NCBI GenBank assembly: GCA_017446685.1
Contig: JAFSQI010000058.1
Location: 19,788 to 83,787 of the forward strand
Source of the DNA: Butyrivibrio sp.
GTDB taxonomy: Bacteria; Bacillota; Clostridia; Lachnospirales; Lachnospiraceae
Reading direction: 5' to 3'
DNA length: 64,000 nt
In this document: positions 1 to 64,000 of the stretch, piece by piece
Position numbering within the stretch: position 1 is the stretch's first letter
Layout: each line of letters opens with the position of its first letter
Notes under the pieces: model-generated
What the model was told of the DNA's origin: nothing
Database searches by the model: none
What the model saw: the letters and a program-made list of their open reading frames with translations, nothing else
Translations under genes and position numbers: made by a program

Positions 1-1
1 T

Positions 2-751
2 CTAAGATATGTGAACTGGCTTAAGGGAGTTGTTTCCGGAGACTTCGGAAGAGACTATTCAAGTGGACAGGCAGTTTCAGAACTGATAGTCACAAGAGTT
101 CCGGTAACCCTTGGACTTGTAGGAATCAGCTTTGTTCTTGGAACTGTAATGGCAATACTTCTTGGAGTCATTGCCTCCTTACATAGAAACAAGCCAGTTG
201 ATACAGTTATTTCACTGGTGATGCTTTTCTTTTCAAGTGTGCCGGCCTTTCTTATCTGTGTAGTAGTTCTCATACTGGTAGCCAAATTTGTTCCTGGGTA
301 TTCATTTGTAGGTACCTATACAAATACAAGAGAATTCTTCCAGAGAATAATGCTTCCAGCTTTTATTATGAGCCTCGGGCATCTGGCACTTCTAGGAAGA
401 GTTACACGAAGCTCGATGACATCACAGCTTCAATCTCCATATATAATCACAGCTTTAGCAAAAGGAATAGAGCCAAAGGAAGTGACCTTCAAGCACGCAT
501 TTCATAATGCTGTTATACCGGTTCTTACAGTTGCAGGAAATTCACTGGCAGGAGCAATAGGAAGCACAGTTTTGATTGAGCAGATCTTTTCGTTACCCGG
601 AATTGGAGGCCTTCTGATATCAGGAGTTCAGACCAATAACTATCCGGTAGTACAGATCCTGGTAATGTTAATGCTTATTATTTATCTACTGGTCAGCTTG
701 TTGGTGGATGTTTTATATGTGATCGTTGATCCAAGAGTATCACTTACATAA
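2..751 (+). CDS. dppB: ABC transporter permease, DppB/OppB family (5' end outside window)
   Basis: Inner-membrane permease of a peptide/nickel-family importer; it forms the channel with the next permease. The reading frame is open to the left edge of the window (codons for L-R-Y precede the first GTG at 11), and family members have another transmembrane segment and conserved residues upstream, so the gene is cut and its true start is not visible. Several hydrophobic segments are present. The cytoplasmic EAA-type loop that contacts the ATPase is seen as AKGIEPKEV..KHAFHNAVIP. The C-terminal block with LIEQIFSLPGIGGLL is typical of DppB. The next gene starts 12 bases later behind GGAGGT, so this is one operon. 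Peptide versus nickel specificity cannot be read from the permease. Confidence 0.9.
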   Translation, partial: LRYVNWLKGVVSGDFGRDYSSGQAVSELIVTRVPVTLGLVGISFVLGTVMAILLGVIASLHRNKPVDTVISLVMLFFSSVPAFLICVVVLILVAKFVPGYSFVGTYTNTREFFQRIMLPAFIMSLGHLALLGRVTRSSMTSQLQSPYIITALAKGIEPKEVTFKHAFHNAVIPVLTVAGNSLAGAIGSTVLIEQIFSLPGIGGLLISGVQTNNYPVVQILVMLMLIIYLLVSLLVDVLYVIVDPRVSLT

Positions 752-763
752 TGGAGGTAGCAT

Positions 764-1696
764 ATGGAAAAGAAAAGAGTAAAAGCAAACAACGGAACAT
801 TTTTTACCATCCCTGTTATTGTAAGTGGGATCATTCTTCTGATCATATTCCTAAGTGCAGTATTTGCAGGACAGATTGCTCCATATCAGCCTGAGGAAAA
901 TGATTATACAGCTTCTTTGGCAAAGGCTTTTTCACCGGGACATATTCTTGGAACAGACAGGCTGGGAAGAGATCTTTTTTCAAGGCTTTTGTGCGGAGCT
1001 CAGACCTCTATCCTGAATGCATTTCTGATAGTGGCATTCGAAGTAGTAGTTGGCGTTCCAATCGGAATGTTGTGTGGCTACTACGGAGGAAGGCTTGATG
1101 CAATTGTTATGAGAATCTGGGACATCGTATGTGCAGTGCCATCACTTCTGTTGGCCTTCGTAATAGTAGCAGCTTTTGGAAAAGGAACTTATTCAGGAGT
1201 TCTGGCCATTGGAATAGTGTATACCCCTCTGACAGCCAAGCTTGCAAGATCTCTTATCATGACAGAAAAAAAGGCAGTTTACATCGAGGCCTGCAGATCC
1301 CTTGGTTATTCAGATGCCAGAATAATGTTTGTCCACATCCTTCCAAACGTAGTAACTACGATGGTTGCACAGTTTACATTGGATATAGGCTCTGCTATTA
1401 CTTCAATGGCAACCTTATCCTACCTTGGAATCGGTGTTCAGCCTCCAGGAGCTGACTGGGGTACTTTACTAAAAGATGGAATGTCACTTCTTTATCTTAA
1501 TTCAGTTCTTCTCATAGCTCCGGCAACTGCGATCATGGTTACTTCAATCGCGATCAACATCTTTAGTGATGGAATACAGTCCTATATAGATCCGGGCCAG
1601 AGAAAAATGCCAACCTTTAAGCAGTATAGAAAGAAGCTGATAGTTCCTACATCACCTGTATTTGCAGTCAGGACTAAAAAGGAGGTGGCATCATAA
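764..1696 (+). CDS. dppC: ABC transporter permease, DppC/OppC family
   Basis: Second channel subunit of the importer, 310 residues, the usual DppC size. It has an N-terminal membrane anchor, the periplasmic stretch with LGTDRLGRDLFSRLL that is diagnostic of DppC/NikC permeases, and five further hydrophobic segments. The EAA loop reads EACRSLGYSDARIMFVHILP. The ATG at 764 follows GGAGGT by five bases. The stop TAA abuts the ATG of the first ATPase gene directly (1694-1696 then 1697), which implies translational coupling. The C-terminal tail of about 35 residues after the last membrane segment is basic and a little longer than usual. Confidence 0.93.
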   Translation: MEKKRVKANNGTFFTIPVIVSGIILLIIFLSAVFAGQIAPYQPEENDYTASLAKAFSPGHILGTDRLGRDLFSRLLCGAQTSILNAFLIVAFEVVVGVPIGMLCGYYGGRLDAIVMRIWDIVCAVPSLLLAFVIVAAFGKGTYSGVLAIGIVYTPLTAKLARSLIMTEKKAVYIEACRSLGYSDARIMFVHILPNVVTTMVAQFTLDIGSAITSMATLSYLGIGVQPPGADWGTLLKDGMSLLYLNSVLLIAPATAIMVTSIAINIFSDGIQSYIDPGQRKMPTFKQYRKKLIVPTSPVFAVRTKKEVAS

Positions 1697-2710
1697 ATGG
1701 TAAATGAAGAAAACATTCTTGAAATGAAGGATTTATGCGTAAATCTGATGACTGTAAGAGGAATCATATACGCAGTGCAGGGAGCCAATCTTTCAGTAAA
1801 AAAAGGTGAGATACACGGAATTGTAGGCGAATCCGGATGTGGTAAGTCCGTTACCACAAAAGCCATCATGAAGCTTCATGATAATGAAAAGACAGAGTAT
1901 ACAGGTCAGGTTCTTTTTGCTTCAAAGAATGGTGAAAAAGAGATCATAAGCGCCGGGCAGAAGGAAATGACAATGCTAAGAGGCGAAGAAATATCAATGA
2001 TATTTCAGGATCCCATGACAGCCCTTAATCCAATAATGAAGGCCGGTGAACAGGTTGCTGAACAGCTTCGAGCCAAAAAGAAGATGACCAAGGCTCAGGC
2101 TAAGGAAAAAACAATTGAGCTTTTTGAAAAGATGGGCATACAGCCGGCGGAGAAAAGATATATGCAGTATCCCTTCGAAATGAGTGGAGGAATGCTTCAG
2201 AGAGTAATGATAGCCATGGCGCTTAGCTGTGAGCCCAAGCTTCTTATTGCCGATGAACCTACTACTGCGCTGGATGTGACGATACAGGCCCAGATCCTTA
2301 ATCTGATAAAACAGCTTCAAAGTGAGTATGGAACATCAGTAATAATCATAACTCATGACCTTGGAGTAATCGCTGAAGTTTGTGACTCGGTATCCGTAAT
2401 GTATGCAGGAAAGGTTGTAGAAACCGGATCGGTTCTTGAAATATTTGACCAGCCTGCACATCCCTATACACAGGTATTGCTGGAAAGTAATCCCAAGGAA
2501 AGCGATAGCGGAGAATACATGAAAACAATAAGTGGTGCACCACCTCTTTTGTATGAGACCTTTAAAGGTTGTCCCTTTGCACCACGATGTCAGCAGGCAT
2601 CCAAAAAATGTACAGAGTCGCTTCCTGAAACAATTGAGCTTACAAAGGGGCATACGGTTGCATGTCACAACTACCTCAAGGTCTATAAAGAAGTAAAGGA
2701 GGTCTCTTAA
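1697..2710 (+). CDS. dppD: Peptide/nickel ABC transporter ATP-binding protein, DppD/OppD type
   Basis: Cytoplasmic ATPase that drives the importer. Walker A is GESGCGKS, the ABC signature is the variant MSGGMLQR, and Walker B is LLIADEPTTALD followed by the ITHDLG switch histidine. The C-terminal extension carries the oligopeptide-transporter motif with Cys residues (GCPFAPRCQQASKKC), which is known to bind an iron-sulfur cluster in some relatives. At 337 residues it fits DppD/OppD better than the shorter NikD type, which leans toward peptide import, though this is only an inference. The gene abuts the permease upstream and lies two bases from the second ATPase. Confidence 0.93.
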   Translation: MVNEENILEMKDLCVNLMTVRGIIYAVQGANLSVKKGEIHGIVGESGCGKSVTTKAIMKLHDNEKTEYTGQVLFASKNGEKEIISAGQKEMTMLRGEEISMIFQDPMTALNPIMKAGEQVAEQLRAKKKMTKAQAKEKTIELFEKMGIQPAEKRYMQYPFEMSGGMLQRVMIAMALSCEPKLLIADEPTTALDVTIQAQILNLIKQLQSEYGTSVIIITHDLGVIAEVCDSVSVMYAGKVVETGSVLEIFDQPAHPYTQVLLESNPKESDSGEYMKTISGAPPLLYETFKGCPFAPRCQQASKKCTESLPETIELTKGHTVACHNYLKVYKEVKEVS

Positions 2711-2711
2711 T

Positions 2712-3698
2712 ATGCAGGCTGCTGGAGAAAACCTCGTTGTTGTTAAAAATATTAAAAAGTACTTTAGATTGGATAAAGGAAGAATCATAAGAGCCAATGC
2801 CAGATATCTTCATGCTGTAGATTTCGTGAGTTTTAACATCAGGAAGGGCGAGATATTCGGAATAATCGGAGAATCCGGTTCAGGTAAATCAACAATTGGA
2901 AGATGCATTATAAGGCTTTTGGATATAGATTCAGGCGAAGTTTATTTTGACGGAAAAAAGATAAGTGACTTGGGACCCAGGGAACTTAAGGCTTATAGAA
3001 AAGATATGCAGATGGTTTTTCAGAACCCCTTAGCCTCCTTTAATCCCAAAATGACGATAGGTCAGACCTACAGAGAAATCGCAAAGGTTTATAAGATTCC
3101 GAAGCAGGAGTCAGAAAAAAGAATACATGAACTTATCGAATATATAAATCTTACAGATGATGTACTTACCAGACTTCCCAAGGAATTATCAGGAGGTCAG
3201 CTCCAGAGACTTGCTATTGCCAGAGCTCTTTTGGTAGAACCAAAGTTCATTCTGGCTGACGAGCCGGTATCTGCTCTTGATGTTTCGGTTCAGGCCCAGA
3301 TACTGAATCTGATGATCGACCTTAAGAAAGAAAAAGGTCAGACCATTTTGTTTATCTCACATGATCTTACGGTAGTAAGGCATGTTTGTGATAAAGTAGC
3401 CGTCGTTTATCTAGGAACAATTGTAGAGATGGGACCGACGGCTGAAGTGTACAAGAACGTAGCACATCCATATACCCAGGCACTTATTGATGCCAAGCCC
3501 AAGGAGCACCCGCTTGAATATAAAGCACATAAGCTCCTTGAGGGAGAAATATCGAGTGCGGTTAATGTAAAGGAGGGCTGCAGGTTCAGAGAAAGGTGTT
3601 CAAGATTTAAGGAAGGTCTTTGCTCCGAAAGAACACCAAAACTTAAAAAGATAGGACCGGATCACTATGTGGCTTGTCACTATCCATTGATCGGTTGA
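2712..3698 (+). CDS. dppF: Peptide/nickel ABC transporter ATP-binding protein, DppF/OppF type
   Basis: Second ATPase of the importer, 328 residues. Walker A is GESGSGKS, the signature LSGGQLQR is canonical, and Walker B is FILADEPVSALD followed by FISHDLTVV. The OppF-type tail has Cys-containing GCRFRERCSRF. The N-terminal insertion between the start and Walker A is typical of DppF/OppF. The ribosome site AAGGAGGT (about 2696-2703) sits inside the end of the preceding gene. The heterodimeric ATPase pair, two permeases and the following lipoprotein form a complete importer of the DppBCDF plus binding-protein type. Confidence 0.93.
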   Translation: MQAAGENLVVVKNIKKYFRLDKGRIIRANARYLHAVDFVSFNIRKGEIFGIIGESGSGKSTIGRCIIRLLDIDSGEVYFDGKKISDLGPRELKAYRKDMQMVFQNPLASFNPKMTIGQTYREIAKVYKIPKQESEKRIHELIEYINLTDDVLTRLPKELSGGQLQRLAIARALLVEPKFILADEPVSALDVSVQAQILNLMIDLKKEKGQTILFISHDLTVVRHVCDKVAVVYLGTIVEMGPTAEVYKNVAHPYTQALIDAKPKEHPLEYKAHKLLEGEISSAVNVKEGCRFRERCSRFKEGLCSERTPKLKKIGPDHYVACHYPLIG

Positions 3699-3724
3699 TC
3701 AAAATTAAAGAGAGGAGAGAAATT

Positions 3725-5380
3725 ATGAAAAAAGATATCTTGAAAGTTATTACAGCAGTATTTGCATTATCTTCTATTGTTGCGGGATGCAGTTCTGAGG
3801 GCTCTACAGGAGAGACAGCTTCTGTTTCAACTGTTACTGTTGATGATGGTTCTTTAGGTGCACAGGATGGGGAAGTGGTTTTCAGAATTGGATATGGTTC
3901 GGAACCGCCGTCACTTGATCCTCAGGATTTCAACACAACAGCCTGTACACTGGCTGGATATGATTGCTATGACACACTCCTTAATTTTGCAATGAATGGC
4001 AGTGACCTTGAGCCGGCACTAGCTGAGTCCTGGGAAAAGATAAGTGATACAGAATATGTATATCACATCAGAAAGGGAGTTAAGTTCAGTGATGGAAATG
4101 ATATGACCATGGAAGATGTGCTGTATTCCATGGAAAGAGTAAAAAACGATGCTTATTCCATGAGCTATCTGTTTGATTCTGTTGATCACTTTGCGATAGA
4201 TGAAGATTCCTGGACACTTACAGTTTACCTTACTCAGCCTGATGCTACATGGGCATTTGTTCCTGCTACTTCTCCCTGTACTGTTGTTGAGAAGGCTGTA
4301 GTTGAAGCAGAGGGTGATAATTACGGAACACTTTCCGGAACCTGTGTTGGAACAGGCCCATACATGCTTGACTCATGGGAATCCGGAACAGAGATTGTAT
4401 TTGTAAAGAATCCATATTACTGGAATGATCCTGAATCTCTTGATGTAGATAAGGTGGTATATGAAGTAATTGAAGATAATACTTCAAGAGCACTTGCTGC
4501 CCAGTCCGGACAGATAGACTATGCGAGAAATCTGACGGCAGAGACACTTCCTACTTATAAAAATGCTCAGAATATGTCTATTACTACCTACTCAGGAACA
4601 ACTGCCTATTATATGGCATTTAACTGTGAGGTTACTCCATTTGACGATGTAAATGCCAGAAAGGCCGTTGCTTACTGCATTGATAAAAACTCCTACACCG
4701 CAATTATCGGAGGTGAGTATGCAACTGCAAAGGATTCATTCTTCCTTCCAACATCAATGTATGCCATCGACGAAGCTGCATGGAAAGAGGGCGGAGCAAC
4801 ATCTACTGATTACAACCAGAATTACGAAAAGGCCAAAGAATGTCTTGCAGCATCCAAATACTCAGATGGCTTTAGCTTTGACCTCTACACAGCTACAAGT
4901 ACAAAGACTGGTGCAGAGATGATACAGTCAATGATTCAGGCATCAGGTCTTCCAATTACCTGCAACATCATTGAGTATCAGCCATCAGAACAGTTTGCAA
5001 TTGCATACGGCTACAACGTTGATGAGCAGGGACATAGAGTATATGGAGCTCTTCTTACAGGATGGATATCAGACTGGCTTGACCCTACAGGTTATCTTAC
5101 AAACTGCCTTTCAAGTCGCTCTAATTACCAGGGCGGTGCCAATAAGTCAGCCTATTCAAGCGCTGAATTTGATAAGTTCCTTGATGAGTCATACCTTATC
5201 TCAGATGATGCAGAAAGATCAAAGCTTATGCTGCAGGCAATGGAAGTAGCTGTTGAGGATTGTCCCGTAGTTCCGTTATACGAAGCATTAGATTCGTATA
5301 TTATCAACGACAAGTTTGAATATGAGGAAGGAGCTAACTTCTTCTGGAACTTTACGGTAGCTAATGTTCATGTTAAATGA
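3725..5380 (+). CDS. Extracellular solute-binding protein family 5 (peptide/nickel ABC importer lipoprotein)
   Basis: Substrate-binding lipoprotein of the adjacent importer, 551 residues. The start at 3725 is chosen because GAGAGGAGAG lies just upstream and because it gives a proper lipoprotein signal: basic MKKD, a hydrophobic core, and lipobox VAGC with Cys22. An in-frame start at 3674 would overlap the ATPase gene and bury the signal. The mature protein begins with a Ser/Thr-rich linker and then the family-5 motif around GSEPPSLDPQDFNTT. AESWEKISDTEYVYHIRKG and KFSDGNDMTMEDVLYS are the usual family blocks. Family 5 binds peptides, nickel complexes and other ligands. The downstream urease operon makes nickel possible, but no residue here proves it. 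Confidence 0.92.
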   Translation: MKKDILKVITAVFALSSIVAGCSSEGSTGETASVSTVTVDDGSLGAQDGEVVFRIGYGSEPPSLDPQDFNTTACTLAGYDCYDTLLNFAMNGSDLEPALAESWEKISDTEYVYHIRKGVKFSDGNDMTMEDVLYSMERVKNDAYSMSYLFDSVDHFAIDEDSWTLTVYLTQPDATWAFVPATSPCTVVEKAVVEAEGDNYGTLSGTCVGTGPYMLDSWESGTEIVFVKNPYYWNDPESLDVDKVVYEVIEDNTSRALAAQSGQIDYARNLTAETLPTYKNAQNMSITTYSGTTAYYMAFNCEVTPFDDVNARKAVAYCIDKNSYTAIIGGEYATAKDSFFLPTSMYAIDEAAWKEGGATSTDYNQNYEKAKECLAASKYSDGFSFDLYTATSTKTGAEMIQSMIQASGLPITCNIIEYQPSEQFAIAYGYNVDEQGHRVYGALLTGWISDWLDPTGYLTNCLSSRSNYQGGANKSAYSSAEFDKFLDESYLISDDAERSKLMLQAMEVAVEDCPVVPLYEALDSYIINDKFEYEEGANFFWNFTVANVHVK

Positions 5381-5395
5381 TTAAAAAAAGGAATT

Positions 5396-5427
5396 TATCC
5401 GGGCAGTCTATAGGAACTGCCCGGATA
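5396..5427 (+). other. Perfect 12-bp hairpin between the binding-protein gene and amt
   Basis: TATCCGGGCAGT (5396-5407) and ACTGCCCGGATA (5416-5427) are exact reverse complements around an 8-base loop. No U-tract follows and the amt ribosome site starts about five bases later, so it is not a classical terminator. Likely roles are a 3'-end stabiliser or processing site that keeps the binding-protein transcript abundant, or a structure that tunes amt translation. Confidence 0.7.
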
Positions 5428-5442
5428 GGCTAGGAGGTACCC

Positions 5443-7119
5443 ATGTATTCAGCTATAGATTCTTTATGGGTGGCAGTTGCTGTTGCCATGATGTTACTAA
5501 TGCAGGCAGGTTTTACCATGCTTGAGACAGGATTTACCCGTGCCAAGAATGCCGGAAATATAGCGATGAAGAATCTATCTGATTTTGTGGTAGGTTCATT
5601 AGTATTCTGGTTCATCGGTTTTGGATTTATACATAATTCCTCAGTGGGAGGATTTATAGGGAAAATAGATCTATTCACAAGGGGGCAGTATTTAACCGGT
5701 ACAGTTCCTCTTACACTTTATCTGGTTTTTCAAATGCTCTTTTGCTGTACTGCAGCCACAATAGTGTCCGGTGCTATGGCAGGAAGGACTAGATTTGGAG
5801 CATATATAGCATATTCAGTTCTTATCTCATCTTTTGTTTATCCCATTTCAGCTCATTGGATCTGGAATGAAGGAGGATGGCTTAATCAGCTTGGATTCCA
5901 TGACTTTGCCGGATCTACAGCGGTACACCTTGTAGGCGGAACAGCAGCCTTTGTAGGGGCAAAGATGGTGGGAGCAAGAATCGGAAAGTATTCAATTGAC
6001 GGAAAATCAAAGGCTATCCCCGGACAGAGCATGTCCTTTGGTGTACTTGGTATTTTCCTTTTATGGTTTGGCTGGTATGGATTTGATGCCGGTTCTACAT
6101 TGTCAATCACAGGGGATGCCAACATTTTAACTGTAAGCAGGATCATCTTTAATGTAACGGTTTGTGCTGCAACATCTGCCTGCACAGCAATGATGATTTC
6201 CTGGAAAAGATACAGCAAACCTGATATTTCAATGACTTTTAACGGAGCACTTGCAGGCCTTGTGGCAATTACTTCAGGGTGCGATACTTTGTCACCTCTT
6301 GGAGCCTGCATAACCGGTATAGTAGTTGGCTTTATTGTTATTTTCTCAATTGAGTTTGTGGATAACAAGCTCAAAATTGATGATCCTGTGGGAGCTATCA
6401 GCGCACATGGTATAGCAGGTGCTGTTGGAACTATATTGACCGGAGTCTTTTCAACAGATTCAGGCTTTTTATATACAGGATATTTTAGTTTCTTTTTTGT
6501 TCAGATATTAGGCGTGGTAGCTGTTATTGTGTGGACGGCTGCAGCAATGATAATTGGCTTTAGCATTATCAACAAGCTCATTGGAATAAGAGTAGATGAA
6601 GATGGTGAACTGAAAGGCCTGGATATTTCCGAGCATGGAGCTACGCAGGGCACAGCAATTGGACATGTGATCCTTGATGGAAGTGCTCCTTCTCCTGTAA
6701 GTCTTTTCAGGGCTATGGATGTTGAAGATATAGATAAAGAGCAGATGCCTGATGAGTACAAACAGGCAGACGGAAAGATGCGTAAAGTTGTTGTAGTAAT
6801 GAATCCCAACAGACTTGAAGTTCTTATGAAGGCACTGGATAAGATCGAGATAACTGGTATGACGGTTACCAATGTATCGGGCTGTGGTATCCAGAAGGGT
6901 AACACAGAGTATTACAGAGGTTCAGAGCTTGAATCCCATCTTATTCCTAAGGTCAAGGTTGAAATAGTAATTGTCACCGTTCCGGTTGCACTTCTTATTG
7001 AAACTATCAAGAAGACAATAAGGACAGGCAAGATCGGTGATGGAAAGATATTTGTATACGATGTGGAACGTGTAGTAAAGGTGAGAACAGGAGCAGAGGG
7101 AAGAGAAGCCCTTGAATAA
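5443..7119 (+). CDS. amt: Ammonium transporter fused to a C-terminal PII signalling domain
   Basis: Membrane ammonium channel (about residues 1-410) joined by an acidic linker to a complete PII/GlnK-like domain (about 446-558), 558 residues in all. The Amt part keeps both pore histidines, His162 in AVHLVGG and His322 in ISAHGIAG. The PII part has the T-loop with TEYYRGSE, where Tyr491 aligns with the uridylylated Tyr51 of E. coli GlnB, and the nucleotide-binding block TGKIGDGKIFVYDV ending in RTG. In separate proteins GlnK plugs AmtB when nitrogen is plentiful; here the regulator is tethered. The ATG follows TAGGAGG. The gene stands between a peptide/nickel importer and urease, which suits a nitrogen-acquisition role. 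Confidence 0.95.
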   Translation: MYSAIDSLWVAVAVAMMLLMQAGFTMLETGFTRAKNAGNIAMKNLSDFVVGSLVFWFIGFGFIHNSSVGGFIGKIDLFTRGQYLTGTVPLTLYLVFQMLFCCTAATIVSGAMAGRTRFGAYIAYSVLISSFVYPISAHWIWNEGGWLNQLGFHDFAGSTAVHLVGGTAAFVGAKMVGARIGKYSIDGKSKAIPGQSMSFGVLGIFLLWFGWYGFDAGSTLSITGDANILTVSRIIFNVTVCAATSACTAMMISWKRYSKPDISMTFNGALAGLVAITSGCDTLSPLGACITGIVVGFIVIFSIEFVDNKLKIDDPVGAISAHGIAGAVGTILTGVFSTDSGFLYTGYFSFFFVQILGVVAVIVWTAAAMIIGFSIINKLIGIRVDEDGELKGLDISEHGATQGTAIGHVILDGSAPSPVSLFRAMDVEDIDKEQMPDEYKQADGKMRKVVVVMNPNRLEVLMKALDKIEITGMTVTNVSGCGIQKGNTEYYRGSELESHLIPKVKVEIVIVTVPVALLIETIKKTIRTGKIGDGKIFVYDVERVVKVRTGAEGREALE

Positions 7120-7124
7120 GAACT

Positions 7125-8495
7125 ATGTACGATAGAAAGAGCGAAAACAAACAATTTATAAGGTTACTTATCATAACAGTGCTTCCACTTCTTGTTCAGG
7201 CTGTTTTTACCCAAAGTATCAATTTTATCGATCAGATAATGGTCAGTTCTCTTGGAACAGAGGCAATAGCAGCGATTGGAGCATCCAATAAGCTGCTTAG
7301 CCTCTATAACGCATTTTTATATGGCAGTGGAAGTGGCTGCGCCATGTTCATGGCTCAGTACTGGGGAGCTGGAGATCACGTCAGCTTTAGAAAGATATTC
7401 GGAGTTTTGCTGACAGTCACTATTTCAATAGGAACATTGTTTTCTACATTGGTGCTTATGTTTCCTATGCAACTGATACTGATCTTTAATAATGATCCAT
7501 CAGTTGTGGATTTGGGTGCATTGTATATGAGAGCTGTGGTTCCTGCCTACTTCATGATGAGCCTGATCTTCCCTGTGGAATATCTGCTTAGATCCATGAA
7601 CAAGGTCAGAGTGACAATGGTGGAAAGTATAATTTCAGTTCTTTTAAACTGTATTTCCAACTATGCTTTTATCTTTGGTAAATTTGGCTTCCCTAAGATG
7701 GGTGTTTACGGAGCGGCGCTTGGAACGGTTGTATGCAGACTGGCTTCAATAATAGTTCTTTTTGCATACATTGTGATAAGTAAAAACGAGATATTCATGA
7801 ATCCATTAGGTTTCTTTAAATATGACTTTGAATATGTAAAAGCATTTGTAAAAAGAGCTTTGCCTTTAATTGGTAATGAGATGCTGTGGAATCTTGGAAC
7901 AACAATTTACTTCATTATATACGGTAGGGCAGGAACCCAGGCTCTTGCTGCAATGTCTATTATGCAGACACTTCAGATGATAGCCAAGATAACATCCGGC
8001 GGCTTCTGTGGTGCCAGCAACATCATCATAGGAAATGAAATTGGAAAAGGTGATCTGGACAGAGTAAAGAGATATTGCGACAAATTCCATGTGGCTGCAT
8101 TTTTGGTAGGAATCGTATCGGGAATTATAGTTCTTTTACTTAGGACTCCGGTGCAGCATGCATATTCTATAGCAGGTACCGAGGTAGGGGAATATGTATC
8201 AAGATGCATGATAGTCCTGGCCATTTATATTTTTATCAACTGCAACAACAATATAAATGTTGAAGGAATATTCAGAAGCGGCGGAGATATTGCCTATCTG
8301 ACACTTATGGACATGGGAAGTATATGGCTTGTGGGAATGCCCTACACCATAATAACTGGAAGTCTTGGCTGTAACGTGGTTGTAATATATTGTGCCTACA
8401 TTTTGCTTGAGTTTTATAAATTACCTCTTGGCTATATCAGGTATAAGTCTGGGAAATGGCTCCATCTTTTATATAAGGAAGCAAAATGTTCATAG
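7125..8495 (+). CDS. MATE family multidrug/organic cation efflux transporter
   Basis: Integral membrane antiporter of 456 residues with about twelve hydrophobic segments in two homologous halves. The N-terminal block NFIDQIMVSSLGTEAIAAIG is characteristic of MatE proteins. Known members export cationic compounds using Na+ or H+ gradients; the substrate here cannot be told. The start is five bases after the amt stop with no clear ribosome site, so translation may be coupled to amt. The next gene, ureAB, begins 32 bases downstream, placing this exporter inside a nitrogen/urease operon, an unusual neighbour without an obvious functional link. Confidence 0.9.
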   Translation: MYDRKSENKQFIRLLIITVLPLLVQAVFTQSINFIDQIMVSSLGTEAIAAIGASNKLLSLYNAFLYGSGSGCAMFMAQYWGAGDHVSFRKIFGVLLTVTISIGTLFSTLVLMFPMQLILIFNNDPSVVDLGALYMRAVVPAYFMMSLIFPVEYLLRSMNKVRVTMVESIISVLLNCISNYAFIFGKFGFPKMGVYGAALGTVVCRLASIIVLFAYIVISKNEIFMNPLGFFKYDFEYVKAFVKRALPLIGNEMLWNLGTTIYFIIYGRAGTQALAAMSIMQTLQMIAKITSGGFCGASNIIIGNEIGKGDLDRVKRYCDKFHVAAFLVGIVSGIIVLLLRTPVQHAYSIAGTEVGEYVSRCMIVLAIYIFINCNNNINVEGIFRSGGDIAYLTLMDMGSIWLVGMPYTIITGSLGCNVVVIYCAYILLEFYKLPLGYIRYKSGKWLHLLYKEAKCS

Positions 8496-8527
8496 ATTAT
8501 TTATAAAAATAATTGGAGGGTAATTCA

Positions 8528-9217
8528 ATGCATTTGACATCAAGAGAACTGGATAAGCTGCAACTTCATTATGCCGGAACTGTTGCCAGGTCGCGGCTGG
8601 AAAGAGGGATAAAGCTCAATTATCCTGAGGCAATAAGTTATATTTCCATGGAACTATTAGAGCTTGCACGAGAAGGTAAAACTGTAGCGCAGCTAATGCA
8701 GATGGGCCGCGGAATGCTGACGAGCAAGCAGGTAATGGACGGAGTTGCGGAAATGATACATGAAATACAGGTGGAGGCTACATTTCCGGATGGAACCAAG
8801 CTTGTTACGGTTCATGATCCTATCCCTGCAACAGGAAAGCTTGTTCCGGGAGAAATGTTTATAGAAGATGGAGTAATCCTTTTGAATGAAGGGAAGAAGA
8901 CGGCTGAGGTAGCAGTTACCAATACCGCAGACAGACCGGTACAGGTAGGATCTCACTTCCACTTTTTTGAAGTTAATAAGGAGCTTAGCTTCGACAGAGT
9001 TTCTGCTTATGGCATGAGGCTTGACATTCCGTCTGGAACTGCTGTCAGATTTGAACCTGGAGAGACCAAGAAGGTTTCTCTTGTAGAGATAGGCGGAGAC
9101 AGGATAGTCCACGGATTAAACGGCCTTACAGAAGGAAAGCTGGATGATGAAAAAGTAAGAACAGAAGCAATTTCCAAAGCAAAAGAGCTTGGCTTTATGG
9201 AAGTGATGGGGGTGTGA
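8528..9217 (+). CDS. ureAB: Urease gamma-beta fusion subunit
   Basis: Structural subunit of urease (urea to ammonia and carbamate), 229 residues. Residues 1-100 are the gamma domain, starting [11 protein letters not shown] with the LNYPEA and [11 protein letters not shown] blocks. Residues 110-229 are the beta domain with [16 protein letters not shown] and [12 protein letters not shown]. The two are separate genes in Klebsiella and Bacillus and fused in Helicobacter; here they are fused. The ATG at 8528 is preferred over a TTG at 8513 because GGAGGG (8515-8520) sits at the right distance and the protein then begins exactly like other UreA chains. ureC starts three bases after the stop. Confidence 0.96.
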
Positions 9218-9220
9218 CAC

Positions 9221-10933
9221 ATGTATGAAATTTCAAGAAAAGATTATGCGGCTATGTACGGGCCTACAACAGGTGACAGGGTTCGCCTTGGAGATACTTC
9301 ACTCATTGTTGAGGTTGAGAAGGACTATTGCAAATACGGAGATGAAGCTAAGTTCGGAGGCGGAAAGTCCCTTAGAGATGGTATGGGTCAGTCCTGCACT
9401 CATAAAGATGGGGAGTGTCTGGATTTTGTGATCACCAGTGCACTTGTCATTGATTATACAGGAATTTATAAGGCTGATATTGGAATCAAAGATGGCAAGA
9501 TTGCCGGGATTGGTAAGGCTGGCAATCCTCATGTTATGGATGGGGTAACTAAGGGAATGATAATAGGCGCATCTACTGAGGCTATGGCCGGTGAAGGACT
9601 GATAGTTACGGCGGGCGGGATAGATACTCATATTCATTTCATTTCCCCCACTCAGATACATACAGCTCTTTATTCAGGAGTGACCACCATGATAGGAGGA
9701 GGGTGCGGTCCTTCTGATGGAACGAATGCCACCACATGTACCCCAGGACAGTTCAACATAGAAAAGATGCTAGAGGCAGCAGAGAATGAGCCCATGAATC
9801 TTGGATTTTTGGGAAAAGGAAATTCCTCATCTTTTGATACTTTAAGAGAACAGGTGGAAGCTGGTGCCTGTGGACTTAAGATACATGAGGACTGGGGCTC
9901 AACACCCAAGGCAATCTCCACATGTCTTGATGTGGCTGATGAGTATGATGTTCAGGTTTCAATTCATACTGACACTTTAAATGAAGGCGGCTTTGTTGAA
10001 TCTACAATAGAAGCCTTTGGAGGAAGGACTATACATACCTACCATACGGAAGGCGCTGGCGGAGGACATGCTCCGGATATCATAAAGGCAGCTTCAATGC
10101 CAAATGTTTTGCCGTCATCAACTAATCCGACAATGCCATTTACAAGGAATACTATCGATGAGCATCTGGATATGCTGATGGTATGTCATCACCTTGATAA
10201 AAATAATAAGGAAGATGTTGCTTTTGCAGATTCCAGAATCAGACCTGAGACAATTGCTGCAGAAGATGTTCTTCATGACATGGGGATTTTTTCCATGATG
10301 AGTTCTGATTCTCAGGCGATGGGAAGAGTTGGAGAAGTTATCACCAGAACCTGGCAGACTGCAGATAAGATGAAAAAGCAAAGAGGCACACTTGATCTGG
10401 ATAATCCTCGAAATGACAACAACAGGGTAAAGCGTTTCATTTCCAAGTACACCATCAATCCTGCAATCACACATGGTATTTCCGAGTATGTGGGATCGGT
10501 TGGAGTAGGAAAGATTGCTGATCTGGTTCTTTGGAGACCTGATATGTTCGGTTTAAAGCCGGAGCACATCATAAAAGGGGGATTTATCTGTGCTTCCAGA
10601 ATGGGAGATGCCAATGCATCTATTCCTACACCACAGTCGGTTGTCTACACCGATATGTTTGGAGCAAAAGGGCAGGCCGTTAACAGGACAGGTATTACTT
10701 TTGTATCTAAATATGCTTATGAAAAGGGCATTAAGGAAAGACTTCACTTGGAAAAGAAGGTTCTTCCTGTTAAGGATTGCAGAAATATCGGTAAAAAAGA
10801 TATGAAGTTCAATGACGTTATTTCAAAGATAGAAGTTAATCCTGAGAACTATGAGGTTAAGGTGGATGGAAATATAGTCACCTGTGAACCCTTCAGCGAG
10901 CTTTCGCTGGCTCAGAGATATCTGATGTTCTGA
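9221..10933 (+). CDS. ureC: Urease alpha (catalytic) subunit
   Basis: Cytoplasmic catalytic subunit with the di-nickel site, 570 residues as usual. All active-site elements are present: His137 and His139 in THIHFI, carbamylated Lys220 with His222 in GLKIHEDWG, the histidines of [10 protein letters not shown] and [15 protein letters not shown], the mobile-flap CHHLD, and the metal-ligand Asp in [12 protein letters not shown]. The protein starts [19 protein letters not shown], a normal UreC N-terminus. It follows ureAB by three bases and precedes the accessory genes, so the structural and maturation genes are co-transcribed. Nothing suggests loss of activity. Confidence 0.98.
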
Positions 10934-10973
10934 TAGATTATCTTAATCCCAAAGTGGGAGGAAAGGAGTTTTT

Positions 10974-11465
10974 ATGTTGGTAAGTAGAGTTCTTGGAAAT
11001 ACAAGTGTAGATCCTATAACTAGGGAAATAGTGGATGTAATATTTGACTGGCATGAACTGGAAAAGCACAGGATAAAGAAAACTGCATCCGATGGCCTGG
11101 AGCTGGGAATCATGGTGGATAATCTTCTTACAGAGGGAGATATCCTGGCTCAGACAAATGCTAAGTCTTATGTGGTAAAGGTAAGACCGACTGAGCTTTT
11201 AAAGATAAATATACACAGCATTACTGAGATGGGAAGAGCCTGTTTTGAGCTTGGAAACAGACATCTTTCGCCCAAGATTACTGAGGATGGCGTGAGCGTA
11301 GTCTATGATGAACCTACCTATGAATATATGAAGAAGCTGGGATTTGATGTGGAAAGAGTTAAAGACAAGTTTACCGATTTCATAGTTTGTAAGGGACATG
11401 GCGACCGCAGTCACAGTCATGGTCATGCCCATAGCCATAGTCATGAAGGAAGTTATGAATACTGA
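10974..11465 (+). CDS. ureE: Urease accessory protein UreE (nickel metallochaperone)
   Basis: Nickel carrier for urease maturation, 163 residues. The N-terminal peptide-binding domain and the C-terminal metal domain (around FELGNRHLSP) are followed by a His-rich tail from about residue 142: the last 22 residues hold nine His alternating with Ser, Gly and Ala. Such tails bind several Ni2+ ions and store nickel. AAGGAG (10963-10968) lies just upstream of the ATG. The gene overlaps the ureF start by 11 bases; the repetitive His codons also create a long alternative frame that is not a gene. Confidence 0.96.
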   Translation: MLVSRVLGNTSVDPITREIVDVIFDWHELEKHRIKKTASDGLELGIMVDNLLTEGDILAQTNAKSYVVKVRPTELLKINIHSITEMGRACFELGNRHLSPKITEDGVSVVYDEPTYEYMKKLGFDVERVKDKFTDFIVCKGHGDRSHSHGHAHSHSHEGSYEY

Positions 11466-12141
11466 GATTTTTGCCCTTTTGGAAATGATGCAGGCCTGTG
11501 ACAGCTTATTTCCGATTGGGCAATTTACTTTATCTAACGGTCTTGAAAGCTTTGTTTTAGAAGAGAGGCTTTCAAATGATAGACACCTTGAACAATACGT
11601 AGAAGGCTTTATGGCCATTGCTTCTTATAATGATGTGTTACTGCTACTACTGGCCTATGAAGCAGGAAGTGATCAGCTACTTAGTATTGATGAAATTGCC
11701 TTTGCTTCCAAAACTCCAATGGAAATAAGAACAGGCTCTCAGAGGCTTTCCAAGAGATTTATTGGTACCTGGGAAGGAATAGCAAAGGATAAGTACCCGA
11801 AACTTATGAAGTACAAGGAACTGGTTGAAGGTGGCAGATGCAAAGGAATTTTCCCTATTTCAGTAGGCCTATATGCAAAAGATATTGGAATTGATAAAGA
11901 AAAGGCAGCAGCTCTTTTTCTATATAGTCAGCTTAGCGGGATAGTAACTAACGCAGTAAAAACAATTCCTTTGTCACAAAAAGATGGCCAAAGTGTGTTA
12001 AATAGGGCGCTTGAAGCTATACCACAGGTTGTAAGGAAAAGTTTGGGACTGACTATTGAAGACTTAGGCGTCGGCGGAGCAATGTACGATATTGAAGGAA
12101 TGAGACATGAAAACCTGTATTCAAGGCAGTATATGAGCTGA
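11455..12141 (+). CDS. ureF: Urease accessory protein UreF
   Basis: Urease maturation factor that works in the UreD-UreF-UreG complex to deliver nickel, 228 residues. The start at 11455 (MNTEIFALLEMMQACDSLFP) is preferred: GAAGGA lies four to nine bases upstream and the chain then matches other UreF proteins, which begin with LLQLADSxFPxGxF-like sequence. An in-frame ATG at 11398 would only translate the His-rich end of ureE in another frame. The FPIGQFTLSNGLE block is the UreF signature. It overlaps ureE by 11 bases, consistent with coupling. Confidence 0.95.
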   Translation: MNTEIFALLEMMQACDSLFPIGQFTLSNGLESFVLEERLSNDRHLEQYVEGFMAIASYNDVLLLLLAYEAGSDQLLSIDEIAFASKTPMEIRTGSQRLSKRFIGTWEGIAKDKYPKLMKYKELVEGGRCKGIFPISVGLYAKDIGIDKEKAAALFLYSQLSGIVTNAVKTIPLSQKDGQSVLNRALEAIPQVVRKSLGLTIEDLGVGGAMYDIEGMRHENLYSRQYMS

Positions 12142-12179
12142 GAATATAGTTATTTTGAAGTATAGAGAGGTAGATAAAT

Positions 12180-12788
12180 ATGAGCTATGTAAAAATCGGA
12201 GTTGGTGGACCTGTTGGTTCTGGAAAGACAGCCCTTATAGAAAGAATAACCAGAGAAATGTCTAAGGACTACAGTATCTGCGTAATCACCAATGATATTT
12301 ATACCAAGGAAGATGCGGAGTTTCTGATAAAAAACTCTGCTTTGGAGCCTGGCAGAATTGCAGGAGTTGAAACAGGAGGCTGCCCGCATACAGCTATTCG
12401 TGAGGATTGTTCAATGAATCTTGAAGCAGTAGATGCCATGGCAAAAAAGTATCCTGATGTGCAGATAATATTTGTAGAAAGCGGCGGTGATAATCTTTCT
12501 GCCACATTTAGTCCGGATCTTGCAGATGCAACTATCTATGTAATCGATGTGGCTCAGGGTGAGAAGATTCCAAGAAAAGGAGGTCCCGGCGTAACAAGGT
12601 CAGATCTTCTTGTGATCAATAAAACTGATCTGGCACCTATGGTTGGAGCAAGTCTTGAAGTTATGGCATCGGACTCAAAGAGAATGCGCGGTGAAAGGCC
12701 ATTTTTATTTACGAATCTGATGACCAGGGAGGGACTTTCTGATGTAATAGATTGGATAAAAAAAGACGTGCTGTTTGAAGGTATCTGA
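12180..12788 (+). CDS. ureG: Urease accessory GTPase UreG
   Basis: SIMIBI-class GTPase that couples GTP hydrolysis to nickel insertion into urease, 202 residues. The P-loop GGPVGSGKT spans residues 9-17, the nickel-binding CPH motif (Cys68-Pro-His70 in ETGGCPH) is intact, [11 protein letters not shown] follows, and NKTDL is the guanine-specificity motif. GAGAGG lies about ten bases before the ATG. It is followed after one base by ureD, so the accessory genes are tightly packed. Length and motifs match functional UreG. Confidence 0.97.
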
Positions 12789-12789
12789 T

Positions 12790-13545
12790 ATGGAAAGTAC
12801 TCTTAAGCTGGAATGTGGATATGACTACGGGAAAACAAAAATAGACGATATCTTTTTTACTCCGCCCTACAAGATCATGCATCCTTTCATGGATGGAGAG
12901 AAGATGGAAGTTATCTTAATGAGTAGTTCAGCTGGAATGCTAAAGGGAGATTCTTTTGATCTTAGCATCAGGCTAAAAGAGAAAGCGAAGCTATCCTTTT
13001 CTTCTCAGAGCTATGAGAAGGTACTTGATACAGGCAGAGCCGGCGCAAGAAGGTCTTTTACCGGAACGCTTCAAGAAGGAACTTCTTTAAAGTATATTCC
13101 TTATCCTGTTATCCCCTTTGCAAAGAGCAGCCTTGAATCAGTAAATGTTGTTCATGTGCATGAAAAAAGCACATTGGCTTACTGCGATATTATAAGCTGT
13201 GGCCGCGTAGGTATGGGCGAAAAATTCATGATGGAAAAATTCCATAGTAAAACAAAGATTTATATTGGCGATAGTTTGGATTTTTATGACAACACATATA
13301 TTTGTCCTAAGGAGATTGATTACGAGAAACTTGGCTTTTTTGGTGAATACTCACATATGTCAAATTTGTACCTTTATACCGGAAGTGACGGTCAAAAGGA
13401 GCTTTTTGAGAAGATAAAGGAGTATATCAGTGATGTCTATGCCGGAGTAACGCTTCTGGAAAAGGGGATTCTTGTCAAGATACTGGGGAATTCCGGCGAC
13501 GATCTTTATAAATTAAATCGCAAAATTTCAAATTTATTGCCATGA
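12790..13545 (+). CDS. ureD: Urease accessory protein UreD (UreH)
   Basis: Last gene of the urease operon; the product is the platform on apo-urease to which UreF and UreG bind, 251 residues. ATG 12790 is used because it lies one base after the ureG stop; the TTG at 12775 would overlap ureG and has no extra support. Family blocks seen are KIMHPF, SSSAGMLKGDSFDL and YSFSSQ-like SFSSQSYEKV, with IPYPVIPFAKS and the CGRVGMGEKF block. UreD is poorly conserved in general, but position and these motifs make the call firm. It is the final functional gene before the pdxT remnant. Confidence 0.93.
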   Translation: MESTLKLECGYDYGKTKIDDIFFTPPYKIMHPFMDGEKMEVILMSSSAGMLKGDSFDLSIRLKEKAKLSFSSQSYEKVLDTGRAGARRSFTGTLQEGTSLKYIPYPVIPFAKSSLESVNVVHVHEKSTLAYCDIISCGRVGMGEKFMMEKFHSKTKIYIGDSLDFYDNTYICPKEIDYEKLGFFGEYSHMSNLYLYTGSDGQKELFEKIKEYISDVYAGVTLLEKGILVKILGNSGDDLYKLNRKISNLLP

Positions 13546-13570
13546 CCTTAATCGCTCATAACACGTCGCA

Positions 13571-13921
13571 TTGTCTTTGAAAGCACAGAAAAAGGAAATA
13601 GATCTGCTCCTTGCAGATAAAATAGAGAATGATACACGCTCATATTTTCGGACGATGGACATTGAGGCTACAAGGAATGCCTATGGAAGACAACTGGGGA
13701 GCTTTAGTACCAAAGCAGAATTTGATGGTATCAGAGTTGTACCTATGACTTTTATCAGAGCGCCGAAAATAAAAAAGGTATATGGAGAGGCATATCCGCT
13801 TTCAACGGTTGATGGAAATATAGTTGCCGCAAGACAGGGAAAATAGCTTGTCACTTCATTTCACCCAGAACTTGATAATTCAACGCTGATTCATGAATAT
13901 TTTTGTAGCATGATAAAATAA
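13571..13921 (+). pseudogene. pdxT: Remnant of pdxT (pyridoxal 5'-phosphate synthase glutaminase subunit)
   Basis: From about 13604 the translation follows the C-terminal half of PdxT: LLADKIEND, then ATRNAYGRQLGSF, FIRAPKI and NIVAARQGK. A TAG at 13844-13846 interrupts it, and the same frame continues with LVTSFHPELD to a TAA at 13919-13921. FHPEL contains the His and Glu of the glutaminase triad. The N-terminal half, including the nucleophilic Cys region, is absent; sequence before 13604 does not resemble PdxT in any frame. So the gene is both 5'-truncated and nonsense-mutated. No pdxS partner is visible. The only start available, TTG 13571, has no ribosome site. Confidence 0.8.
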
Positions 13922-13965
13922 AGATACTTTTTACTTTAAGATAATCAATCATATAAGTATTTTTT

Positions 13966-14010
13966 AAAAGGCATTTGTCCGGAAATAGTTCTAACAAATG
14001 CCTTTTTTGT
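13966..14010 (+). terminator. Intrinsic terminator after the urease/pdxT-remnant region
   Basis: AAAAGGCATTTGT (13966-13978) pairs perfectly with ACAAATGCCTTTT (13994-14006) across a 15-base loop, and a T-rich run continues to 14010. It closes the nitrogen operon and separates it from the biosynthetic operon. Confidence 0.85.
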
Positions 14011-14016
14011 TATAAT
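14008..14016 (+). promoter_or_regulatory. Extended -10 promoter for the accDA-thioesterase-AT-PKS operon
   Basis: TGTTATAAT matches the extended -10 consensus TGnTATAAT exactly. No good -35 is visible (TTCTAA at 13989-13994 is weak), which extended -10 promoters tolerate. It starts inside the T-run of the terminator and would give a leader of about 50 bases before accDA. Confidence 0.5.
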
Positions 14017-14072
14017 CTTTAATGTAAGAAAATTGGAACAGTCAGTATTATGTCGAAGTTAATGGGAATGTT

Positions 14073-15647
14073 ATGAATATATTTGAACGTATAAATGCGA
14101 TTGCCGATTATGGTTCGTTTATGGAATATAAAGATGATATTGATGTCAGCAGAGCTTATATTAATGAGGATTATCAGTCGAAAATAGAACGGCATAGGAA
14201 AAAATATGGAATAGATGAGGCGGTCATTACCGGAAGTGCGTTGATATTCGGGCATAAAGCTGCAATTGGAATTATGGATGCACGTTTTTTGCGTGCGAGT
14301 ATGGGATATTATGTTGGAGAAAAGATAACGCGGCTCTTTGAGAGAGCAGCAAATGAAGAACTCCCCGTAATCATGTTCTGTGCATCAGGAGGAGCAAGGA
14401 TGCAGGAAGGGATAATGTCACTTATGCAGATGCAGAAAACTTCCCAGGCATGTATGAGGCACAGTCAGAGGGGGCTTCTTTATATTTCTGTTTTGACTAA
14501 TCCCACTATGGGAGGAGTAACGGCAAGTTTTGCTACTCTGGCTGATATTATAATTGCAGAAGAAAATGCGCTGATTGGTTTTACCGGTCAGAGAGTCATT
14601 TCCCAGACTACAGGGGAAGTGCTGCCTGAAGGCTTTCAGACTGCTGCTTTTTTGAAAGAACACGGATTTGCGGATGAAGTTGTAGCAGAGTCCGATATGA
14701 AGGAATATCTTGGAAAACTACTTCATAATTTCTCAGGCAAAAGCGCAGATGAAATCACATATAAAAATAAATATGAAAATACGTGTGAAAGTAAATATGT
14801 AAAAACAGATGAATCCGCGTGTCAAAGTAACAATTGCGGCAGCAGCATAGGAAAAGCCTGGAAGGAAAGTGCATGGGAAAATGTAAGGCTTGCAAGGAAG
14901 GTCACGAGACCTACGGCACTTGATTATATAGAGGAATTATTTGATGGTTTTGTAGAGCTTCATGGTGACAGGATATGCGGTGATGACCATGCGGTGGTAT
15001 CAGGAATTGCCACTTATAAGGGACAGCCTGTTGTAGTTCTTGGTCAGCAGAAAGGGAAACCCGGAATTGAGGAGGCTTTGTACAGAAACTGGGGAATGGT
15101 TTCGCCGTCAGGTCATCGTAAGGTGATCAGGATATTGAAAATGGCTGAAAAATTCAAGTTTCCGGTGGTGATGTTTGTGGACACAATGGGAGCTGCATGT
15201 GGAAAAAATGCAGAAGAAATGGGGCAGGCAAATGCAATTTCAAATATTCTTGCAATTGCGTCGGAGTTAAAGACGGCTACTCTTTCTATAATTATTGGAG
15301 AAGCCGGAAGCGGAGGAGCTTTGTCTTTTTCTGTTGCCAATGAAGTGTGGATGCTGGAACATTCAGTGTTTTCTGTTATTACACCTGAAGGGTATGCCAG
15401 CATAGTCTGGAAGGACAGTGAAAGAAAGAGTGAAGCCGCAGAAATAATGGGAATGTGTGCTGATTCGCTTCTGGAGCAGAATGTTATAGACAGAATAATA
15501 TCTGAGTCAGAGCCGGCTACAAAAGAAAATCTAAAAGAAATCTGTTATGAAATCTCAAAAAATATGGAAGATTTTTTTGATAAATACTGTGCTATGAGCA
15601 GAGAGGAAATAGTGGAGAGAAGGTATGAGCGATACAGAAAATTTTAA
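14073..15647 (+). CDS. accDA: Fused acetyl-CoA carboxyltransferase, AccD-like plus AccA-like domains
   Basis: Predicted to carboxylate acetyl-CoA to malonyl-CoA with a biotinyl carrier from elsewhere, 524 residues. Residues 1-225 are a beta-type (AccD) crotonase fold with SGGARMQEG, NPTMGGVTASFATLAD and GFTGQRVI. A polar 45-residue linker follows. Residues 275-524 are alpha-type (AccA) with RPTALDYIEELFDGFVELHG, HRKVIRILKMAEKF, and EAGSGGALS. The N-terminal CxxC zinc ribbon of standard AccD is missing. Biotin carboxylase and carrier genes are not in the window. It is the first gene of the operon and overlaps the thioesterase by 23 bases, so a dedicated malonyl supply for the downstream synthase is the simplest reading; a housekeeping role is possible. 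Confidence 0.88.
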   Translation: MNIFERINAIADYGSFMEYKDDIDVSRAYINEDYQSKIERHRKKYGIDEAVITGSALIFGHKAAIGIMDARFLRASMGYYVGEKITRLFERAANEELPVIMFCASGGARMQEGIMSLMQMQKTSQACMRHSQRGLLYISVLTNPTMGGVTASFATLADIIIAEENALIGFTGQRVISQTTGEVLPEGFQTAAFLKEHGFADEVVAESDMKEYLGKLLHNFSGKSADEITYKNKYENTCESKYVKTDESACQSNNCGSSIGKAWKESAWENVRLARKVTRPTALDYIEELFDGFVELHGDRICGDDHAVVSGIATYKGQPVVVLGQQKGKPGIEEALYRNWGMVSPSGHRKVIRILKMAEKFKFPVVMFVDTMGAACGKNAEEMGQANAISNILAIASELKTATLSIIIGEAGSGGALSFSVANEVWMLEHSVFSVITPEGYASIVWKDSERKSEAAEIMGMCADSLLEQNVIDRIISESEPATKENLKEICYEISKNMEDFFDKYCAMSREEIVERRYERYRKF

Positions 15648-16317
15648 GCGCTCGGTTGTGATATTGGCACCGCATGCCGGTGGAGATTCTATTGCATATG
15701 CGTGGCTTTTAAAAAGGCTAAAGGATGATGGAGAGGCATATTTTTTTGAAATCGCCGGACATGGCAGAAGGCTGGAAGAAGCTTATCCTAAGAGTTACGA
15801 AGAAATAGTCATGGATTTTGTGGACTTTATAAGGAAAAAAACAGAAGGGGATAAGAACTATATTATTGCCGGAGACAGTATGGGCGCATATCTTTGTGAC
15901 AGCGCATATGGAAAGATTAAGGCAATGGGTGGCAAGTTGCCGGTTCATGTAATATATGGTGCAATTGATCCCAAACTTGAAATAAACGAGCTTTCGATAA
16001 AAAACATAGAAAAGCACAATTCAAATATGGATTTGTTGGACAGGGACAATTCCTATTGCAGGTATTTAAAAGATATTCTTGAGAAAGATGCGGAATTATT
16101 AAGAAAGAGTGAAACTTGGCTAAGCAGCATACTTGAGTGCGAGATGTCTTTTTTCATGGGAAAAAATGATTCATTGCTTGGAGATGTGAGATATGACTGG
16201 TCAGGGCTTGCACCGAAGGGGTATAGAGAGTATTTATTTGACGGAGAGCATCTTTTTATGACATCCAACAAAAATGTAGCTGAAACAATTATAAGGATAA
16301 GGAGCAGATATGAGTAA
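15625..16317 (+). CDS. Type II thioesterase (alpha/beta hydrolase)
   Basis: Stand-alone thioesterase of the kind that edits carrier proteins in polyketide and peptide synthases, 230 residues. It starts VVILAPHAGGDS, the usual oxyanion-loop entry. The nucleophile elbow is GDSMG with Ser85, the acid is probably Asp182 in GKNDSLL, and the base is His209 in DGEHLFM. Known enzymes clear misprimed acyl groups from ACPs or release products. The start lies inside the end of accDA behind GAGAGAAGG and the stop overlaps the next gene by eight bases, so translation is coupled through the operon. Confidence 0.88.
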   Translation: MSDTENFKRSVVILAPHAGGDSIAYAWLLKRLKDDGEAYFFEIAGHGRRLEEAYPKSYEEIVMDFVDFIRKKTEGDKNYIIAGDSMGAYLCDSAYGKIKAMGGKLPVHVIYGAIDPKLEINELSIKNIEKHNSNMDLLDRDNSYCRYLKDILEKDAELLRKSETWLSSILECEMSFFMGKNDSLLGDVRYDWSGLAPKGYREYLFDGEHLFMTSNKNVAETIIRIRSRYE

Positions 16318-17176
16318 AGTAACAGTGGTATTTCCGGGGCAGGGGAAGAAATTTGGAAAAACAGAGTTATTACTAATGGAGAGACATACTGACATTGTGG
16401 AAAAAGCTGAGAATGTTCTGGGCTTTTCTCCAATTTCTCTTTTAAAGGACAGACCGGAGGAAATCAAGAGAACAGAGTATGCTCAGCCTATGGGATATCT
16501 TACAGCTTATCTTTTTTATGAAGAGCTTATTTCAAAACTTGGAAAAAAGCCGGATTTTGTAATTGGACATAGTTTGGGGGAATTGTGTGCACTTACTGCC
16601 GGAGAATATATAGATTTTGAGGATGGGTTAATTCTTGTAAACAAACGTGGAAGAATTATGGCAAAGGCCGGCGAAGGTGGCATGACTGCAGTTATGGGAA
16701 AAAATCCGGAGAAGATACTTGATGCTATTGAGGATGAAATATCAGGCGATATTGATATAGCAAATTATAATTCTCCTTTCCAGATTGTGATTTCCGGACC
16801 GGATGATTCCCTAAACGAAGCTGAAGAAAGGCTTTCGGAAAGAGGACTTAAGGCGGTTAGACTTTCTGTAAGTGGTGCTTTTCATTCAAGATATATGAAC
16901 GCCGCAGCGGAGGAGTTTAACAAGGAGCTTAATTCTTTTCCGTTTGAAAGAGGAGGAGAAGTCAAAGTAATGTCATCTGTCAGACCTGTCTTTTACGGGG
17001 AAAATCCTCTTGATATTTTAAGAGAACAGATAACATCTCCGGTTCGCTTTACGGAGAGCATAAATGAAATTATAGATCAGGGATGCTATGACTTTATTCA
17101 GGTTGATGGTGGACTTGGAATGATCAATCTTGTAGATGAGATCAAATTTGACAGAGCACTTAATAGTAGAAATTAA
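16310..17176 (+). CDS. Stand-alone (trans) malonyl-CoA:ACP acyltransferase, FabD-like
   Basis: Loads malonyl from CoA onto an acyl carrier protein, 288 residues. Motifs seen are VFPGQGKKF at the N-terminus, the nucleophile GHSLGE (Ser88), NKRGRIM (the Arg that binds the malonyl carboxylate in FabD), and SGAFHS with catalytic His192. The QVDGGLGMINLV end is a normal C-terminus. It could be the housekeeping FabD, but its place between a type II thioesterase and a synthase that lacks an AT domain suggests that it serves that synthase in trans. The start overlaps the thioesterase stop by eight bases. Confidence 0.9.
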   Translation: MSKVTVVFPGQGKKFGKTELLLMERHTDIVEKAENVLGFSPISLLKDRPEEIKRTEYAQPMGYLTAYLFYEELISKLGKKPDFVIGHSLGELCALTAGEYIDFEDGLILVNKRGRIMAKAGEGGMTAVMGKNPEKILDAIEDEISGDIDIANYNSPFQIVISGPDDSLNEAEERLSERGLKAVRLSVSGAFHSRYMNAAAEEFNKELNSFPFERGGEVKVMSSVRPVFYGENPLDILREQITSPVRFTESINEIIDQGCYDFIQVDGGLGMINLVDEIKFDRALNSRN

Positions 17177-17241
17177 AGTTCAGACTAAGATGCATGGATC
17201 AGATGCGAGCGTAAAAAAGATTTGACGGGAGAAAATTTAGA

Positions 17242-20200
17242 ATGGTACTTAGAGATTTACTTATAAACAGAGCAAAAGATTACAGCCAGAAGAAACTTTA
17301 TCTTGTGGAAAATGATGTGTATATGAGCTACAGAGAGCTATATATTCAGGCAAAGAAAGTCAGCAGAGCATATAGACAGGCAGGGGCTGGAAAAGGAGAT
17401 TTGATTTTAATACAGTCAGTTGAGCCTATTTATACATTTATGGGTTTTTGGGGAGCAATACTGATAGGAGCGATTCCTGCTCTTTATCCTATAAATGCGG
17501 ATTTGAAGCAGCATATCCCTGCAATTACAGCTCTTTGCAGAGATTTTGAGATCAATTATATTTATTCGGATATGGTTTTGGGTGATGCATTGGGAAAAAT
17601 GATGGAGCAAAAAATCATAATCCCGGGCGAATATGAAAAAGCATCTGACAGCGAGGGTACGGATTATTCTGAATTTAAAGATATTTCGATTTACGACGAT
17701 GATACGGCTGTGCTTCAGTTTTCTTCAGGCTCAACAGGAAATCCTAAGGGAGTTCTTTTGACAAATAAAAATGTTGTAAGTAATGCGTTTGCAACGGCTG
17801 ACAGGATTGATCTGACAAGGGAAGATAACGTATTTAACTGGCTTCCGCTTTCACATGATTTTGCAATACTTGCGATGCATATGTGCCCTATTGCCTTTGG
17901 GTGTGACCAGATTTGCATGAAGCCGACGACATTTCTTAGAAGTCCTTCAATCTGGGCAAAGATTGCAACACAGGAAAAAGCAACATTTTCTCCAATGCCG
18001 AATTTTGCCATGAATCTGATAATCAAGACATTTGAAAAGGGAGATTATGAGGCGGTTGATTTAAGTGGTTTTAAGGGCGCTGTAAGTGCAGGCGAAGGTG
18101 TGTCGGTTGCAACCTGTGACATGTTTGTTAAAGTTCTTTCACCTTATGGTTTTAAAGATAGCGCTGTAATTCCTGCATATGGTCTTGCTGAGGCAACTGT
18201 TACAGTTTCTTTGGGCAATCCAAAGGAAGAGAGAGAGGCCTTTTATGTGGCGCCTGATGCAGCTATAGGTGACGCTGTTTTGGGAAAAGAAAAGGTGGCA
18301 AATGCAAGGCTTATAATCGGATGCGGAAGGCTGATAAGATGCAATGATGTCTTTATTTGTGATGATGATTTCAGAGTTTTGGAAGATGGGCATATCGGAA
18401 ACATTCTGGTTTCCGGAGATAATGTCACAAAGGGCTATTATAAAAATGAAGATGCTACAAGAGATATACTAAGGCCTAATGGTGATCTTGTTACAGGAGA
18501 TATTGGTTTTATTTGCGATGGACAGCTTTTTATCAGCGGAAGACGCAAGGAAATGATAATTGTAAACGGCAGAAACTATTTTTCTTCTGATATAGAAATG
18601 GCAGTCAGAAGCACAGTTAAGGAATTGGCTGAAAGATCGCTTGCTGCATTTGGAGTTCATGATTCAAAAGAAGATGTTGAAAAACTATATATAGCTGTGG
18701 AAAGTACAGATCCTTCAGATGAAAAGCTGTCTAAAGATGTGGCAAATGCTGTTGTTTCAAAACTTCATATTCCGTGCGAAAGGGTTGTCTTTTTACCGGA
18801 ACTTCCAAAGACTGCAAGTGGAAAAATCAGATATTATCTTTTGACAAGAAAATTTGAAGAGGAGATCTTAAGACAGAAATCTGACAATAAAGAAAATGCT
18901 GAGTCTTTTGGAATGAAAACTGTTGATTCTGATGAAAATGCATACGAAATGCCGTCAAATAAGGATGAAGATTTTGTTCTTAAGAAGAATATCAAGCTGG
19001 AGTTTGGTAAGTTGATTTCAGAGGTAATGGAAGGCGAACTGTCTGAGGATGATTATGACAGACCATTTGCTGAGCTTGGTATAGATTCACTTGGAATAGA
19101 GAGCCTTCTTGGAAAGCTTGAAAAGGAATTTGGGGTTAATTTGACAGTGGATGTTCTTTGGAGCTATCCGACAATAAATAAGATGGTGGACTATTTAAAG
19201 GATAAGGCAGAAAGTTTTGATGCAGAAGAGACTTCTGATGAAAGTAGACCTGATATTAATTTAGCTGATTATATGAATGATGATATAGCAATTGTGTCCA
19301 TGGCTTGTCATTTTCCTAAGGAAGCAGACAGTCCGAAAAAGTTTTGGGAAATGCTATGTGAAGGTAAGGATGCAATAGATTATCCGGATGAAAATAGGAT
19401 AAAGCTGTCAGGAAATGAAGGACTAAGAAATTTTAAGGCCGGATATATTAAAGATATAGATAAGTTTGATTCAAGAAAGTATGGAATAACTCCGAAGGAA
19501 GCAATTAAGATGGATCCTCAGCAGAGGCTTCTTTTAAAGACTGCTTCTGAGCTTTTTGTAAATAGCGGAAAAGATGAGAAGGCTTTTGAAGGAACTGACA
19601 CAGGCGTATATATCGGAGTTTCAAACCATGATTATGCATCTTTGTTTTCTGATGAAGATAAAGACCTGTATTACAGCACGGGAAATTCATCAAGTATTAT
19701 GGCAAACAGACTGTCATATGTCTTTAACCTGTCAGGGCCAAGTGTTGCTATTGATACTGCCTGCTCGTCTTCACTGGTGGCGCTGCATATGGCAGCAGGA
19801 GCAATACGAAACGGAGAGTGTAAAAGTGCAATTTGCGGAGGCGTGAACATTTTGTTGGAGCCTGTGATTTCTGAGGCATTTAAAAATGCGGGAATGCTTT
19901 CTCCGGATTCAAAGTGTAAGACCTGTGATGAAACAGCTAATGGATATGTGCGAGGCGAGGGTTGTGGTCTTGTTCTTTTGAAAAAATATTCTGATGCAGT
20001 GAAGGATGGAGATACGATTTATGCAGTTGTTGCCGGTTCTGCGGTAAATCAGGATGCAAAGAGTAACGGACTTACTGCGCCAAGCGGAAAAGCTCAGGAA
20101 AATGTAATAAAGAAGGCACTTGATAATGCAGGAGTAATGCCTGGAGATGTTGACTACATAGAGCTTCATGGAACAGGAACGAAGCTTGGAGATCCTATTG

Positions 20201-22224
20201 AGCTAAATTCAATAGGTAACGTGTTTGCTGACAGTCTTTTTACAAATGATAAGGAAATGCTGGTTGGATCAGTTAAAACAAATATCGGACATCTTGAGTC
20301 TGCGGCCGGAATTGCAGGTGTTATCAAGGCAACTATGATCCTGGCAAAGGGAGAATATCTTGAGTCGATAAATTATAACAGGAAGAATCCATATATCAAG
20401 GCAGGCGATAATATAAAGGTTGCAACAAAAGAAAATATTACAGGAATGAGGAGCCCTGAGGTAGCAGGAATCAGCTCTTTTGGATTTGGAGGAACGAACT
20501 GTCATGTTGTTTTAAAGGCAGCAGGACGAGCAGATATAGATAAGCTTGACACGGAGCTTTCAAAGGGCGAAAGCTATTTTATCGAGGTTAGGTCAAAAGT
20601 GTCAGAGCATGCAGCAAACGGTATGAAGACAGGAAGTTCAGAAAGGATAATGAGTCAGGACTTTGCTGACAGTAAATTTGTGACAGTGTCAGATAGCAGA
20701 AGTGTATTGGAAATTGTAAAGGAGGCACTTTCAAAGGTTACTGCTTATCCTGTTGATACGCTTAATGATAGCGACAGGCTCATGTATGATCTTGGAATTG
20801 ACTCCATTATGATGGGAGATCTTGTAAGTGACCTTAGCAGTACCTTCTCTTTTGGAAAAGAGCAGGTGGAGAAGCTTATTTCTCTGGCAGCAGGAGAAAG
20901 CACGACAATTGCTGACCTTGTAAGCATCATTGAGAAAGCAGGAGGAAATGTCCCTGCAGCCGGATATAGTGAAAGCTCTTATAGCGAAGCTAAAGAACAG
21001 GTGGATGATTTTGAGACATATGAGTCAGGGAATGTACCGATAGAGCAGGAGACGTCTGTTTCGGATTTTGAGGAATATAAGGCTATTCATTCAAGACTTC
21101 AGAACATCAGCAGCAATCCCTACTACAAGGTAAATTACGGTGTTCCGAGGGATGTTATAGAGACTGATGACGGTCAGAAGATCAATTATTCAACATATAA
21201 TTATGTCGGATTAAACGGCAAGAAGGAGGTCTGTGAAGCTGCGCAGAAGGCAGTGGAAAAGTATGGTACATCTGTTTCCGGAAGCCGTATGATTTCAGGT
21301 GAGATAGATCTTCACAGGAAGCTTGAGAATGCAATAACAGAGTTTCTTGGAACTGAGGATACCATTGTCTATATTGGTGGTTACACTACAAATGTCAGTG
21401 CAATCAGTACGATAGTTTCAGATAAAGATCTGATATTGCATGACAGTCTTTCACATAACAGTATAATTACGGGATGCAGGTTGTCAGGTGCAAAGAGAAT
21501 GAGCTTTAAGCATAACGACATGGAATCTCTGGAGGATGCTCTTAAGAGAGTGCGAAAATTCTACAGAAGGGTTCTGATTGTTGTGGAAGGCGTTTACAGC
21601 ATGGACGGAGATATTTGTAAACTGCCGCAGCTCATAGAACTGAAAAAGAAGTATGGAGCTCTTTTGATGGTGGATGAAGCTCATTCACTTGGCACAATAG
21701 GTGACTGCGGAAGAGGTGTTGGAAGCTATTACAATGTGGACAGAAAAGATGTTGATCTTTGGATGGGAACAATGAGTAAGTCTCTTGCAAGTTGCGGAGG
21801 ATATATTTCCGGGTCAAAAGAAATTGTGGAGCTCTTAAAGTACACCTCAGACGGATTTATGTTCAGCGTTGGCATATCACCTGCTAATGCGGCAGCAGCT
21901 CTTGAGGCACTCAACATACTAAAGAATTCTCCGGAGCTTGTTGAAAAACTGGAACACAACAGCAAATTTTTCCTGGAAGCCATGAAGGAAAAAGGATTAG
22001 ACACAGGTCTTGCTGAAGGAACTGCGGTTGTTCCATGCATAATCAAGGACTCAAATAAGTGTATGGAAATTTCACAGAAACTTTATAAAAAGGGAATAAA
22101 TGTAATGCCTATCGTATACCCGGCTGTTTCTGAGGAAGAGGCAAGGCTCAGATTCTTTATTTCCAGCGAACATACAGAGGAGGAAATGCGATATACTGTT
22201 GATGTTCTGGCAAGAATGCTGTAA
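17242..22224 (+). CDS. Hybrid synthase: acyl-AMP ligase, ACP, ketosynthase, ACP, alpha-oxoamine synthase
   Basis: A 1660-residue polyketide synthase-like protein with five domains. Residues 1-545: fatty acyl-AMP ligase type adenylation domain, with ATP loop FSSGSTGNPKG (160-170), NWLPLSHD, GRRKEMIIVNGRNYFS and the terminal TASGKIRYY lysine. About 575-655: ACP1, Ser616 in GIDSLG. About 675-1125: ketosynthase with Cys841 in DTACSSS, His976 in HGTGT and His1017 in NIGHLES, at canonical spacing. About 1165-1240: ACP2, Ser1188 in GIDSIM. About 1285-1660: PLP fold-type I alpha-oxoamine synthase with Asp1478 and His1481 in DEAHSLG and PLP Lys1513 in MSKSLASCGG. There is no AT, KR, DH, ER or thioesterase domain. 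All catalytic residues are present, so the protein should be active. It belongs to the operon starting at accDA. Confidence 0.92.
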   Translation: MVLRDLLINRAKDYSQKKLYLVENDVYMSYRELYIQAKKVSRAYRQAGAGKGDLILIQSVEPIYTFMGFWGAILIGAIPALYPINADLKQHIPAITALCRDFEINYIYSDMVLGDALGKMMEQKIIIPGEYEKASDSEGTDYSEFKDISIYDDDTAVLQFSSGSTGNPKGVLLTNKNVVSNAFATADRIDLTREDNVFNWLPLSHDFAILAMHMCPIAFGCDQICMKPTTFLRSPSIWAKIATQEKATFSPMPNFAMNLIIKTFEKGDYEAVDLSGFKGAVSAGEGVSVATCDMFVKVLSPYGFKDSAVIPAYGLAEATVTVSLGNPKEEREAFYVAPDAAIGDAVLGKEKVANARLIIGCGRLIRCNDVFICDDDFRVLEDGHIGNILVSGDNVTKGYYKNEDATRDILRPNGDLVTGDIGFICDGQLFISGRRKEMIIVNGRNYFSSDIEMAVRSTVKELAERSLAAFGVHDSKEDVEKLYIAVESTDPSDEKLSKDVANAVVSKLHIPCERVVFLPELPKTASGKIRYYLLTRKFEEEILRQKSDNKENAESFGMKTVDSDENAYEMPSNKDEDFVLKKNIKLEFGKLISEVMEGELSEDDYDRPFAELGIDSLGIESLLGKLEKEFGVNLTVDVLWSYPTINKMVDYLKDKAESFDAEETSDESRPDINLADYMNDDIAIVSMACHFPKEADSPKKFWEMLCEGKDAIDYPDENRIKLSGNEGLRNFKAGYIKDIDKFDSRKYGITPKEAIKMDPQQRLLLKTASELFVNSGKDEKAFEGTDTGVYIGVSNHDYASLFSDEDKDLYYSTGNSSSIMANRLSYVFNLSGPSVAIDTACSSSLVALHMAAGAIRNGECKSAICGGVNILLEPVISEAFKNAGMLSPDSKCKTCDETANGYVRGEGCGLVLLKKYSDAVKDGDTIYAVVAGSAVNQDAKSNGLTAPSGKAQENVIKKALDNAGVMPGDVDYIELHGTGTKLGDPIELNSIGNVFADSLFTNDKEMLVGSVKTNIGHLESAAGIAGVIKATMILAKGEYLESINYNRKNPYIKAGDNIKVATKENITGMRSPEVAGISSFGFGGTNCHVVLKAAGRADIDKLDTELSKGESYFIEVRSKVSEHAANGMKTGSSERIMSQDFADSKFVTVSDSRSVLEIVKEALSKVTAYPVDTLNDSDRLMYDLGIDSIMMGDLVSDLSSTFSFGKEQVEKLISLAAGESTTIADLVSIIEKAGGNVPAAGYSESSYSEAKEQVDDFETYESGNVPIEQETSVSDFEEYKAIHSRLQNISSNPYYKVNYGVPRDVIETDDGQKINYSTYNYVGLNGKKEVCEAAQKAVEKYGTSVSGSRMISGEIDLHRKLENAITEFLGTEDTIVYIGGYTTNVSAISTIVSDKDLILHDSLSHNSIITGCRLSGAKRMSFKHNDMESLEDALKRVRKFYRRVLIVVEGVYSMDGDICKLPQLIELKKKYGALLMVDEAHSLGTIGDCGRGVGSYYNVDRKDVDLWMGTMSKSLASCGGYISGSKEIVELLKYTSDGFMFSVGISPANAAAALEALNILKNSPELVEKLEHNSKFFLEAMKEKGLDTGLAEGTAVVPCIIKDSNKCMEISQKLYKKGINVMPIVYPAVSEEEARLRFFISSEHTEEEMRYTVDVLARML

Positions 22225-22244
22225 AAGATGTTACTGTTCAAACA

Positions 22245-22270
22245 GAAATGCGCACTAATCTGCGGATTTC
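22245..22270 (+). other. Hairpin after the synthase gene
   Basis: GAAATGCGCA (22245-22254) pairs with TGCGGATTTC (22261-22270) with one mismatch around a 6-base loop, 20 bases after the synthase stop. No T-run follows, so it is at best a weak or factor-assisted end of the operon, or an mRNA 3' stabiliser. Confidence 0.4.
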
Positions 22271-22287
22271 GTGGTGTATACCGCTTC

Positions 22288-22317
22288 TTGAAGAAAAATA
22301 CGCCAAAATGATATAAT
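22288..22317 (+). promoter_or_regulatory. Housekeeping promoter for the signalling operon
   Basis: TTGAAG (22288-22293), 18-base spacer, and TGATATAAT (22309-22317), an exact extended -10. The start of transcription would be near 22324, about 40 bases before the HD-GYP gene. It probably drives the four signalling genes, which are closely spaced. Confidence 0.55.
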
Positions 22318-22362
22318 ATAAATGATATTGTGACAGGTTGAGGCGTGGAGGATGGTATATCC

Positions 22363-24108
22363 ATGAAGAAGCTTAAAAATGATAAGCTGCTGCTTGCAGG
22401 AGTTATGTTGGTAGGCGTAATGGTTAATGTGAGTTTTGCCTACCTTTCATATATTACAGATTTTTTTCTTTATCTTGATATAATAGGAACTGTCATTACT
22501 GCATACTTTGCAGGCAGCCTTCCTGCGCTTATTGTCGCTGTTGCTTCAAGTGTTATAAGCAGCAGCTTTGACAAGAAGGATGTGTACTTTACTTTTATTA
22601 GCATGATTATTGTATTTGTCTGCGATTATTATTTTACGACAGGCAAATATAAGACCAAAAGAGGAAAACTTGATCTTTTAATAATTCTAAGTTTCATAGG
22701 TGCCGGTTTTGGAGGAGCTACAGAGCTTATTCTTAACGGAAAGCCTCAAACCGGTATCTATTTTGAAGCGTCGGACTATCTGCGCAAATTTTCAGGACAA
22801 AATTTTTATATCTGTTTTTTCGTGGTAAGCCTTATTTTTAGTATTGTTGATAAGACAATTGCACTTGTTCTTGTTTACATTGCCATAGCTGTCCTGCCTT
22901 CATCATCTTTGGTAAAACTTAGAGATTTGGCATGGAAGCAGAATCCAAAGGCTCTTCCCGGTGGGAAAGATGACAGTATATATGGTGGAAGGCTTCAGAC
23001 AAGAATGACGGTTCTTCTTACTCTTGCGGCTGTAATGATAACGGTAATAATGGCTATTATCAGCATAAGTATTTATAATGAATATATGGTCAGATATTTA
23101 AGCGGGAATGGGAATGTAGCTGCGAATATTGCTGCAAGCATGAGAAGTGGCAAGTTTTTATCTGATTTTGCCCGTGAATATATGATAAAGGTGATGCTTA
23201 TTTTTTCAAGCTATCTTATTCTCATACTTACAATAGGTATGTGGTTCTCCAAATACTATCTTGTTTTTCCAATAAATTCTATGGCTGCCTATGCCAGCGA
23301 ATTTACAGAGGGGAAAGACAATCAGATAATACTTGAAGAAAAAGTCAAAAAAATTAAAGAGCTTGACGTTGATACTGACGATGAGCTGGAAAATCTTTAT
23401 AATGCGCTGTGCAAAATGGCTGAGGACTCTGCGAAGTTAATGGATGATATGCGTCATCAGGCTAAATCTATTGATCAGATGCAGACAGGGCTTATCGTGA
23501 CAATGGCAGACCTTGTGGAGAACAGGGACTCAGACACCGGTTATCATATACAAAAGACAGCGGATTATGTCAGAATTATTTTAAATGGATTGGTAAAAAA
23601 GGGTTATTATAAGAATAAAATAACACCTAAGTACATATCAGATGTTGTCATGTCGGCTCCACTTCATGATATAGGAAAAATAAGCGTTCCGGATGCTGTG
23701 CTTAATAAGCCCGGCAAGCTCACGGATGAGGAATTTGAAATAATAAAGACCCATACAACTGTGGGAAAAGAGATAATGGAGAAGGTTATAAAAACTGTTC
23801 AGGGGGACAGTTATCTTAAAGAAGCAAGAAATATGGCAGCTTACCACCATGAAAAATGGGATGGAAGTGGATATCCGGAAGGACTTAAGGGGGAAGTCAT
23901 TCCGCTTTCTGCGAGAATAATGGCAGTTGCTGATGTTTTCGATGCTTTGGCATCCAGGAGAGTTTACAAGGATGCGATGCCTTTTGACAAAGCGATGGAT
24001 ATTATTAGACAGGATGCGGGAAAGCATTTTGATCCAAAATGTGCTGAGGTATTTATTGAAGCCAGTGAAGAGGTCAAAATGGTAATGAAGAGGTATCAGG
24101 AAATTTAA
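22363..24108 (+). CDS. Membrane HD-GYP domain protein (probable cyclic-di-GMP phosphodiesterase)
   Basis: Membrane signalling enzyme of 581 residues. The first 190 residues contain about five hydrophobic segments; a second membrane pair (about 215-240 and 275-300) brackets a small extracellular loop and leads through a HAMP-like helical linker to the HD-GYP domain (about 370-575). The catalytic set is complete: His435-Asp436 in APLHDIGK, HHEKWDGSGYP (495-505), and MAVADVFDALASRR. Known HD-GYP proteins degrade c-di-GMP, which usually favours motility. ATG 22363 is chosen over GTG 22345 because GGAGGA lies ten bases before it. Downstream kinases and flagellar genes fit a motility-control role, which is inference. 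Confidence 0.9.
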   Translation: MKKLKNDKLLLAGVMLVGVMVNVSFAYLSYITDFFLYLDIIGTVITAYFAGSLPALIVAVASSVISSSFDKKDVYFTFISMIIVFVCDYYFTTGKYKTKRGKLDLLIILSFIGAGFGGATELILNGKPQTGIYFEASDYLRKFSGQNFYICFFVVSLIFSIVDKTIALVLVYIAIAVLPSSSLVKLRDLAWKQNPKALPGGKDDSIYGGRLQTRMTVLLTLAAVMITVIMAIISISIYNEYMVRYLSGNGNVAANIAASMRSGKFLSDFAREYMIKVMLIFSSYLILILTIGMWFSKYYLVFPINSMAAYASEFTEGKDNQIILEEKVKKIKELDVDTDDELENLYNALCKMAEDSAKLMDDMRHQAKSIDQMQTGLIVTMADLVENRDSDTGYHIQKTADYVRIILNGLVKKGYYKNKITPKYISDVVMSAPLHDIGKISVPDAVLNKPGKLTDEEFEIIKTHTTVGKEIMEKVIKTVQGDSYLKEARNMAAYHHEKWDGSGYPEGLKGEVIPLSARIMAVADVFDALASRRVYKDAMPFDKAMDIIRQDAGKHFDPKCAEVFIEASEEVKMVMKRYQEI

Positions 24109-24132
24109 ATTGGTAGAGGTGAAAAGAATTAA

Positions 24133-27100
24133 ATGGCCGGTAAGCGGAAATGTAATATGTGGGGACTATTACTTTTGCTGGTAGCAATATCTTTTGGTGT
24201 ATGTAAAGAAGTGGCTTATGCCAGCGATGACACAAGTGATGTTGTCTCGTCAGCAACAGTAAATTTCAGTAATAAAAATGGTGGTGGCTATGCCATAACA
24301 AATCAGATTGAAGGAGAAGGCTATGGGATGGAACTCTATAATTCCAGCAATGGCCTGCCTACTTCTGATGCAAGTTATGTCTTTTCCGATAGTAAAGGAT
24401 ATATATGGATTGGAAGCTACAGCGGAATTATCAGATATGATGGCATAAGCTTTGACAGAATGGACCCTTCAGGCGGTATGACCAGCGGAAAGGTTATATT
24501 TGAGGACTCAAAGGGCAGAATCTGGATAGGAACAAATGACAATGGTGTCGTTGTTTGGGATGGAGTAAGCAGTATCCATTTTACGTATAAAGACGGGCTT
24601 CCTTCTTCTACTATAAGGACTTTTGCAGAGGAAGAGGACGGAACTATATATGTAGGAACCACATGCGGAATCTGCTATGTAGATGAAGATATGAATCTGT
24701 CTGTCATAGATGATCATGCAATCAATACAGAATATGTCATGCGACTGATGACAGGTGCAGATGGAATTATCTACGGAAATTCAAGGGATGGAAATATTTT
24801 TTCTCTGAAGAATAGAGAGGTTGTTTCGTATTATTCCGGAAGCAGCCTTGGAGTAGGTGCGGTAACAGCGCTGTATGCTGATGCGGAGCATCCCGGAAAA
24901 GTGTTTATCGGAAACGGTAAAGGCGAGCTGTATTATGGAGATTTCGGGGCTAAAAGCACAGAAATGGAAATGATAGATGTTTCGCCAGCTCTTGCCATGA
25001 ACTGGATTTCTTATGAGTGTGGAAGACTGTGGATTGTTGCTGAGACTGTTGTTGGATATCTTGATGAAAAGAACAGATTTGTCTATATTGAAGATTTGCC
25101 TCTTGACAGTACCATTGAGATGATAACAGAGGATTATCAGGGGAATCTTTGGCTTGCTTCTACCAGGCAGGGAGTAGCAAAAATTGTTTCCAACAATTTT
25201 GATGATATTACGAAAGAAGCTGGAATAGATGGTGAAGTAGTAAATACTACCTGCATTTATAAGGGAAATCTATATATTGGAACTGACAGCGGTCTTAGGG
25301 CAATTGATAAAAAATACAACGTGATAAATAATGCAATCACGGATTATTTAAAAGATGTAAGAATCAGATGTATCATCACTGACAATGACAACAATCTTTG
25401 GATTGCGACTTATGGCAGCAGCTTTGGACTTGTGTGCTTTAAAAATGACAGGAGTATTGTTAGCTACAACGAAGAAAACGGTTTTTTGAGTAATTCAGTC
25501 AGATGTCTGAAGCTTTCAAAAAAGGGCTCTGTTCTTGTGGGCACTAATGGCGGAGCTGCGATATTGAATGATGGGAAGATAACAAGAATTGTTTCAAAAA
25601 GAACAGGTATGGATCAGACAGTTTGTCTGACTATAGATGAAGATCAGGATGGAAGAATACTTATTGGAACAGACGGCGGCGGTATATATGTTGTCGATGG
25701 AAAAGATATGTATAACATCGGAAGAGAGGATGGGCTTACTTCCGATGTAATCCTGCGTATAAAAATGGATGAACAAAGAGGACTATCCTGGATAATTACC
25801 TCAAATTCTATAGAGTATATGAGGGATGGAGAGATAAAAGAAATTACAGGATTTCCGTATCCGAATAATTACGATATTTATTTTGACGATTCAGGAAATG
25901 CATGGATACTGTCATCCATTGGTATTTATTTTGCAAATGCTGATGAGATGATAGAAAAAGAAAATTTTGAATACAAGCTGTATACAACAGCCAATGGACT
26001 TACAAGTGTGCCGACAGGTAACTCTTTTAGTCAAATAGATGATGAAGGAAATCTTTATATTTCCGGAAGAAGAGGAGTATATAAAGTCAATATCAACAGT
26101 TTTCACAGGCAGATTAACTCCATAAAGGTAGGAGTTAAGAGAATTATGTGTAATGACAAGGAAATACTTCCGGACGCAGGCGGAAACTACGTGATTCCGG
26201 CCAGAGCCAGCCGTATTCAGATTAGTGCGGCCATATTAAACTACACGCTTACAAATCCGCTTATTCATATGTATCTTGAAGGAGATATCGATTCGGGAAT
26301 AACTGCCAATCAGACAGATCTTTCAGCACTCGAATTTACAGGTCTTAAATACGGCAACTATAAGCTTCACATTCAGATACTTGACGAGGCCTCACATGAA
26401 ATATATCAGGATGAAATTTTTAGTGTAGAAAAAAAGCCAAGGTTTACAGAACTTTGGGCAGTAAGGCTGATGATGGCAGTTCTTTTGGCCGCATTCACCG
26501 GTTTTTTGGTGTGGCGCATAATGACATGGACCATTATCCGCCGTCAGTACAAAGAAATTGCTGCTGCAAAGGATGAAGCAGAGAGAGCTAACAGCGCGAA
26601 GTCAAGATTCCTTGCAAACATGTCTCATGAAATCAGAACACCTATCAACACAATCATGGGAATGGATGAGATGATCCTCAGAGAAGATGCAACCGGCGCA
26701 CCAAAAGCTTATTTTATGTCAATCATGAATTATGCTTTTGACATAAAAACTGCGTCAGAATCACTACTTGGTCTTGTCAATGATATTTTGGACATTTCTA
26801 AAATTGAGTCTGGAAAGATGCACCTTGTAGAGCAAGAGTACTCACCTGAGGAAGAAATCCGAAGCATGATTAAAATGATCCGTGTAAGAAGTGAGCAGAA
26901 GGATCTATCTTTTGGCGTTGAAATTGACGAGAATATTCCTAAAAGACTGTATGGTGATAAGGGCAAGATAAAACAGGTAACACTAAATCTTTTAACAAAT
27001 GCTGTTAAATATACAGAAAAGGGCGGCTTTGTTTTAAGAGTAAATGTTTTGGAAAAAAATGCTGAGAAGTGTAAACTTAGGTTTAGTGTAAAGGATACTG

Positions 27101-28395
27101 GTATTGGTGTCAGAGAAGAGGATATAGGTAAGCTTTTTAATGCTTTTGAAAGACTTGACGAAGAAAGAAACAGTGCTATTCAGGGAACAGGACTCGGGCT
27201 TGATATTTCAAGACAGTTTGCTGAGCTTATGAATGGTGAGCTGAAATGCGAAAGTGTGTATGGTGAAGGATCAGACTTTATTTTTATTGTTGAACAAAAA
27301 ATAGTTGATCCTACGCCAATAGGAGAATTTAAAGAGCAGAATGAAGAGTTTACGGTAGGACAATATAAGCCATGCTTTATTGCACCTGATGCTTCTGTTT
27401 TGGTGGTTGATGATAACATTATGAATTTGTCTGTCATCAAAGGACTTTTGGCTGCTACGAAGATAAGGGTTGTAACGGCGACCTCCGGAGAAGAATGTCT
27501 TAAGAAGATGGCTGAGGATAGGTTTGATGTGATTTTGCTTGATCACATGATGCCGGGGATGGATGGAATTGAAACTCTTGGAAAGATAAGAGAAAAGTAT
27601 GAAGATGTCCCTGTATATGCTCTTACTGCCAATGCTGACGGAGAAGGTGGCGGCTTTTATGAATCCAAGGGCTTTGACGGTTATCTGGCTAAACCTATTG
27701 ATTCTGCGTTACTTGAAAAGACTATCAGAAAACATCTTGCTGATGATGTTGTAAAGGATACAGATATTGAAGATGAGCCTGATTCTAATGACAGACTTTC
27801 TGATGAATATGAGTGGTTATATGATATTGAAGAACTTAGTGTCTCTGACGGAATAAAGTATAGCGGAGGGATAGAGGGATATATTTTTTCACTAAAACTT
27901 TTTAGAGAAACTATTCAGGAAAACGCAGAAACAATCGAAAAAGCATATAATGATAACGATATTAAGTTGTATACTATAAAAGTTCACTCACTTAAGAGTG
28001 CAGCGAGAATAGTGGGCGCATTTGATCTTTCTGAAAAGTTCAGGCTCATGGAAGAAGCCGGAAAAAAGGAAGATATTACGTATATAAATGATAATATAGC
28101 TGAGCTTTTGGATTATTACAGAAGCTTTTGGGATAAGCTTTATAAAGTTGCTATGATGGAAACAAGCGTAAATATTGATAAAAAGGAAGTTTCCCGGGAA
28201 GAATTGCAGGATGCGTATGAAGCCATCAAAGAGATGGTACCGCAGATGGAATTTGACGGAATAAAAATGGTAATTGATGAGCTAAATAATAGCGAAATTC
28301 CGGAGAATGAAAAGGCATTTGTGGAAGAACTCGAAAAGGCGCTTAAGAGGTTTGACTGGGATAGAATGGAAGAATTATTCAGGGAGAAAAAATGA
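24133..28395 (+). CDS. Hybrid sensor histidine kinase with extracellular propeller sensor, receiver and HPt
   Basis: A 1420-residue one-protein phosphorelay. A signal peptide (about 1-30, ending AYA) is followed by an extracytoplasmic beta-propeller of Reg_prop repeats (about 55-680; for example [12 protein letters not shown] and [13 protein letters not shown]) and a Y_Y_Y-like domain. A transmembrane segment lies at about 774-797. Then come HisKA with His832 in NMSHEIRTP, an ATPase domain with [16 protein letters not shown] and GTGLGLD, a receiver with Asp1137 in [11 protein letters not shown], and an HPt domain with His1285 in [10 protein letters not shown] 70-residue tail ends the protein. 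This resembles Bacteroidetes hybrid systems that sense glycans, but has no DNA-binding domain. The ligand is unknown. It overlaps the next kinase gene by ATGA. Confidence 0.92.
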
Positions 28396-30902
28396 TTGAT
28401 TTTTTGAGAGAAGTCCAACTTAGCGTAATGCTTTTTCTTAGTGGCGGATGCGCTGTTCTGGCGATACTTACCAGTCAGACCAAGATATTGACAAGCAGGA
28501 GAAGACTGGCACTTGAATATATGGAAATTACCGCGATGCTGTTACTTATTTCTGACAGGCTTGCATATGCATATAGAGGTGATGTAAGTAATGTTGGATA
28601 TGTGATTGTTAGAGTGTGTAATTTTTTGGTTTATCTTTTGTCGCTTATGCTTGCGCATTCATTCAATTTGTACCTGATGGATCTGTACAGAAATGAGGGT
28701 AAATTGAAAAATATGCCGAAGAGACTTGTGCTGACTGAAGTTACATTCTTTTTTGGCGTTATTATGCTGATAATTTCTCAGTTTACCGGATTGTATTATA
28801 CATTCGATGAATATAACAGATATCAAAGGGCGCCGTTGTTTATGCTGTGTTATATCTTTCCGGTTGTTATAGCTTTTTTCCAGCTTACTGTAATAATAGA
28901 TTTCAGGAGAAGCCTTGACAGAAAGACGCTTATACCGCTTATTCTTTTTACTGTTGTTCCATATATTGCTACGATATTGCAGGTTTTCTTTTACGGATTG
29001 TCACTGACAAATATTTCATCTGTGGGAATGGTGGTGCTTGTTTATTTCTTTGAAATAAGAAAAATGAATGACCTCCAGGCAGCAAAGGTTGCCGCGGAGC
29101 AGGCCAATACGGCAAAATCAAGGTTCCTTGCAAATATGTCTCATGAAATTCGTACCCCTATCAATACGATAATGGGAATGGATGAAATGATTTTGCGTGA
29201 GGATGCAACCGATGTTCCGAAGAAATATTATCAGACTATCACTGAGTACGCTACAGATATTCAATATGCCTCGGAATCTCTTTTGGGACTGATAAATGAT
29301 ATTTTGGATATTTCGCAGATTGAATCGGGGAAGATGCATCTTGTTAATCAAGAGTATGACCTTGAGGAACTTCTGAGAAATATAATAACGATGATCAGAG
29401 TTAAGAGTAATGAAAAGAACCTTAGATTTGAGAAGGATTTCGATCCTGAGCTTCCCAAAAAACTCTATGGAGATATGGGGAAAATCAAGCAGATAGTTCT
29501 TAATATCCTGACTAATGCTGTTAAATACACTGATGAAGGCGGTTTTGACTTTACAGTTAAAGTCATAAACAAGAGTCAGGGAGAGTGCAAGGTACAGTTT
29601 GCTGTAAAGGATACCGGTATCGGAATACGACCTGAAGACATAGAGAATCTCTTTTCAGCATTTGCAAGACTTGATGAAATAAAGAATAGCAATATACAGG
29701 GAACCGGACTTGGACTTGATATTTCAAAGCATTTCGCGGAGTTGATGGGCGGAAAACTGGAATGCGAGAGTGAGTATGGAAAAGGCTCAACATTTACTTT
29801 TACTGTGAATCAGAGAATTGTTGATCCGACTCCTATGGGCGAGTTCGTTGACGCTGTACCGATTCCTGTCAGAGGTGCGTATATTCCTAAATTTATTGCT
29901 CCTGATATGAGCGTTCTTGTTGTTGACGATAATCCGATGAACCTGACAGTCATCAGAGGACTTTTGGGTGCTACCAGAATGCTTGTTGCAACTGCAGCGT
30001 CAGGGGAAGAGTGTATTCATAAGCTGGAGGAGTCATCCTATGACATAGTGCTGCTCGATCATATGATGCCGGGGATGGATGGACTTGAGACGGTTAAGAA
30101 GATCAGAGAGAAATATACAGATCTTCCTGTTATAGCACTTACTGCAAATTATATTTCAAATGGCGAAGATTTTTACATGTCCCATGGCTTCAATGGATAT
30201 CTTCCTAAGCCTGTTGATGGCAAAACGCTTGAAAAAACAATAAGGCAGTTCCTTCCGTCAGGTGGCGTTATGGACATGGATGAGAAGGATATGGATACCT
30301 CTTTTACCGAGCTTCCAGAAAAATACAAATGGCTTGAGAATGTTGAAGGAATTTCTGTGGAGGACGGAGTAAAGTACTGTGGAGGCGCAGAAAACTTTGT
30401 GTCAACTGTAAAACTCTTCAGGGAAACTATCGATGAAAATGTCGAAGCAATTAATAAGGCTTTTGAAGAGGAGGATATAAAATTTTATACAGTAAAAGTT
30501 CACGCACTTAAGAGCTCTGCAAGGATTATCGGAGCCGGAGAACTTTCAGAACTTGCCAGAAATTTAGAAGAGGCTGGAAAAAAGAACGATAAAGAGTTTA
30601 TAATAAATAGTAACGATAGATTAATAAAACTATTTCAGAGTTATAAAGATAAGCTGTCAGGATTGGTTGAAGAACAGGATGATAGTGGAAAGGCTCTGAT
30701 TGATGACGGCGAGCTCAAAGAAGCGTATATGGCGCTTAAGGAACTGGCACCGCAGATGGACTATGATGGCATCGAGTTAGTACTTGAGGGTATAGGTGAA
30801 TACAGGCTCCCTGATGAAGATAAGAAAGTTATTACAGAAATTGAAAAGGCATTAAAAACATTTAACTGGGACAAAATGGAAGAAATACTTGAGAAAGTTT
30901 AA
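28392..30902 (+). CDS. Membrane hybrid histidine kinase with receiver and HPt domains
   Basis: Second hybrid kinase, 836 residues. The N-terminal 225 residues form about seven hydrophobic segments, a membrane sensor of unknown ligand. They are followed directly by HisKA with His251 in NMSHEIRTP, the ATPase domain ([23 protein letters not shown]), a receiver with Asp556 in [11 protein letters not shown], and HPt with His704 in VHALKSSAR. From HisKA to the C-terminal tail it is closely similar to the preceding protein, so the pair arose by duplication of the kinase module behind different sensors. The start codon overlaps the upstream stop (ATGA), a mark of translational coupling and probably fixed stoichiometry. 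Confidence 0.92.
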
Positions 30903-30917
30903 CAGCGGAGGACTTTA

Positions 30918-31679
30918 ATGGAGCGCACAAAGATACTCATAATCGGAGAAAAAGAATCTTTTATTATAAGAGTTCTTTTGAAAAAGCTAGAAGATGCCAG
31001 GATTGAAGCTTTATTTGCAACACAGGATGTCAATAATATAGAAGAACAGTGGACCGGGATTTCAATGGTGGCTCTTTATGCTGAACAGTCAGGTGAAGTT
31101 TCATCTGAAATTCTGAGATTTCTTATTGATAAGCTGGAAAATGACGACAAGCAGGTATGTCTTATCGGAGAACCTATCGATACTGACAGACTGGCCAATC
31201 AGATACCTCAGGAGCTTGTCAGCAGAGTATTTCCAAGACCGCTTGATTACGACGAGTTTATATCTTTTGTAAATGGATATTCCAAAAAAGCAAAGACAGG
31301 TGAACTCAAAAAGAGCATATTGATAGTTGATGATGATCCCAATTACATGAGTGTTGTAAGAGAGTGGCTCAAAGATACCTATAAGGTTTCGATGGCTACA
31401 TCCGGACTTCGTGCTATCAAATGGCTTGTTAATAATAAAGTTGATCTTATTCTTCTTGATTATGAGATGCCGGTTACAGATGGACCGAAGGTACTGGAAA
31501 TGCTTAGGGCGGATGATGAAACCAGAAAGATTCCTGTCATTTTTTTGACCGGAAGAGATGACAAGGATAGTGTAATGGCAGTTGTATCTCTTAAGCCTGA
31601 AGGATATTTTCTTAAGACAATCGGCAAAGAAGAGCTGATGTCAAAACTAAAGATGTTTTTCCTTCCGAAAGGGGACTGA
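30918..31679 (+). CDS. Stand-alone response regulator with degenerate plus intact receiver domains
   Basis: 253-residue cytoplasmic protein. Residues 130-250 are an intact receiver: acidic triad in IVDDDPNYM, phospho-acceptor Asp181 in LLDYEMPVTDG, then FLTGR and a terminal Lys-containing LKT. Residues 1-120 look like a receiver that has lost its acidic pocket (ILIIGEKES in place of a DD motif, and no acceptor Asp). There is no output domain, so it should act by protein contact, as CheY- or Spo0F-like proteins do. It follows the two hybrid kinases by 15 bases and probably receives phosphate from their HPt domains. A link to the flagellum is suggested only by location. Confidence 0.82.
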   Translation: MERTKILIIGEKESFIIRVLLKKLEDARIEALFATQDVNNIEEQWTGISMVALYAEQSGEVSSEILRFLIDKLENDDKQVCLIGEPIDTDRLANQIPQELVSRVFPRPLDYDEFISFVNGYSKKAKTGELKKSILIVDDDPNYMSVVREWLKDTYKVSMATSGLRAIKWLVNNKVDLILLDYEMPVTDGPKVLEMLRADDETRKIPVIFLTGRDDKDSVMAVVSLKPEGYFLKTIGKEELMSKLKMFFLPKGD

Positions 31680-31686
31680 TGGTATA

Positions 31687-32874
31687 GTGCGAATACTATA
31701 TTATGACTGGGATGAATTTAACGGTGAAGACTGTCGCGACGCAATGAGAAGGCTTGGCCATTGCGTTGATACTTTTAAACTGAACATGAAGGGCTATGAT
31801 CTTACTGATGAAATAGACAGTAAGATCAGGAGTCTTGTGCTTAAAGAAGATGATAATAGAAAAAGATATTATGATCTTCTTTTTAGTTTTGATTTTTATC
31901 CGAATATATCTGAGGCTTGCCAGAAATATGACATGCGCTATGTTTCATGGGTGTTTGACTGCCCGCATTATACACTTGATTCACATCATGTCAATAATCC
32001 TGTAAATCGTATATTTGTTTTTGATAAGATTCTTTATGAAAACATGCGAAAAAAAGGCGTAACTACTGTCGGATACTCACCTCTTGCAGTAAATGAAAAG
32101 CGCCTTGCCAAGTTGTGTGAAGAACTTGATGCACAGACTGATGGAAATATCGTGTATGAGCATGAAGTGTGCTTTTTGGGCAATCTTTATGACAATGAGT
32201 TTAACTTTTATGATCAGGTGAAATATTTGCCGGAGGAACTAAAAGGGTATATAGATATAGTTCTTAAGGCTCAAGAAAAAATATTTGGTCATGATCTTTT
32301 TACTGATGAAAAGGCTATAAGAGAAGAACACATTAAAAGACTTAGAAAGTATATTAAGTTTGAGGATAGCGGCAAATATGAAATAGACTACGATGAAGTA
32401 ATAAGGGATATTTTAAGGAAAAAGGTTACTGTGAATGAACGCAGGAATATAATGGAAATGATGGGAAAGTATTTTGATACAGTAATATATACTAATCCGG
32501 ATGCAAGGCCGATTGAAGGTGTTAATAATTTAGGGCTTGCAAATTATACTACCAAGATGCCAAGAGTATTTCACAGAAGTAAGATTAATTTAAATATATC
32601 TTTGCGTTCAATTCTTTCTGGAGTTCCCCTCAGAGTAGTGGATATTCTGGCAGCAGGCGGGTTTCTTATAACAAATTATCAGGCGGAGATTGCTGAGTAT
32701 TTCGTAGATGGCAAAGAGCTGGTAATAGCCTATACACCGGAGGATATGGTAGAAAAGACGGCGTACTACCTCTCACATGATGAGGAGAGAAAAGAGATAG
32801 CCAAAAACGGGAAGAAGAAGGTGTATGAGAAATTTGCGTATACCAAATTATTGCCGGAAATATTGGATTTATGA
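31687..32874 (+). CDS. CgeB-like glycosyltransferase (DUF3880 plus glycosyl transferase group 1)
   Basis: Predicted GT-B glycosyltransferase, 395 residues, starting at a GTG eight bases after the previous stop. The N-terminal half has the DUF3880-type pattern ILYYDWDEFNG and YVSWVFDCPHY. The C-terminal half has the CgeB/Glyco_trans_1_2 block HRSKINLNISLRS, then SGVPLRVVDILAAGGFLI and an NYQAEIAEYF element that likely contacts the sugar nucleotide. Three paralogues occur in this window (36139-37290, 39530-40702, 61417-62604). The position just before the flagellar filament genes makes flagellin glycosylation the best guess; donor and acceptor are not known. Confidence 0.82.
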   Translation: MRILYYDWDEFNGEDCRDAMRRLGHCVDTFKLNMKGYDLTDEIDSKIRSLVLKEDDNRKRYYDLLFSFDFYPNISEACQKYDMRYVSWVFDCPHYTLDSHHVNNPVNRIFVFDKILYENMRKKGVTTVGYSPLAVNEKRLAKLCEELDAQTDGNIVYEHEVCFLGNLYDNEFNFYDQVKYLPEELKGYIDIVLKAQEKIFGHDLFTDEKAIREEHIKRLRKYIKFEDSGKYEIDYDEVIRDILRKKVTVNERRNIMEMMGKYFDTVIYTNPDARPIEGVNNLGLANYTTKMPRVFHRSKINLNISLRSILSGVPLRVVDILAAGGFLITNYQAEIAEYFVDGKELVIAYTPEDMVEKTAYYLSHDEERKEIAKNGKKKVYEKFAYTKLLPEILDL

Positions 32875-32877
32875 CCG

Positions 32878-32916
32878 AAAATCCTAAAATTTTTATAAAT
32901 TTTGGGATTTTTTTTA
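32878..32916 (+). terminator. Intrinsic terminator before the flaG operon
   Basis: AAAATCCTAAAATTT (32878-32892) pairs with AAATTTTGGGATTTT (32897-32911) with one G-T pair, and is followed by further T residues. It separates the signalling/CgeB transcript from the flagellar operon. Confidence 0.8.
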
Positions 32917-32924
32917 TTGGGATA

Positions 32925-32951
32925 TAAATATATTTAATGCTTATCCGATAT
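32925..32951 (+). promoter_or_regulatory. Sigma-28 (SigD/FliA) promoter for flaG-fliD-fliS
   Basis: TAAA (32925-32928), exactly 15 bases, then TCCGATAT (32944-32951). The SigD consensus is TAAA-N15-GCCGATAT, so only the first base of the -10 differs. Placement nine bases after the terminator supports it. It would make filament-cap and chaperone genes late-class. Confidence 0.8.
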
Positions 32952-33047
32952 AGAGGATAGGAAATGCTTTAAGTATATTTATGTATTTGTAATAGATGAA
33001 GTTGGTTAGAAAGGTAGCTTGAATAGCCAAGCATGGAGGTAAGAAAG

Positions 33048-33533
33048 ATGGGAATGGAAGCAATTAACGGCTTTTCGCCTCTAATACAGCAGGCACAGCC
33101 GCAAGCAAAAACTCAGGCGCAAGAGTCAAGTCAGTCCCAGTCTGAAATTGCTAATTCAGAATCCAATGGTTCATTACAGTCAGTTGAAGTTAAGGTAGAA
33201 GCCGCAGAAAATTCAGCTGGTACTAAAGATGATGCGCTGAAAGAAAATCTGGAAAGTAATCAAGAGGCAATAAAAGCACATCTTGAAGAGTCTGAAGAAA
33301 AAATTCAGGCAGACAATGCCAAAGTTAAAAAAGCAATTTCTGAGATGGCGAAAAATATGACTTCTAATGCAGAGGCTGTATTTGGGATTCATGAAAAAAC
33401 CAACAGAGTTACTATTAAGATGGTAGATAAGGATACCAAGAAAGTCATAAAAGAGTTTCCACCGGAAGCGACGCTTGATATGATTGCAAAGGTATGGGAA
33501 ATTGCCGGAATAATGGTGGATGAAAAACGCTGA
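33048..33533 (+). CDS. flaG: Flagellar protein FlaG
   Basis: 161-residue protein of the FlaG family, which influences filament length in other bacteria. The N-terminal 55 residues are a low-complexity Gln/Ser/Ala-rich stretch, followed by a charged helix and the conserved C-terminal FlaG core (KNMTSNAEAVFGIHEKTNR, IKMVDKDTKKVIKEFPPE and a closing IAKVWEIAGI). ATG 33048 is preferred to the one at 33033 because GGAGGT (33035-33040) is seven bases upstream. It is first in an operon with fliD and fliS, the usual arrangement, behind the sigma-28 promoter. Confidence 0.88.
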   Translation: MGMEAINGFSPLIQQAQPQAKTQAQESSQSQSEIANSESNGSLQSVEVKVEAAENSAGTKDDALKENLESNQEAIKAHLEESEEKIQADNAKVKKAISEMAKNMTSNAEAVFGIHEKTNRVTIKMVDKDTKKVIKEFPPEATLDMIAKVWEIAGIMVDEKR

Positions 33534-33602
33534 TTTGGAAACAGCTTAAAAGGAAAAGGATTTCCTGTGTAACACGCTCATGGATTGAGAAAGGAGAAAA
33601 TT

Positions 33603-35126
33603 ATGCCGATACGAATTACCGGAATGAATTCAGGTCTTGATACTGAAAGTATCATAACCGCTTTAACACAGTCAAAACAGGATAAACTTGATAAAGCTAA
33701 AGGTGATCAGAAAAAGCTTACATGGACACAGGATAAATGGAAAGACTTAAACAAAAAAGTCATTTCATTTTATAATGGATCACTTAGTAACATGAGATTT
33801 TCTACTGCTTATACTAAAAAGACTACTTCTGTATCCAACTCAAGTGCTGCATCTGTTATTACCGGAGAAAATGCGATGGATGCGACACAGACACTTGACA
33901 TCACAAGGCTTTCTAAATCAGCTTATCTAACGGGGCAGGAAGTTAAAACAGACAGTGGAAAAGCAAGTAAGTCTACTACGGCTTCTGAACTTGGTCTGAC
34001 TGTCGGAGATAAGATTAAGTTTGCTATTGGCGGCGATGAAAGTGATGTTTTGGAGGTCAGTATAGAAGAGGGCGATACAGTTGACAGCATACTTTCAAAG
34101 CTTAAAAATGCTTCGTCAAGCGGAACAGGCACTAAGCTTAATTTTAACTATGATGAGAATAACGGAAGATTCTTTGTATCATCAAAGGAGGCAGGCAAAG
34201 CAGCTTCTTTTGAAGTGCTTGAGTCAACAGCTATGACAAAGCTGGGACTTACTGTGAAGAGTGATGGTTCTAACTATATTGCCGGAACAAGTGCAGAGAT
34301 TGTTTTAAATGGTGAAACTTATACATCAGACAGCAATACCTTTGAAATCAATGGTCTTACCATTACGGCCAATGAAGTTGCTTCAGGAATAACACTTACT
34401 ACCAAGCAGGATACGAGCGGTATTTACGATAATATCAAGACACTTATCAAGGATTACAATGCTCTTATGAAAGAGTTTGCTACTCTTTATAATGCAGATA
34501 AAGCTTCTAAATATAAAATGCTGACTGATGATCAGAAAGAAGAATTGTCTGATAAAGAAGTTGAAGAGTGGGAAAACAAAATTAAAGAAGGACTTCTTAG
34601 TAAAGACGAGACAATAGGCACTATAAGAAATGCCATGAGAGATGTAATGGGTTCTTCATTTAATATTACTATGAAGGATGGAACGACAAAGAGCTTGTCA
34701 CTTGCAAGCTTTGGTATTACGACGGGAAGCTATTTCTCTACAGAAGAAAATGAGAGAGATGTTTTACATATAGATGGTGATCCGGATGATACATCTACAA
34801 GTGGAAATACAGATTTATTGAAACAAATGATTTCTACAGATCCGCAGGCTGTACAGGACTTCTTCATGAATCTGTCAAAGAGTGTATACAGCAGCCTTTC
34901 AAATTTGATGAAAGGTACAGAATACAGCAGTTCATTCACAATTTATGAAGATAAGCTCATGGCATCACAGTATAGTGCATATAATACAAAAATATCTGAT
35001 GCACAGTCTGCTTTGGAGGCAGCTCAGGACAAGCTATACAGCAAGTTCTCCAAGATGGAGACAGCACTGTCCAAGATTAACAGTACAAGCGGATCACTTT
35101 CAGGGTTCTTTGGATCAGGAGGCTGA
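33603..35126 (+). CDS. fliD: Flagellar filament cap protein FliD (HAP2)
   Basis: 507-residue secreted cap protein that folds flagellin subunits at the filament tip. The N-terminal domain has ITGMNSGLDTESIITAL and the coiled region after it, the middle is Ser/Thr-rich, and the C-terminal FliD_C domain has DLLKQMISTDPQAVQDFF and a terminal coiled segment. As expected for an exported flagellar protein there is no cleavable signal. ATG 33603 follows AAAGGAGAA and gives the canonical MPIRITG start; the alternative start 18 bases upstream adds nothing. It lies between flaG and fliS. Confidence 0.95.
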   Translation: MPIRITGMNSGLDTESIITALTQSKQDKLDKAKGDQKKLTWTQDKWKDLNKKVISFYNGSLSNMRFSTAYTKKTTSVSNSSAASVITGENAMDATQTLDITRLSKSAYLTGQEVKTDSGKASKSTTASELGLTVGDKIKFAIGGDESDVLEVSIEEGDTVDSILSKLKNASSSGTGTKLNFNYDENNGRFFVSSKEAGKAASFEVLESTAMTKLGLTVKSDGSNYIAGTSAEIVLNGETYTSDSNTFEINGLTITANEVASGITLTTKQDTSGIYDNIKTLIKDYNALMKEFATLYNADKASKYKMLTDDQKEELSDKEVEEWENKIKEGLLSKDETIGTIRNAMRDVMGSSFNITMKDGTTKSLSLASFGITTGSYFSTEENERDVLHIDGDPDDTSTSGNTDLLKQMISTDPQAVQDFFMNLSKSVYSSLSNLMKGTEYSSSFTIYEDKLMASQYSAYNTKISDAQSALEAAQDKLYSKFSKMETALSKINSTSGSLSGFFGSGG

Positions 35127-35134
35127 TAAATAAA

Positions 35135-35171
35135 ATATTGCTTTTACAACGAAGTTTCGTGGAGGCAATAT
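35135..35171 (+). other. Nested inverted repeat between fliD and fliS
   Basis: ATATTGC (35135-35141) pairs with GCAATAT (35165-35171), and inside it ACGAA (35149-35153) pairs with TTCGT (35156-35160). There is no T-run, and fliS follows 38 bases later, so this looks like an intercistronic mRNA structure rather than a full terminator. Confidence 0.4.
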
Positions 35172-35209
35172 CTCAGTCAAAAAATAAAAAAGAATGAGAG
35201 GGAGTAAAT

Positions 35210-35611
35210 ATGCCAGTATTATCACCACAGCAAAATGCATATGCGCAGTACAAAAATAATAAGATCATGACAGCTTCGGCTCCGGAACTTACACTTATGC
35301 TATATGACGGAGCAATCAAGTACCTTAATGTTGCAGATTTTGCACTTGAAAAAAAGGATCTTAATAAAGCAAATACAAATATTGTAAAAACCGAAAAAAT
35401 AATTGATTATCTGAGAAATACACTTGATATGAAGTATCCGGTGGCTCAGGATTTTGAGAATATGTACTCGTATATTTCAAGAAGACTGGTTGAAGCAAAT
35501 ATCTCAAAAGACAGAGAAATTGTTGCCGAAATCAATAAGCATATGCATGCCATCAGAGATAATTGGATTGAAGTAATGAAAGCTAATCATATTATGGTGA
35601 AGGATGCTTGA
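35210..35611 (+). CDS. fliS: Flagellin export chaperone FliS
   Basis: 133-residue cytoplasmic chaperone that binds the flagellin C-terminus and prevents early polymerisation. The family start NAYAQYKNNKIMTASAPELT and the LMLYDGAIKYLN helix are clear, and the C-terminal helix pattern is normal. GAGAGGGAG precedes the ATG. It is the third gene of the flaG operon, with the FlgN/FliT-like gene 12 bases downstream. In B. subtilis FliS and FliW/CsrA together set free flagellin; the structured leaders of the two fliC genes here make the same logic plausible. Confidence 0.96.
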   Translation: MPVLSPQQNAYAQYKNNKIMTASAPELTLMLYDGAIKYLNVADFALEKKDLNKANTNIVKTEKIIDYLRNTLDMKYPVAQDFENMYSYISRRLVEANISKDREIVAEINKHMHAIRDNWIEVMKANHIMVKDA

Positions 35612-35623
35612 GGGGGATAAATC

Positions 35624-36103
35624 ATGGTATCAACTTGTCTTGATATGCTTGAAGATAGTCTTGTAAAAAAAATTGAAGTAATGAAAAAGATAGTGGAAGA
35701 AAATGAAAAGCAAAAAGAAATTCTTAATGATCCTGAAGAGGTAAATCTTAACGCTTTTGACAAGACACTTGACGAAAAAGGGGTTTTAGTTGATGAACTT
35801 TTAAAGCTCGATGATGGTTTTCAATCTCTCTTTGACAGGGTAAAAGCAGAAGTAGGACAGAATAAGGAAAATTACAAAGACCAGATAGGACGGATGCAGG
35901 AGCTTATAAAAGAAATCAGTGGAATGAGTGCTTCAATTGAAGCTGCTGAATATAGAAATAAAAAGCTGGCAGAGAATTATTTCAGTGCAGAAAGAAAGCG
36001 GATGAATCAGAGTAAGCAGGTTTCGGCAGCGGCATTTAACTATTATAAGACTATGAGTAATTTTCAAAATATACCACCACAGTTTTTGGATAATAAGAAC
36101 TGA
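35624..36103 (+). CDS. FliT/FlgN-like flagellar chaperone (putative)
   Basis: 159-residue, almost wholly helical protein rich in Lys and Glu, with predicted coiled coils at about 15-40 and 65-120 and a SAAAFNYYKTMS tail of the kind seen in FlgN proteins. It follows fliS by 12 bases behind GAGGGGG, the usual place of fliT in many genomes. FliT and FlgN guard FliD and the hook-associated proteins before export. Sequence identity is too weak to choose between the two, so the name rests mainly on position and fold type. Confidence 0.65.
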   Translation: MVSTCLDMLEDSLVKKIEVMKKIVEENEKQKEILNDPEEVNLNAFDKTLDEKGVLVDELLKLDDGFQSLFDRVKAEVGQNKENYKDQIGRMQELIKEISGMSASIEAAEYRNKKLAENYFSAERKRMNQSKQVSAAAFNYYKTMSNFQNIPPQFLDNKN

Positions 36104-36106
36104 TTC

Positions 36107-36137
36107 AAACAGGGATGCCGAAGAGCATCCCTGTTTT
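36107..36137. terminator. Bidirectional intrinsic terminator between converging genes
   Basis: AAACAGGGATGC (36107-36118) and GCATCCCTGTTT (36125-36136) are perfect reverse complements with a 6-base loop, flanked by T on the right and A on the left. It ends the flaG operon on the + strand and lies at the stop of the minus-strand glycosyltransferase. Confidence 0.85.
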
Positions 36138-36138
36138 A

Positions 36139-37290
36139 CTATTTACTTAATAGAATGTCAATCCTGTTTTCATATCTGAAATTGTTTTTTATGTTTTCCA
36201 GACCACCTAATGCTATTTTTGCTCGTTCATTTTCATGTTTAAGATAATATAATGCTTTTTCTACAGCGTCTTCAATTGATGAATACATGACGCATTCCTG
36301 CCCGTCTATAAAATATTCATAGAGTTCCGATTGGTAGCCTGATAAAAGAAAACCTCCGCAGCCCATTATATCAAGTGCTCTTAATGGTATACCGGAGCGG
36401 TTTGCCTTTAGAACCGGGCAGAGATTGATTTTGCTGGCTCTAAAGACCTGCGGCATTTCTGAAAGATAATTTACAGAGCCGCAGTAATTAACATTTTTTA
36501 GTATATTTTTTTCCTCATCAGTAAGCTCATAAGTAAAAAGCTTTACATTACAGACAGATGACAGAATCTTAAGTAAGGTCATTCTTTCAAGATGAGTTAC
36601 ATGTGAAGCTACCATCCATGAGAGCTCTTTTTTTGAAACCTGAATGGCAGTATCCGACAGGCTTTTATATTGGTCACGCACGGTTTGGGAGAATTCTTCT
36701 GTAATGATTTCATCTACTATATATGCGCCATATAATTGTAGCTGCGCCTTTATGAGAGAATCAATGTATCCCTTTTGATAATCTGTCATATATGACATTA
36801 GTGCGGGGAGCATTGATTGATACAGTTTTCCAACAAAAGAGATATCACATGAGTACTTGTTGTAATCTGTTTTTATAGCGGAGAGTCTGTCGGTGTTCAC
36901 TGCAAGAGGAAGGTAGTACACGTTAGTGAGCCCCATGGCACTATAGGTTTCATAGTCAGCTCTGGCAAAGAAGAATATCCTGTTGCATGTATAGTCCATA
37001 CATTCGGTGCTGACAAGATTAGGGGGGGAATCAAAAAACCAGGAAACATACTTTATTCCATGATTATTACAGACTTTTGACACTACCGGCCAAAAATTTG
37101 TGGTGAGAACAAGATCGTAGTGTCCTTCTTTCAGAATGCTTTCCATATTCGCAGTGAAGGCATCATCATTATATTTGTCCAGCTCTTTCCGGTAAGTGAT
37201 ATTGTTGCATTTGTGTCCTGCTTTTTCCAGGAAAAAAACAAGGTCATACTGGATATATGAATTTAAAAAATCATATAGTAGAATGTTCAT
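36139..37290 (-). CDS. CgeB-like glycosyltransferase, minus strand
   Basis: 383-residue paralogue of the gene at 31687. It shows the same N-terminal layout (MNILLYDFLNSY, YVSWFFDSPP) and C-terminal donor-site block (ASKINLCPVLKANRSGIPLR, DIMGCGGFLLSGYQSELYEYF). The middle region is the most diverged of the four copies, which may mean another sugar donor or acceptor. On its own strand AAGGTG precedes the ATG. It is divergent from nothing upstream except the LicD gene on the same strand, 91 bases away, so the two minus-strand genes probably form a small operon. Confidence 0.8.
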   Translation of the reverse strand: MNILLYDFLNSYIQYDLVFFLEKAGHKCNNITYRKELDKYNDDAFTANMESILKEGHYDLVLTTNFWPVVSKVCNNHGIKYVSWFFDSPPNLVSTECMDYTCNRIFFFARADYETYSAMGLTNVYYLPLAVNTDRLSAIKTDYNKYSCDISFVGKLYQSMLPALMSYMTDYQKGYIDSLIKAQLQLYGAYIVDEIITEEFSQTVRDQYKSLSDTAIQVSKKELSWMVASHVTHLERMTLLKILSSVCNVKLFTYELTDEEKNILKNVNYCGSVNYLSEMPQVFRASKINLCPVLKANRSGIPLRALDIMGCGGFLLSGYQSELYEYFIDGQECVMYSSIEDAVEKALYYLKHENERAKIALGGLENIKNNFRYENRIDILLSK

Positions 37291-37381
37291 GGATTATTCA
37301 CCTTCATAGTACATAGAATCAGATGTGTTACTGTTCTGTTTCTGAATAGTATCTTAATATCAACGTATTGCCGGCTCGATG

Positions 37382-39361
37382 TTAAATAGTAATACTTTGT
37401 AACATTACAGGGATATTTAAATTTACGCATTTATTGGCATATGGAGAAGAATCACCGTAATAGGCATCCCATCTTTCAATGTAATTCTCAGATTCATTTT
37501 TTTCATCATAAATACAGTTTTTTGATTTTTTCATATTTTCAATGAAGTCAATGTATTTTTTATAGAGCGTATTGTCTATGCCGGGTAATTCGTCTAAAAT
37601 CTGCTTTTGAGGAAGAAAAACAACAATGATTTTATCTCCATTTTCTTCAAATACAGACAGACTTCGGTAAAGCTTGTCAATCGATTTTTCTTTTCCTCTG
37701 AGTAGGAAACTGATAGTGATGTGATAAATAAGTATTTTTTTATGATCTTTATTCTCAAAAAGAGATGATAATTCCGATTTACCGGTATTATTTTTTTCTA
37801 ATTCATTTTTAGTATTTTCAAGGTATTTTTTCTCGACCAGATCAGTTATTAAGACAGCTTTTTGTTCCCAATAAGCTGTTGTATCATTTCCACATAATTC
37901 GGTCATGTGGGATATGTAAAAATTCCGTGTTTTTTCATCTGCCAGGATTATCCTGTCTGCATTAATTACAGCTTCTTGTTCAATAAATACAGAAATTGCA
38001 GCAGAGGTTTTATCACCGTCCGAGATTGGAGCATCCATTTCCATATAAGGAATGTAAATCAGCTCGTCAGTAAATCTTAATAGATTTGCTGAATAGAAAT
38101 ATTCATGAACGGTCATGAAAGTACACCATCCGTCATAAGGAACCTGAATGAAAATTTTATCAGGATGTATGCTTTCAAAATCAAATTTTTCGCAGTCCGA
38201 TATATTTAAATAATCAGGGAAAAGATGCCGTTCATCATGTTTTTCCCCAATGTTTCCGTTATAATCACAGTCGTAGTAGAAAATCGGAAGTACGTAGACA
38301 TCTGTATTTTCATTTGAACTGTATTGTTTCCATAAGGGCTCCATGGTGTGCCACCACCTGGCTTTACAAGGCAGAAACACAACAGTTTCATGATTGGATT
38401 TTTTTTGTGGAGCTATGTTTTGGCATGCAATATCTGATGCAGCTCTTTTAACATAGCGCTGAACACTTGTTAGAAGTTCCACGTAATCAATGGTATACCT
38501 ATAGGGATTTCGCCCGATATTATTTTTTAAAATCTTTTCCTGCTCTGCATAAACAGGATAATTGTGCATTCCTCCGCTCTTATTTACTTTCATGAAATCG
38601 CCATAATCAAGTTCCAGGATTTCATCATATCTTGCAGCAGCATTAACAAAGGTGTGTTCAAAAGAAAGCCTGGTTATATTTTCATACAGTTCTTTTGGAA
38701 AAATATGATTACCGGATGAAATAAAAAATGGCATTAATGCAACATTTTTTGCATTTTCACAAGGACATTCACTGTATACTTCTTCAATTTCCAATAAAAG
38801 CTTTCTTTTTTGTGTTTCGTTTGAATCCACAAGTTTTGATGTTAGTGCCGCAGCCCTTTGAGTACGGTCATTTTCTTTTTCCTGATCATCATATACGCCG
38901 TCCAATGGGAAAATGTCAACACCAACTGTATAAGGGCATCCGAAGTTTTCTGCAAGATGCTTTTGACTGTAATTAATTGTGGATGAATTGATAATCCGCC
39001 CTGTTATTTCTTCATAGCCGGGAGTATTTCTAATGGTGAGAATTTTGTAGCTTTCAGGAGCTTCTTTTTTTGCTGCTTCAAAAAAAATGTTCCAGTCCTC
39101 TCTGAACATACAGATATCAAGGTCATCATCCCAAGGAATATATCCGCCGTGACGTACAGCACCAATCAACGTGCCATAGTCTGCAAACCATCTAAGGTTG
39201 TGTCTTTCGCATATTCCATCAATAACAGACAGAACCTTGAGCTGCGCTGCCCAATATCTTTTCATCATTGACGAAATGAAAAATCCTTCACGAACTTCAT
39301 CTTCAAAGAAAGAAGGGGGAAAGTATAGGTTATTCAGTTCAGTTGATTGTATTTGTGCCAA
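37382..39361 (-). CDS. LicD-domain protein with additional C-terminal glycosyltransferase-like region
   Basis: 659 residues, TTG start (no ATG is possible before an in-frame TAA upstream; AAGGA lies just upstream). Residues 30-200 are a LicD nucleotidyltransferase-fold domain with FADYGTLIGAVRHGG followed by PWDDDLDICM, which hold the catalytic Gly-Thr and the Asp cluster. LicD enzymes transfer phosphocholine or similar phosphodiester groups to glycans and teichoic acids. The C-terminal half (about 325-659) has alternating beta-alpha pattern, with VVFLPCKARWWHTMEPLW and IFIQVPYDGW; I could not assign it, but a GT-B or CDP-glycerol-transferase-like fold is possible. Position next to the flagellar genes suggests phospho-modification of flagellin glycan, an inference. 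Confidence 0.78.
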   Translation of the reverse strand: MAQIQSTELNNLYFPPSFFEDEVREGFFISSMMKRYWAAQLKVLSVIDGICERHNLRWFADYGTLIGAVRHGGYIPWDDDLDICMFREDWNIFFEAAKKEAPESYKILTIRNTPGYEEITGRIINSSTINYSQKHLAENFGCPYTVGVDIFPLDGVYDDQEKENDRTQRAAALTSKLVDSNETQKRKLLLEIEEVYSECPCENAKNVALMPFFISSGNHIFPKELYENITRLSFEHTFVNAAARYDEILELDYGDFMKVNKSGGMHNYPVYAEQEKILKNNIGRNPYRYTIDYVELLTSVQRYVKRAASDIACQNIAPQKKSNHETVVFLPCKARWWHTMEPLWKQYSSNENTDVYVLPIFYYDCDYNGNIGEKHDERHLFPDYLNISDCEKFDFESIHPDKIFIQVPYDGWCTFMTVHEYFYSANLLRFTDELIYIPYMEMDAPISDGDKTSAAISVFIEQEAVINADRIILADEKTRNFYISHMTELCGNDTTAYWEQKAVLITDLVEKKYLENTKNELEKNNTGKSELSSLFENKDHKKILIYHITISFLLRGKEKSIDKLYRSLSVFEENGDKIIVVFLPQKQILDELPGIDNTLYKKYIDFIENMKKSKNCIYDEKNESENYIERWDAYYGDSSPYANKCVNLNIPVMLQSITI

Positions 39362-39529
39362 AATATGTCCTTAACTCCTAAAGGCTGTTTGATCTGATAA
39401 GAAAGTATACTTTGAGGTATTCAAAATATGGTTTACGGTTTTAAATATATTCTATCACATTAAAACGAATAATTATATTATAATAGAAAGTAGAAGATGA
39501 GGTTGATTGGGAAGAGGCAAAGATAGTAA

Positions 39530-40702
39530 ATGAATATTATTTTTTACAGATACAATAGTATATGTGAGCCTGATTATATAGAAGCATTTAAAAAAATTGG
39601 AATAAACGTGATAGAAGACAAGGATGGTTCAAATTTTCAAATTGATGTGCAAGAGAAGATTATGAATCTTGGTGAAATTATAGCCAGAGAAAAACCTATG
39701 TTTGTTTTTTCAATTAATTTCTTTCCATTAGTATCAAGAGTATGCGATAGAATTGGAGTTAAATATCTTACGGAAACCGTAGACTGCCCAGTGTTCGAAA
39801 TATATCATAGTGAAATTAGAAATACTTGCAATAATGTGTTTTTATTTGATTATGCGCAGTATTTGTCTGTAAAAAATGAAAATCCAAATGGAATATTTTA
39901 TCTCCCTTTGGGGGCGCCGGTGGAAAGAGTGAGTTCTTTGCTGGGAAATGAAAAAAAGTATAAATATGATATATCATTTGTTGGCTCATTATATAACGAG
40001 AAAGATCCTTTTATGAATCTGAAAATATCTGAGCCAAGTAGAATAAAACTTCAGGAGCTTATGGAAAAACAGATATTGGAAGAGCCTTGTGGAATAAATT
40101 ACATTAAAGAAAATTTACTTGAGAAAGATATAGCGGAGTTAAAAAGAGATGGCTGTTCCAATCCTTTTGTTGGTACTATTGAAAATATTGATACATTTGT
40201 TGCAATAAATAATTATTTGACATATCACATGGCTTATATGGAAAGAGTCAGATATTTAAATAAACTGGCAGAAGAATTTGGAGAAGGGGTAGTTAATATT
40301 TTTACCGGAAGTATGAGTAATGAATTATCATGCGGAGTTGATTTACATGATAGTGTAAAGACTCTTACTGAAATGCCTTTTGTTTTCAGACAAAGCAAAA
40401 TTAATCTGAATATTACTATGCGCTCGATTCAAACAGGCATACCGCAGAGAGTATGGGATGTTATGGCATGCAGGGGGTTTCTTTTGACTAATTATCAGCC
40501 TGAGCTTGAGGAATATTTTGATGTAGGTACACATCTTGAGACTTTTTGCAGTTACGAAGAGCTTAAAGAAAAAGCGATGTATTATTTATCACATGATGCC
40601 GAAAGGGAAAAAATCGCACATAACGGTTATGAGGAAGTCAAGGAAAAACATTCGGTAGTTAATAGAGTCATGAGCATGATAAGGATGGTTTCAACAAAAT
40701 AA
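39530..40702 (+). CDS. CgeB-like glycosyltransferase upstream of flagellin
   Basis: 390 residues, third CgeB-like copy. N-terminal block IIFYRYNSICEPDYIEAF and CPVFEIYHSEIRNTC, C-terminal block RQSKINLNITMRSIQTGIPQR, then DVMACRGFLLTNYQPELEEYF. It lacks the usual second Gly of the GGF motif (CRGF instead), a small departure. The ribosome site is weak (AAGAGG some 15 bases upstream). It stands directly before the first flagellin gene, though that gene has its own sigma-28 promoter, and is divergent from the LicD gene, so both promoters must lie in 39362-39529, which is very AT-rich. Confidence 0.8.
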   Translation: MNIIFYRYNSICEPDYIEAFKKIGINVIEDKDGSNFQIDVQEKIMNLGEIIAREKPMFVFSINFFPLVSRVCDRIGVKYLTETVDCPVFEIYHSEIRNTCNNVFLFDYAQYLSVKNENPNGIFYLPLGAPVERVSSLLGNEKKYKYDISFVGSLYNEKDPFMNLKISEPSRIKLQELMEKQILEEPCGINYIKENLLEKDIAELKRDGCSNPFVGTIENIDTFVAINNYLTYHMAYMERVRYLNKLAEEFGEGVVNIFTGSMSNELSCGVDLHDSVKTLTEMPFVFRQSKINLNITMRSIQTGIPQRVWDVMACRGFLLTNYQPELEEYFDVGTHLETFCSYEELKEKAMYYLSHDAEREKIAHNGYEEVKEKHSVVNRVMSMIRMVSTK

Positions 40703-40754
40703 TATAAAATTTCAAATTTTATACAAAATTACGAAAAAAAATTTAAAAACAAGG

Positions 40755-40781
40755 TTAATTAAATAAAAACTTAGCCGATAC
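40755..40781 (+). promoter_or_regulatory. Sigma-28 promoter for the first flagellin gene
   Basis: The -10 GCCGATAC (40774-40781) matches the sigma-28 consensus at seven of eight positions. Exactly 15 bases upstream the -35 reads TTAA (40755-40758), a poorer match than for the other two flagellar promoters here. Transcription would start near 40788 and give a leader of about 105 bases. Confidence 0.7.
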
Positions 40782-40801
40782 AATATTTGTAAAAAATAAC
40801 A

Positions 40802-40833
40802 GCAGCCATGGAAGGGACTCCACATTTAGCTGC
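40802..40833 (+). promoter_or_regulatory. Structured flagellin leader with GGA-bearing loop (possible CsrA site)
   Basis: GCAGC (40802-40806) pairs with GCTGC (40829-40833), and inside it TGGA (40809-40812) pairs with TCCA (40819-40822) leaving loop AGGGAC, which exposes GGA. A second GGA pair lies in the ribosome site GGAGGA (40879-40884). A GGA hairpin plus a GGA Shine-Dalgarno is the arrangement through which CsrA represses hag in B. subtilis. Confidence 0.45.
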
Positions 40834-40892
40834 AAACTAAAAAGAAGGAAAGGCAGCAGGGAAGCGGGCCCCGTTCATGGAGGATTATAAAA

Positions 40893-41711
40893 ATGGTAGT
40901 ACAACACAATATTTCTGCAATGAATGCTAACAGACAGCTTGGAATCACAACTGATGTCCAAAAGAAATCAAGCGAAAAGCTTTCATCAGGTTATCGGATT
41001 AATCGTGCGGCTGATGATGCTGCAGGACTTGCTATTTCTGAAAAAATGAGACGTCAGGTAAGAGGTCTTACTCAGGCATCTGCAAATGCTCAGGACGGTA
41101 TCTCAGCGGTTCAGACGGCAGAGGGTGCGCTTAATGAAGTTCATGATATGCTACAGAGAATGAATGAACTTGCTGTAAAGGCCGCCAATGATACATTACA
41201 GTCAACGGATCGTTCTTACATAAAGTCAGAAATAAATGCGCTGGCTTCAGAGATTTCACGTACTGCAGCCTCGACGCAGTTTAATAATCAGAATCTTCTT
41301 GATGGAACATTTACAAATAAGAATCTGCAGGTTGGTTCAGATTCAGATGCTCAGAATCAGATTATAATTTGTATTGAAGAAATGTCAGCGACGCATATCG
41401 GGGTTAATGATTTGCAGGTAAGTACTCATGATGTGGCAAAGTCGGCAATAACTTCTATTAAAGAAGCCTTGATTTCAGTTTCCAAGCAAAGATCAGATCT
41501 TGGGGCTATTCAGAACCGATTGGAACATACTATTAAGAATCTGGATAATGTAGTTGAGAATACTCAGGCTGCAGAGTCGCTTATACGTGATACAGATATG
41601 GCTGAAGAGATGGTAAGATATTCAAATAACAATATTTTGATGCAGGCCGGTCAGTCTATGCTTGCACAGGCAAATCAGAGTAACCAGGGAGTACTCTCTC
41701 TTCTTCAGTAA
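40893..41711 (+). CDS. fliC: Flagellin (first copy)
   Basis: 272-residue filament subunit. The N-terminal D0/D1 block (NISAMNANRQLGIT, SSGYRINRAADDAAGLAISE) and the C-terminal block (NRLEHTIKNLDNVVENT, AQANQSNQGVLSLLQ) are joined directly, with no D2/D3 variable domain. LQRMNELAVKAANDT corresponds to the TLR5-contact helix of enterobacterial flagellins and is conserved. It is closely similar to the copy at 43733, differing mostly by scattered substitutions in the middle. It has its own sigma-28 promoter, leader and terminator. Export is by the flagellar apparatus, with FliS as chaperone. Confidence 0.97.
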   Translation: MVVQHNISAMNANRQLGITTDVQKKSSEKLSSGYRINRAADDAAGLAISEKMRRQVRGLTQASANAQDGISAVQTAEGALNEVHDMLQRMNELAVKAANDTLQSTDRSYIKSEINALASEISRTAASTQFNNQNLLDGTFTNKNLQVGSDSDAQNQIIICIEEMSATHIGVNDLQVSTHDVAKSAITSIKEALISVSKQRSDLGAIQNRLEHTIKNLDNVVENTQAAESLIRDTDMAEEMVRYSNNNILMQAGQSMLAQANQSNQGVLSLLQ

Positions 41712-41741
41712 TGTTTAATATGTTTAATATGTTTTGAATGT

Positions 41742-41776
41742 GTGGATGCGAAGAAGTGTTTCGCATCCACTTTTTA
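41742..41776 (+). terminator. Intrinsic terminator of the first flagellin gene
   Basis: GTGGATGCGAA (41742-41752) pairs perfectly with TTCGCATCCAC (41760-41770), with a 7-base loop, followed by TTTTTA. Confidence 0.92.
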
Positions 41777-41864
41777 TTGTTATTCAGTCTGGTTTAGACT
41801 AAACTGTAATTATAAGAATTATAAATTATGAAAATAATCTTAAAAAATGCAGGAGAAAAGAGGA

Positions 41865-43476
41865 ATGGGAATATACTTAAATCCTGGAAATGAGAATTTT
41901 ACAGAACATATCAGAGCAAAAATTTATGTAGATAAAACAATGATGATTGAGGTCATAAATAAGTATATGGATGAAAGCAACAAGTATATTTGCATTTCAC
42001 GTCCTCGCAGATTTGGGAAAACTATTACAGGAAATATGCTTGCGGCATATTATTCAAAGGGATGTGATTCAAGACAGTTGTTTTCAGATTATAAAATTGC
42101 CCAATGTGAAGACTTTGAGGAAAAGCTTAATAAATATAATGTTATTCAAATAGATATGAATAGCGAATATCAAAATACTGCTGATAAAGAAAATCTTATC
42201 GCAATTCTTTCCAAAAAAATAATTAAAGAAATAAAAGACAGTTTTACCAATATTGCTGTTGAGGATAACGGTTCTCTGGCAGAAACTATTTTGTCAGTTT
42301 ATACATTGACACAAGAAACTTTTGTTATTTTGCTGGATGAATATGATATTCTTGTAAGAGAAAGGGTTTCCAACAGGCTATTTAATGAATATTTAAGCTT
42401 TTTAAATGGGCTGTTTAAGAGCAATACTTTACGACCTGCAATTTCATTGGCATATATTACAGGGATACTTCCGGTAGTAAGAGATAAAATACAGTCAAAG
42501 CTAAACAATTTTCGTGAATATACATTTATAAATGCAATAAATCTTGCGGAATATGTTGGTTTTACATCAAAAGAAGTGAAAAATCTCTGTGAGCAATATT
42601 CGATTGATTTTAATGAATGTAAGGCATGGTATGATGGATATAAACAGCGTGGAATTGAAATATATAATCCGGAGTCTGTTGTAAAATGTATTGAGGATGA
42701 GCAGTTTGAAGGCTATTGGAGTAAAACATCATCTTATCAGGTAATTGCTGACAGACTTAGTCAGAATTTCCAGGGAACCAAGGATGATGTTGTAAGGATG
42801 CTTTCAGGGGAATGCGTTGACGTTAATGTGACAAGCTTTCTTAATACATTGAACAATTTTGTTACCAAGGATGATGTATTTACATATCTTATTCATCTGG
42901 GTTACCTGGCTTATGATTATGGAGAACAGACCTGCAGAATTCCTAATAGGGAAGTAAGGCAGGAATGGATTAATGCGATTACAGCCCTTGACGATTATAA
43001 AGTTACTAATAAGATAATACAGGATTCAAAGAGGCTTTTGCAAAGTACAATCGATGGTGATGCCAAGGCGGTTGAAGAAGCACTTGATTTGAGCCATATT
43101 CATGTCACGTCAAATCGCAGTTACAACAATGAAGATGCACTTCAAAGTGCAATTTACCTTGCGTATATATGCACTCAATAAATACATGATAGTAAAAGAA
43201 ATGACAACAGGCAAAGGATTTGCAGATGTAGTATTTATACCGTATGATTCCACACTACCTGCCATGATCATTGAACTCAAGAAAAACAAGACTGCTGAAA
43301 GTGCCATTGATCAAATTAAAGAGCGAAAATACTTTGACTGTTTGAGAGGGTATATGGGAGAGCTACTTTTTGTGGGAATAAATTATGATGAGAACACCAA
43401 AAAACATAGTTGCATCATAAAAAAGTTTGTCAAAAGTGAAGGAGGCACGGAACCAGATAAAAAGGCGAAAATATGA
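41865..43476 (+). pseudogene. Frameshifted AAA-ATPase/PD-(D/E)XK nuclease family gene
   Basis: Two overlapping frames encode one protein of the AAA-ATPase-like plus DUF1703 nuclease family. Frame one (41865-43181) gives the typical start MGIYLNPGNENF, SRPRRFGKTITGNML as Walker A-like motif and FVILLDEYDIL as Walker B, and ends at a premature TAA. The C-terminal nuclease part is in another frame up to 43476, with TGKGFADVVFIP and PAMIIELKKNKTAE, which hold the Asp and ExK residues. Adding one TA to the TATATAT run at 43164-43170 restores a single frame reading LAYIYALNKYMIV. The start at 41865 fits the family better than 41847. Many copies of this family occur in gut anaerobes; function is uncertain. 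It separates the two flagellin genes. Confidence 0.8.
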
Positions 43477-43595
43477 GGAATCGATCTTAAGCGAAGGCTA
43501 TTGCAGTGTTATTTCCTACGGGATATGTTTTTGTAAAAAGAGTTGTATTGTTGAATGTGGAGAATAATTTTATATTTTTTTTAAAAAATCACCCC

Positions 43596-43622
43596 TAAAG
43601 TTTTTATAATTATAGTCGATAA
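43596..43622 (+). promoter_or_regulatory. Sigma-28 promoter for the second flagellin gene
   Basis: TAAAGTTT begins at 43596 and GTCGATAA lies at 43615-43622, with the canonical N11 between the 8-mers. This matches TAAAGTTT-N11-GCCGATAA at all but one position and is the best flagellar promoter in the window, suggesting this is the major flagellin. Confidence 0.9.
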
Positions 43623-43640
43623 TAAGAGTGTAAACAAAAT

Positions 43641-43706
43641 TGAAACTGATTCATGCCAGCAGTGAGTCAGCTTCAAAAACAAGTAAACGAGCAGCAAGGA
43701 TGTTGC
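43641..43706 (+). promoter_or_regulatory. Structured flagellin leader with CsrA-like hairpin
   Basis: Two hairpins occupy the 5' leader. The first pairs 43641-43653 (TGAA, then CTGATTCA) with 43663-43675 (TGAGTCAG, then TTCA), with one mismatch and one G-U pair. The second, 43694-43706, is GCAA-GGATG-TTGC, which presents GGA in a 5-base loop and includes CAAGGATGT, very near the CsrA selection consensus ACARGGAUGU. The ribosome site AAGGAGGA (43718-43725) supplies a second GGA pair 20 bases on. Confidence 0.55.
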
Positions 43707-43732
43707 CGTATATATTCAAGGAGGAATAAATT

Positions 43733-44551
43733 ATGGTAGTACAACACAACGTCACAGCAATGAACGCAAACAGACAGCTTGGAATTACAACTGGTAATCA
43801 GGCTAAGTCAAGTGAGAAGTTATCATCTGGCTACAAGATCAACAGAGCAGCAGATGATGCAGCAGGACTCTCAATTTCTGAGAAAATGAGACGTCAGGTA
43901 AGAGGTCTTACACAGGCTTCTGCAAATGCTCAAGATGGTATCTCTACTGTACAGACAGCAGAAGGTGCTCTTAATGAAGTTCATGATATGCTTCAGAGAA
44001 TGAATGAACTTGCAACTAAGGCTGCAAATGATACATTACAGTCAGTTGACCGTTCTTACATCAAGTCAGAGATTACTGCTCTTGCATCAGAAATTTCACG
44101 TACAGCAGCAGCTACAGAGTTCAACAATCAGAAACTTCTTGATGGATCATTTACCAATAAGAACCTTCAGGTAGGATCTGAGACAGAAACAAAGAACCAG
44201 ATTAATATCTGCATTAAAGAGATGAGTTCAACAAAGATAGGTGTTAATAACCTTCAGGTTAGCACTCATGATGTTGCTAAGAGCGCTATATCATCTATTA
44301 AAGAAGCTATCAAGTCAGTTTCTAAGCAGAGATCAGATCTCGGTGCTATTCAGAACAGACTTGAGCACACAATCAAGAACCTTGATAACGTTGTTGAGAA
44401 TACAACAGCAGCTGAATCACAGATTCGTGATACAGATATGGCAACCGAGATGGTTAAGTATTCTAACAACAACATCCTTGCACAGGCTGGACAGTCAATG
44501 CTGGCACAGGCTAACCAGACTAACCAGGGTGTTCTTTCACTTCTCGGCTAA
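43733..44551 (+). CDS. fliC: Flagellin (second copy, probably the major one)
   Basis: 272-residue flagellin with the same two-domain short architecture as the first copy: NVTAMNANRQLGITTG, SSGYKINRAADDAAGL at the N-terminus and AQANQTNQGVLSLLG at the C-terminus. Its codon choice is more uniform (many CTT, GCA, AAC and GTT codons) than the first copy and its promoter is stronger, so it is probably the main filament protein, which is an inference. The Ser/Thr residues available for O-glycosylation lie in the middle (FTNKNLQVGSETET region). Next come a strong terminator and then the glycosyltransferase island. Confidence 0.97.
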   Translation: MVVQHNVTAMNANRQLGITTGNQAKSSEKLSSGYKINRAADDAAGLSISEKMRRQVRGLTQASANAQDGISTVQTAEGALNEVHDMLQRMNELATKAANDTLQSVDRSYIKSEITALASEISRTAAATEFNNQKLLDGSFTNKNLQVGSETETKNQINICIKEMSSTKIGVNNLQVSTHDVAKSAISSIKEAIKSVSKQRSDLGAIQNRLEHTIKNLDNVVENTTAAESQIRDTDMATEMVKYSNNNILAQAGQSMLAQANQTNQGVLSLLG

Positions 44552-44606
44552 TAGTATTATTGTTCATAAGAACAAGCGGTCTATTGCAATTATTGCAGAC
44601 TACCAG

Positions 44607-44636
44607 AAGAGCTCCGGATTTCCGGAGCTCTTTTTT
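44607..44636 (+). terminator. Intrinsic terminator of the second flagellin gene
   Basis: AAGAGCTCCGGA (44607-44618) and TCCGGAGCTCTT (44621-44632) pair perfectly with a 2-base nominal loop, followed by a T-run to 44636. Confidence 0.93.
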
Positions 44637-44701
44637 GCATTATTAGTGCGGTATATGATAAAATAAATATACGTTAAAAAGTTTTAGGGAGAAGCTTTGA
44701 T

Positions 44702-45931
44702 ATGGAAAAGATGCTATTTGATACACTGGGCAAGCTTATAGAAGCACATAAAACAGCAAGAAATAAAGTATGCAGTATGGATGGAAAAATAACTATTCAG
44801 TTGTTATCTGAGTTGGAAGAGTCTGCTCAAGTATTAAATTCTTCATTGATGTTTTATTTTGAAAATGAAAATTCAGCTATTTATAGGCTTTCAGAATATA
44901 TTGAAATCGTTCAGCAATTAAAAAATAAAATGAATGAGCTTGAAATAGATGAAGTTGGGGAATTCGAATATCTATATGATATGGCTGAAAAAAAATTAGT
45001 TAAAGCGAGAACAATCCTTCAAAGAAGTGTAGGCATACATGATGACGGGGAGTTTGTGACAAACGTATATAGACCCAAACTTGCTGATGAAATAGGGATA
45101 TTTTCCAGAAAAAGAATTAAGTATAAAACTGCAATTGTAATTCAGGGAGCAGTGAAGTATGAAGATGATTTTACGTATGAAACAGCTAAATTGTATAGAG
45201 AATTGTATCCGGATTGTATTGTGATTCTTTCAACATGGGAAAATGAGTCAGACCAAAAAAAGCGTTACGATGAAATAGGAGTTATTACATGTTTTAGTAA
45301 ATATCCTGAAAAACCGGGGTATGCGCATTGCTCATATCAGGCGGTGTCATCTATTGTTGGAATAAGAGAGGCAAAAAAAGCAGGATGTACCAGAGTGTGT
45401 AAAACAAGAACAGATCAAAGATTTCATACACCTGATTTATTTCTTTACATGGAAAAATTATTGGATGTTTTTCCATTAAAAATAGAAACTTCTCAAAAAA
45501 AACGCTTAATTGCTGTCAGCACTACAACACTAAATAATAGAATCTATAACATATGTGACATGTTTATCTATGGTGAAATAGATGATGTTAAAAACTACTT
45601 TGACTGCCCGTTGGACACAAGAGAATGGAATAAAGGATCAAGCGTGGAGTGGATTGATGCTGAACAATTTGGAAAGCTCAGATTTGCAGAAGCCTGGTTT
45701 GTTACATACTATCTGGAAAAACTTGGATTTTCTTTAAAGTTTACTCTTGAAGACAGTGATTATTACAGAAATGAACTGTTTATAATCGTTGATGGAAGCA
45801 GTATTGACTTGTATTGGCCTAAATATACAAATGACGAATATAGGGATAGGGAATACAACAGTTCAGGATATGACCATGGTGGAGGGTTTGGAAGAGTAAC
45901 CTTTTTTGAGTGGCTTTCTTGTCAAAAATGA
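44702..45931 (+). CDS. WavE-family glycan biosynthesis protein
   Basis: 409 residues. The N-terminal 130 residues are a helical region without a recognised domain. From about 135 the WavE pattern appears: TAIVIQGAVKYEDDFTYET, ILSTWEN and CKTRTDQRFHTPDLF. WavE was named from Vibrio cholerae LPS core synthesis and is thought to be a glycosyltransferase; the biochemical activity is not settled. Two relatives lie at 52055 and 54757 with the same KTRTDQRF motif. AGGGAG lies about nine bases before the ATG. It is the first gene after the flagellin terminator, opening the glycan island. Confidence 0.8.
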   Translation: MEKMLFDTLGKLIEAHKTARNKVCSMDGKITIQLLSELEESAQVLNSSLMFYFENENSAIYRLSEYIEIVQQLKNKMNELEIDEVGEFEYLYDMAEKKLVKARTILQRSVGIHDDGEFVTNVYRPKLADEIGIFSRKRIKYKTAIVIQGAVKYEDDFTYETAKLYRELYPDCIVILSTWENESDQKKRYDEIGVITCFSKYPEKPGYAHCSYQAVSSIVGIREAKKAGCTRVCKTRTDQRFHTPDLFLYMEKLLDVFPLKIETSQKKRLIAVSTTTLNNRIYNICDMFIYGEIDDVKNYFDCPLDTREWNKGSSVEWIDAEQFGKLRFAEAWFVTYYLEKLGFSLKFTLEDSDYYRNELFIIVDGSSIDLYWPKYTNDEYRDREYNSSGYDHGGGFGRVTFFEWLSCQK

Positions 45932-46011
45932 CATGACAACATAGAGAATGCTGTACAAAAGTAAATATTTACTTTATCCGATAGAGGTATATAAGAAATG
46001 AGGTGTGCAAC

Positions 46012-46817
46012 ATGAAACAGATTGCGTTAGGAGTATTAACTTATAATCACCCAGATGTTGTTAGTGACATATTGGAAACAAGTAAAAAGACATACAGCAT
46101 TTTTGCAGACTTCGGACTCGATATCTATTATCTTGATAGTAGTGAAACAAAAGAAACTAAAGAAATTGTTGAAAGAGAGATAAAAAATGGATTTACTAAC
46201 TTATACTATGTGAATATTCCTTCAAAAATGAGTCCGGCAAAAAAGTTACAGAACTTTCTTATGGGAAAATACTGTAATGATGAATATAACAATTATTGGC
46301 CAATTAAAGATCGCGTAATTTTTAATGTTAAAAATTTAATGAATGTATATTCGAGCGCTCTTATAGGACAATATGATCTGATTTTTCTTGATGGTTACGG
46401 CAAAAATAAAGGCATAGAAGGAGAAACACATGATTACCTTATTTTCTCCAGATTGATGTAATATTTAGGGGGTTATCATTGGTCAATAATCCCAAAATAC
46501 ACCTAATTAGTAATGACGATACGACTATCTATAATCACAAGGGTGTAAGTTCTATGTGGATAAATGAAAGTTTGCTGATATGGAAAGATCACTGGATTGA
46601 TGTAAATAAGTCACTTCCTTCGGTTTATAATCCATATAAAGAACGTGTAATTAGAAGTGAAGCACTTCCTGACTTACTTAAAAATGAACAAGGCTTTCAA
46701 GTGCTTTGTCAAAAAGGAATCTTAACAAAAGAAAATTTGGAATCAGCATTAAGTAGGTTAGAACAGATAACTGATGTTCCAAAAGAAACAATAATATCAA
46801 TGGTTAATGGCAAATAA
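46012..46817 (+). pseudogene. Broken GT2-type glycosyltransferase in two frames
   Basis: The first frame (46012-46461, ATG behind GAGG) begins MKQIALGVLTYNHPDVVSDI and runs through IYYLDSSETKE and NYWPIKDRV to a stop after 149 residues. A second frame, open from 46434 and running to 46817, has PKIHLISNDDTTIYN, LLIWKDHWIDVNKSLPSVYN and ends with GILTKENLESAL. From memory these are the two ends of one glycosyltransferase family of about 320-330 residues, in which some 50-70 residues normally lie between them. A deletion with frameshift near 46440-46460 explains the layout. The second frame has no good start of its own. It overlaps the next gene by 11 bases. Confidence 0.6.
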
Positions 46818-49800
46818 TGGCTATATGAAATGTGAAGAATTCAATAAATACTTTCAAGATAAATATGATGTTGGAAAAGAAATATATAATTTATTGCTGG
46901 AACAAAGACCGAATGAAACTGAGATAGTAGTATGTCCTGCTCAACTTGGAGATACAGTTTGGCTTGCGGCATATGCATTCGCTTATAAATTGGAGCATCA
47001 TTGTAAACTGCTTTATGTGGTAAAAAAAAGTCAGCAAACCATAATAGAAAATTATTGTGCAATAGATGCTGTACTGGATATAGATTCAGCTCAAATGGAA
47101 GCACTTGAATTATTTATTGTACGAAATGAACTTTGGTATGAAAATCATATTCTATTTGGAAATCATAGGGAATCCATAATAACAGCAGTTGATAAGTATT
47201 ATCTTTCTTTGCATTTAGACGATTATGCAGATATTAGTGAAGAAAGACGAAGCATTCTTAAGCTAAAAAATGATGCAATATTATCGCGGATGAATAAGGA
47301 ATATTCATTTGATGCTCAAAAGAAAAGAAAGTATGATAAGGCAGTTGTTCTTATGCCAAGTGCCAATACATTTAAGTTAATCCCTTTAACATTTTGGCAG
47401 AAGTTATCGAGGCATTTATCTGAATATTGTGGAAAAAAAGTTTATACAAATTATAACGGGCTTGATAGTGAAATAATGGTTAATGGAACAGAGGCGTTAC
47501 CTACTTCACTGAGTGAGTTAAAAGATTTATCACAGTATATTGAACTTTTTATTGGACTTAGAAGTGGAATTTGCGATTACTTGGCTGCTTGTGATGCAAA
47601 TTTAGCAATAATCTATTCACAAGACTGGAAAGAAAATGAGAGTGGAGAATTTGAATTTTCGTCTAGCCCTCAAAAGCTTGGTAGCAAAGCAATTCACAAT
47701 TTTCCTTATTTACCTGAGGAGGAGAATGACTTAATAATGAAGATAGCGAGTTTGCTTAAAAAACAAAATGAAATAAACATTAATATATTGATAGATAGAA
47801 AAATATTGAGCAATGATAAGTTATTGCATTTAAAGCCATGGCTGGTTAACTGCCTTGATTTTGGAAATGTTTTTTTTCTCGGAACAGATAATATATCTGA
47901 AAATGATAAAAACTTCGATGCTAACGAAATTATTCCATTTGAGGAGATACACAGGACTATAGAAAAAAAAATGCAAGCATTTCTTGCAGGAAGAGAACTA
48001 TCAAAGGCGATAAGTGAATGGTATTATAATCAGTTTGTAAAAATGAAATATTCATTTTTTTGTGAAGATGAGTATTACATGGTTTGGGACTGGAATTTAA
48101 TTCCGAGCCATAAAATTGATATGTTTGAGAAAAAATCAGGTAAGCCATATCTAGATTCGTGCGATGGTAATCATCTTATAAAAGATGAATTAGTGGCAAA
48201 ACTTTTTCCTGGATGTTCATTGCCTCTAAAAAAATCTTTTGATGTGGGGCATATGACTATCAACGCAGAAATAATGAGAGATCTTATTCAGAAAATAGAG
48301 GAAAACGAGCAGATTAAGGGAGACAGCTTCTGGACAAAGATACTAAATATTATTCCGCCTGATAAAATTCAAAGTTCTCCTTTGAGTCTCTATAGTATTT
48401 ATGGTATTTATGTTGCAGTCAAATATCCGGAAGTTTACATACTGAGAGAATGGAAACAGTTAAGAAAAGTAGAAAAATATTTTGATATTTTGTCTATGGA
48501 TAAAAAAGACTTTGATTGGCTTTCTAAAGACTTTGATGCAGTTACTTTTGAAAATACATATGATATTGATGGGAATGTGCAAGAATTATTTGCTAATCAG
48601 TATTATAGAGAAAAACTGACACCTAAAAAAATATTGGATGCTATAGATGCTGAAAAGTCAGATGAGTTCATGTCTTATTCTGGAGGGTGCATTGATGGAA
48701 AAGATACTATAACAAATGAAATAATAATAGAGGACAGGTTAAAGTATCTTGATAAAAATACATTTGAGGAATATGAAAAGCTTGGAGATTCATTAATTGA
48801 TATAAATCCTGATCAGGCATATTTATGTTATGAAAATGCTGCATTTCTTTGTGATTATCAGGATCAAAAGATTAGGATTCTGGAAAAAAGTAATGAATTA
48901 AAAAATAAAAACAAAATAACAGTCAAAAAGACAGCGATAGTGATTTTATCTTTTAACCATGAATATCTTCTTAAACGTTGTATAGAAAGCATTTATAACA
49001 ACTGTAATCCAAAAGACTATTTATTAGTAATTTTTGATAACGGTTCAAAGGATGGTACTGCTGAATGGCTCGCTGAATGGGGGAAGAATAATGAGGATGC
49101 TCTGGTTATTTTAAATGAGGAGAACTTAGGGTTCTCCGGTGGAAATAATGCAGCCTGCCAGTACTTATCAGAGGACTATGACGTTTTCTTTTTAAACAAT
49201 GACACCAGAGTTCCGGCAAATGCTCTGTTTTGGATGCGAATGGCACTTTATGCTGCAGATGACATTGGCGGAGTCGGTGCTGTTCAAAATTATGCTGATG
49301 CGGATCAGATTCAAGATGTTACGTTTGATTCGCCGGAGCAATATGTTGAGTTTGGAGCAAAACATAACGTATTTATGGATAATCCCTGTGAAGAACAGAG
49401 TAAAATATGTGGATTTGCTTTGTTGGTAAAAAGACAAGCCTGGGATAAAACTGGCGGGTTTGATGAAAGATTTAATCCTGGTTATGTTGAAGATGATGAA
49501 ATCAGTATGCATATTCGTTCGCTGGGATACAGAATGATGGTATGTCATAACGCTTTTATATACCATGTGGGTAGTCAAAGCTTTATAAGAGTTGAAAATC
49601 CAGATGATCTGTTTGTTAAACATAGGGAAATTATTATTAAAAAGTGGGGATTTGATACTACAATTTATGCCGGAATGAGCAAGAATGAATATGCTTTTAT
49701 CCTGGATTTGGAGAAAAAAGGCTATAAGAAGGATAGTTATTTTAAATTAGTACATATTGGTTCAGGATGCGGAAATATGCTTGGACATATACATTATTTA

Positions 49801-49944
49801 TATCCAAATGCAGAGCTTGCAGGGGTAGAGGAGAACGATGCAGCAAGAAAGTTTGCAATATCGTGCATCCCGGTTTATCCCAATATTGATTCACTTCCAA
49901 GGAAGCTTGAAGAATATGATGTTATTGCATATAGACTAGGGTAA
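46807..49944 (+). CDS. Multidomain glycosyltransferase: GT9-like, DUF6492-like, GT2, methyltransferase-like tail
   Basis: 1045 residues with four parts. About 30-300 is GT9/heptosyltransferase-like (VVCPAQLGDTVWLAAYAFAY, VVLMPSANTFKLIPLTFW, IGLRSGICDYLAACDA). About 320-600 is DUF6492-like, but the expected DxD-type segment reads VWDWNLIP, so it may be inactive. About 720-950 is an intact GT2 with AIVILSFNHEYLLKRCI, FDNGSKDGTAEWL, FFLNNDTRVP and the FNPGYVEDDEIS acid. The last 80 residues start like a SAM methyltransferase (VHIGSGCGNMLGHI) but stop early. Start ATG 46807 lacks a clear ribosome site; 46825 is an alternative. Probably builds a surface or flagellar glycan; donors unknown. Confidence 0.78.
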   Translation: MANNGYMKCEEFNKYFQDKYDVGKEIYNLLLEQRPNETEIVVCPAQLGDTVWLAAYAFAYKLEHHCKLLYVVKKSQQTIIENYCAIDAVLDIDSAQMEALELFIVRNELWYENHILFGNHRESIITAVDKYYLSLHLDDYADISEERRSILKLKNDAILSRMNKEYSFDAQKKRKYDKAVVLMPSANTFKLIPLTFWQKLSRHLSEYCGKKVYTNYNGLDSEIMVNGTEALPTSLSELKDLSQYIELFIGLRSGICDYLAACDANLAIIYSQDWKENESGEFEFSSSPQKLGSKAIHNFPYLPEEENDLIMKIASLLKKQNEININILIDRKILSNDKLLHLKPWLVNCLDFGNVFFLGTDNISENDKNFDANEIIPFEEIHRTIEKKMQAFLAGRELSKAISEWYYNQFVKMKYSFFCEDEYYMVWDWNLIPSHKIDMFEKKSGKPYLDSCDGNHLIKDELVAKLFPGCSLPLKKSFDVGHMTINAEIMRDLIQKIEENEQIKGDSFWTKILNIIPPDKIQSSPLSLYSIYGIYVAVKYPEVYILREWKQLRKVEKYFDILSMDKKDFDWLSKDFDAVTFENTYDIDGNVQELFANQYYREKLTPKKILDAIDAEKSDEFMSYSGGCIDGKDTITNEIIIEDRLKYLDKNTFEEYEKLGDSLIDINPDQAYLCYENAAFLCDYQDQKIRILEKSNELKNKNKITVKKTAIVILSFNHEYLLKRCIESIYNNCNPKDYLLVIFDNGSKDGTAEWLAEWGKNNEDALVILNEENLGFSGGNNAACQYLSEDYDVFFLNNDTRVPANALFWMRMALYAADDIGGVGAVQNYADADQIQDVTFDSPEQYVEFGAKHNVFMDNPCEEQSKICGFALLVKRQAWDKTGGFDERFNPGYVEDDEISMHIRSLGYRMMVCHNAFIYHVGSQSFIRVENPDDLFVKHREIIIKKWGFDTTIYAGMSKNEYAFILDLEKKGYKKDSYFKLVHIGSGCGNMLGHIHYLYPNAELAGVEENDAARKFAISCIPVYPNIDSLPRKLEEYDVIAYRLG

Positions 49945-49966
49945 CTAACAAAAAGGGGAATATAAT

Positions 49967-51979
49967 ATGTCAAGAAATCAAGGCTTTGATGTGCTTATTG
50001 TAGTGACAGCTTCCGATTGTGAAAGATTACTGAAGTTATATGATAGACTCATTGATGCATATGAATATGGAAAAGTATGTTTTGTTGGGAATGAAGACGT
50101 CAGAGATGTTGTTTATTCCGGTAATCTTTTAAAAGAAAAAGTTTCCTGGATTAATGAAAACGACATCATCGAATTTAACAATGTTCATGATCTTATGAAA
50201 GAACGACTTTCTGAAATAGTGAGTAATAGCGAACTTCCGCGTGGAGTGACTGGCTGGTATTATCAGCAGTTTTTAAAAATGCAATATGCTTTAATTTGCT
50301 CAGATGAATATTATATGGTTTGGGATGGAGATACTATTCCTTGTAGAAAGATCAATATGTTTACCAAGGATACTAAACAGCCATATATCGATTTAAAACA
50401 TGAGTATCATCCTGAATATTTTGAAACTATGGGGAAAGTACTGCCAGGCTTTAGAAAAGTTATAGAAAGATCATTCATATCAGAGCACATGCTTATAAAG
50501 TGTGACATTATGAAAAATCTTATTAATGATATTGAAAAAAATGAAGATATCAAAGGAGAAAAATTCTGGGAAAAGATATTAAATGCTATAGAACCTAAGA
50601 AAATATATGACTCATCATTTAGTGAATTTGAGACATACGGAACATATGTAGCTCTTAGATATCCTTCAGTTTATAAGTTAAGAGATTGGCATTCATTTAG
50701 GCTTGGGGCAACTTTTTTTGATAAAGATACGATTAGTGACAGAGATTTTGAATGGCTAGGCAAAGATTTTGATGCTATTTCTTTTGAAAAAGGACAGAAA
50801 GTAAGAGAAGACCACAAGAATATTTTTGATAACCCTGAGTATCAGGAGAAATTGTCAGCTAAGAAATTATTGCAGTTGGCACAAATGGAGTTTGATGAAG
50901 GATATAAAGAAATATGGCAAGATGATATTTTGGCGAAAAAATCAGCCAATGTGAATAAAGGTGATTTTTCAGATTCTACAGATAAAGATAATCGTGTAAT
51001 TATTGCTGTACTACATAATGGTTCTGATGAACAGCTTAAAGCTAACCTGGATAGTATTAAGGAGGTTCTCAATGAAGGAAGCTTTATTACGGTAATAGCA
51101 AGATTGCAAAAAGGTGAAAGTTATGGAGCCTGCTATAACAGGATTATTTCTGAAGTTGATAAAGAGTATAGTAATTGTGATATTTTATTGCTTGATAGTA
51201 GTATCAGGCTTATTTTTGACACATTATATTATTTGAAACAGGCGCTATATTCGGGAGATAAAATCGGAGCAGTAGGTTGTGTTTCAAATAATGCGGATAA
51301 TAAACAGAAAATAGCGATTGATTTCGAGAATTACCAGAAATATATAGATTTTGGATATAAAAATAATGTTCCTATGGAAAATCCATGCATTGAAAGAGTG
51401 ACGCTTTCAAGTTTTGCCTTGCTTATAAAAAGAAAAGCGTGGAATGAGGCGGGGGGATTTGACACTGAATATTTTGGAAAAAATTATGGCGATGCAGCAT
51501 TTTCATTGAAACTGACGAAAAAAGGCTATAGGCTCATGCTTGTCAGAAATAGTTTTATTTATAATCATGAATTATTAGCTTTGGGTGATTATGATGAAAT
51601 GGATAGACTAAAATTTATTGAAAAAAATAAATTTGATGTTTCTGCCTATAAATATGCGGATGTTTCAAAGATTAGTATGATTAACTTTTCTTCAGGTGAG
51701 CGAGTAAGAATTCTTTGTGATGGGTGTGGATTAGGCGCTGATATTAAGGCGCTACATTATTTATTTCCTAACAGTGAAGTTGTTGGGATTGAAGAAAATC
51801 AAAACATGTATGAAACAGTAAAAAAATCGGAAAATATTCTTTCTTCATTGGAAGAAGCATTGTCATATTATGGGGAAAAAAGTTTTGATATTATTTTAAT
51901 TAATAAAAGGCTTGAGAATGAAAAAAAACAAGAATTAATTAGGAATTTGATATCTGATAAAGGAATGATAATAGATTAA
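49967..51979 (+). CDS. Multidomain glycosyltransferase paralogue: DUF6492-like, degenerate GT2, methyltransferase-like tail
   Basis: 670 residues, related to the last three parts of the preceding protein but without the GT9-like part. Residues 1-300 are DUF6492-like with an intact VWDGDTIPCRKINMF motif. About 340-560 is GT2-like, yet the nucleotide-sugar motif is lost: the position of FFLNNDTRVP in the neighbour reads LLLDSSIRLI, and the first strand reads IIAVLHNGS. The tail (about 575-670) has the methyltransferase-like ILCDGCGLGADIKALHYLFP and is longer than in the neighbour. AAGGGG precedes the ATG. Spacing of 22 bases suggests co-transcription. It may work in concert with the upstream protein. 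Confidence 0.75.
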   Translation: MSRNQGFDVLIVVTASDCERLLKLYDRLIDAYEYGKVCFVGNEDVRDVVYSGNLLKEKVSWINENDIIEFNNVHDLMKERLSEIVSNSELPRGVTGWYYQQFLKMQYALICSDEYYMVWDGDTIPCRKINMFTKDTKQPYIDLKHEYHPEYFETMGKVLPGFRKVIERSFISEHMLIKCDIMKNLINDIEKNEDIKGEKFWEKILNAIEPKKIYDSSFSEFETYGTYVALRYPSVYKLRDWHSFRLGATFFDKDTISDRDFEWLGKDFDAISFEKGQKVREDHKNIFDNPEYQEKLSAKKLLQLAQMEFDEGYKEIWQDDILAKKSANVNKGDFSDSTDKDNRVIIAVLHNGSDEQLKANLDSIKEVLNEGSFITVIARLQKGESYGACYNRIISEVDKEYSNCDILLLDSSIRLIFDTLYYLKQALYSGDKIGAVGCVSNNADNKQKIAIDFENYQKYIDFGYKNNVPMENPCIERVTLSSFALLIKRKAWNEAGGFDTEYFGKNYGDAAFSLKLTKKGYRLMLVRNSFIYNHELLALGDYDEMDRLKFIEKNKFDVSAYKYADVSKISMINFSSGERVRILCDGCGLGADIKALHYLFPNSEVVGIEENQNMYETVKKSENILSSLEEALSYYGEKSFDIILINKRLENEKKQELIRNLISDKGMIID

Positions 51980-52054
51980 AAAATATGTTTTAGAGTGCAT
52001 GCAGGAAGTGATAAGAAAACGCAATTGTAGAAAAATGTAATGATAAGGGGAAAT

Positions 52055-53509
52055 ATGGAATATTCTTCAGTTTACAAAAATAAATTAATAAATGCGCTAA
52101 ATGAAATAGAAAGAAAAGTTGCTAAGTTACCGGAGTTTATTTGGGCAACTGAAGCATATGATTATCTTGTGCAGGAGATTCAGGGAGATATTCTTTCTTT
52201 TTCCAAGGATTTGGCAGTATTAAATGGTTTTTTTGAGGTGTATTCAGAACCAAATATTTTTTTAATCTCAATGGATGATCATGTAAAAAAGAAAATATTG
52301 TCATCTATACATAAAATAATGTCTGATAGTTTATTGATAATGGAATCATTAGATAAAAGTTTATTGTCAGATGATAAGCAGAAGATATTTCAAAGTGTCT
52401 GTAACTTGTTTGGCGAAATTGCGCTAATACTAAGATTTGATATACTATCACCGCCCAGCGAATCATCTGATGGGGCATCCGTTTTGGAAATATGCAAGCA
52501 TATGGATCTTTTGAAAAAAAATAATGGTGATTGTTATACGTTAAATAAATGGTGGTTTTGTTCTGAAAGAAAATTTTTACCTGAGATAGAAATAAGTGAT
52601 ACCGCAATTGTAGTACAAGGACCAATTAAAAGAGAAGAGAATTTTACAATTGAAACTCTTATGTATTACAGGAAGATATATCCAAGTGTTCCTATAGTTC
52701 TGTCCACATGGATCGGTGAAATTGATAGGGATTTTAAATACCTGGCGAATTCTATTGGGGTAATAGTTTTAGAGAATGAAATTCCAAAAGATAAAGGCAT
52801 TACTAATATAAATCTTCAGAAGATTAGTTCATATAACGGAATAAGGAAAATTGAAGCCAACGATAATATTAAGTTTGTTTTGAAAACGAGAACAGATCAG
52901 CGTTTTTTTCTTCCGGATTTTCTTGCTTATATGAGGGGTCTTATTATGGAATATCCTTCCAATGGAAAAGCTATTGAGAATAGGATTATATTTCTTGGTG
53001 GTTATTCATCGCATTGTTCCTATCCATTCAGATTGACGGATTTTATGACATTTGGAAATGTAGCTGATTTGATTTTGTTTTACTCAAACAGGGAAGATGA
53101 TGAGCGATTAAAAAATGCATATTCAAGTGAAGCAAACAGTATTTTAATGTACAAGAATGTTTTTGATCTTACGGCAGATGATAATGTTTTTGAAATATTG
53201 AAATTAAATAAATCTGAAAGATTAAAAATTGTTAAAAAAATCGGTAAGTTCAGAGATCCTGAAACATCTCTTGCAGCAAGGTTTTATGAAATGGAAGTAT
53301 TGGGCAGGAAATTTGAAGATGGAGATGATGAACTTCTGCATTATTGGAAATTTATCAAGGATTATACAATAATAATCGATCCAAATCAGCTTATGTTTTA
53401 TTGGTATAAATATGATAATGAATATCTTACAAACAATTATCTTATATCTGATGGTGGGCTCTCATCAAGTGCCTGGCATATGATTCGTAATTATACATTT
53501 GATGAGTAA
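52055..53509 (+). CDS. WavE-family glycan biosynthesis protein (second copy)
   Basis: 484 residues. ATG 52055 (MEYSSVYKNK) is chosen over 52040 because AAGGGGA precedes it and because the paralogue at 54757 begins in the same way (MEYSSEYKKS). A 170-residue helical N-terminal region is followed by the WavE core: TAIVVQGPIKREENFTIET, VLSTWIGE, LKTRTDQRFFLPDF and LTDFMTFGN. The C-terminal part has NQLMFYWYKYDNEY and ends in a Gly/Ser-rich turn before WHMI, also shared with the paralogue. The two copies flank the SGNH-like gene and look like a tandem duplication with high similarity along their whole length. Confidence 0.8.
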   Translation: MEYSSVYKNKLINALNEIERKVAKLPEFIWATEAYDYLVQEIQGDILSFSKDLAVLNGFFEVYSEPNIFLISMDDHVKKKILSSIHKIMSDSLLIMESLDKSLLSDDKQKIFQSVCNLFGEIALILRFDILSPPSESSDGASVLEICKHMDLLKKNNGDCYTLNKWWFCSERKFLPEIEISDTAIVVQGPIKREENFTIETLMYYRKIYPSVPIVLSTWIGEIDRDFKYLANSIGVIVLENEIPKDKGITNINLQKISSYNGIRKIEANDNIKFVLKTRTDQRFFLPDFLAYMRGLIMEYPSNGKAIENRIIFLGGYSSHCSYPFRLTDFMTFGNVADLILFYSNREDDERLKNAYSSEANSILMYKNVFDLTADDNVFEILKLNKSERLKIVKKIGKFRDPETSLAARFYEMEVLGRKFEDGDDELLHYWKFIKDYTIIIDPNQLMFYWYKYDNEYLTNNYLISDGGLSSSAWHMIRNYTFDE

Positions 53510-53555
53510 ATAATTCTTAATTTTATTTATAGCCTCATTTTTGCAGGAGCCTCAA

Positions 53556-54728
53556 ATGGATGATGTAAAAATTATTGTAATTGGTGATGAAAAAGGTGTC
53601 AAAGATGTATACAGATCAATAAAATATCCGCAATTAATAGCTGAGTCTTATGTATACAATAAGAATTTTATATTCAATGAGTCGAGTGTTTTACTTGATG
53701 GATATGAAATTGTGGTTTTGGCATTTGAATTGGAATCACTTACACAAAAAATAAAACATCTTGTGGAGATGTATTTTGAAAGCGGAGGAGTAATTATTCT
53801 TGATTATTACAAATTAAGAAGGATGAGCACTCCAATGATGGTCGCTGATACTCTCATGCAAAATCCAAATGTTTCCAGCTATGATGGTATTATAATGGGA
53901 ATATCTCATGCTGAAGTTGGAATAATATCTGAACGGTTAAAAAAAGGAAAATTTGTAAATTTGGCAATAGGTTCGCAGGATATTTACTATAACTATAAAA
54001 ATCTTGAATATTGTTATTTTAATTATTTTGATAAAATATCTCATTTACATACTGCAATAATTGATATGTATGATTATAGCTACTTTAATTACGATGTTTC
54101 TATTACAAAAAGGATAATAAGTTATTTATCCAGCGGGGGATTTAACAGGGATAAACATAATTTTGATAAAAACATAGATTATCCGGATTATTCATATCAG
54201 CAGATGATAGAGGCAGTCAGAAATCAGTTGTACGAATATGAATATAAAGAAAATATTGAGACATGGGATATGATATTTACTAAGGATTTAGGTAAATTAT
54301 ATGGAGAAGATTATTTTCAAAGCTACGATCAAAGCTATAGATTTGAAGTGGTCAAAGATGAAGACATAAGCAGTTGGCATATTGGTCGATATACTAAAGA
54401 AAAATTTGAGAATACTCTCATAGAAAACAGATTATATTTTGAGAAAATCTTTGAACTCTTACATAAAATCAATCCGGATTTGAAGATATATCTTACTCTT
54501 TTGCCCAGATATGCAGGAGTGTGGGATAAAGAGGAAGAAATGAGAACTTTATGGAAGGATTATTTTTTTGAGGAAATTAATAGATTAAAAAAGAAATACT
54601 CCTTTTGCGTTTTAGACTATTCCCGGGACGATGTTGCCAGAAAGAAAGCACATTATTATGATTGTTCGCATTTTAATTTTCTCGGAGCTATGAAATTTAC
54701 CGATATGTTAAACGATGTAATTGAATGA
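53556..54728 (+). CDS. SGNH-hydrolase-like protein (tentative)
   Basis: 390 residues, soluble, no signal peptide or membrane segment. The start at 53556 follows AGGAG by six bases; a TTG 15 bases upstream is less likely. The C-terminal part ends with HYYDCSHFNFLGAMKFTDML, which resembles the block V Asp-x-x-His of SGNH hydrolases, and IGSQDIYYN and YLTLLPRYAGVW could supply the serine and Asn-like blocks. Related proteins acetylate or deacetylate glycans. The match is by pattern only and the N-terminal GDS motif is not canonical, so a different fold is possible. It is placed between two WavE copies, and its stop overlaps the non-preferred upstream TTG of the next gene. Confidence 0.45.
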   Translation: MDDVKIIVIGDEKGVKDVYRSIKYPQLIAESYVYNKNFIFNESSVLLDGYEIVVLAFELESLTQKIKHLVEMYFESGGVIILDYYKLRRMSTPMMVADTLMQNPNVSSYDGIIMGISHAEVGIISERLKKGKFVNLAIGSQDIYYNYKNLEYCYFNYFDKISHLHTAIIDMYDYSYFNYDVSITKRIISYLSSGGFNRDKHNFDKNIDYPDYSYQQMIEAVRNQLYEYEYKENIETWDMIFTKDLGKLYGEDYFQSYDQSYRFEVVKDEDISSWHIGRYTKEKFENTLIENRLYFEKIFELLHKINPDLKIYLTLLPRYAGVWDKEEEMRTLWKDYFFEEINRLKKKYSFCVLDYSRDDVARKKAHYYDCSHFNFLGAMKFTDMLNDVIE

Positions 54729-54756
54729 TATATGTTATTTTAGGGATAAGATTGAT

Positions 54757-56214
54757 ATGGAATATTCGTCTGAATATAAAAAAAGCATAATAGAATTGTG
54801 GAATAAAATCGGGGCAGAAGTTGCAAAGGCATTTAATTTAAGTGTGGCTAAAGATGCTTATGGCATAGTTATTGGTGAAATTCAGAGTGATTTGCTTGTA
54901 TTTTCCAAGAACATAACATTGATGTATGATTTTTTTTCCGTATATAGTGAAACAAACCTGGGACTTATTTCTACAAATGAGAAAAATAAAAAATGCATTT
55001 TAATGTCACTAAATAAAGTTATGTCTTTGGCACTTAGTATAATGGAATATTTTAATAAAACAATAGAAGATGAGGATGCACGAAACACTGATATATACGA
55101 TTGCATCTGTGATTTATTTGGCGAAATTTCCATGATACTAAGACATGATATCCCGTCACCACCAATGGAAAATAAAGAAGAATCATCAGTCTTAGATATA
55201 TGCAAGCAGATGGTAAAGCTTGGAAATACAAATGGTGATGTTTATACACTAAACAAGTTCTGGTTTTTCACCGGAAGAAAGCATTTACCGTCTATAGCTA
55301 TGTCAGATACTGCAATTGTCATGCAAGGTCCAATTTTGTATGAAGATAATTTTACAATTGAAACTTTAATGTATTATAGAAAAATTTATCCCGATACGCC
55401 TATTATTCTTTCCACATGGATGGGTGAAGCTGACATGACATTTAAGTTTATGGCAAAAGCGATTAGTGTAGATATTTTGGAAAATGAAAAGCCTGTTGTT
55501 GACGGAAAATGTAACGTAAAGCTTCAAATAGTAAGCTCTTTAAATGGCATTAATATGGCAGCAGAAAACAAGAAAGTAAAATATGTTTTGAAAACAAGAA
55601 CAGATCAAAGATTTTTTCTTCCGGATTTTCTAAAGTATATGAAAGATATGATTATTACATTTCCGGTGCAGAATAAAAAGATGAGAAATAGAATTGAGTT
55701 TTTGGGAGGTTATTCGTCACATTTGACTTTTCCATTTAGAATCACTGATTTTATGACTTTTGGAAATATCACTGATTTAATTGCTTTTTATTCATCAACG
55801 GGAGAGGATGAAAGAATTAATAATACTTATGCAACTGTAGATAATACAGAAATTCAATATGAAAAAGTTTTTGAGCTTGTACCTGATGATAATTTATATG
55901 CTGTAATGGAATATGATGGTCAGAAAAGGAAACAAATTGTAAAGAATATAGGAAAATTTAGAGATCCTGAATCTTATCTTGCAGGTTCATTTTACGAGAG
56001 ATTTTTTTTGCACAGAAAGTTTAATGATGAGGATGATGAACTATTGCATTATTGGATTTTCTTAAAGGAGTGCGCTATAATTTTGGATCCTAATCAACTC
56101 ATGTTTTATTGGAATAAATATGATAGTACATATGTCACAAATAATTTTCTGCTCTCTGATGGGGGATTAACAAGCAGTGCTTGGCATGCAATCTACCATC
56201 ATGAATTTGCTTAG
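54757..56214 (+). CDS. WavE-family glycan biosynthesis protein (third copy)
   Basis: 485 residues, paralogue of the protein at 52055. The start MEYSSEYKKS at 54757 follows AGGGA by ten bases; a TTG at 54721 would overlap the preceding gene. The core reads TAIVMQGPILYEDNFTIET, ILSTWMGEAD, LKTRTDQRFFLPDFLKYM and ITDFMTFGN; the end has NQLMFYWNKYDS and GGLTSSAWHAI. Such close tandem copies with scattered differences suggest recent duplication and perhaps different acceptor sugars. It is the last + strand gene before the minus-strand pair; a short hairpin follows it. Confidence 0.8.
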   Translation: MEYSSEYKKSIIELWNKIGAEVAKAFNLSVAKDAYGIVIGEIQSDLLVFSKNITLMYDFFSVYSETNLGLISTNEKNKKCILMSLNKVMSLALSIMEYFNKTIEDEDARNTDIYDCICDLFGEISMILRHDIPSPPMENKEESSVLDICKQMVKLGNTNGDVYTLNKFWFFTGRKHLPSIAMSDTAIVMQGPILYEDNFTIETLMYYRKIYPDTPIILSTWMGEADMTFKFMAKAISVDILENEKPVVDGKCNVKLQIVSSLNGINMAAENKKVKYVLKTRTDQRFFLPDFLKYMKDMIITFPVQNKKMRNRIEFLGGYSSHLTFPFRITDFMTFGNITDLIAFYSSTGEDERINNTYATVDNTEIQYEKVFELVPDDNLYAVMEYDGQKRKQIVKNIGKFRDPESYLAGSFYERFFLHRKFNDEDDELLHYWIFLKECAIILDPNQLMFYWNKYDSTYVTNNFLLSDGGLTSSAWHAIYHHEFA

Positions 56215-56237
56215 GGCCACTTTGGGTAAGTGACCCT
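56213..56237. terminator. Weak hairpin between converging genes
   Basis: AGGGCCAC (56213-56220) and GTGACCCT (56230-56237) pair with one mismatch around a 9-base loop, just after the third WavE gene and before the end of the minus-strand gene. No strong T-run follows on either strand. Confidence 0.35.
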
Positions 56238-56249
56238 GATAAATATAAA

Positions 56250-57401
56250 CTATTCGATTATTGAAAATGATTCGCATGTGAGAATATTATTCTTTGTTCC
56301 GGTAAGTTCACCGGTTATCTCTACATGATTTCCCTCACTATGTGCTTGAATGGCTTTGTCATAATCTTCTTTGGACACATTGATTGTAGCAGTTTTTTTG
56401 TTTTCCTTCTCATCCAAATAAACAACTGTTATTTTACCAGATGTTCTCTTTGAAAGATCAGGTGATGATTCAAGTTTTTTTATACGACCGACTATCTTTA
56501 CAGCTTGTTTCGTATGTTCTCGAAGTTTGTCAATCGTCGTGGATATCGGCTGGTAATAATCATGTGACAAAGATATACGGTCATAACGGCTACGGTTCTT
56601 TTTTACAACAGGAGACCATTGGGCAGTGAATTCAACATCAGCACCTTCAATATCAAGATTTAGACCGGCCAATGCCTCATAAAAGTTGGCGCTTATGATA
56701 CTGTTATTTTCCTCTGAAGCCAGTTTATCGATTTCACCATTGTCAATATTTGTACGTATCGAGGTTATATTTGACATTATTCTGTTAGTAACCTGTCTTG
56801 TCAGGGACTCAGCACATTGATCTTCGTCGGAAAAAATGCTCAATTGACGAAAACCTTCCACTTCGTTAAGCTCAGCAAATGGGCATACAACCGACACAAT
56901 ATAACTACCTATTTCTGTTTGCCCAAATTTGCAACTGTTGACAAATTTGGAAATTGAATCATCCATTCGCCCCTGATGAAAACGTTGAGGATGCAGGATA
57001 TCTTGTGCTGTAGCAGCTATAAGTTTTTTCGCGTTCTCGTAAATTCGTATCGCATCATCAAATAGAATATTTCCGACTTCAACATCTTTACGATCTAATC
57101 TGATTTTAAGTATATCAGTATTGGGATTTAATAAGTACAACATCAGTTGCTCAGTGGGCTGCTTTTCAACGAAAGCAACTGTTTCAACCGCCTGATACAT
57201 GGCTCTTTTATAGTCTGAGAGACTTTTATCCATTGGTAGATTTACCTGAAAGGACTCTCCGTTTGCTGTTTTAATTTGGTAAATTCTGACATATTCTTTT
57301 TTTGTGAAAAAAGGCATCCATCCGGTATCCTTAAGGTATCTGGCAAAAGCAAGAGGATTGATTTTTTCGGTTAAGTTCATGAAATTGACTGAATATATCA
57401 T
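56250..57401 (-). CDS. Unrecognised protein with OB-fold-like C-terminus
   Basis: 383 residues, no signal peptide or membrane segment. On its own strand AAGGAGG lies seven bases before ATG 57401; a GTG two codons earlier is less likely. The stop of the DUF4365 remnant overlaps the start as ATGA, so the two were translated together. I do not recognise the first 300 residues (start MIYSVNFMNLTEKINPLAFA). The last 90 (KIVGRIKKLESSP, GKITVVYLDEKENK, HVEITGELTG) look like a small beta-barrel of OB type, which could bind nucleic acid. Opposite orientation and the DUF4365 partner suggest a defence-type or mobile insertion within the glycan island. Confidence 0.6.
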   Translation of the reverse strand: MIYSVNFMNLTEKINPLAFARYLKDTGWMPFFTKKEYVRIYQIKTANGESFQVNLPMDKSLSDYKRAMYQAVETVAFVEKQPTEQLMLYLLNPNTDILKIRLDRKDVEVGNILFDDAIRIYENAKKLIAATAQDILHPQRFHQGRMDDSISKFVNSCKFGQTEIGSYIVSVVCPFAELNEVEGFRQLSIFSDEDQCAESLTRQVTNRIMSNITSIRTNIDNGEIDKLASEENNSIISANFYEALAGLNLDIEGADVEFTAQWSPVVKKNRSRYDRISLSHDYYQPISTTIDKLREHTKQAVKIVGRIKKLESSPDLSKRTSGKITVVYLDEKENKKTATINVSKEDYDKAIQAHSEGNHVEITGELTGTKNNILTCESFSIIE

Positions 57402-57727
57402 GGCCACTCCTCCTTTGCTATTTTTTCTAAGGTTTCCAATAAAAAAGACTGGTTGACAATATTAGTCTTTGGAATATTCACATTTATTGTAGATTGGTTA
57501 TCAGTTTTTGGGGAAGACGAAAAATCAGCCCAATACATGCGACCTTTTATTAACAAATCCTCAGGACTCCATTGAACCCAATCATCTGTTTTCTCAGGAA
57601 AAATAAGAAGACCAAGGATTATGGGGGTTGTTGAGGGAGCACATAGGTCATTATAGTTCTTCGCCTTTAATTTATAGTTAATCATGTCATCACTTTCGCT
57701 ATATTGTGAAGATGATGAAGTGCTTTT
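57398..57727 (-). pseudogene. 5'-truncated DUF4365 gene remnant
   Basis: The 95-residue frame with an ATG at 57685 reads YKLKAKNYNDLCAPSTTPII, LLIFPEKTDDWVQWS and RMYWADFS, matching the C-terminal part of DUF4365 proteins. The match continues upstream of that ATG, as KSTSSSSQYSESDD to 57727, and is then cut by TAA. One A fewer in the six-A run there would join it to a preceding Leu-Lys, as in LKSTS of intact members. The N-terminal half of the domain is not found farther upstream. So the gene is decayed. DUF4365 has a restriction-nuclease-like fold by repute and occurs near defence genes. Confidence 0.65.
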
Positions 57728-57800
57728 TTAAGTGTAATTTTCACCATTATAACATGTTTTATGCAATAGTCTACAAAAATTGAGAACTGATGTTATTATA

Positions 57801-57830
57801 TTAAAAAATATACGTGAAATGGTGTATAAT
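57801..57830 (+). promoter_or_regulatory. Possible housekeeping promoter for the GT4 operon
   Basis: TATAAT at 57825-57830 with TTAAAA at 57801-57806 and an 18-base spacer, in an AT-rich gap. It would restart transcription after the minus-strand insertion and give a leader of about 70 bases before the gene at 57908. Confidence 0.4.
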
Positions 57831-57907
57831 ACATTTATATATTAGTAATCAAATTTGAGATTTTTGTAATAATCATTTGTTAATCAAGCTATTGCCTGGA
57901 GAATGTG

Positions 57908-59017
57908 ATGCATAGAATAACATCGATAGTCTGGGAACCAAGACCCTGGCTTGACGTTGAGCTGGCAAAAGATATTACCTTGGTGCCTTATTTACTACAC
58001 AAAAATCATGGGTGTGAAGTTACTCTTGTGACTGGACCGGGGGAAGTATATACATATATCAAATACTTAGAGGGGATTACTCTAGTTATTCTGAAAGACT
58101 GTTCTATTGAAAGTAAGCTAGAATATATTGATGCTCATCATGAAAATATTGATCTTATGATGTTCTATGGAGTTACAGCGCATGATCTTTATATGGATGA
58201 GCATTTACGAAAAATAGGTGCCAAGTGCATGAGAACATGCGCGTTGGACATGAATATTGAATATGCAGACAGGCTGGTATTTTATAAAGAACCTTTTTAT
58301 GGATATTTTAATGATATGGATTTAATGTGGCAGTCTGATGCGATTATGTCAGAGTTTTTGAACAAAAAATGGGATTGGGAAATTGAATGTGAGAGGAATG
58401 GTTATTACAATCTGATAAAGCAAACAAGTGAAGTAGAATATATTCCAATACAAGATAGGGATAACACTATTTTGTATGTTGGTAGAGTTACAGAAGAACA
58501 GAAACGCATAAAGATGCTGCTTGAAGCTTATAGTAAAATCGCTGATAAGATAGACGGTTGGCTATTAAAGCTGGTTGGTCCCATAGACGAAAGTATAAAT
58601 GAATACCTGGAAACATATTTAGATTATAATTCGGATATAGCAGATCGCATAACTTTTACAGGTGCTATAAAAGACAGAGAATTACTTCATGAAGAGTACC
58701 AAAAGGCTAAGATTTTCGCTTCTACAAGTGACATGGAGGGTGGAGTCCCTAATTCAATGGCAGAGGCATTGTGTTCAGGATGTGTAATGGCGATTACTCA
58801 GATAGAAGCATATAAAGATTGCATAGGTGATGAGGAGGCAGGACTTAGCGTTCCTATTGGTGATATAGAGGGATTTTCTGATATGCTTTTAAGACTATGT
58901 ACAGAAATAGATTTGGAAAAAATGTCTAAAGCTGCTTATTCAAGAGGTAACCGTTTTTTCAATATGGAAAAAATTGTTGAGGATATATATGGGAAACTTT
59001 GTGATAGAGGGTTTTAA
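57908..59017 (+). CDS. GT4-family glycosyltransferase
   Basis: 369-residue GT-B enzyme. The C-terminal domain is clear: NTILYVGRVTEEQKRIKMLL at its start, LKLVGPIDE, RITFTGAIKDRELLHEEY, and the donor-site block STSDMEGGVPNSMAEALCSG with the E-x7-E pair typical of GT4. The N-terminal domain has WEPRPWLDVELAKD and is less conserved. ATG 57908 is preferred to the adjacent GTG 57905. It reopens the + strand glycan genes after the defence-like pair, and its 3' end overlaps the next small gene by 29 bases. Confidence 0.85.
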   Translation: MHRITSIVWEPRPWLDVELAKDITLVPYLLHKNHGCEVTLVTGPGEVYTYIKYLEGITLVILKDCSIESKLEYIDAHHENIDLMMFYGVTAHDLYMDEHLRKIGAKCMRTCALDMNIEYADRLVFYKEPFYGYFNDMDLMWQSDAIMSEFLNKKWDWEIECERNGYYNLIKQTSEVEYIPIQDRDNTILYVGRVTEEQKRIKMLLEAYSKIADKIDGWLLKLVGPIDESINEYLETYLDYNSDIADRITFTGAIKDRELLHEEYQKAKIFASTSDMEGGVPNSMAEALCSGCVMAITQIEAYKDCIGDEEAGLSVPIGDIEGFSDMLLRLCTEIDLEKMSKAAYSRGNRFFNMEKIVEDIYGKLCDRGF

Positions 59018-59582
59018 GTACATTTATGAAGACGAAAAAGAAAGAGAAATATTATTGGATTTAGAGGATTGGTTTTCCAATTTTGGCAGAGTACCATTTC
59101 ATGATTATTTTGATAATAAGACTGTTTCAACGCTTATTCTGGAAAATCTGGAAGAACACAGCAAATATTGTAAAAATTATTCTCATTTATCTGAATATGA
59201 AGTCACATACGCTTTGATGGACGTGGTTTTTATCAGGGAACATACAAGAAGTAAATATCCAAAGAATATAGCTGAATTTGGTGCTGAAAATAGAATTGTC
59301 CAGAACCACATTGAAAACATATTGTTTGAACTGCAACCCAAATCCCAATACTGTAAATGTAATAATGATTGTGATAACGATATAGTTATCATAAATGCGA
59401 CGGAAAGAAAAGATTCATGGGAAGAAATAATTGAGGAAGCATTAAGTTGCATGACGAGCGGCGGATTGCTTATTGCTTTATGTATTGGACAGGATAATAT
59501 GTATGAAAGCATGGTTAGGAGATTTCATAACAGTAAGATTTATCGAGTAGATGATAGTATGCTATGGAAAATAAGAAAATAA
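58989..59582 (+). CDS. Small protein, possibly methyltransferase-like
   Basis: 197 residues, overlapping the GT4 gene end by 29 bases; ATG 58989 follows TTGAGGA. I do not recognise a family with certainty. The second half has NIAEFGAENRIVQNHIENIL, DNDIVIINATERKDSW and a SGGLLIALCIG strand that together recall the core of a class I SAM methyltransferase lacking the glycine-rich loop. It also resembles in layout the short tails of the two large glycosyltransferases at 46807 and 49967. It may be a non-catalytic partner, or a decayed domain that became detached. Confidence 0.5.
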   Translation: MGNFVIEGFKYIYEDEKEREILLDLEDWFSNFGRVPFHDYFDNKTVSTLILENLEEHSKYCKNYSHLSEYEVTYALMDVVFIREHTRSKYPKNIAEFGAENRIVQNHIENILFELQPKSQYCKCNNDCDNDIVIINATERKDSWEEIIEEALSCMTSGGLLIALCIGQDNMYESMVRRFHNSKIYRVDDSMLWKIRK

Positions 59583-59597
59583 TATGGGGATTATTAA

Positions 59598-60548
59598 ATG
59601 AATGTTGTAACCGCGTTAAATAAAAAATATCTTCCATATACAGTTGTTATGTTAACTTCTCTCGGGATAAATGTAAAAGAGAAGATTGATGCTTATTTGC
59701 TTAATAGTGAACTTTCCGAAAAAGATATCGGTTGTATTAATGCTGCTTTGTCAAAATATAGTATTAACATTCATCCAACATATGTTGATAAGAATAATTT
59801 TAGTTCAAAACTTCCGAGAAATAGTCAATGGACAATTGAGACATATTATCGACTTATGATGCTGGAATTGTTGCCGGATACTGTAAACAGAGCTTTATAT
59901 CTTGATGGCGACATTATAGTAAATAAGAGTGTTGAAAGTTTGTATGAGATGGAATTTGGTGACAAAGAAATAATAGCTTGTGATGATGCCAGTGGATTTA
60001 ACCAAATGAATCATTATGGAACAAAGCATCAAGCAATGTTCAGTGGTGCATATGATAATGGGTTTAGATATTTTAATGCCGGAGTAATGTTGCTAAATAT
60101 TGATTTGCTTAGAAAAAAGTATTCGTTTGAGACATATTTAAAAGCTTTTGAAGAATGGAATTATGAGATGGAGGCACCTGATCAGGATATATTGAATTGG
60201 GTTCATTGGAAGAATGTTGGATTTGTTGATTATTCAACATATGATTTGTTTGCCAGAATCGCACACAATGCAGAAATTACATATGATGAAGTGAAAGAAA
60301 ATGTGGCGATAGTACATTTTGCCGGTGAAAAACCATGGGAAAACTGTAATGTACATTTTGATATTGAAAAATTATGGTGGGATTACGCAAAACTGACACC
60401 ATATTACGTTGAATTATTAGAAAACTTTGTGAGCACTGCTATGACTGACAAAACAGTTGAAAACTATATCAAAGACATTGAAAAAAGATATGATGACCAG
60501 TCAGAAATGATTAATAAGTTAATTGAAAAAGTGAAAAAATTGATATGA
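59598..60548 (+). CDS. GT8-family glycosyltransferase
   Basis: 316-residue GT-A enzyme. The start MNVVTALNKKYLPYTVVMLT is the GT8 N-terminus, RALYLDGDIIVNKSVESLY holds the metal-binding DGD motif, GFRYFNAGVMLLNID and EAPDQDILNWV are further GT8 blocks, and IVHFAGEKPWE contains the conserved His. Known GT8 members transfer galactose or glucose, often in LPS and glycoprotein pathways. TGGGGA precedes the ATG. A C-terminal coiled extension of about 35 residues (KDIEKRYDDQSEMINKLIEK) may mediate assembly. Confidence 0.9.
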   Translation: MNVVTALNKKYLPYTVVMLTSLGINVKEKIDAYLLNSELSEKDIGCINAALSKYSINIHPTYVDKNNFSSKLPRNSQWTIETYYRLMMLELLPDTVNRALYLDGDIIVNKSVESLYEMEFGDKEIIACDDASGFNQMNHYGTKHQAMFSGAYDNGFRYFNAGVMLLNIDLLRKKYSFETYLKAFEEWNYEMEAPDQDILNWVHWKNVGFVDYSTYDLFARIAHNAEITYDEVKENVAIVHFAGEKPWENCNVHFDIEKLWWDYAKLTPYYVELLENFVSTAMTDKTVENYIKDIEKRYDDQSEMINKLIEKVKKLI

Positions 60549-60557
60549 GGATAAAAC

Positions 60558-61391
60558 ATGGTAACTGTTTTTACACCGACATATAACAGGGGTTATAGGC
60601 TGGGAAAATTATATGAATCATTAAAGAGTCAGACTTCAAAGGCATTTGAGTGGATCATCATAAATGACGGAAGTACGGATGACACTGATGAAATAGTTAA
60701 AAAGTGGCTTAAGGAAGAGAAAGACTTTCCTATTATATATAAGAAAGTTCCAAATGGAGGAAAACACAGAGCAATAAATAAAGCTGTGCAAATGGCAAAA
60801 AACGATGCTTTTTTTATAGTTGATAGTGATGATTATTTGTTGGATGATGCAGTAGAAAAGGCTGACAGATGGTTTTCGCAAATTTCGGAGAATGAAAACT
60901 TTGCCGGAGTAAGTGGCTTGAAATGTGAATTGGATGGCAAGCCTGTAGGTGGTTACGGGAATTTTGAGGGAGAATACGTGGATTGTACAAATTTACAAAG
61001 GCATTTGTATAATCTTTTAGATGATAAAGCTGAAATATATAAGACGAGTGTTCTGAAAAAATATCCGTTTCCGGAGTTTGAAGGGGAGAATTTTCTTCCT
61101 GAATCACTTATATGGGATAGCATTGCAAAAGATGGATATAATATAAGATGGTTTAATGAGATAATATATGTGTGTGAATATCTTTCTGACGGATTAACCG
61201 CCAGCTCAGATAAGAAATTTATGGATAATCCTAAAGGCTTTTTATCATATCTTAATATGCTTGAAAGCGTTCATAATCCAAAAGAAGTGGATGTTTTCAG
61301 GCTGCAATACTATCAAAATATCATAAAAACTTATGGTGTAGACAAGGTAATCGAAATAATCAACATGGCTAATGAAATGAAGAGACTATAA
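60558..61391 (+). CDS. GT2-family glycosyltransferase
   Basis: 277-residue GT-A enzyme. TVFTPTYNRGYRLGKLYESL is the nucleotide-binding start, IIINDGSTDDTDEIVKKW follows, NGGKHRAINKAVQMA is typical, and FIVDSDDYLLDDAV contains the DxD-like metal site. The C-terminal region has NFLPESLIWDSIAKDGYNIR, with an acid that may act as base, and YLSDGLTAS. The gene follows the GT8 gene by nine bases behind GAGGA, and both belong to one transcript. Sugar specificity is not readable. Confidence 0.9.
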   Translation: MVTVFTPTYNRGYRLGKLYESLKSQTSKAFEWIIINDGSTDDTDEIVKKWLKEEKDFPIIYKKVPNGGKHRAINKAVQMAKNDAFFIVDSDDYLLDDAVEKADRWFSQISENENFAGVSGLKCELDGKPVGGYGNFEGEYVDCTNLQRHLYNLLDDKAEIYKTSVLKKYPFPEFEGENFLPESLIWDSIAKDGYNIRWFNEIIYVCEYLSDGLTASSDKKFMDNPKGFLSYLNMLESVHNPKEVDVFRLQYYQNIIKTYGVDKVIEIINMANEMKRL

Positions 61392-61416
61392 GGGAAAATA
61401 GATTTTTCTAATATGT

Positions 61417-62604
61417 GTGGAGATGGATACAATAAAATATGGACTTATATACGTAAATGAAATTAAATATGATGATATAGCCTGGTCTATGCTGGGGAAT
61501 GGAAAAAACATAGAAATAATAAATACAGAAATATCAATATATAGCAAGAATAGATCAGACATAGAAAAAGTAATTGTCAAGCTTGCTGAAAAGTCTATTG
61601 AAGTTGCAATTTCTATGAATTTTTGCCCGGCCGTATCAGATGCCTGCATGGAACTAGGAATAAAGTATGTTGCATGGGTTTATGACATGCCTCAGCAGGG
61701 ATTATATGAGGATCAGATTTACAATGAATGTAATTATATCTTTTCTTTTGATCAGATTCAGGTACTTCAGTTACTTCAGAAGGGCGTAAAGAATGTTTAT
61801 CATCTGCCGCTTGCGACTAATATATACAGAAATGCAGGATTAGTAGTGAATGAAAGGGATGAAGCTGAATATTCCTGTGATATTTCTTTTGTCGGCAGCA
61901 TGTATTCGGAGAATTATTATAATGCTGTTAAGACTTTTGTGTCTGAGCCAACGAATAGAGAAATTAATAATATTATTAGCACAGCATATGGAAAATGGGA
62001 TGGGATAAATAGGATAAATGGTCAATTGTCAGAAAAAGCTTTGGACGAATTATGGAATATAAATGGAAACAAAATGTCGATTGATCATAAAATGGGAAAA
62101 GATGATTTTCTTGGTGCAGCTCTTTTTTCCAGATATCTGGCAAATTTAGAACGCACAAATATCTTAATAAAATTAAACAAATATAATATCAGATTGTATA
62201 CAACGGATAAAAATATAGTTATTCCGGGAGTAAGAATTGGGAGTGAATTGTCATATGATGAGCAGCTTCCAAAGGTTTATTTTCTAAGTAAGATTAATTT
62301 GAATATAACACTTCATTCTATTATTTCAGGAATTCCTTTAAGGGTATTCGATATAATGGGAGTCGGGGGATTTATGCTTACTAACTATCAACCTGAGATT
62401 GAGGATTATTTTTTGATTGGAAAAGATATCGAGGTATATCGGGATATTGATGAACTTGTTGATAAGGTTGATTTTTATCTTAAAAATGAGAATGCCAGGC
62501 TTAGGATAGCACTTAATGGATATAAAGTTGTAAGTGAAAAACATAGTTATGATAATAGGATTAATGAAATACTGGAAAAACTTGATAGGAGATTATTAGC
62601 ATGA
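61417..62604 (+). CDS. CgeB-like glycosyltransferase (fourth copy)
   Basis: 395 residues (GTG 61417; ATG 61423 is equally possible, since the ribosome site is unclear). N-terminal block YGLIYVNEIKYDDIAW and YVAWVYDMPQQG, C-terminal block LSKINLNITLHSIISGIPLR and FDIMGVGGFMLTNYQPEIEDY. The end of the protein, SHKHSYDNRI-like SEKHSYDNRINEILEKL, is shared with the copy at 36139 (YENRIDILLSK). It overlaps the following gene by ATGA, so it is co-translated with the phosphodiesterase-like protein. Confidence 0.82.
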   Translation: MEMDTIKYGLIYVNEIKYDDIAWSMLGNGKNIEIINTEISIYSKNRSDIEKVIVKLAEKSIEVAISMNFCPAVSDACMELGIKYVAWVYDMPQQGLYEDQIYNECNYIFSFDQIQVLQLLQKGVKNVYHLPLATNIYRNAGLVVNERDEAEYSCDISFVGSMYSENYYNAVKTFVSEPTNREINNIISTAYGKWDGINRINGQLSEKALDELWNINGNKMSIDHKMGKDDFLGAALFSRYLANLERTNILIKLNKYNIRLYTTDKNIVIPGVRIGSELSYDEQLPKVYFLSKINLNITLHSIISGIPLRVFDIMGVGGFMLTNYQPEIEDYFLIGKDIEVYRDIDELVDKVDFYLKNENARLRIALNGYKVVSEKHSYDNRINEILEKLDRRLLA

Positions 62605-63221
62605 GGATTCTTGCACATCGTGGGTTATGGTCAGCACCAGAAGAAAAAAATACACTTACCAGTTTCAGTCGAGCATTTGAAAATGGTTTTGGCATAGAAA
62701 CAGATGTGAGAGATTATTGTGGAAAACTGGTGGTGTCACATGATATTGCGACAGAACAATCCGAGCCATTTGCAAAAGTTTTAGATATTTATAATCAATT
62801 TAATTCTAATGAAATTTTGGCAGTAAACATAAAAGCTGATGGAATACAGAATTTATTATCAAGGGATTTGCAAAATTATTCTATTGATAATTATTTTGTT
62901 TTTGATATGTCCATTCCTGAGCAGGTTGTATATCATAAGCAAAATTTTAATGTGTATACAAGAATGAGTGAATATGAAACCCATCCGGTTCTGGAAGAAA
63001 AATCAGAAGGAATTTGGATGGATGAGTGGGAAAAATCCTGGATAGCAGCAAGTATTATAGAAAAATATCTTTTAAGCAACAAGAAAGTATCAGTAATTTC
63101 TCCTGAAATACATGGAAGGGATAAGACACATATTTGGAAACAGCTTAAGCAGTTTAAAGATAATGAAAATGTATTACTTTGTACAGATGTACCGTTGGAA
63201 GCAAAGGAGTATTTTGTATGA
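62601..63221 (+). CDS. Glycerophosphodiester phosphodiesterase-like protein
   Basis: 206 residues, shorter than the usual 240-300. The TIM-barrel start MRILAHRGLWSAPEEKNTL contains the HRG motif, GIETDVRDY the metal-binding ExD, and LVVSHDIA the second catalytic His, so the active-site elements are present. Later strands are brief. Such enzymes cleave glycerophosphodiesters, and in this place the substrate could be a phosphodiester on a glycan or a precursor. It overlaps genes on both sides by ATGA, tying it to the CgeB-like enzyme and the HAD phosphatase. A sugar-phosphate role is inference. Confidence 0.75.
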   Translation: MRILAHRGLWSAPEEKNTLTSFSRAFENGFGIETDVRDYCGKLVVSHDIATEQSEPFAKVLDIYNQFNSNEILAVNIKADGIQNLLSRDLQNYSIDNYFVFDMSIPEQVVYHKQNFNVYTRMSEYETHPVLEEKSEGIWMDEWEKSWIAASIIEKYLLSNKKVSVISPEIHGRDKTHIWKQLKQFKDNENVLLCTDVPLEAKEYFV

Positions 63222-63910
63222 GTGATAAAATAAAAGCATTACTATTTGATATGGACGGTGTTTTAATTGATGCAAAGGATTGGCATTATGAGTCTTTGAA
63301 TAAGGCCTTGGGTCTATTTGGTCTTGGAATTAGCAGATATGATCATCTGCATACTTTTGATGGGCTGCCTACCAGAGAAAAGCTGAAGATGCTGAGTGAA
63401 CAATATTATCTTCCTGAGGAACTACATTCATTTATTAATCAGTTAAAACAAAAATATACATTGGAAGAAACTACGCTTAAATGTCGTCCAATGTTTCATC
63501 ATGAATATGCTCTTTCAAGACTTCATAACAGTGGCTATAAAATAGCTGTATGTTCTAATAGTGTCCGCACAACAATTGAAAATATGATGCGGTTGTCTAA
63601 TCTGGAAAAATATATAGATCTGATAGTTTCCAATGAAGATGTGGTTAAAGCAAAACCTGACCCTGAAATGTATATAGTTACTATTCAAAAGTTTGGACTT
63701 AAGCCTTCAGAATGTCTGGTGGTCGAGGATAATCCGAAAGGAATAGCTGCAGGACGAGATAGTGGGGCATACGTCCTGGCTGTTGATACAGTATATGATG
63801 TAAATTATGAGAATATCACAGGAGCCATATCAAAATGTGAAAGTGGTAAGATGCCAAGGAAGCCTACTAATAAAAAGTCAATAGGAAATTTGAAAATATT
63901 TGAACATTGA
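63218..63910 (+). CDS. HAD-superfamily phosphatase/phosphoglucomutase-like protein
   Basis: 230 residues, cytoplasmic. Motif I is LLFDMDGVLIDAKDWHYESL with the nucleophilic Asp, motif II is VCSNSVRTT, motif III has the Lys in VVKAKPDPEMY, and motif IV is VVEDNPKGIAAG. The helical cap lies between 20 and 85. This is the subfamily of beta-phosphoglucomutase and sugar-phosphate phosphatases. ATG 63218 follows AAGGAG and overlaps the previous stop. It would be suited to making a sugar-phosphate donor for the glycan island; an unrelated substrate is possible. It ends about 90 bases before the window edge. Confidence 0.88.
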   Translation: MSDKIKALLFDMDGVLIDAKDWHYESLNKALGLFGLGISRYDHLHTFDGLPTREKLKMLSEQYYLPEELHSFINQLKQKYTLEETTLKCRPMFHHEYALSRLHNSGYKIAVCSNSVRTTIENMMRLSNLEKYIDLIVSNEDVVKAKPDPEMYIVTIQKFGLKPSECLVVEDNPKGIAAGRDSGAYVLAVDTVYDVNYENITGAISKCESGKMPRKPTNKKSIGNLKIFEH

Positions 63911-63930
63911 AAATTATGTACAACAAATAG

Positions 63931-63950
63931 ACCGACAGATGGATGTCGGT
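63931..63950 (+). terminator. Possible weak terminator hairpin at the end of the island
   Basis: ACCGACA (63931-63937) and TGTCGGT (63944-63950) pair perfectly with a 6-base loop, 20 bases after the HAD gene. Only a short T pair follows, so termination is uncertain. The remaining 50 bases to the window end show no clear feature. Confidence 0.35.
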
Positions 63951-64000
63951 TTCAGAGAAGAGATGATGGTGATGGTTTGTTTTACTCAGCAGACTCCTGA

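Follow-up and report, generated by a model that had tools for sequence, protein, structure and literature searches.

Four genes on the forward strand, at positions 14073–22224 of the window (the whole stretch of 64,000 nucleotides from Butyrivibrio sp. that was analysed), constitute one operon, and it is fairly probable that they encode a self-contained synthase whose product, a fatty acyl aminoketone, turns into a five-membered nitrogen ring. Most likely the operon brings together a loading half like that of iturin, a malonyltransferase acting in trans and a RedL-like ending, in a new arrangement of known prodiginine logic. It is real, conserved and rare. If the reading is true, it adds a differently arranged route to alkyl-pyrrolinones or hydroxypyrroles, from a major rumen bacterial group, and the four genes are compact enough to be tested on one plasmid.

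Organization of the Operon

The genes are clean in Pfam and NCBIfam searches and follow one another on the + strand with a 23-base overlap, an 8-base overlap and then a 65-base gap. The first (14073–15647) encodes a fused AccD-AccA carboxyltransferase of 524 aa, recognized by Pfam PF01039 and PF03255 and by TIGR00515 from model position 58. It is followed by a type II thioesterase of 230 aa (15625–16317; Pfam Thioesterase, E 1.8e-9; motif GDSMG by eye), which weakly matches surfactin TEII in the PDB (E 0.00068), and by an Acyl_transf_1/FabD-like protein of 288 aa (16310–17176), a stand-alone malonyltransferase (MAT) that appears from PDB matches and tree to be of the trans-AT PKS kind. The fourth gene (17242–22224) encodes a synthase of 1660 aa with the Pfam families AMP-binding, PP-binding (in two stretches), ketoacyl-synt and Aminotran_1_2, and its order FAAL-ACP1-KS-ACP2-AONS was delimited with an alignment of six orthologues.

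The FAAL-like domain occupies residues about 14–540 (17281–18861); the Pfam AMP ligase match covers 14–400 and the NCBIfam fatty acyl-AMP ligase models extend to about 540. ACP1 lies at residues 591–652 (19012–19197; PF00550) and carries Ser616, and the KS at 680–1105 (19279–20556) carries C841, H976 and H1017. ACP2, the second PP-binding stretch, spans residues about 1157–1235 (20710–20946) with Ser1188, and was aligned to the ACP preceding the AONS in a Streptomyces anthocyanicus protein (L072). The AONS, a PLP-dependent releasing domain with Lys1513, ends the chain at residues about 1290–1656 (21109–22209; Pfam PF00155 at 1312–1656, E 1.3e-58). Invariant in all six relatives are K528 of the FAAL, S616 of ACP1, C841, H976 and H1017 of the KS, S1188 of ACP2, and N1320, H1405, D1478, H1481, K1513 and R1637 of the AONS; the MAT retains its Q, S, R and H motif residues. 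We take these residues of the synthase and MAT, and the thioesterase motif, to be the catalytic ones. The sequence-only reading had described four overlapping or adjacent genes with intact catalytic motifs and a ligase-ACP1-KS-ACP2-AONS chain, and this description is borne out by the open reading frames, the Pfam matches and the invariance in 6/6 copies. Domain identity, motif integrity and the conservation of the operon are observed here.

The Loading and Extension Domains

The AMP ligase predicted at the front of the synthase turned out to be FAAL-like with NCBIfam models as well as in the PDB. Its best PDB rows comprise McyG (nearest), 3kxw and three polyketide synthase entries; of the 19 rows, six bear the name AMP or adenylate ligase (FadD23, FadD28, FadD32, 3pbk) and two that of an amino acid adenylation domain. 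With McyG as the nearest solved ligase and two amino acid adenylation domains among the matches, the activated acid may be something other than a simple fatty acid.

The synthase chain is devoid of an AT domain and the malonyltransferase is a separate gene, i.e. the KS belongs to an AT-less module. The KS-AT linker is truncated, as the PF16197 match covers only model positions 2–54 of 111. In a quick tree, calculated without the loci L072, L075, L144, L076 and L138 (no row at the score and length filter), the KS formed an isolated branch whose placement is unsettled. As had been stated from the letters, Pfam finds no ketoreductase in the chain.

In the case of the MAT, PksC and PksE were the first two PDB matches and DisD took ranks 4–7; other rows carry no more specific name than malonyl-CoA ACP transacylase or similar. 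The PDB scores were 179.6 versus 94.8 bits for 1mla, which we take to be E. coli FabD. In the tree the MAT stands apart from the FabD of its own genome and groups with the stand-alone ATs encoded in a Bacillus velezensis cluster (presumably bacillaene), in Paenibacillus sonchi and on plasmid pTML1 (presumably the thiomarinol cluster), with a support of 90/91 that is below the starred level. By sequence the MAT thus resembles trans-AT polyketide enzymes more closely than FabD, and the earlier description of a stand-alone malonyltransferase in trans-AT style agrees with these closest solved relatives and with its place next to an AT-less KS module.

The Terminal Oxoamine Synthase Domain

The AONS belongs to the alpha-oxoamine synthase fold family with its PLP-site residues in place. 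A tree of 37 rows, from which the G009 copy (near-identical to that of G104) and many near-identical or order-level rows were omitted, placed it in a set of 13 rows with a support of 100/100. The set includes five operon copies, the PKS-fused AONS of Planktothrix (L073) and S. anthocyanicus (L072), AONS genes of Pseudomonas and Paraburkholderia that adjoin type I PKS genes, an AONS of S. meliloti that follows a 7.5-kb gene annotated as SDR and that is presumably RkpG, an unannotated one of Methylobacterium and two unplaced ones from the phylum. PigH had been named earlier as an example of such enzymes; the rows taken for PigH, which were named from gene context, fall outside the set, so that PigH serves poorly as a model. 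Free-standing AONS genes with 44–45% identity (L086 and L087, in G769 and G1069; frames of 537 and 530 aa) were also observed in the same phylum.

The Ser in the loop YGTSVSGSR aligns with a Ser in the serine palmitoyltransferase (SPT) 3a2b, a Thr in human SPT2 and a Val in Kbl 7bxp. As judged from the alignment, this weakly hints that the amino acid is alanine or serine and not glycine. Against the hint, it concerns a single residue, and human SPT2, which is likewise named as a serine enzyme, carries Thr instead. An annotated BioF (L142) also has Ser at this position.

The first four PDB matches of the AONS are named serine palmitoyltransferases, and some of its kin are located near capsule or lipid genes. 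These observations would suit a sphingoid-like base synthase, in which serine and a fatty acyl thioester (or a chain reduced later) would be condensed directly by the AONS, giving a membrane lipid that resembles 3-oxo-sphinganine, with the KS off the main path. A combination of acyl-ACP synthetase, special ACP and SPT is indeed used by Caulobacter, according to the relevant part of PMC9386255. Such a function is nevertheless unlikely here, since the MAT, the carboxyltransferase, the KS and ACP2 would be idle, yet all are kept with their key residues and the measured genes are under purifying selection; moreover, no ketosphinganine reductase was found among the flanking proteins scanned. A related point that weighs against the aminoketone synthase is that the AONS could in principle use the acyl chain on ACP1 directly.

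Selection on the Operon

Amino-acid identity between the window and its relatives is 90–93% for the AONS and 70–75% for FAAL and KS. The AONS gave dN/dS values of 0.020–0.044 in four usable pairs, versus 0.050–0.275 in the other genes and domains: 0.050–0.149 for the carboxyltransferase (five pairs), 0.063–0.114 for the FAAL (four), 0.091–0.114 for the KS (three), 0.106–0.170 for the MAT (five) and 0.068–0.275 for the thioesterase (four). The values were obtained by NG86, computed for each gene on six of 15 possible pairs; where synonymous sites were saturated no ratio resulted, and several of the remaining pairs come close to saturation. In the closest pair, G104–G009, the AONS value of 0.044 is hardly below the 0.050 of the carboxyltransferase, and dS varies from 0.05 to 0.39 by gene. 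Overall, the AONS is the most constrained part of the operon. Recent exchange of the AONS domain was considered as the cause of its high identity but rejected, since divergence at four-fold sites is nearly as great in the AONS (agreement between window and relatives 0.34–0.44) as in FAAL (0.29–0.44) and KS (0.27–0.42).

The constraint on the AONS also bears on the mode of release. One KS can in principle act repeatedly and the operon has a thioesterase, so the synthase might iterate or release its chain otherwise, by thioesterase hydrolysis or pyrone formation, with the aminodiketone as a minor product. As the AONS is the most constrained domain, we regard this alternative as improbable.

Proposed Pathway

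For the preferred aminoketone synthase, we infer the reactions, the substrates, the single extension and the ring closure as follows. The FAAL would activate a free fatty acid with ATP and load it onto ACP1. The carboxyltransferase would help to make malonyl-CoA, from which the MAT would load malonate onto ACP2, and the KS would join the acyl and malonyl groups once to give an unreduced 3-ketoacyl-ACP2. Condensation with an amino acid and loss of CO2 at the AONS would then afford R-CO-CH2-CO-CH(R')-NH2, the amine of which could close on the far ketone to a 2-alkyl-pyrrolin-4-one or 3-hydroxypyrrole. The thioesterase may clear misloaded carriers or, as reported for RedJ, release the starter acid.

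No RedK-like reductase was found in the four operon genes, and the 20 flanking proteins scanned at five carriers included neither a reductase nor an NRPS. With no RedK-like gene in the operon or its flanks, the pyrrolinone or hydroxypyrrole itself may be the product. The mechanism put forward in the sequence-only reading is still the best available: the intact terminal AONS and the probable release of an aminodiketone able to ring-close stand, although similar chemistry is already on record for RedL.

Comparison with Known Systems

RedL of S. coelicolor, an enzyme of undecylprodiginine biosynthesis, has its own ligase and integrated AT domains. The Butyrivibrio synthase similarly has ligase-ACP-KS-...-ACP-AONS in one chain, the comparison being one of reported chemistry. 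In Butyrivibrio the AT is a separate protein, whereas it is built into RedL; the operon further includes a carboxyltransferase, and a reductase was found neither among its genes nor among the flanking proteins scanned. The operon was not filed as RedL on account of the absent integrated AT. In the parts of the literature that describe RedL, RedL shows the steps predicted for the Butyrivibrio synthase: an ACP-bound chain, malonate extension by a KS and PLP-dependent condensation with an amino acid. Both pathways include a type II thioesterase, which in the RedL case is RedJ. According to these parts, RedL makes 4-keto-2-undecylpyrroline from a dodecanoyl chain, malonate and glycine, and RedK then reduces the product (PMC11188435, PMC12654105, PMC4147253). 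The dodecanoic acid freed by RedJ is described as the substrate of RedL in the relevant section of PMC12654105, and the dodecanoyl transfer to RedL is ascribed to RedR in one and to RedJ in the other of the corresponding sections of PMC11188435 and PMC4147253. The assertion that no product had been described for such an order is not supported, given what these sources report of RedL.

The bacillomycin protein BamA also has FAAL-ACP-KS-ACP followed by a PLP enzyme, with the malonyltransferase gene BamD directly upstream, and is collinear with the synthase over residues 23–1092 at 33% identity. Its PLP enzyme, however, is a class III aminotransferase and the chain continues into condensation/NRPS parts, whereas the AONS ends the chain in Butyrivibrio. 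BamA keeps the KS-AT linker that is truncated in the Butyrivibrio synthase, and BamD is not the nearest MAT. Since the aminotransferase and the NRPS are absent, the operon was not filed as an iturin unit; the iturin and mycosubtilin loading units are kin of the bacillomycin unit.

The PKS-fused proteins of Planktothrix and S. anthocyanicus are similar in the AONS (52% identity; 41% over ACP-AONS) and belong to the same AONS set, but have a built-in AT and are without FAAL, and the Planktothrix protein has DH-ER-KR. The S. anthocyanicus gene (L072, 11713–16536) is located on a plasmid, encodes 1607 aa with the order KS-AT-ACP-AONS and stands alone beside an MMPL transporter gene; it is another minimal AONS-terminated PKS. 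PigH/RedN likewise have ACP plus AONS; they use serine and give a pyrrole product, which the Butyrivibrio synthase may do as well. They differ in the position of the AONS in the tree (rows named from context) and in a chain without FAAL or KS.

Distribution

A search with the AONS domain found the operon in 6/79 genomes of the genus, the own genome included. The domain-architecture check suggested earlier was thereby carried out, and the fused order recurs in all these carriers. The gene order carboxyltransferase-thioesterase-MAT-synthase is identical in all six. The operon lies on one contig in five carriers (the window, L036, L038, L039 and L049) and is split over two contigs in G110 (L048/L050 and L055). 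A second, paralogous operon in G110 (L055) was considered and rejected, as the overlapping ends are 96% identical and the same operon is cut by the contig end.

When the flanking stretches were compared for matches of ≥40% identity, neighboring genes common to G051, G104 and G009 were found. The flanks of the window, G045 and G110 share nothing with other carriers except one pair of 45% identity distant from the operons. The operon therefore occurs in at least four genomic surroundings. The same gene order in six genomes, together with near-saturated synonymous sites in the presence of still similar proteins, shows that the operon is not a chance assembly.

Outside the genus, the fused synthase was found neither in 397 genomes of the family, where two candidates were scored per genome so that misses are possible, nor in 295 genomes of the order; in 398 genomes of the phylum it was absent among the matches listed, with frames outside the own genome of at most 809 aa. 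Each of these counts includes the own genome. At 80% coverage it was absent from 72,556 plasmid records and 50,697 phage records, and none was found in viral contigs. A scan of genome contigs with two FAAL peptides was used as well, which reaches close kin only. In open-licence papers, no description of the FAAL-ACP-KS-ACP-AONS architecture and no publication on Butyrivibrio with trans-AT polyketide synthases was found, and in the part covered by a term search a 2025 review of FAALs (PMC11837247) yielded no RedL, oxoamine or Butyrivibrio.

Fatty Acid and Malonyl-CoA Supply in the Carrier Genomes

The own genome has a FASII locus (G000:C114) with fabK, fabD, accB, accC, accD and accA (NCBIfam, some below the curated cut-off) and, by eye, fabG, fabF and fabZ. 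It also has one phosphopantetheinyl transferase match of 225 aa and Sfp-like size, for which all NCBIfam matches are below cut-off. Outside the operon, G110 too encodes AccA, FabD and biotin carboxylase. In G009, G045, G051 and G104, the operon supplied the sole AccA found at E 1e-40 and, with its MAT, the sole FabD-type match at E 1e-10; biotin carboxylase was not found at E 1e-15. These genomes are 84, 89, 95 and 99% complete with 7, 1, 1 and 4% contamination, respectively. Among non-carriers used for comparison, biotin carboxylase and a FabD-family match were present in 4/4 and AccA in 7/7.

Fatty-acid-requiring Butyrivibrio (strain S2) exists, and from their gene content the four carriers look like fatty-acid auxotrophs. 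Flanking genes are common to three of the four, which may point to a single loss in one lineage. As four of six carriers are without the FASII markers looked for, the starter acid is probably scavenged; if they are auxotrophic, it must be, and the carboxyltransferase must obtain carboxybiotin elsewhere. The operon itself has no biotin carboxylase or biotin carrier genes. Selection maintains the carboxyltransferase even in the carriers where biotin carboxylase was not found, with dN/dS values of 0.050–0.104 in four pairs among them. The source of malonyl-CoA in these carriers is the most surprising point, and it counts against the aminoketone synthase that the standard malonyl-CoA route leaves it unexplained. 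The carboxybiotin may perhaps come from oxaloacetate decarboxylase; in the own genome, OadA and OadB (above NCBIfam cut-offs), a free biotin carrier and an MmdA-like subunit occur together (G000:C104). Tentatively, and with some doubt, we suggest that in the four carriers the operon carboxyltransferase could make malonyl-CoA by transcarboxylation from the biotin carrier of a sodium-pumping oxaloacetate decarboxylase, replacing the ATP-driven biotin carboxylase, and that the malonyl-CoA would then be spent on this single lipid-like product of a scavenged fatty acid. The background without FASII markers makes it possible to examine how malonyl-CoA is made in the absence of biotin carboxylase and whether fatty acids acquired in the rumen end up in a bioactive lipid.

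The presence of only the carboxyltransferase half of acetyl-CoA carboxylase (ACC) in the operon, and of a primary carboxyltransferase elsewhere in the own genome, would also be compatible with a drug-resistant target copy, the product being an ACC inhibitor, like AdmT in andrimid clusters. At what we take to be the resistance position of AccD, all six operon copies have Thr versus Met in 8/10 AccDs outside the operon, and in the AccA glycine motif all six have Ala versus Gly in 8/8 AccAs outside. However, Met is replaced by Ser and Thr in the other two of the ten AccDs, and Ser also occupies this position in AccD of S. aureus. ACC-hitting natural products with such copies do exist, as the pertinent parts of PMC6269866 and PMC13151354 describe. 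The operon AccA is, however, the only AccA found in 4/6 carriers, so there is no duplicate there, and self-resistance appears very unlikely.

The AccD zinc ribbon is missing from all six operon copies of AccD-AccA, whose first 60 residues contain no CxxC. Another genome of the genus (G046:C5; L107, L016, L032, L126) has an AccD-AccA fusion that does possess the zinc ribbon; it shares 51% identity with the operon copy and is encoded on the same contig as PKS matches.

Genomic Neighborhood

Downstream of the operon the next gene, at 22345, encodes an HD-domain protein. Upstream are genes read as a urease operon and, between these and the operon, a broken remnant of pdxT (PLP synthase glutaminase; 13571–13846), which matches only about model positions 80–161; the DNA past its stop is still like the pdxT C-terminus by eye. 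An Rfam match to 5_ureB_sRNA (9371–9665, − strand; 113 bits, E 6.6e-29) lies antisense to the gene read as the large urease subunit and may perhaps be a mere reflection of conserved coding sequence. Further downstream, a low-GC stretch at 37382–56214 contains LicD, glycosyltransferase and WavE-like genes, possibly for surface polysaccharide decoration.
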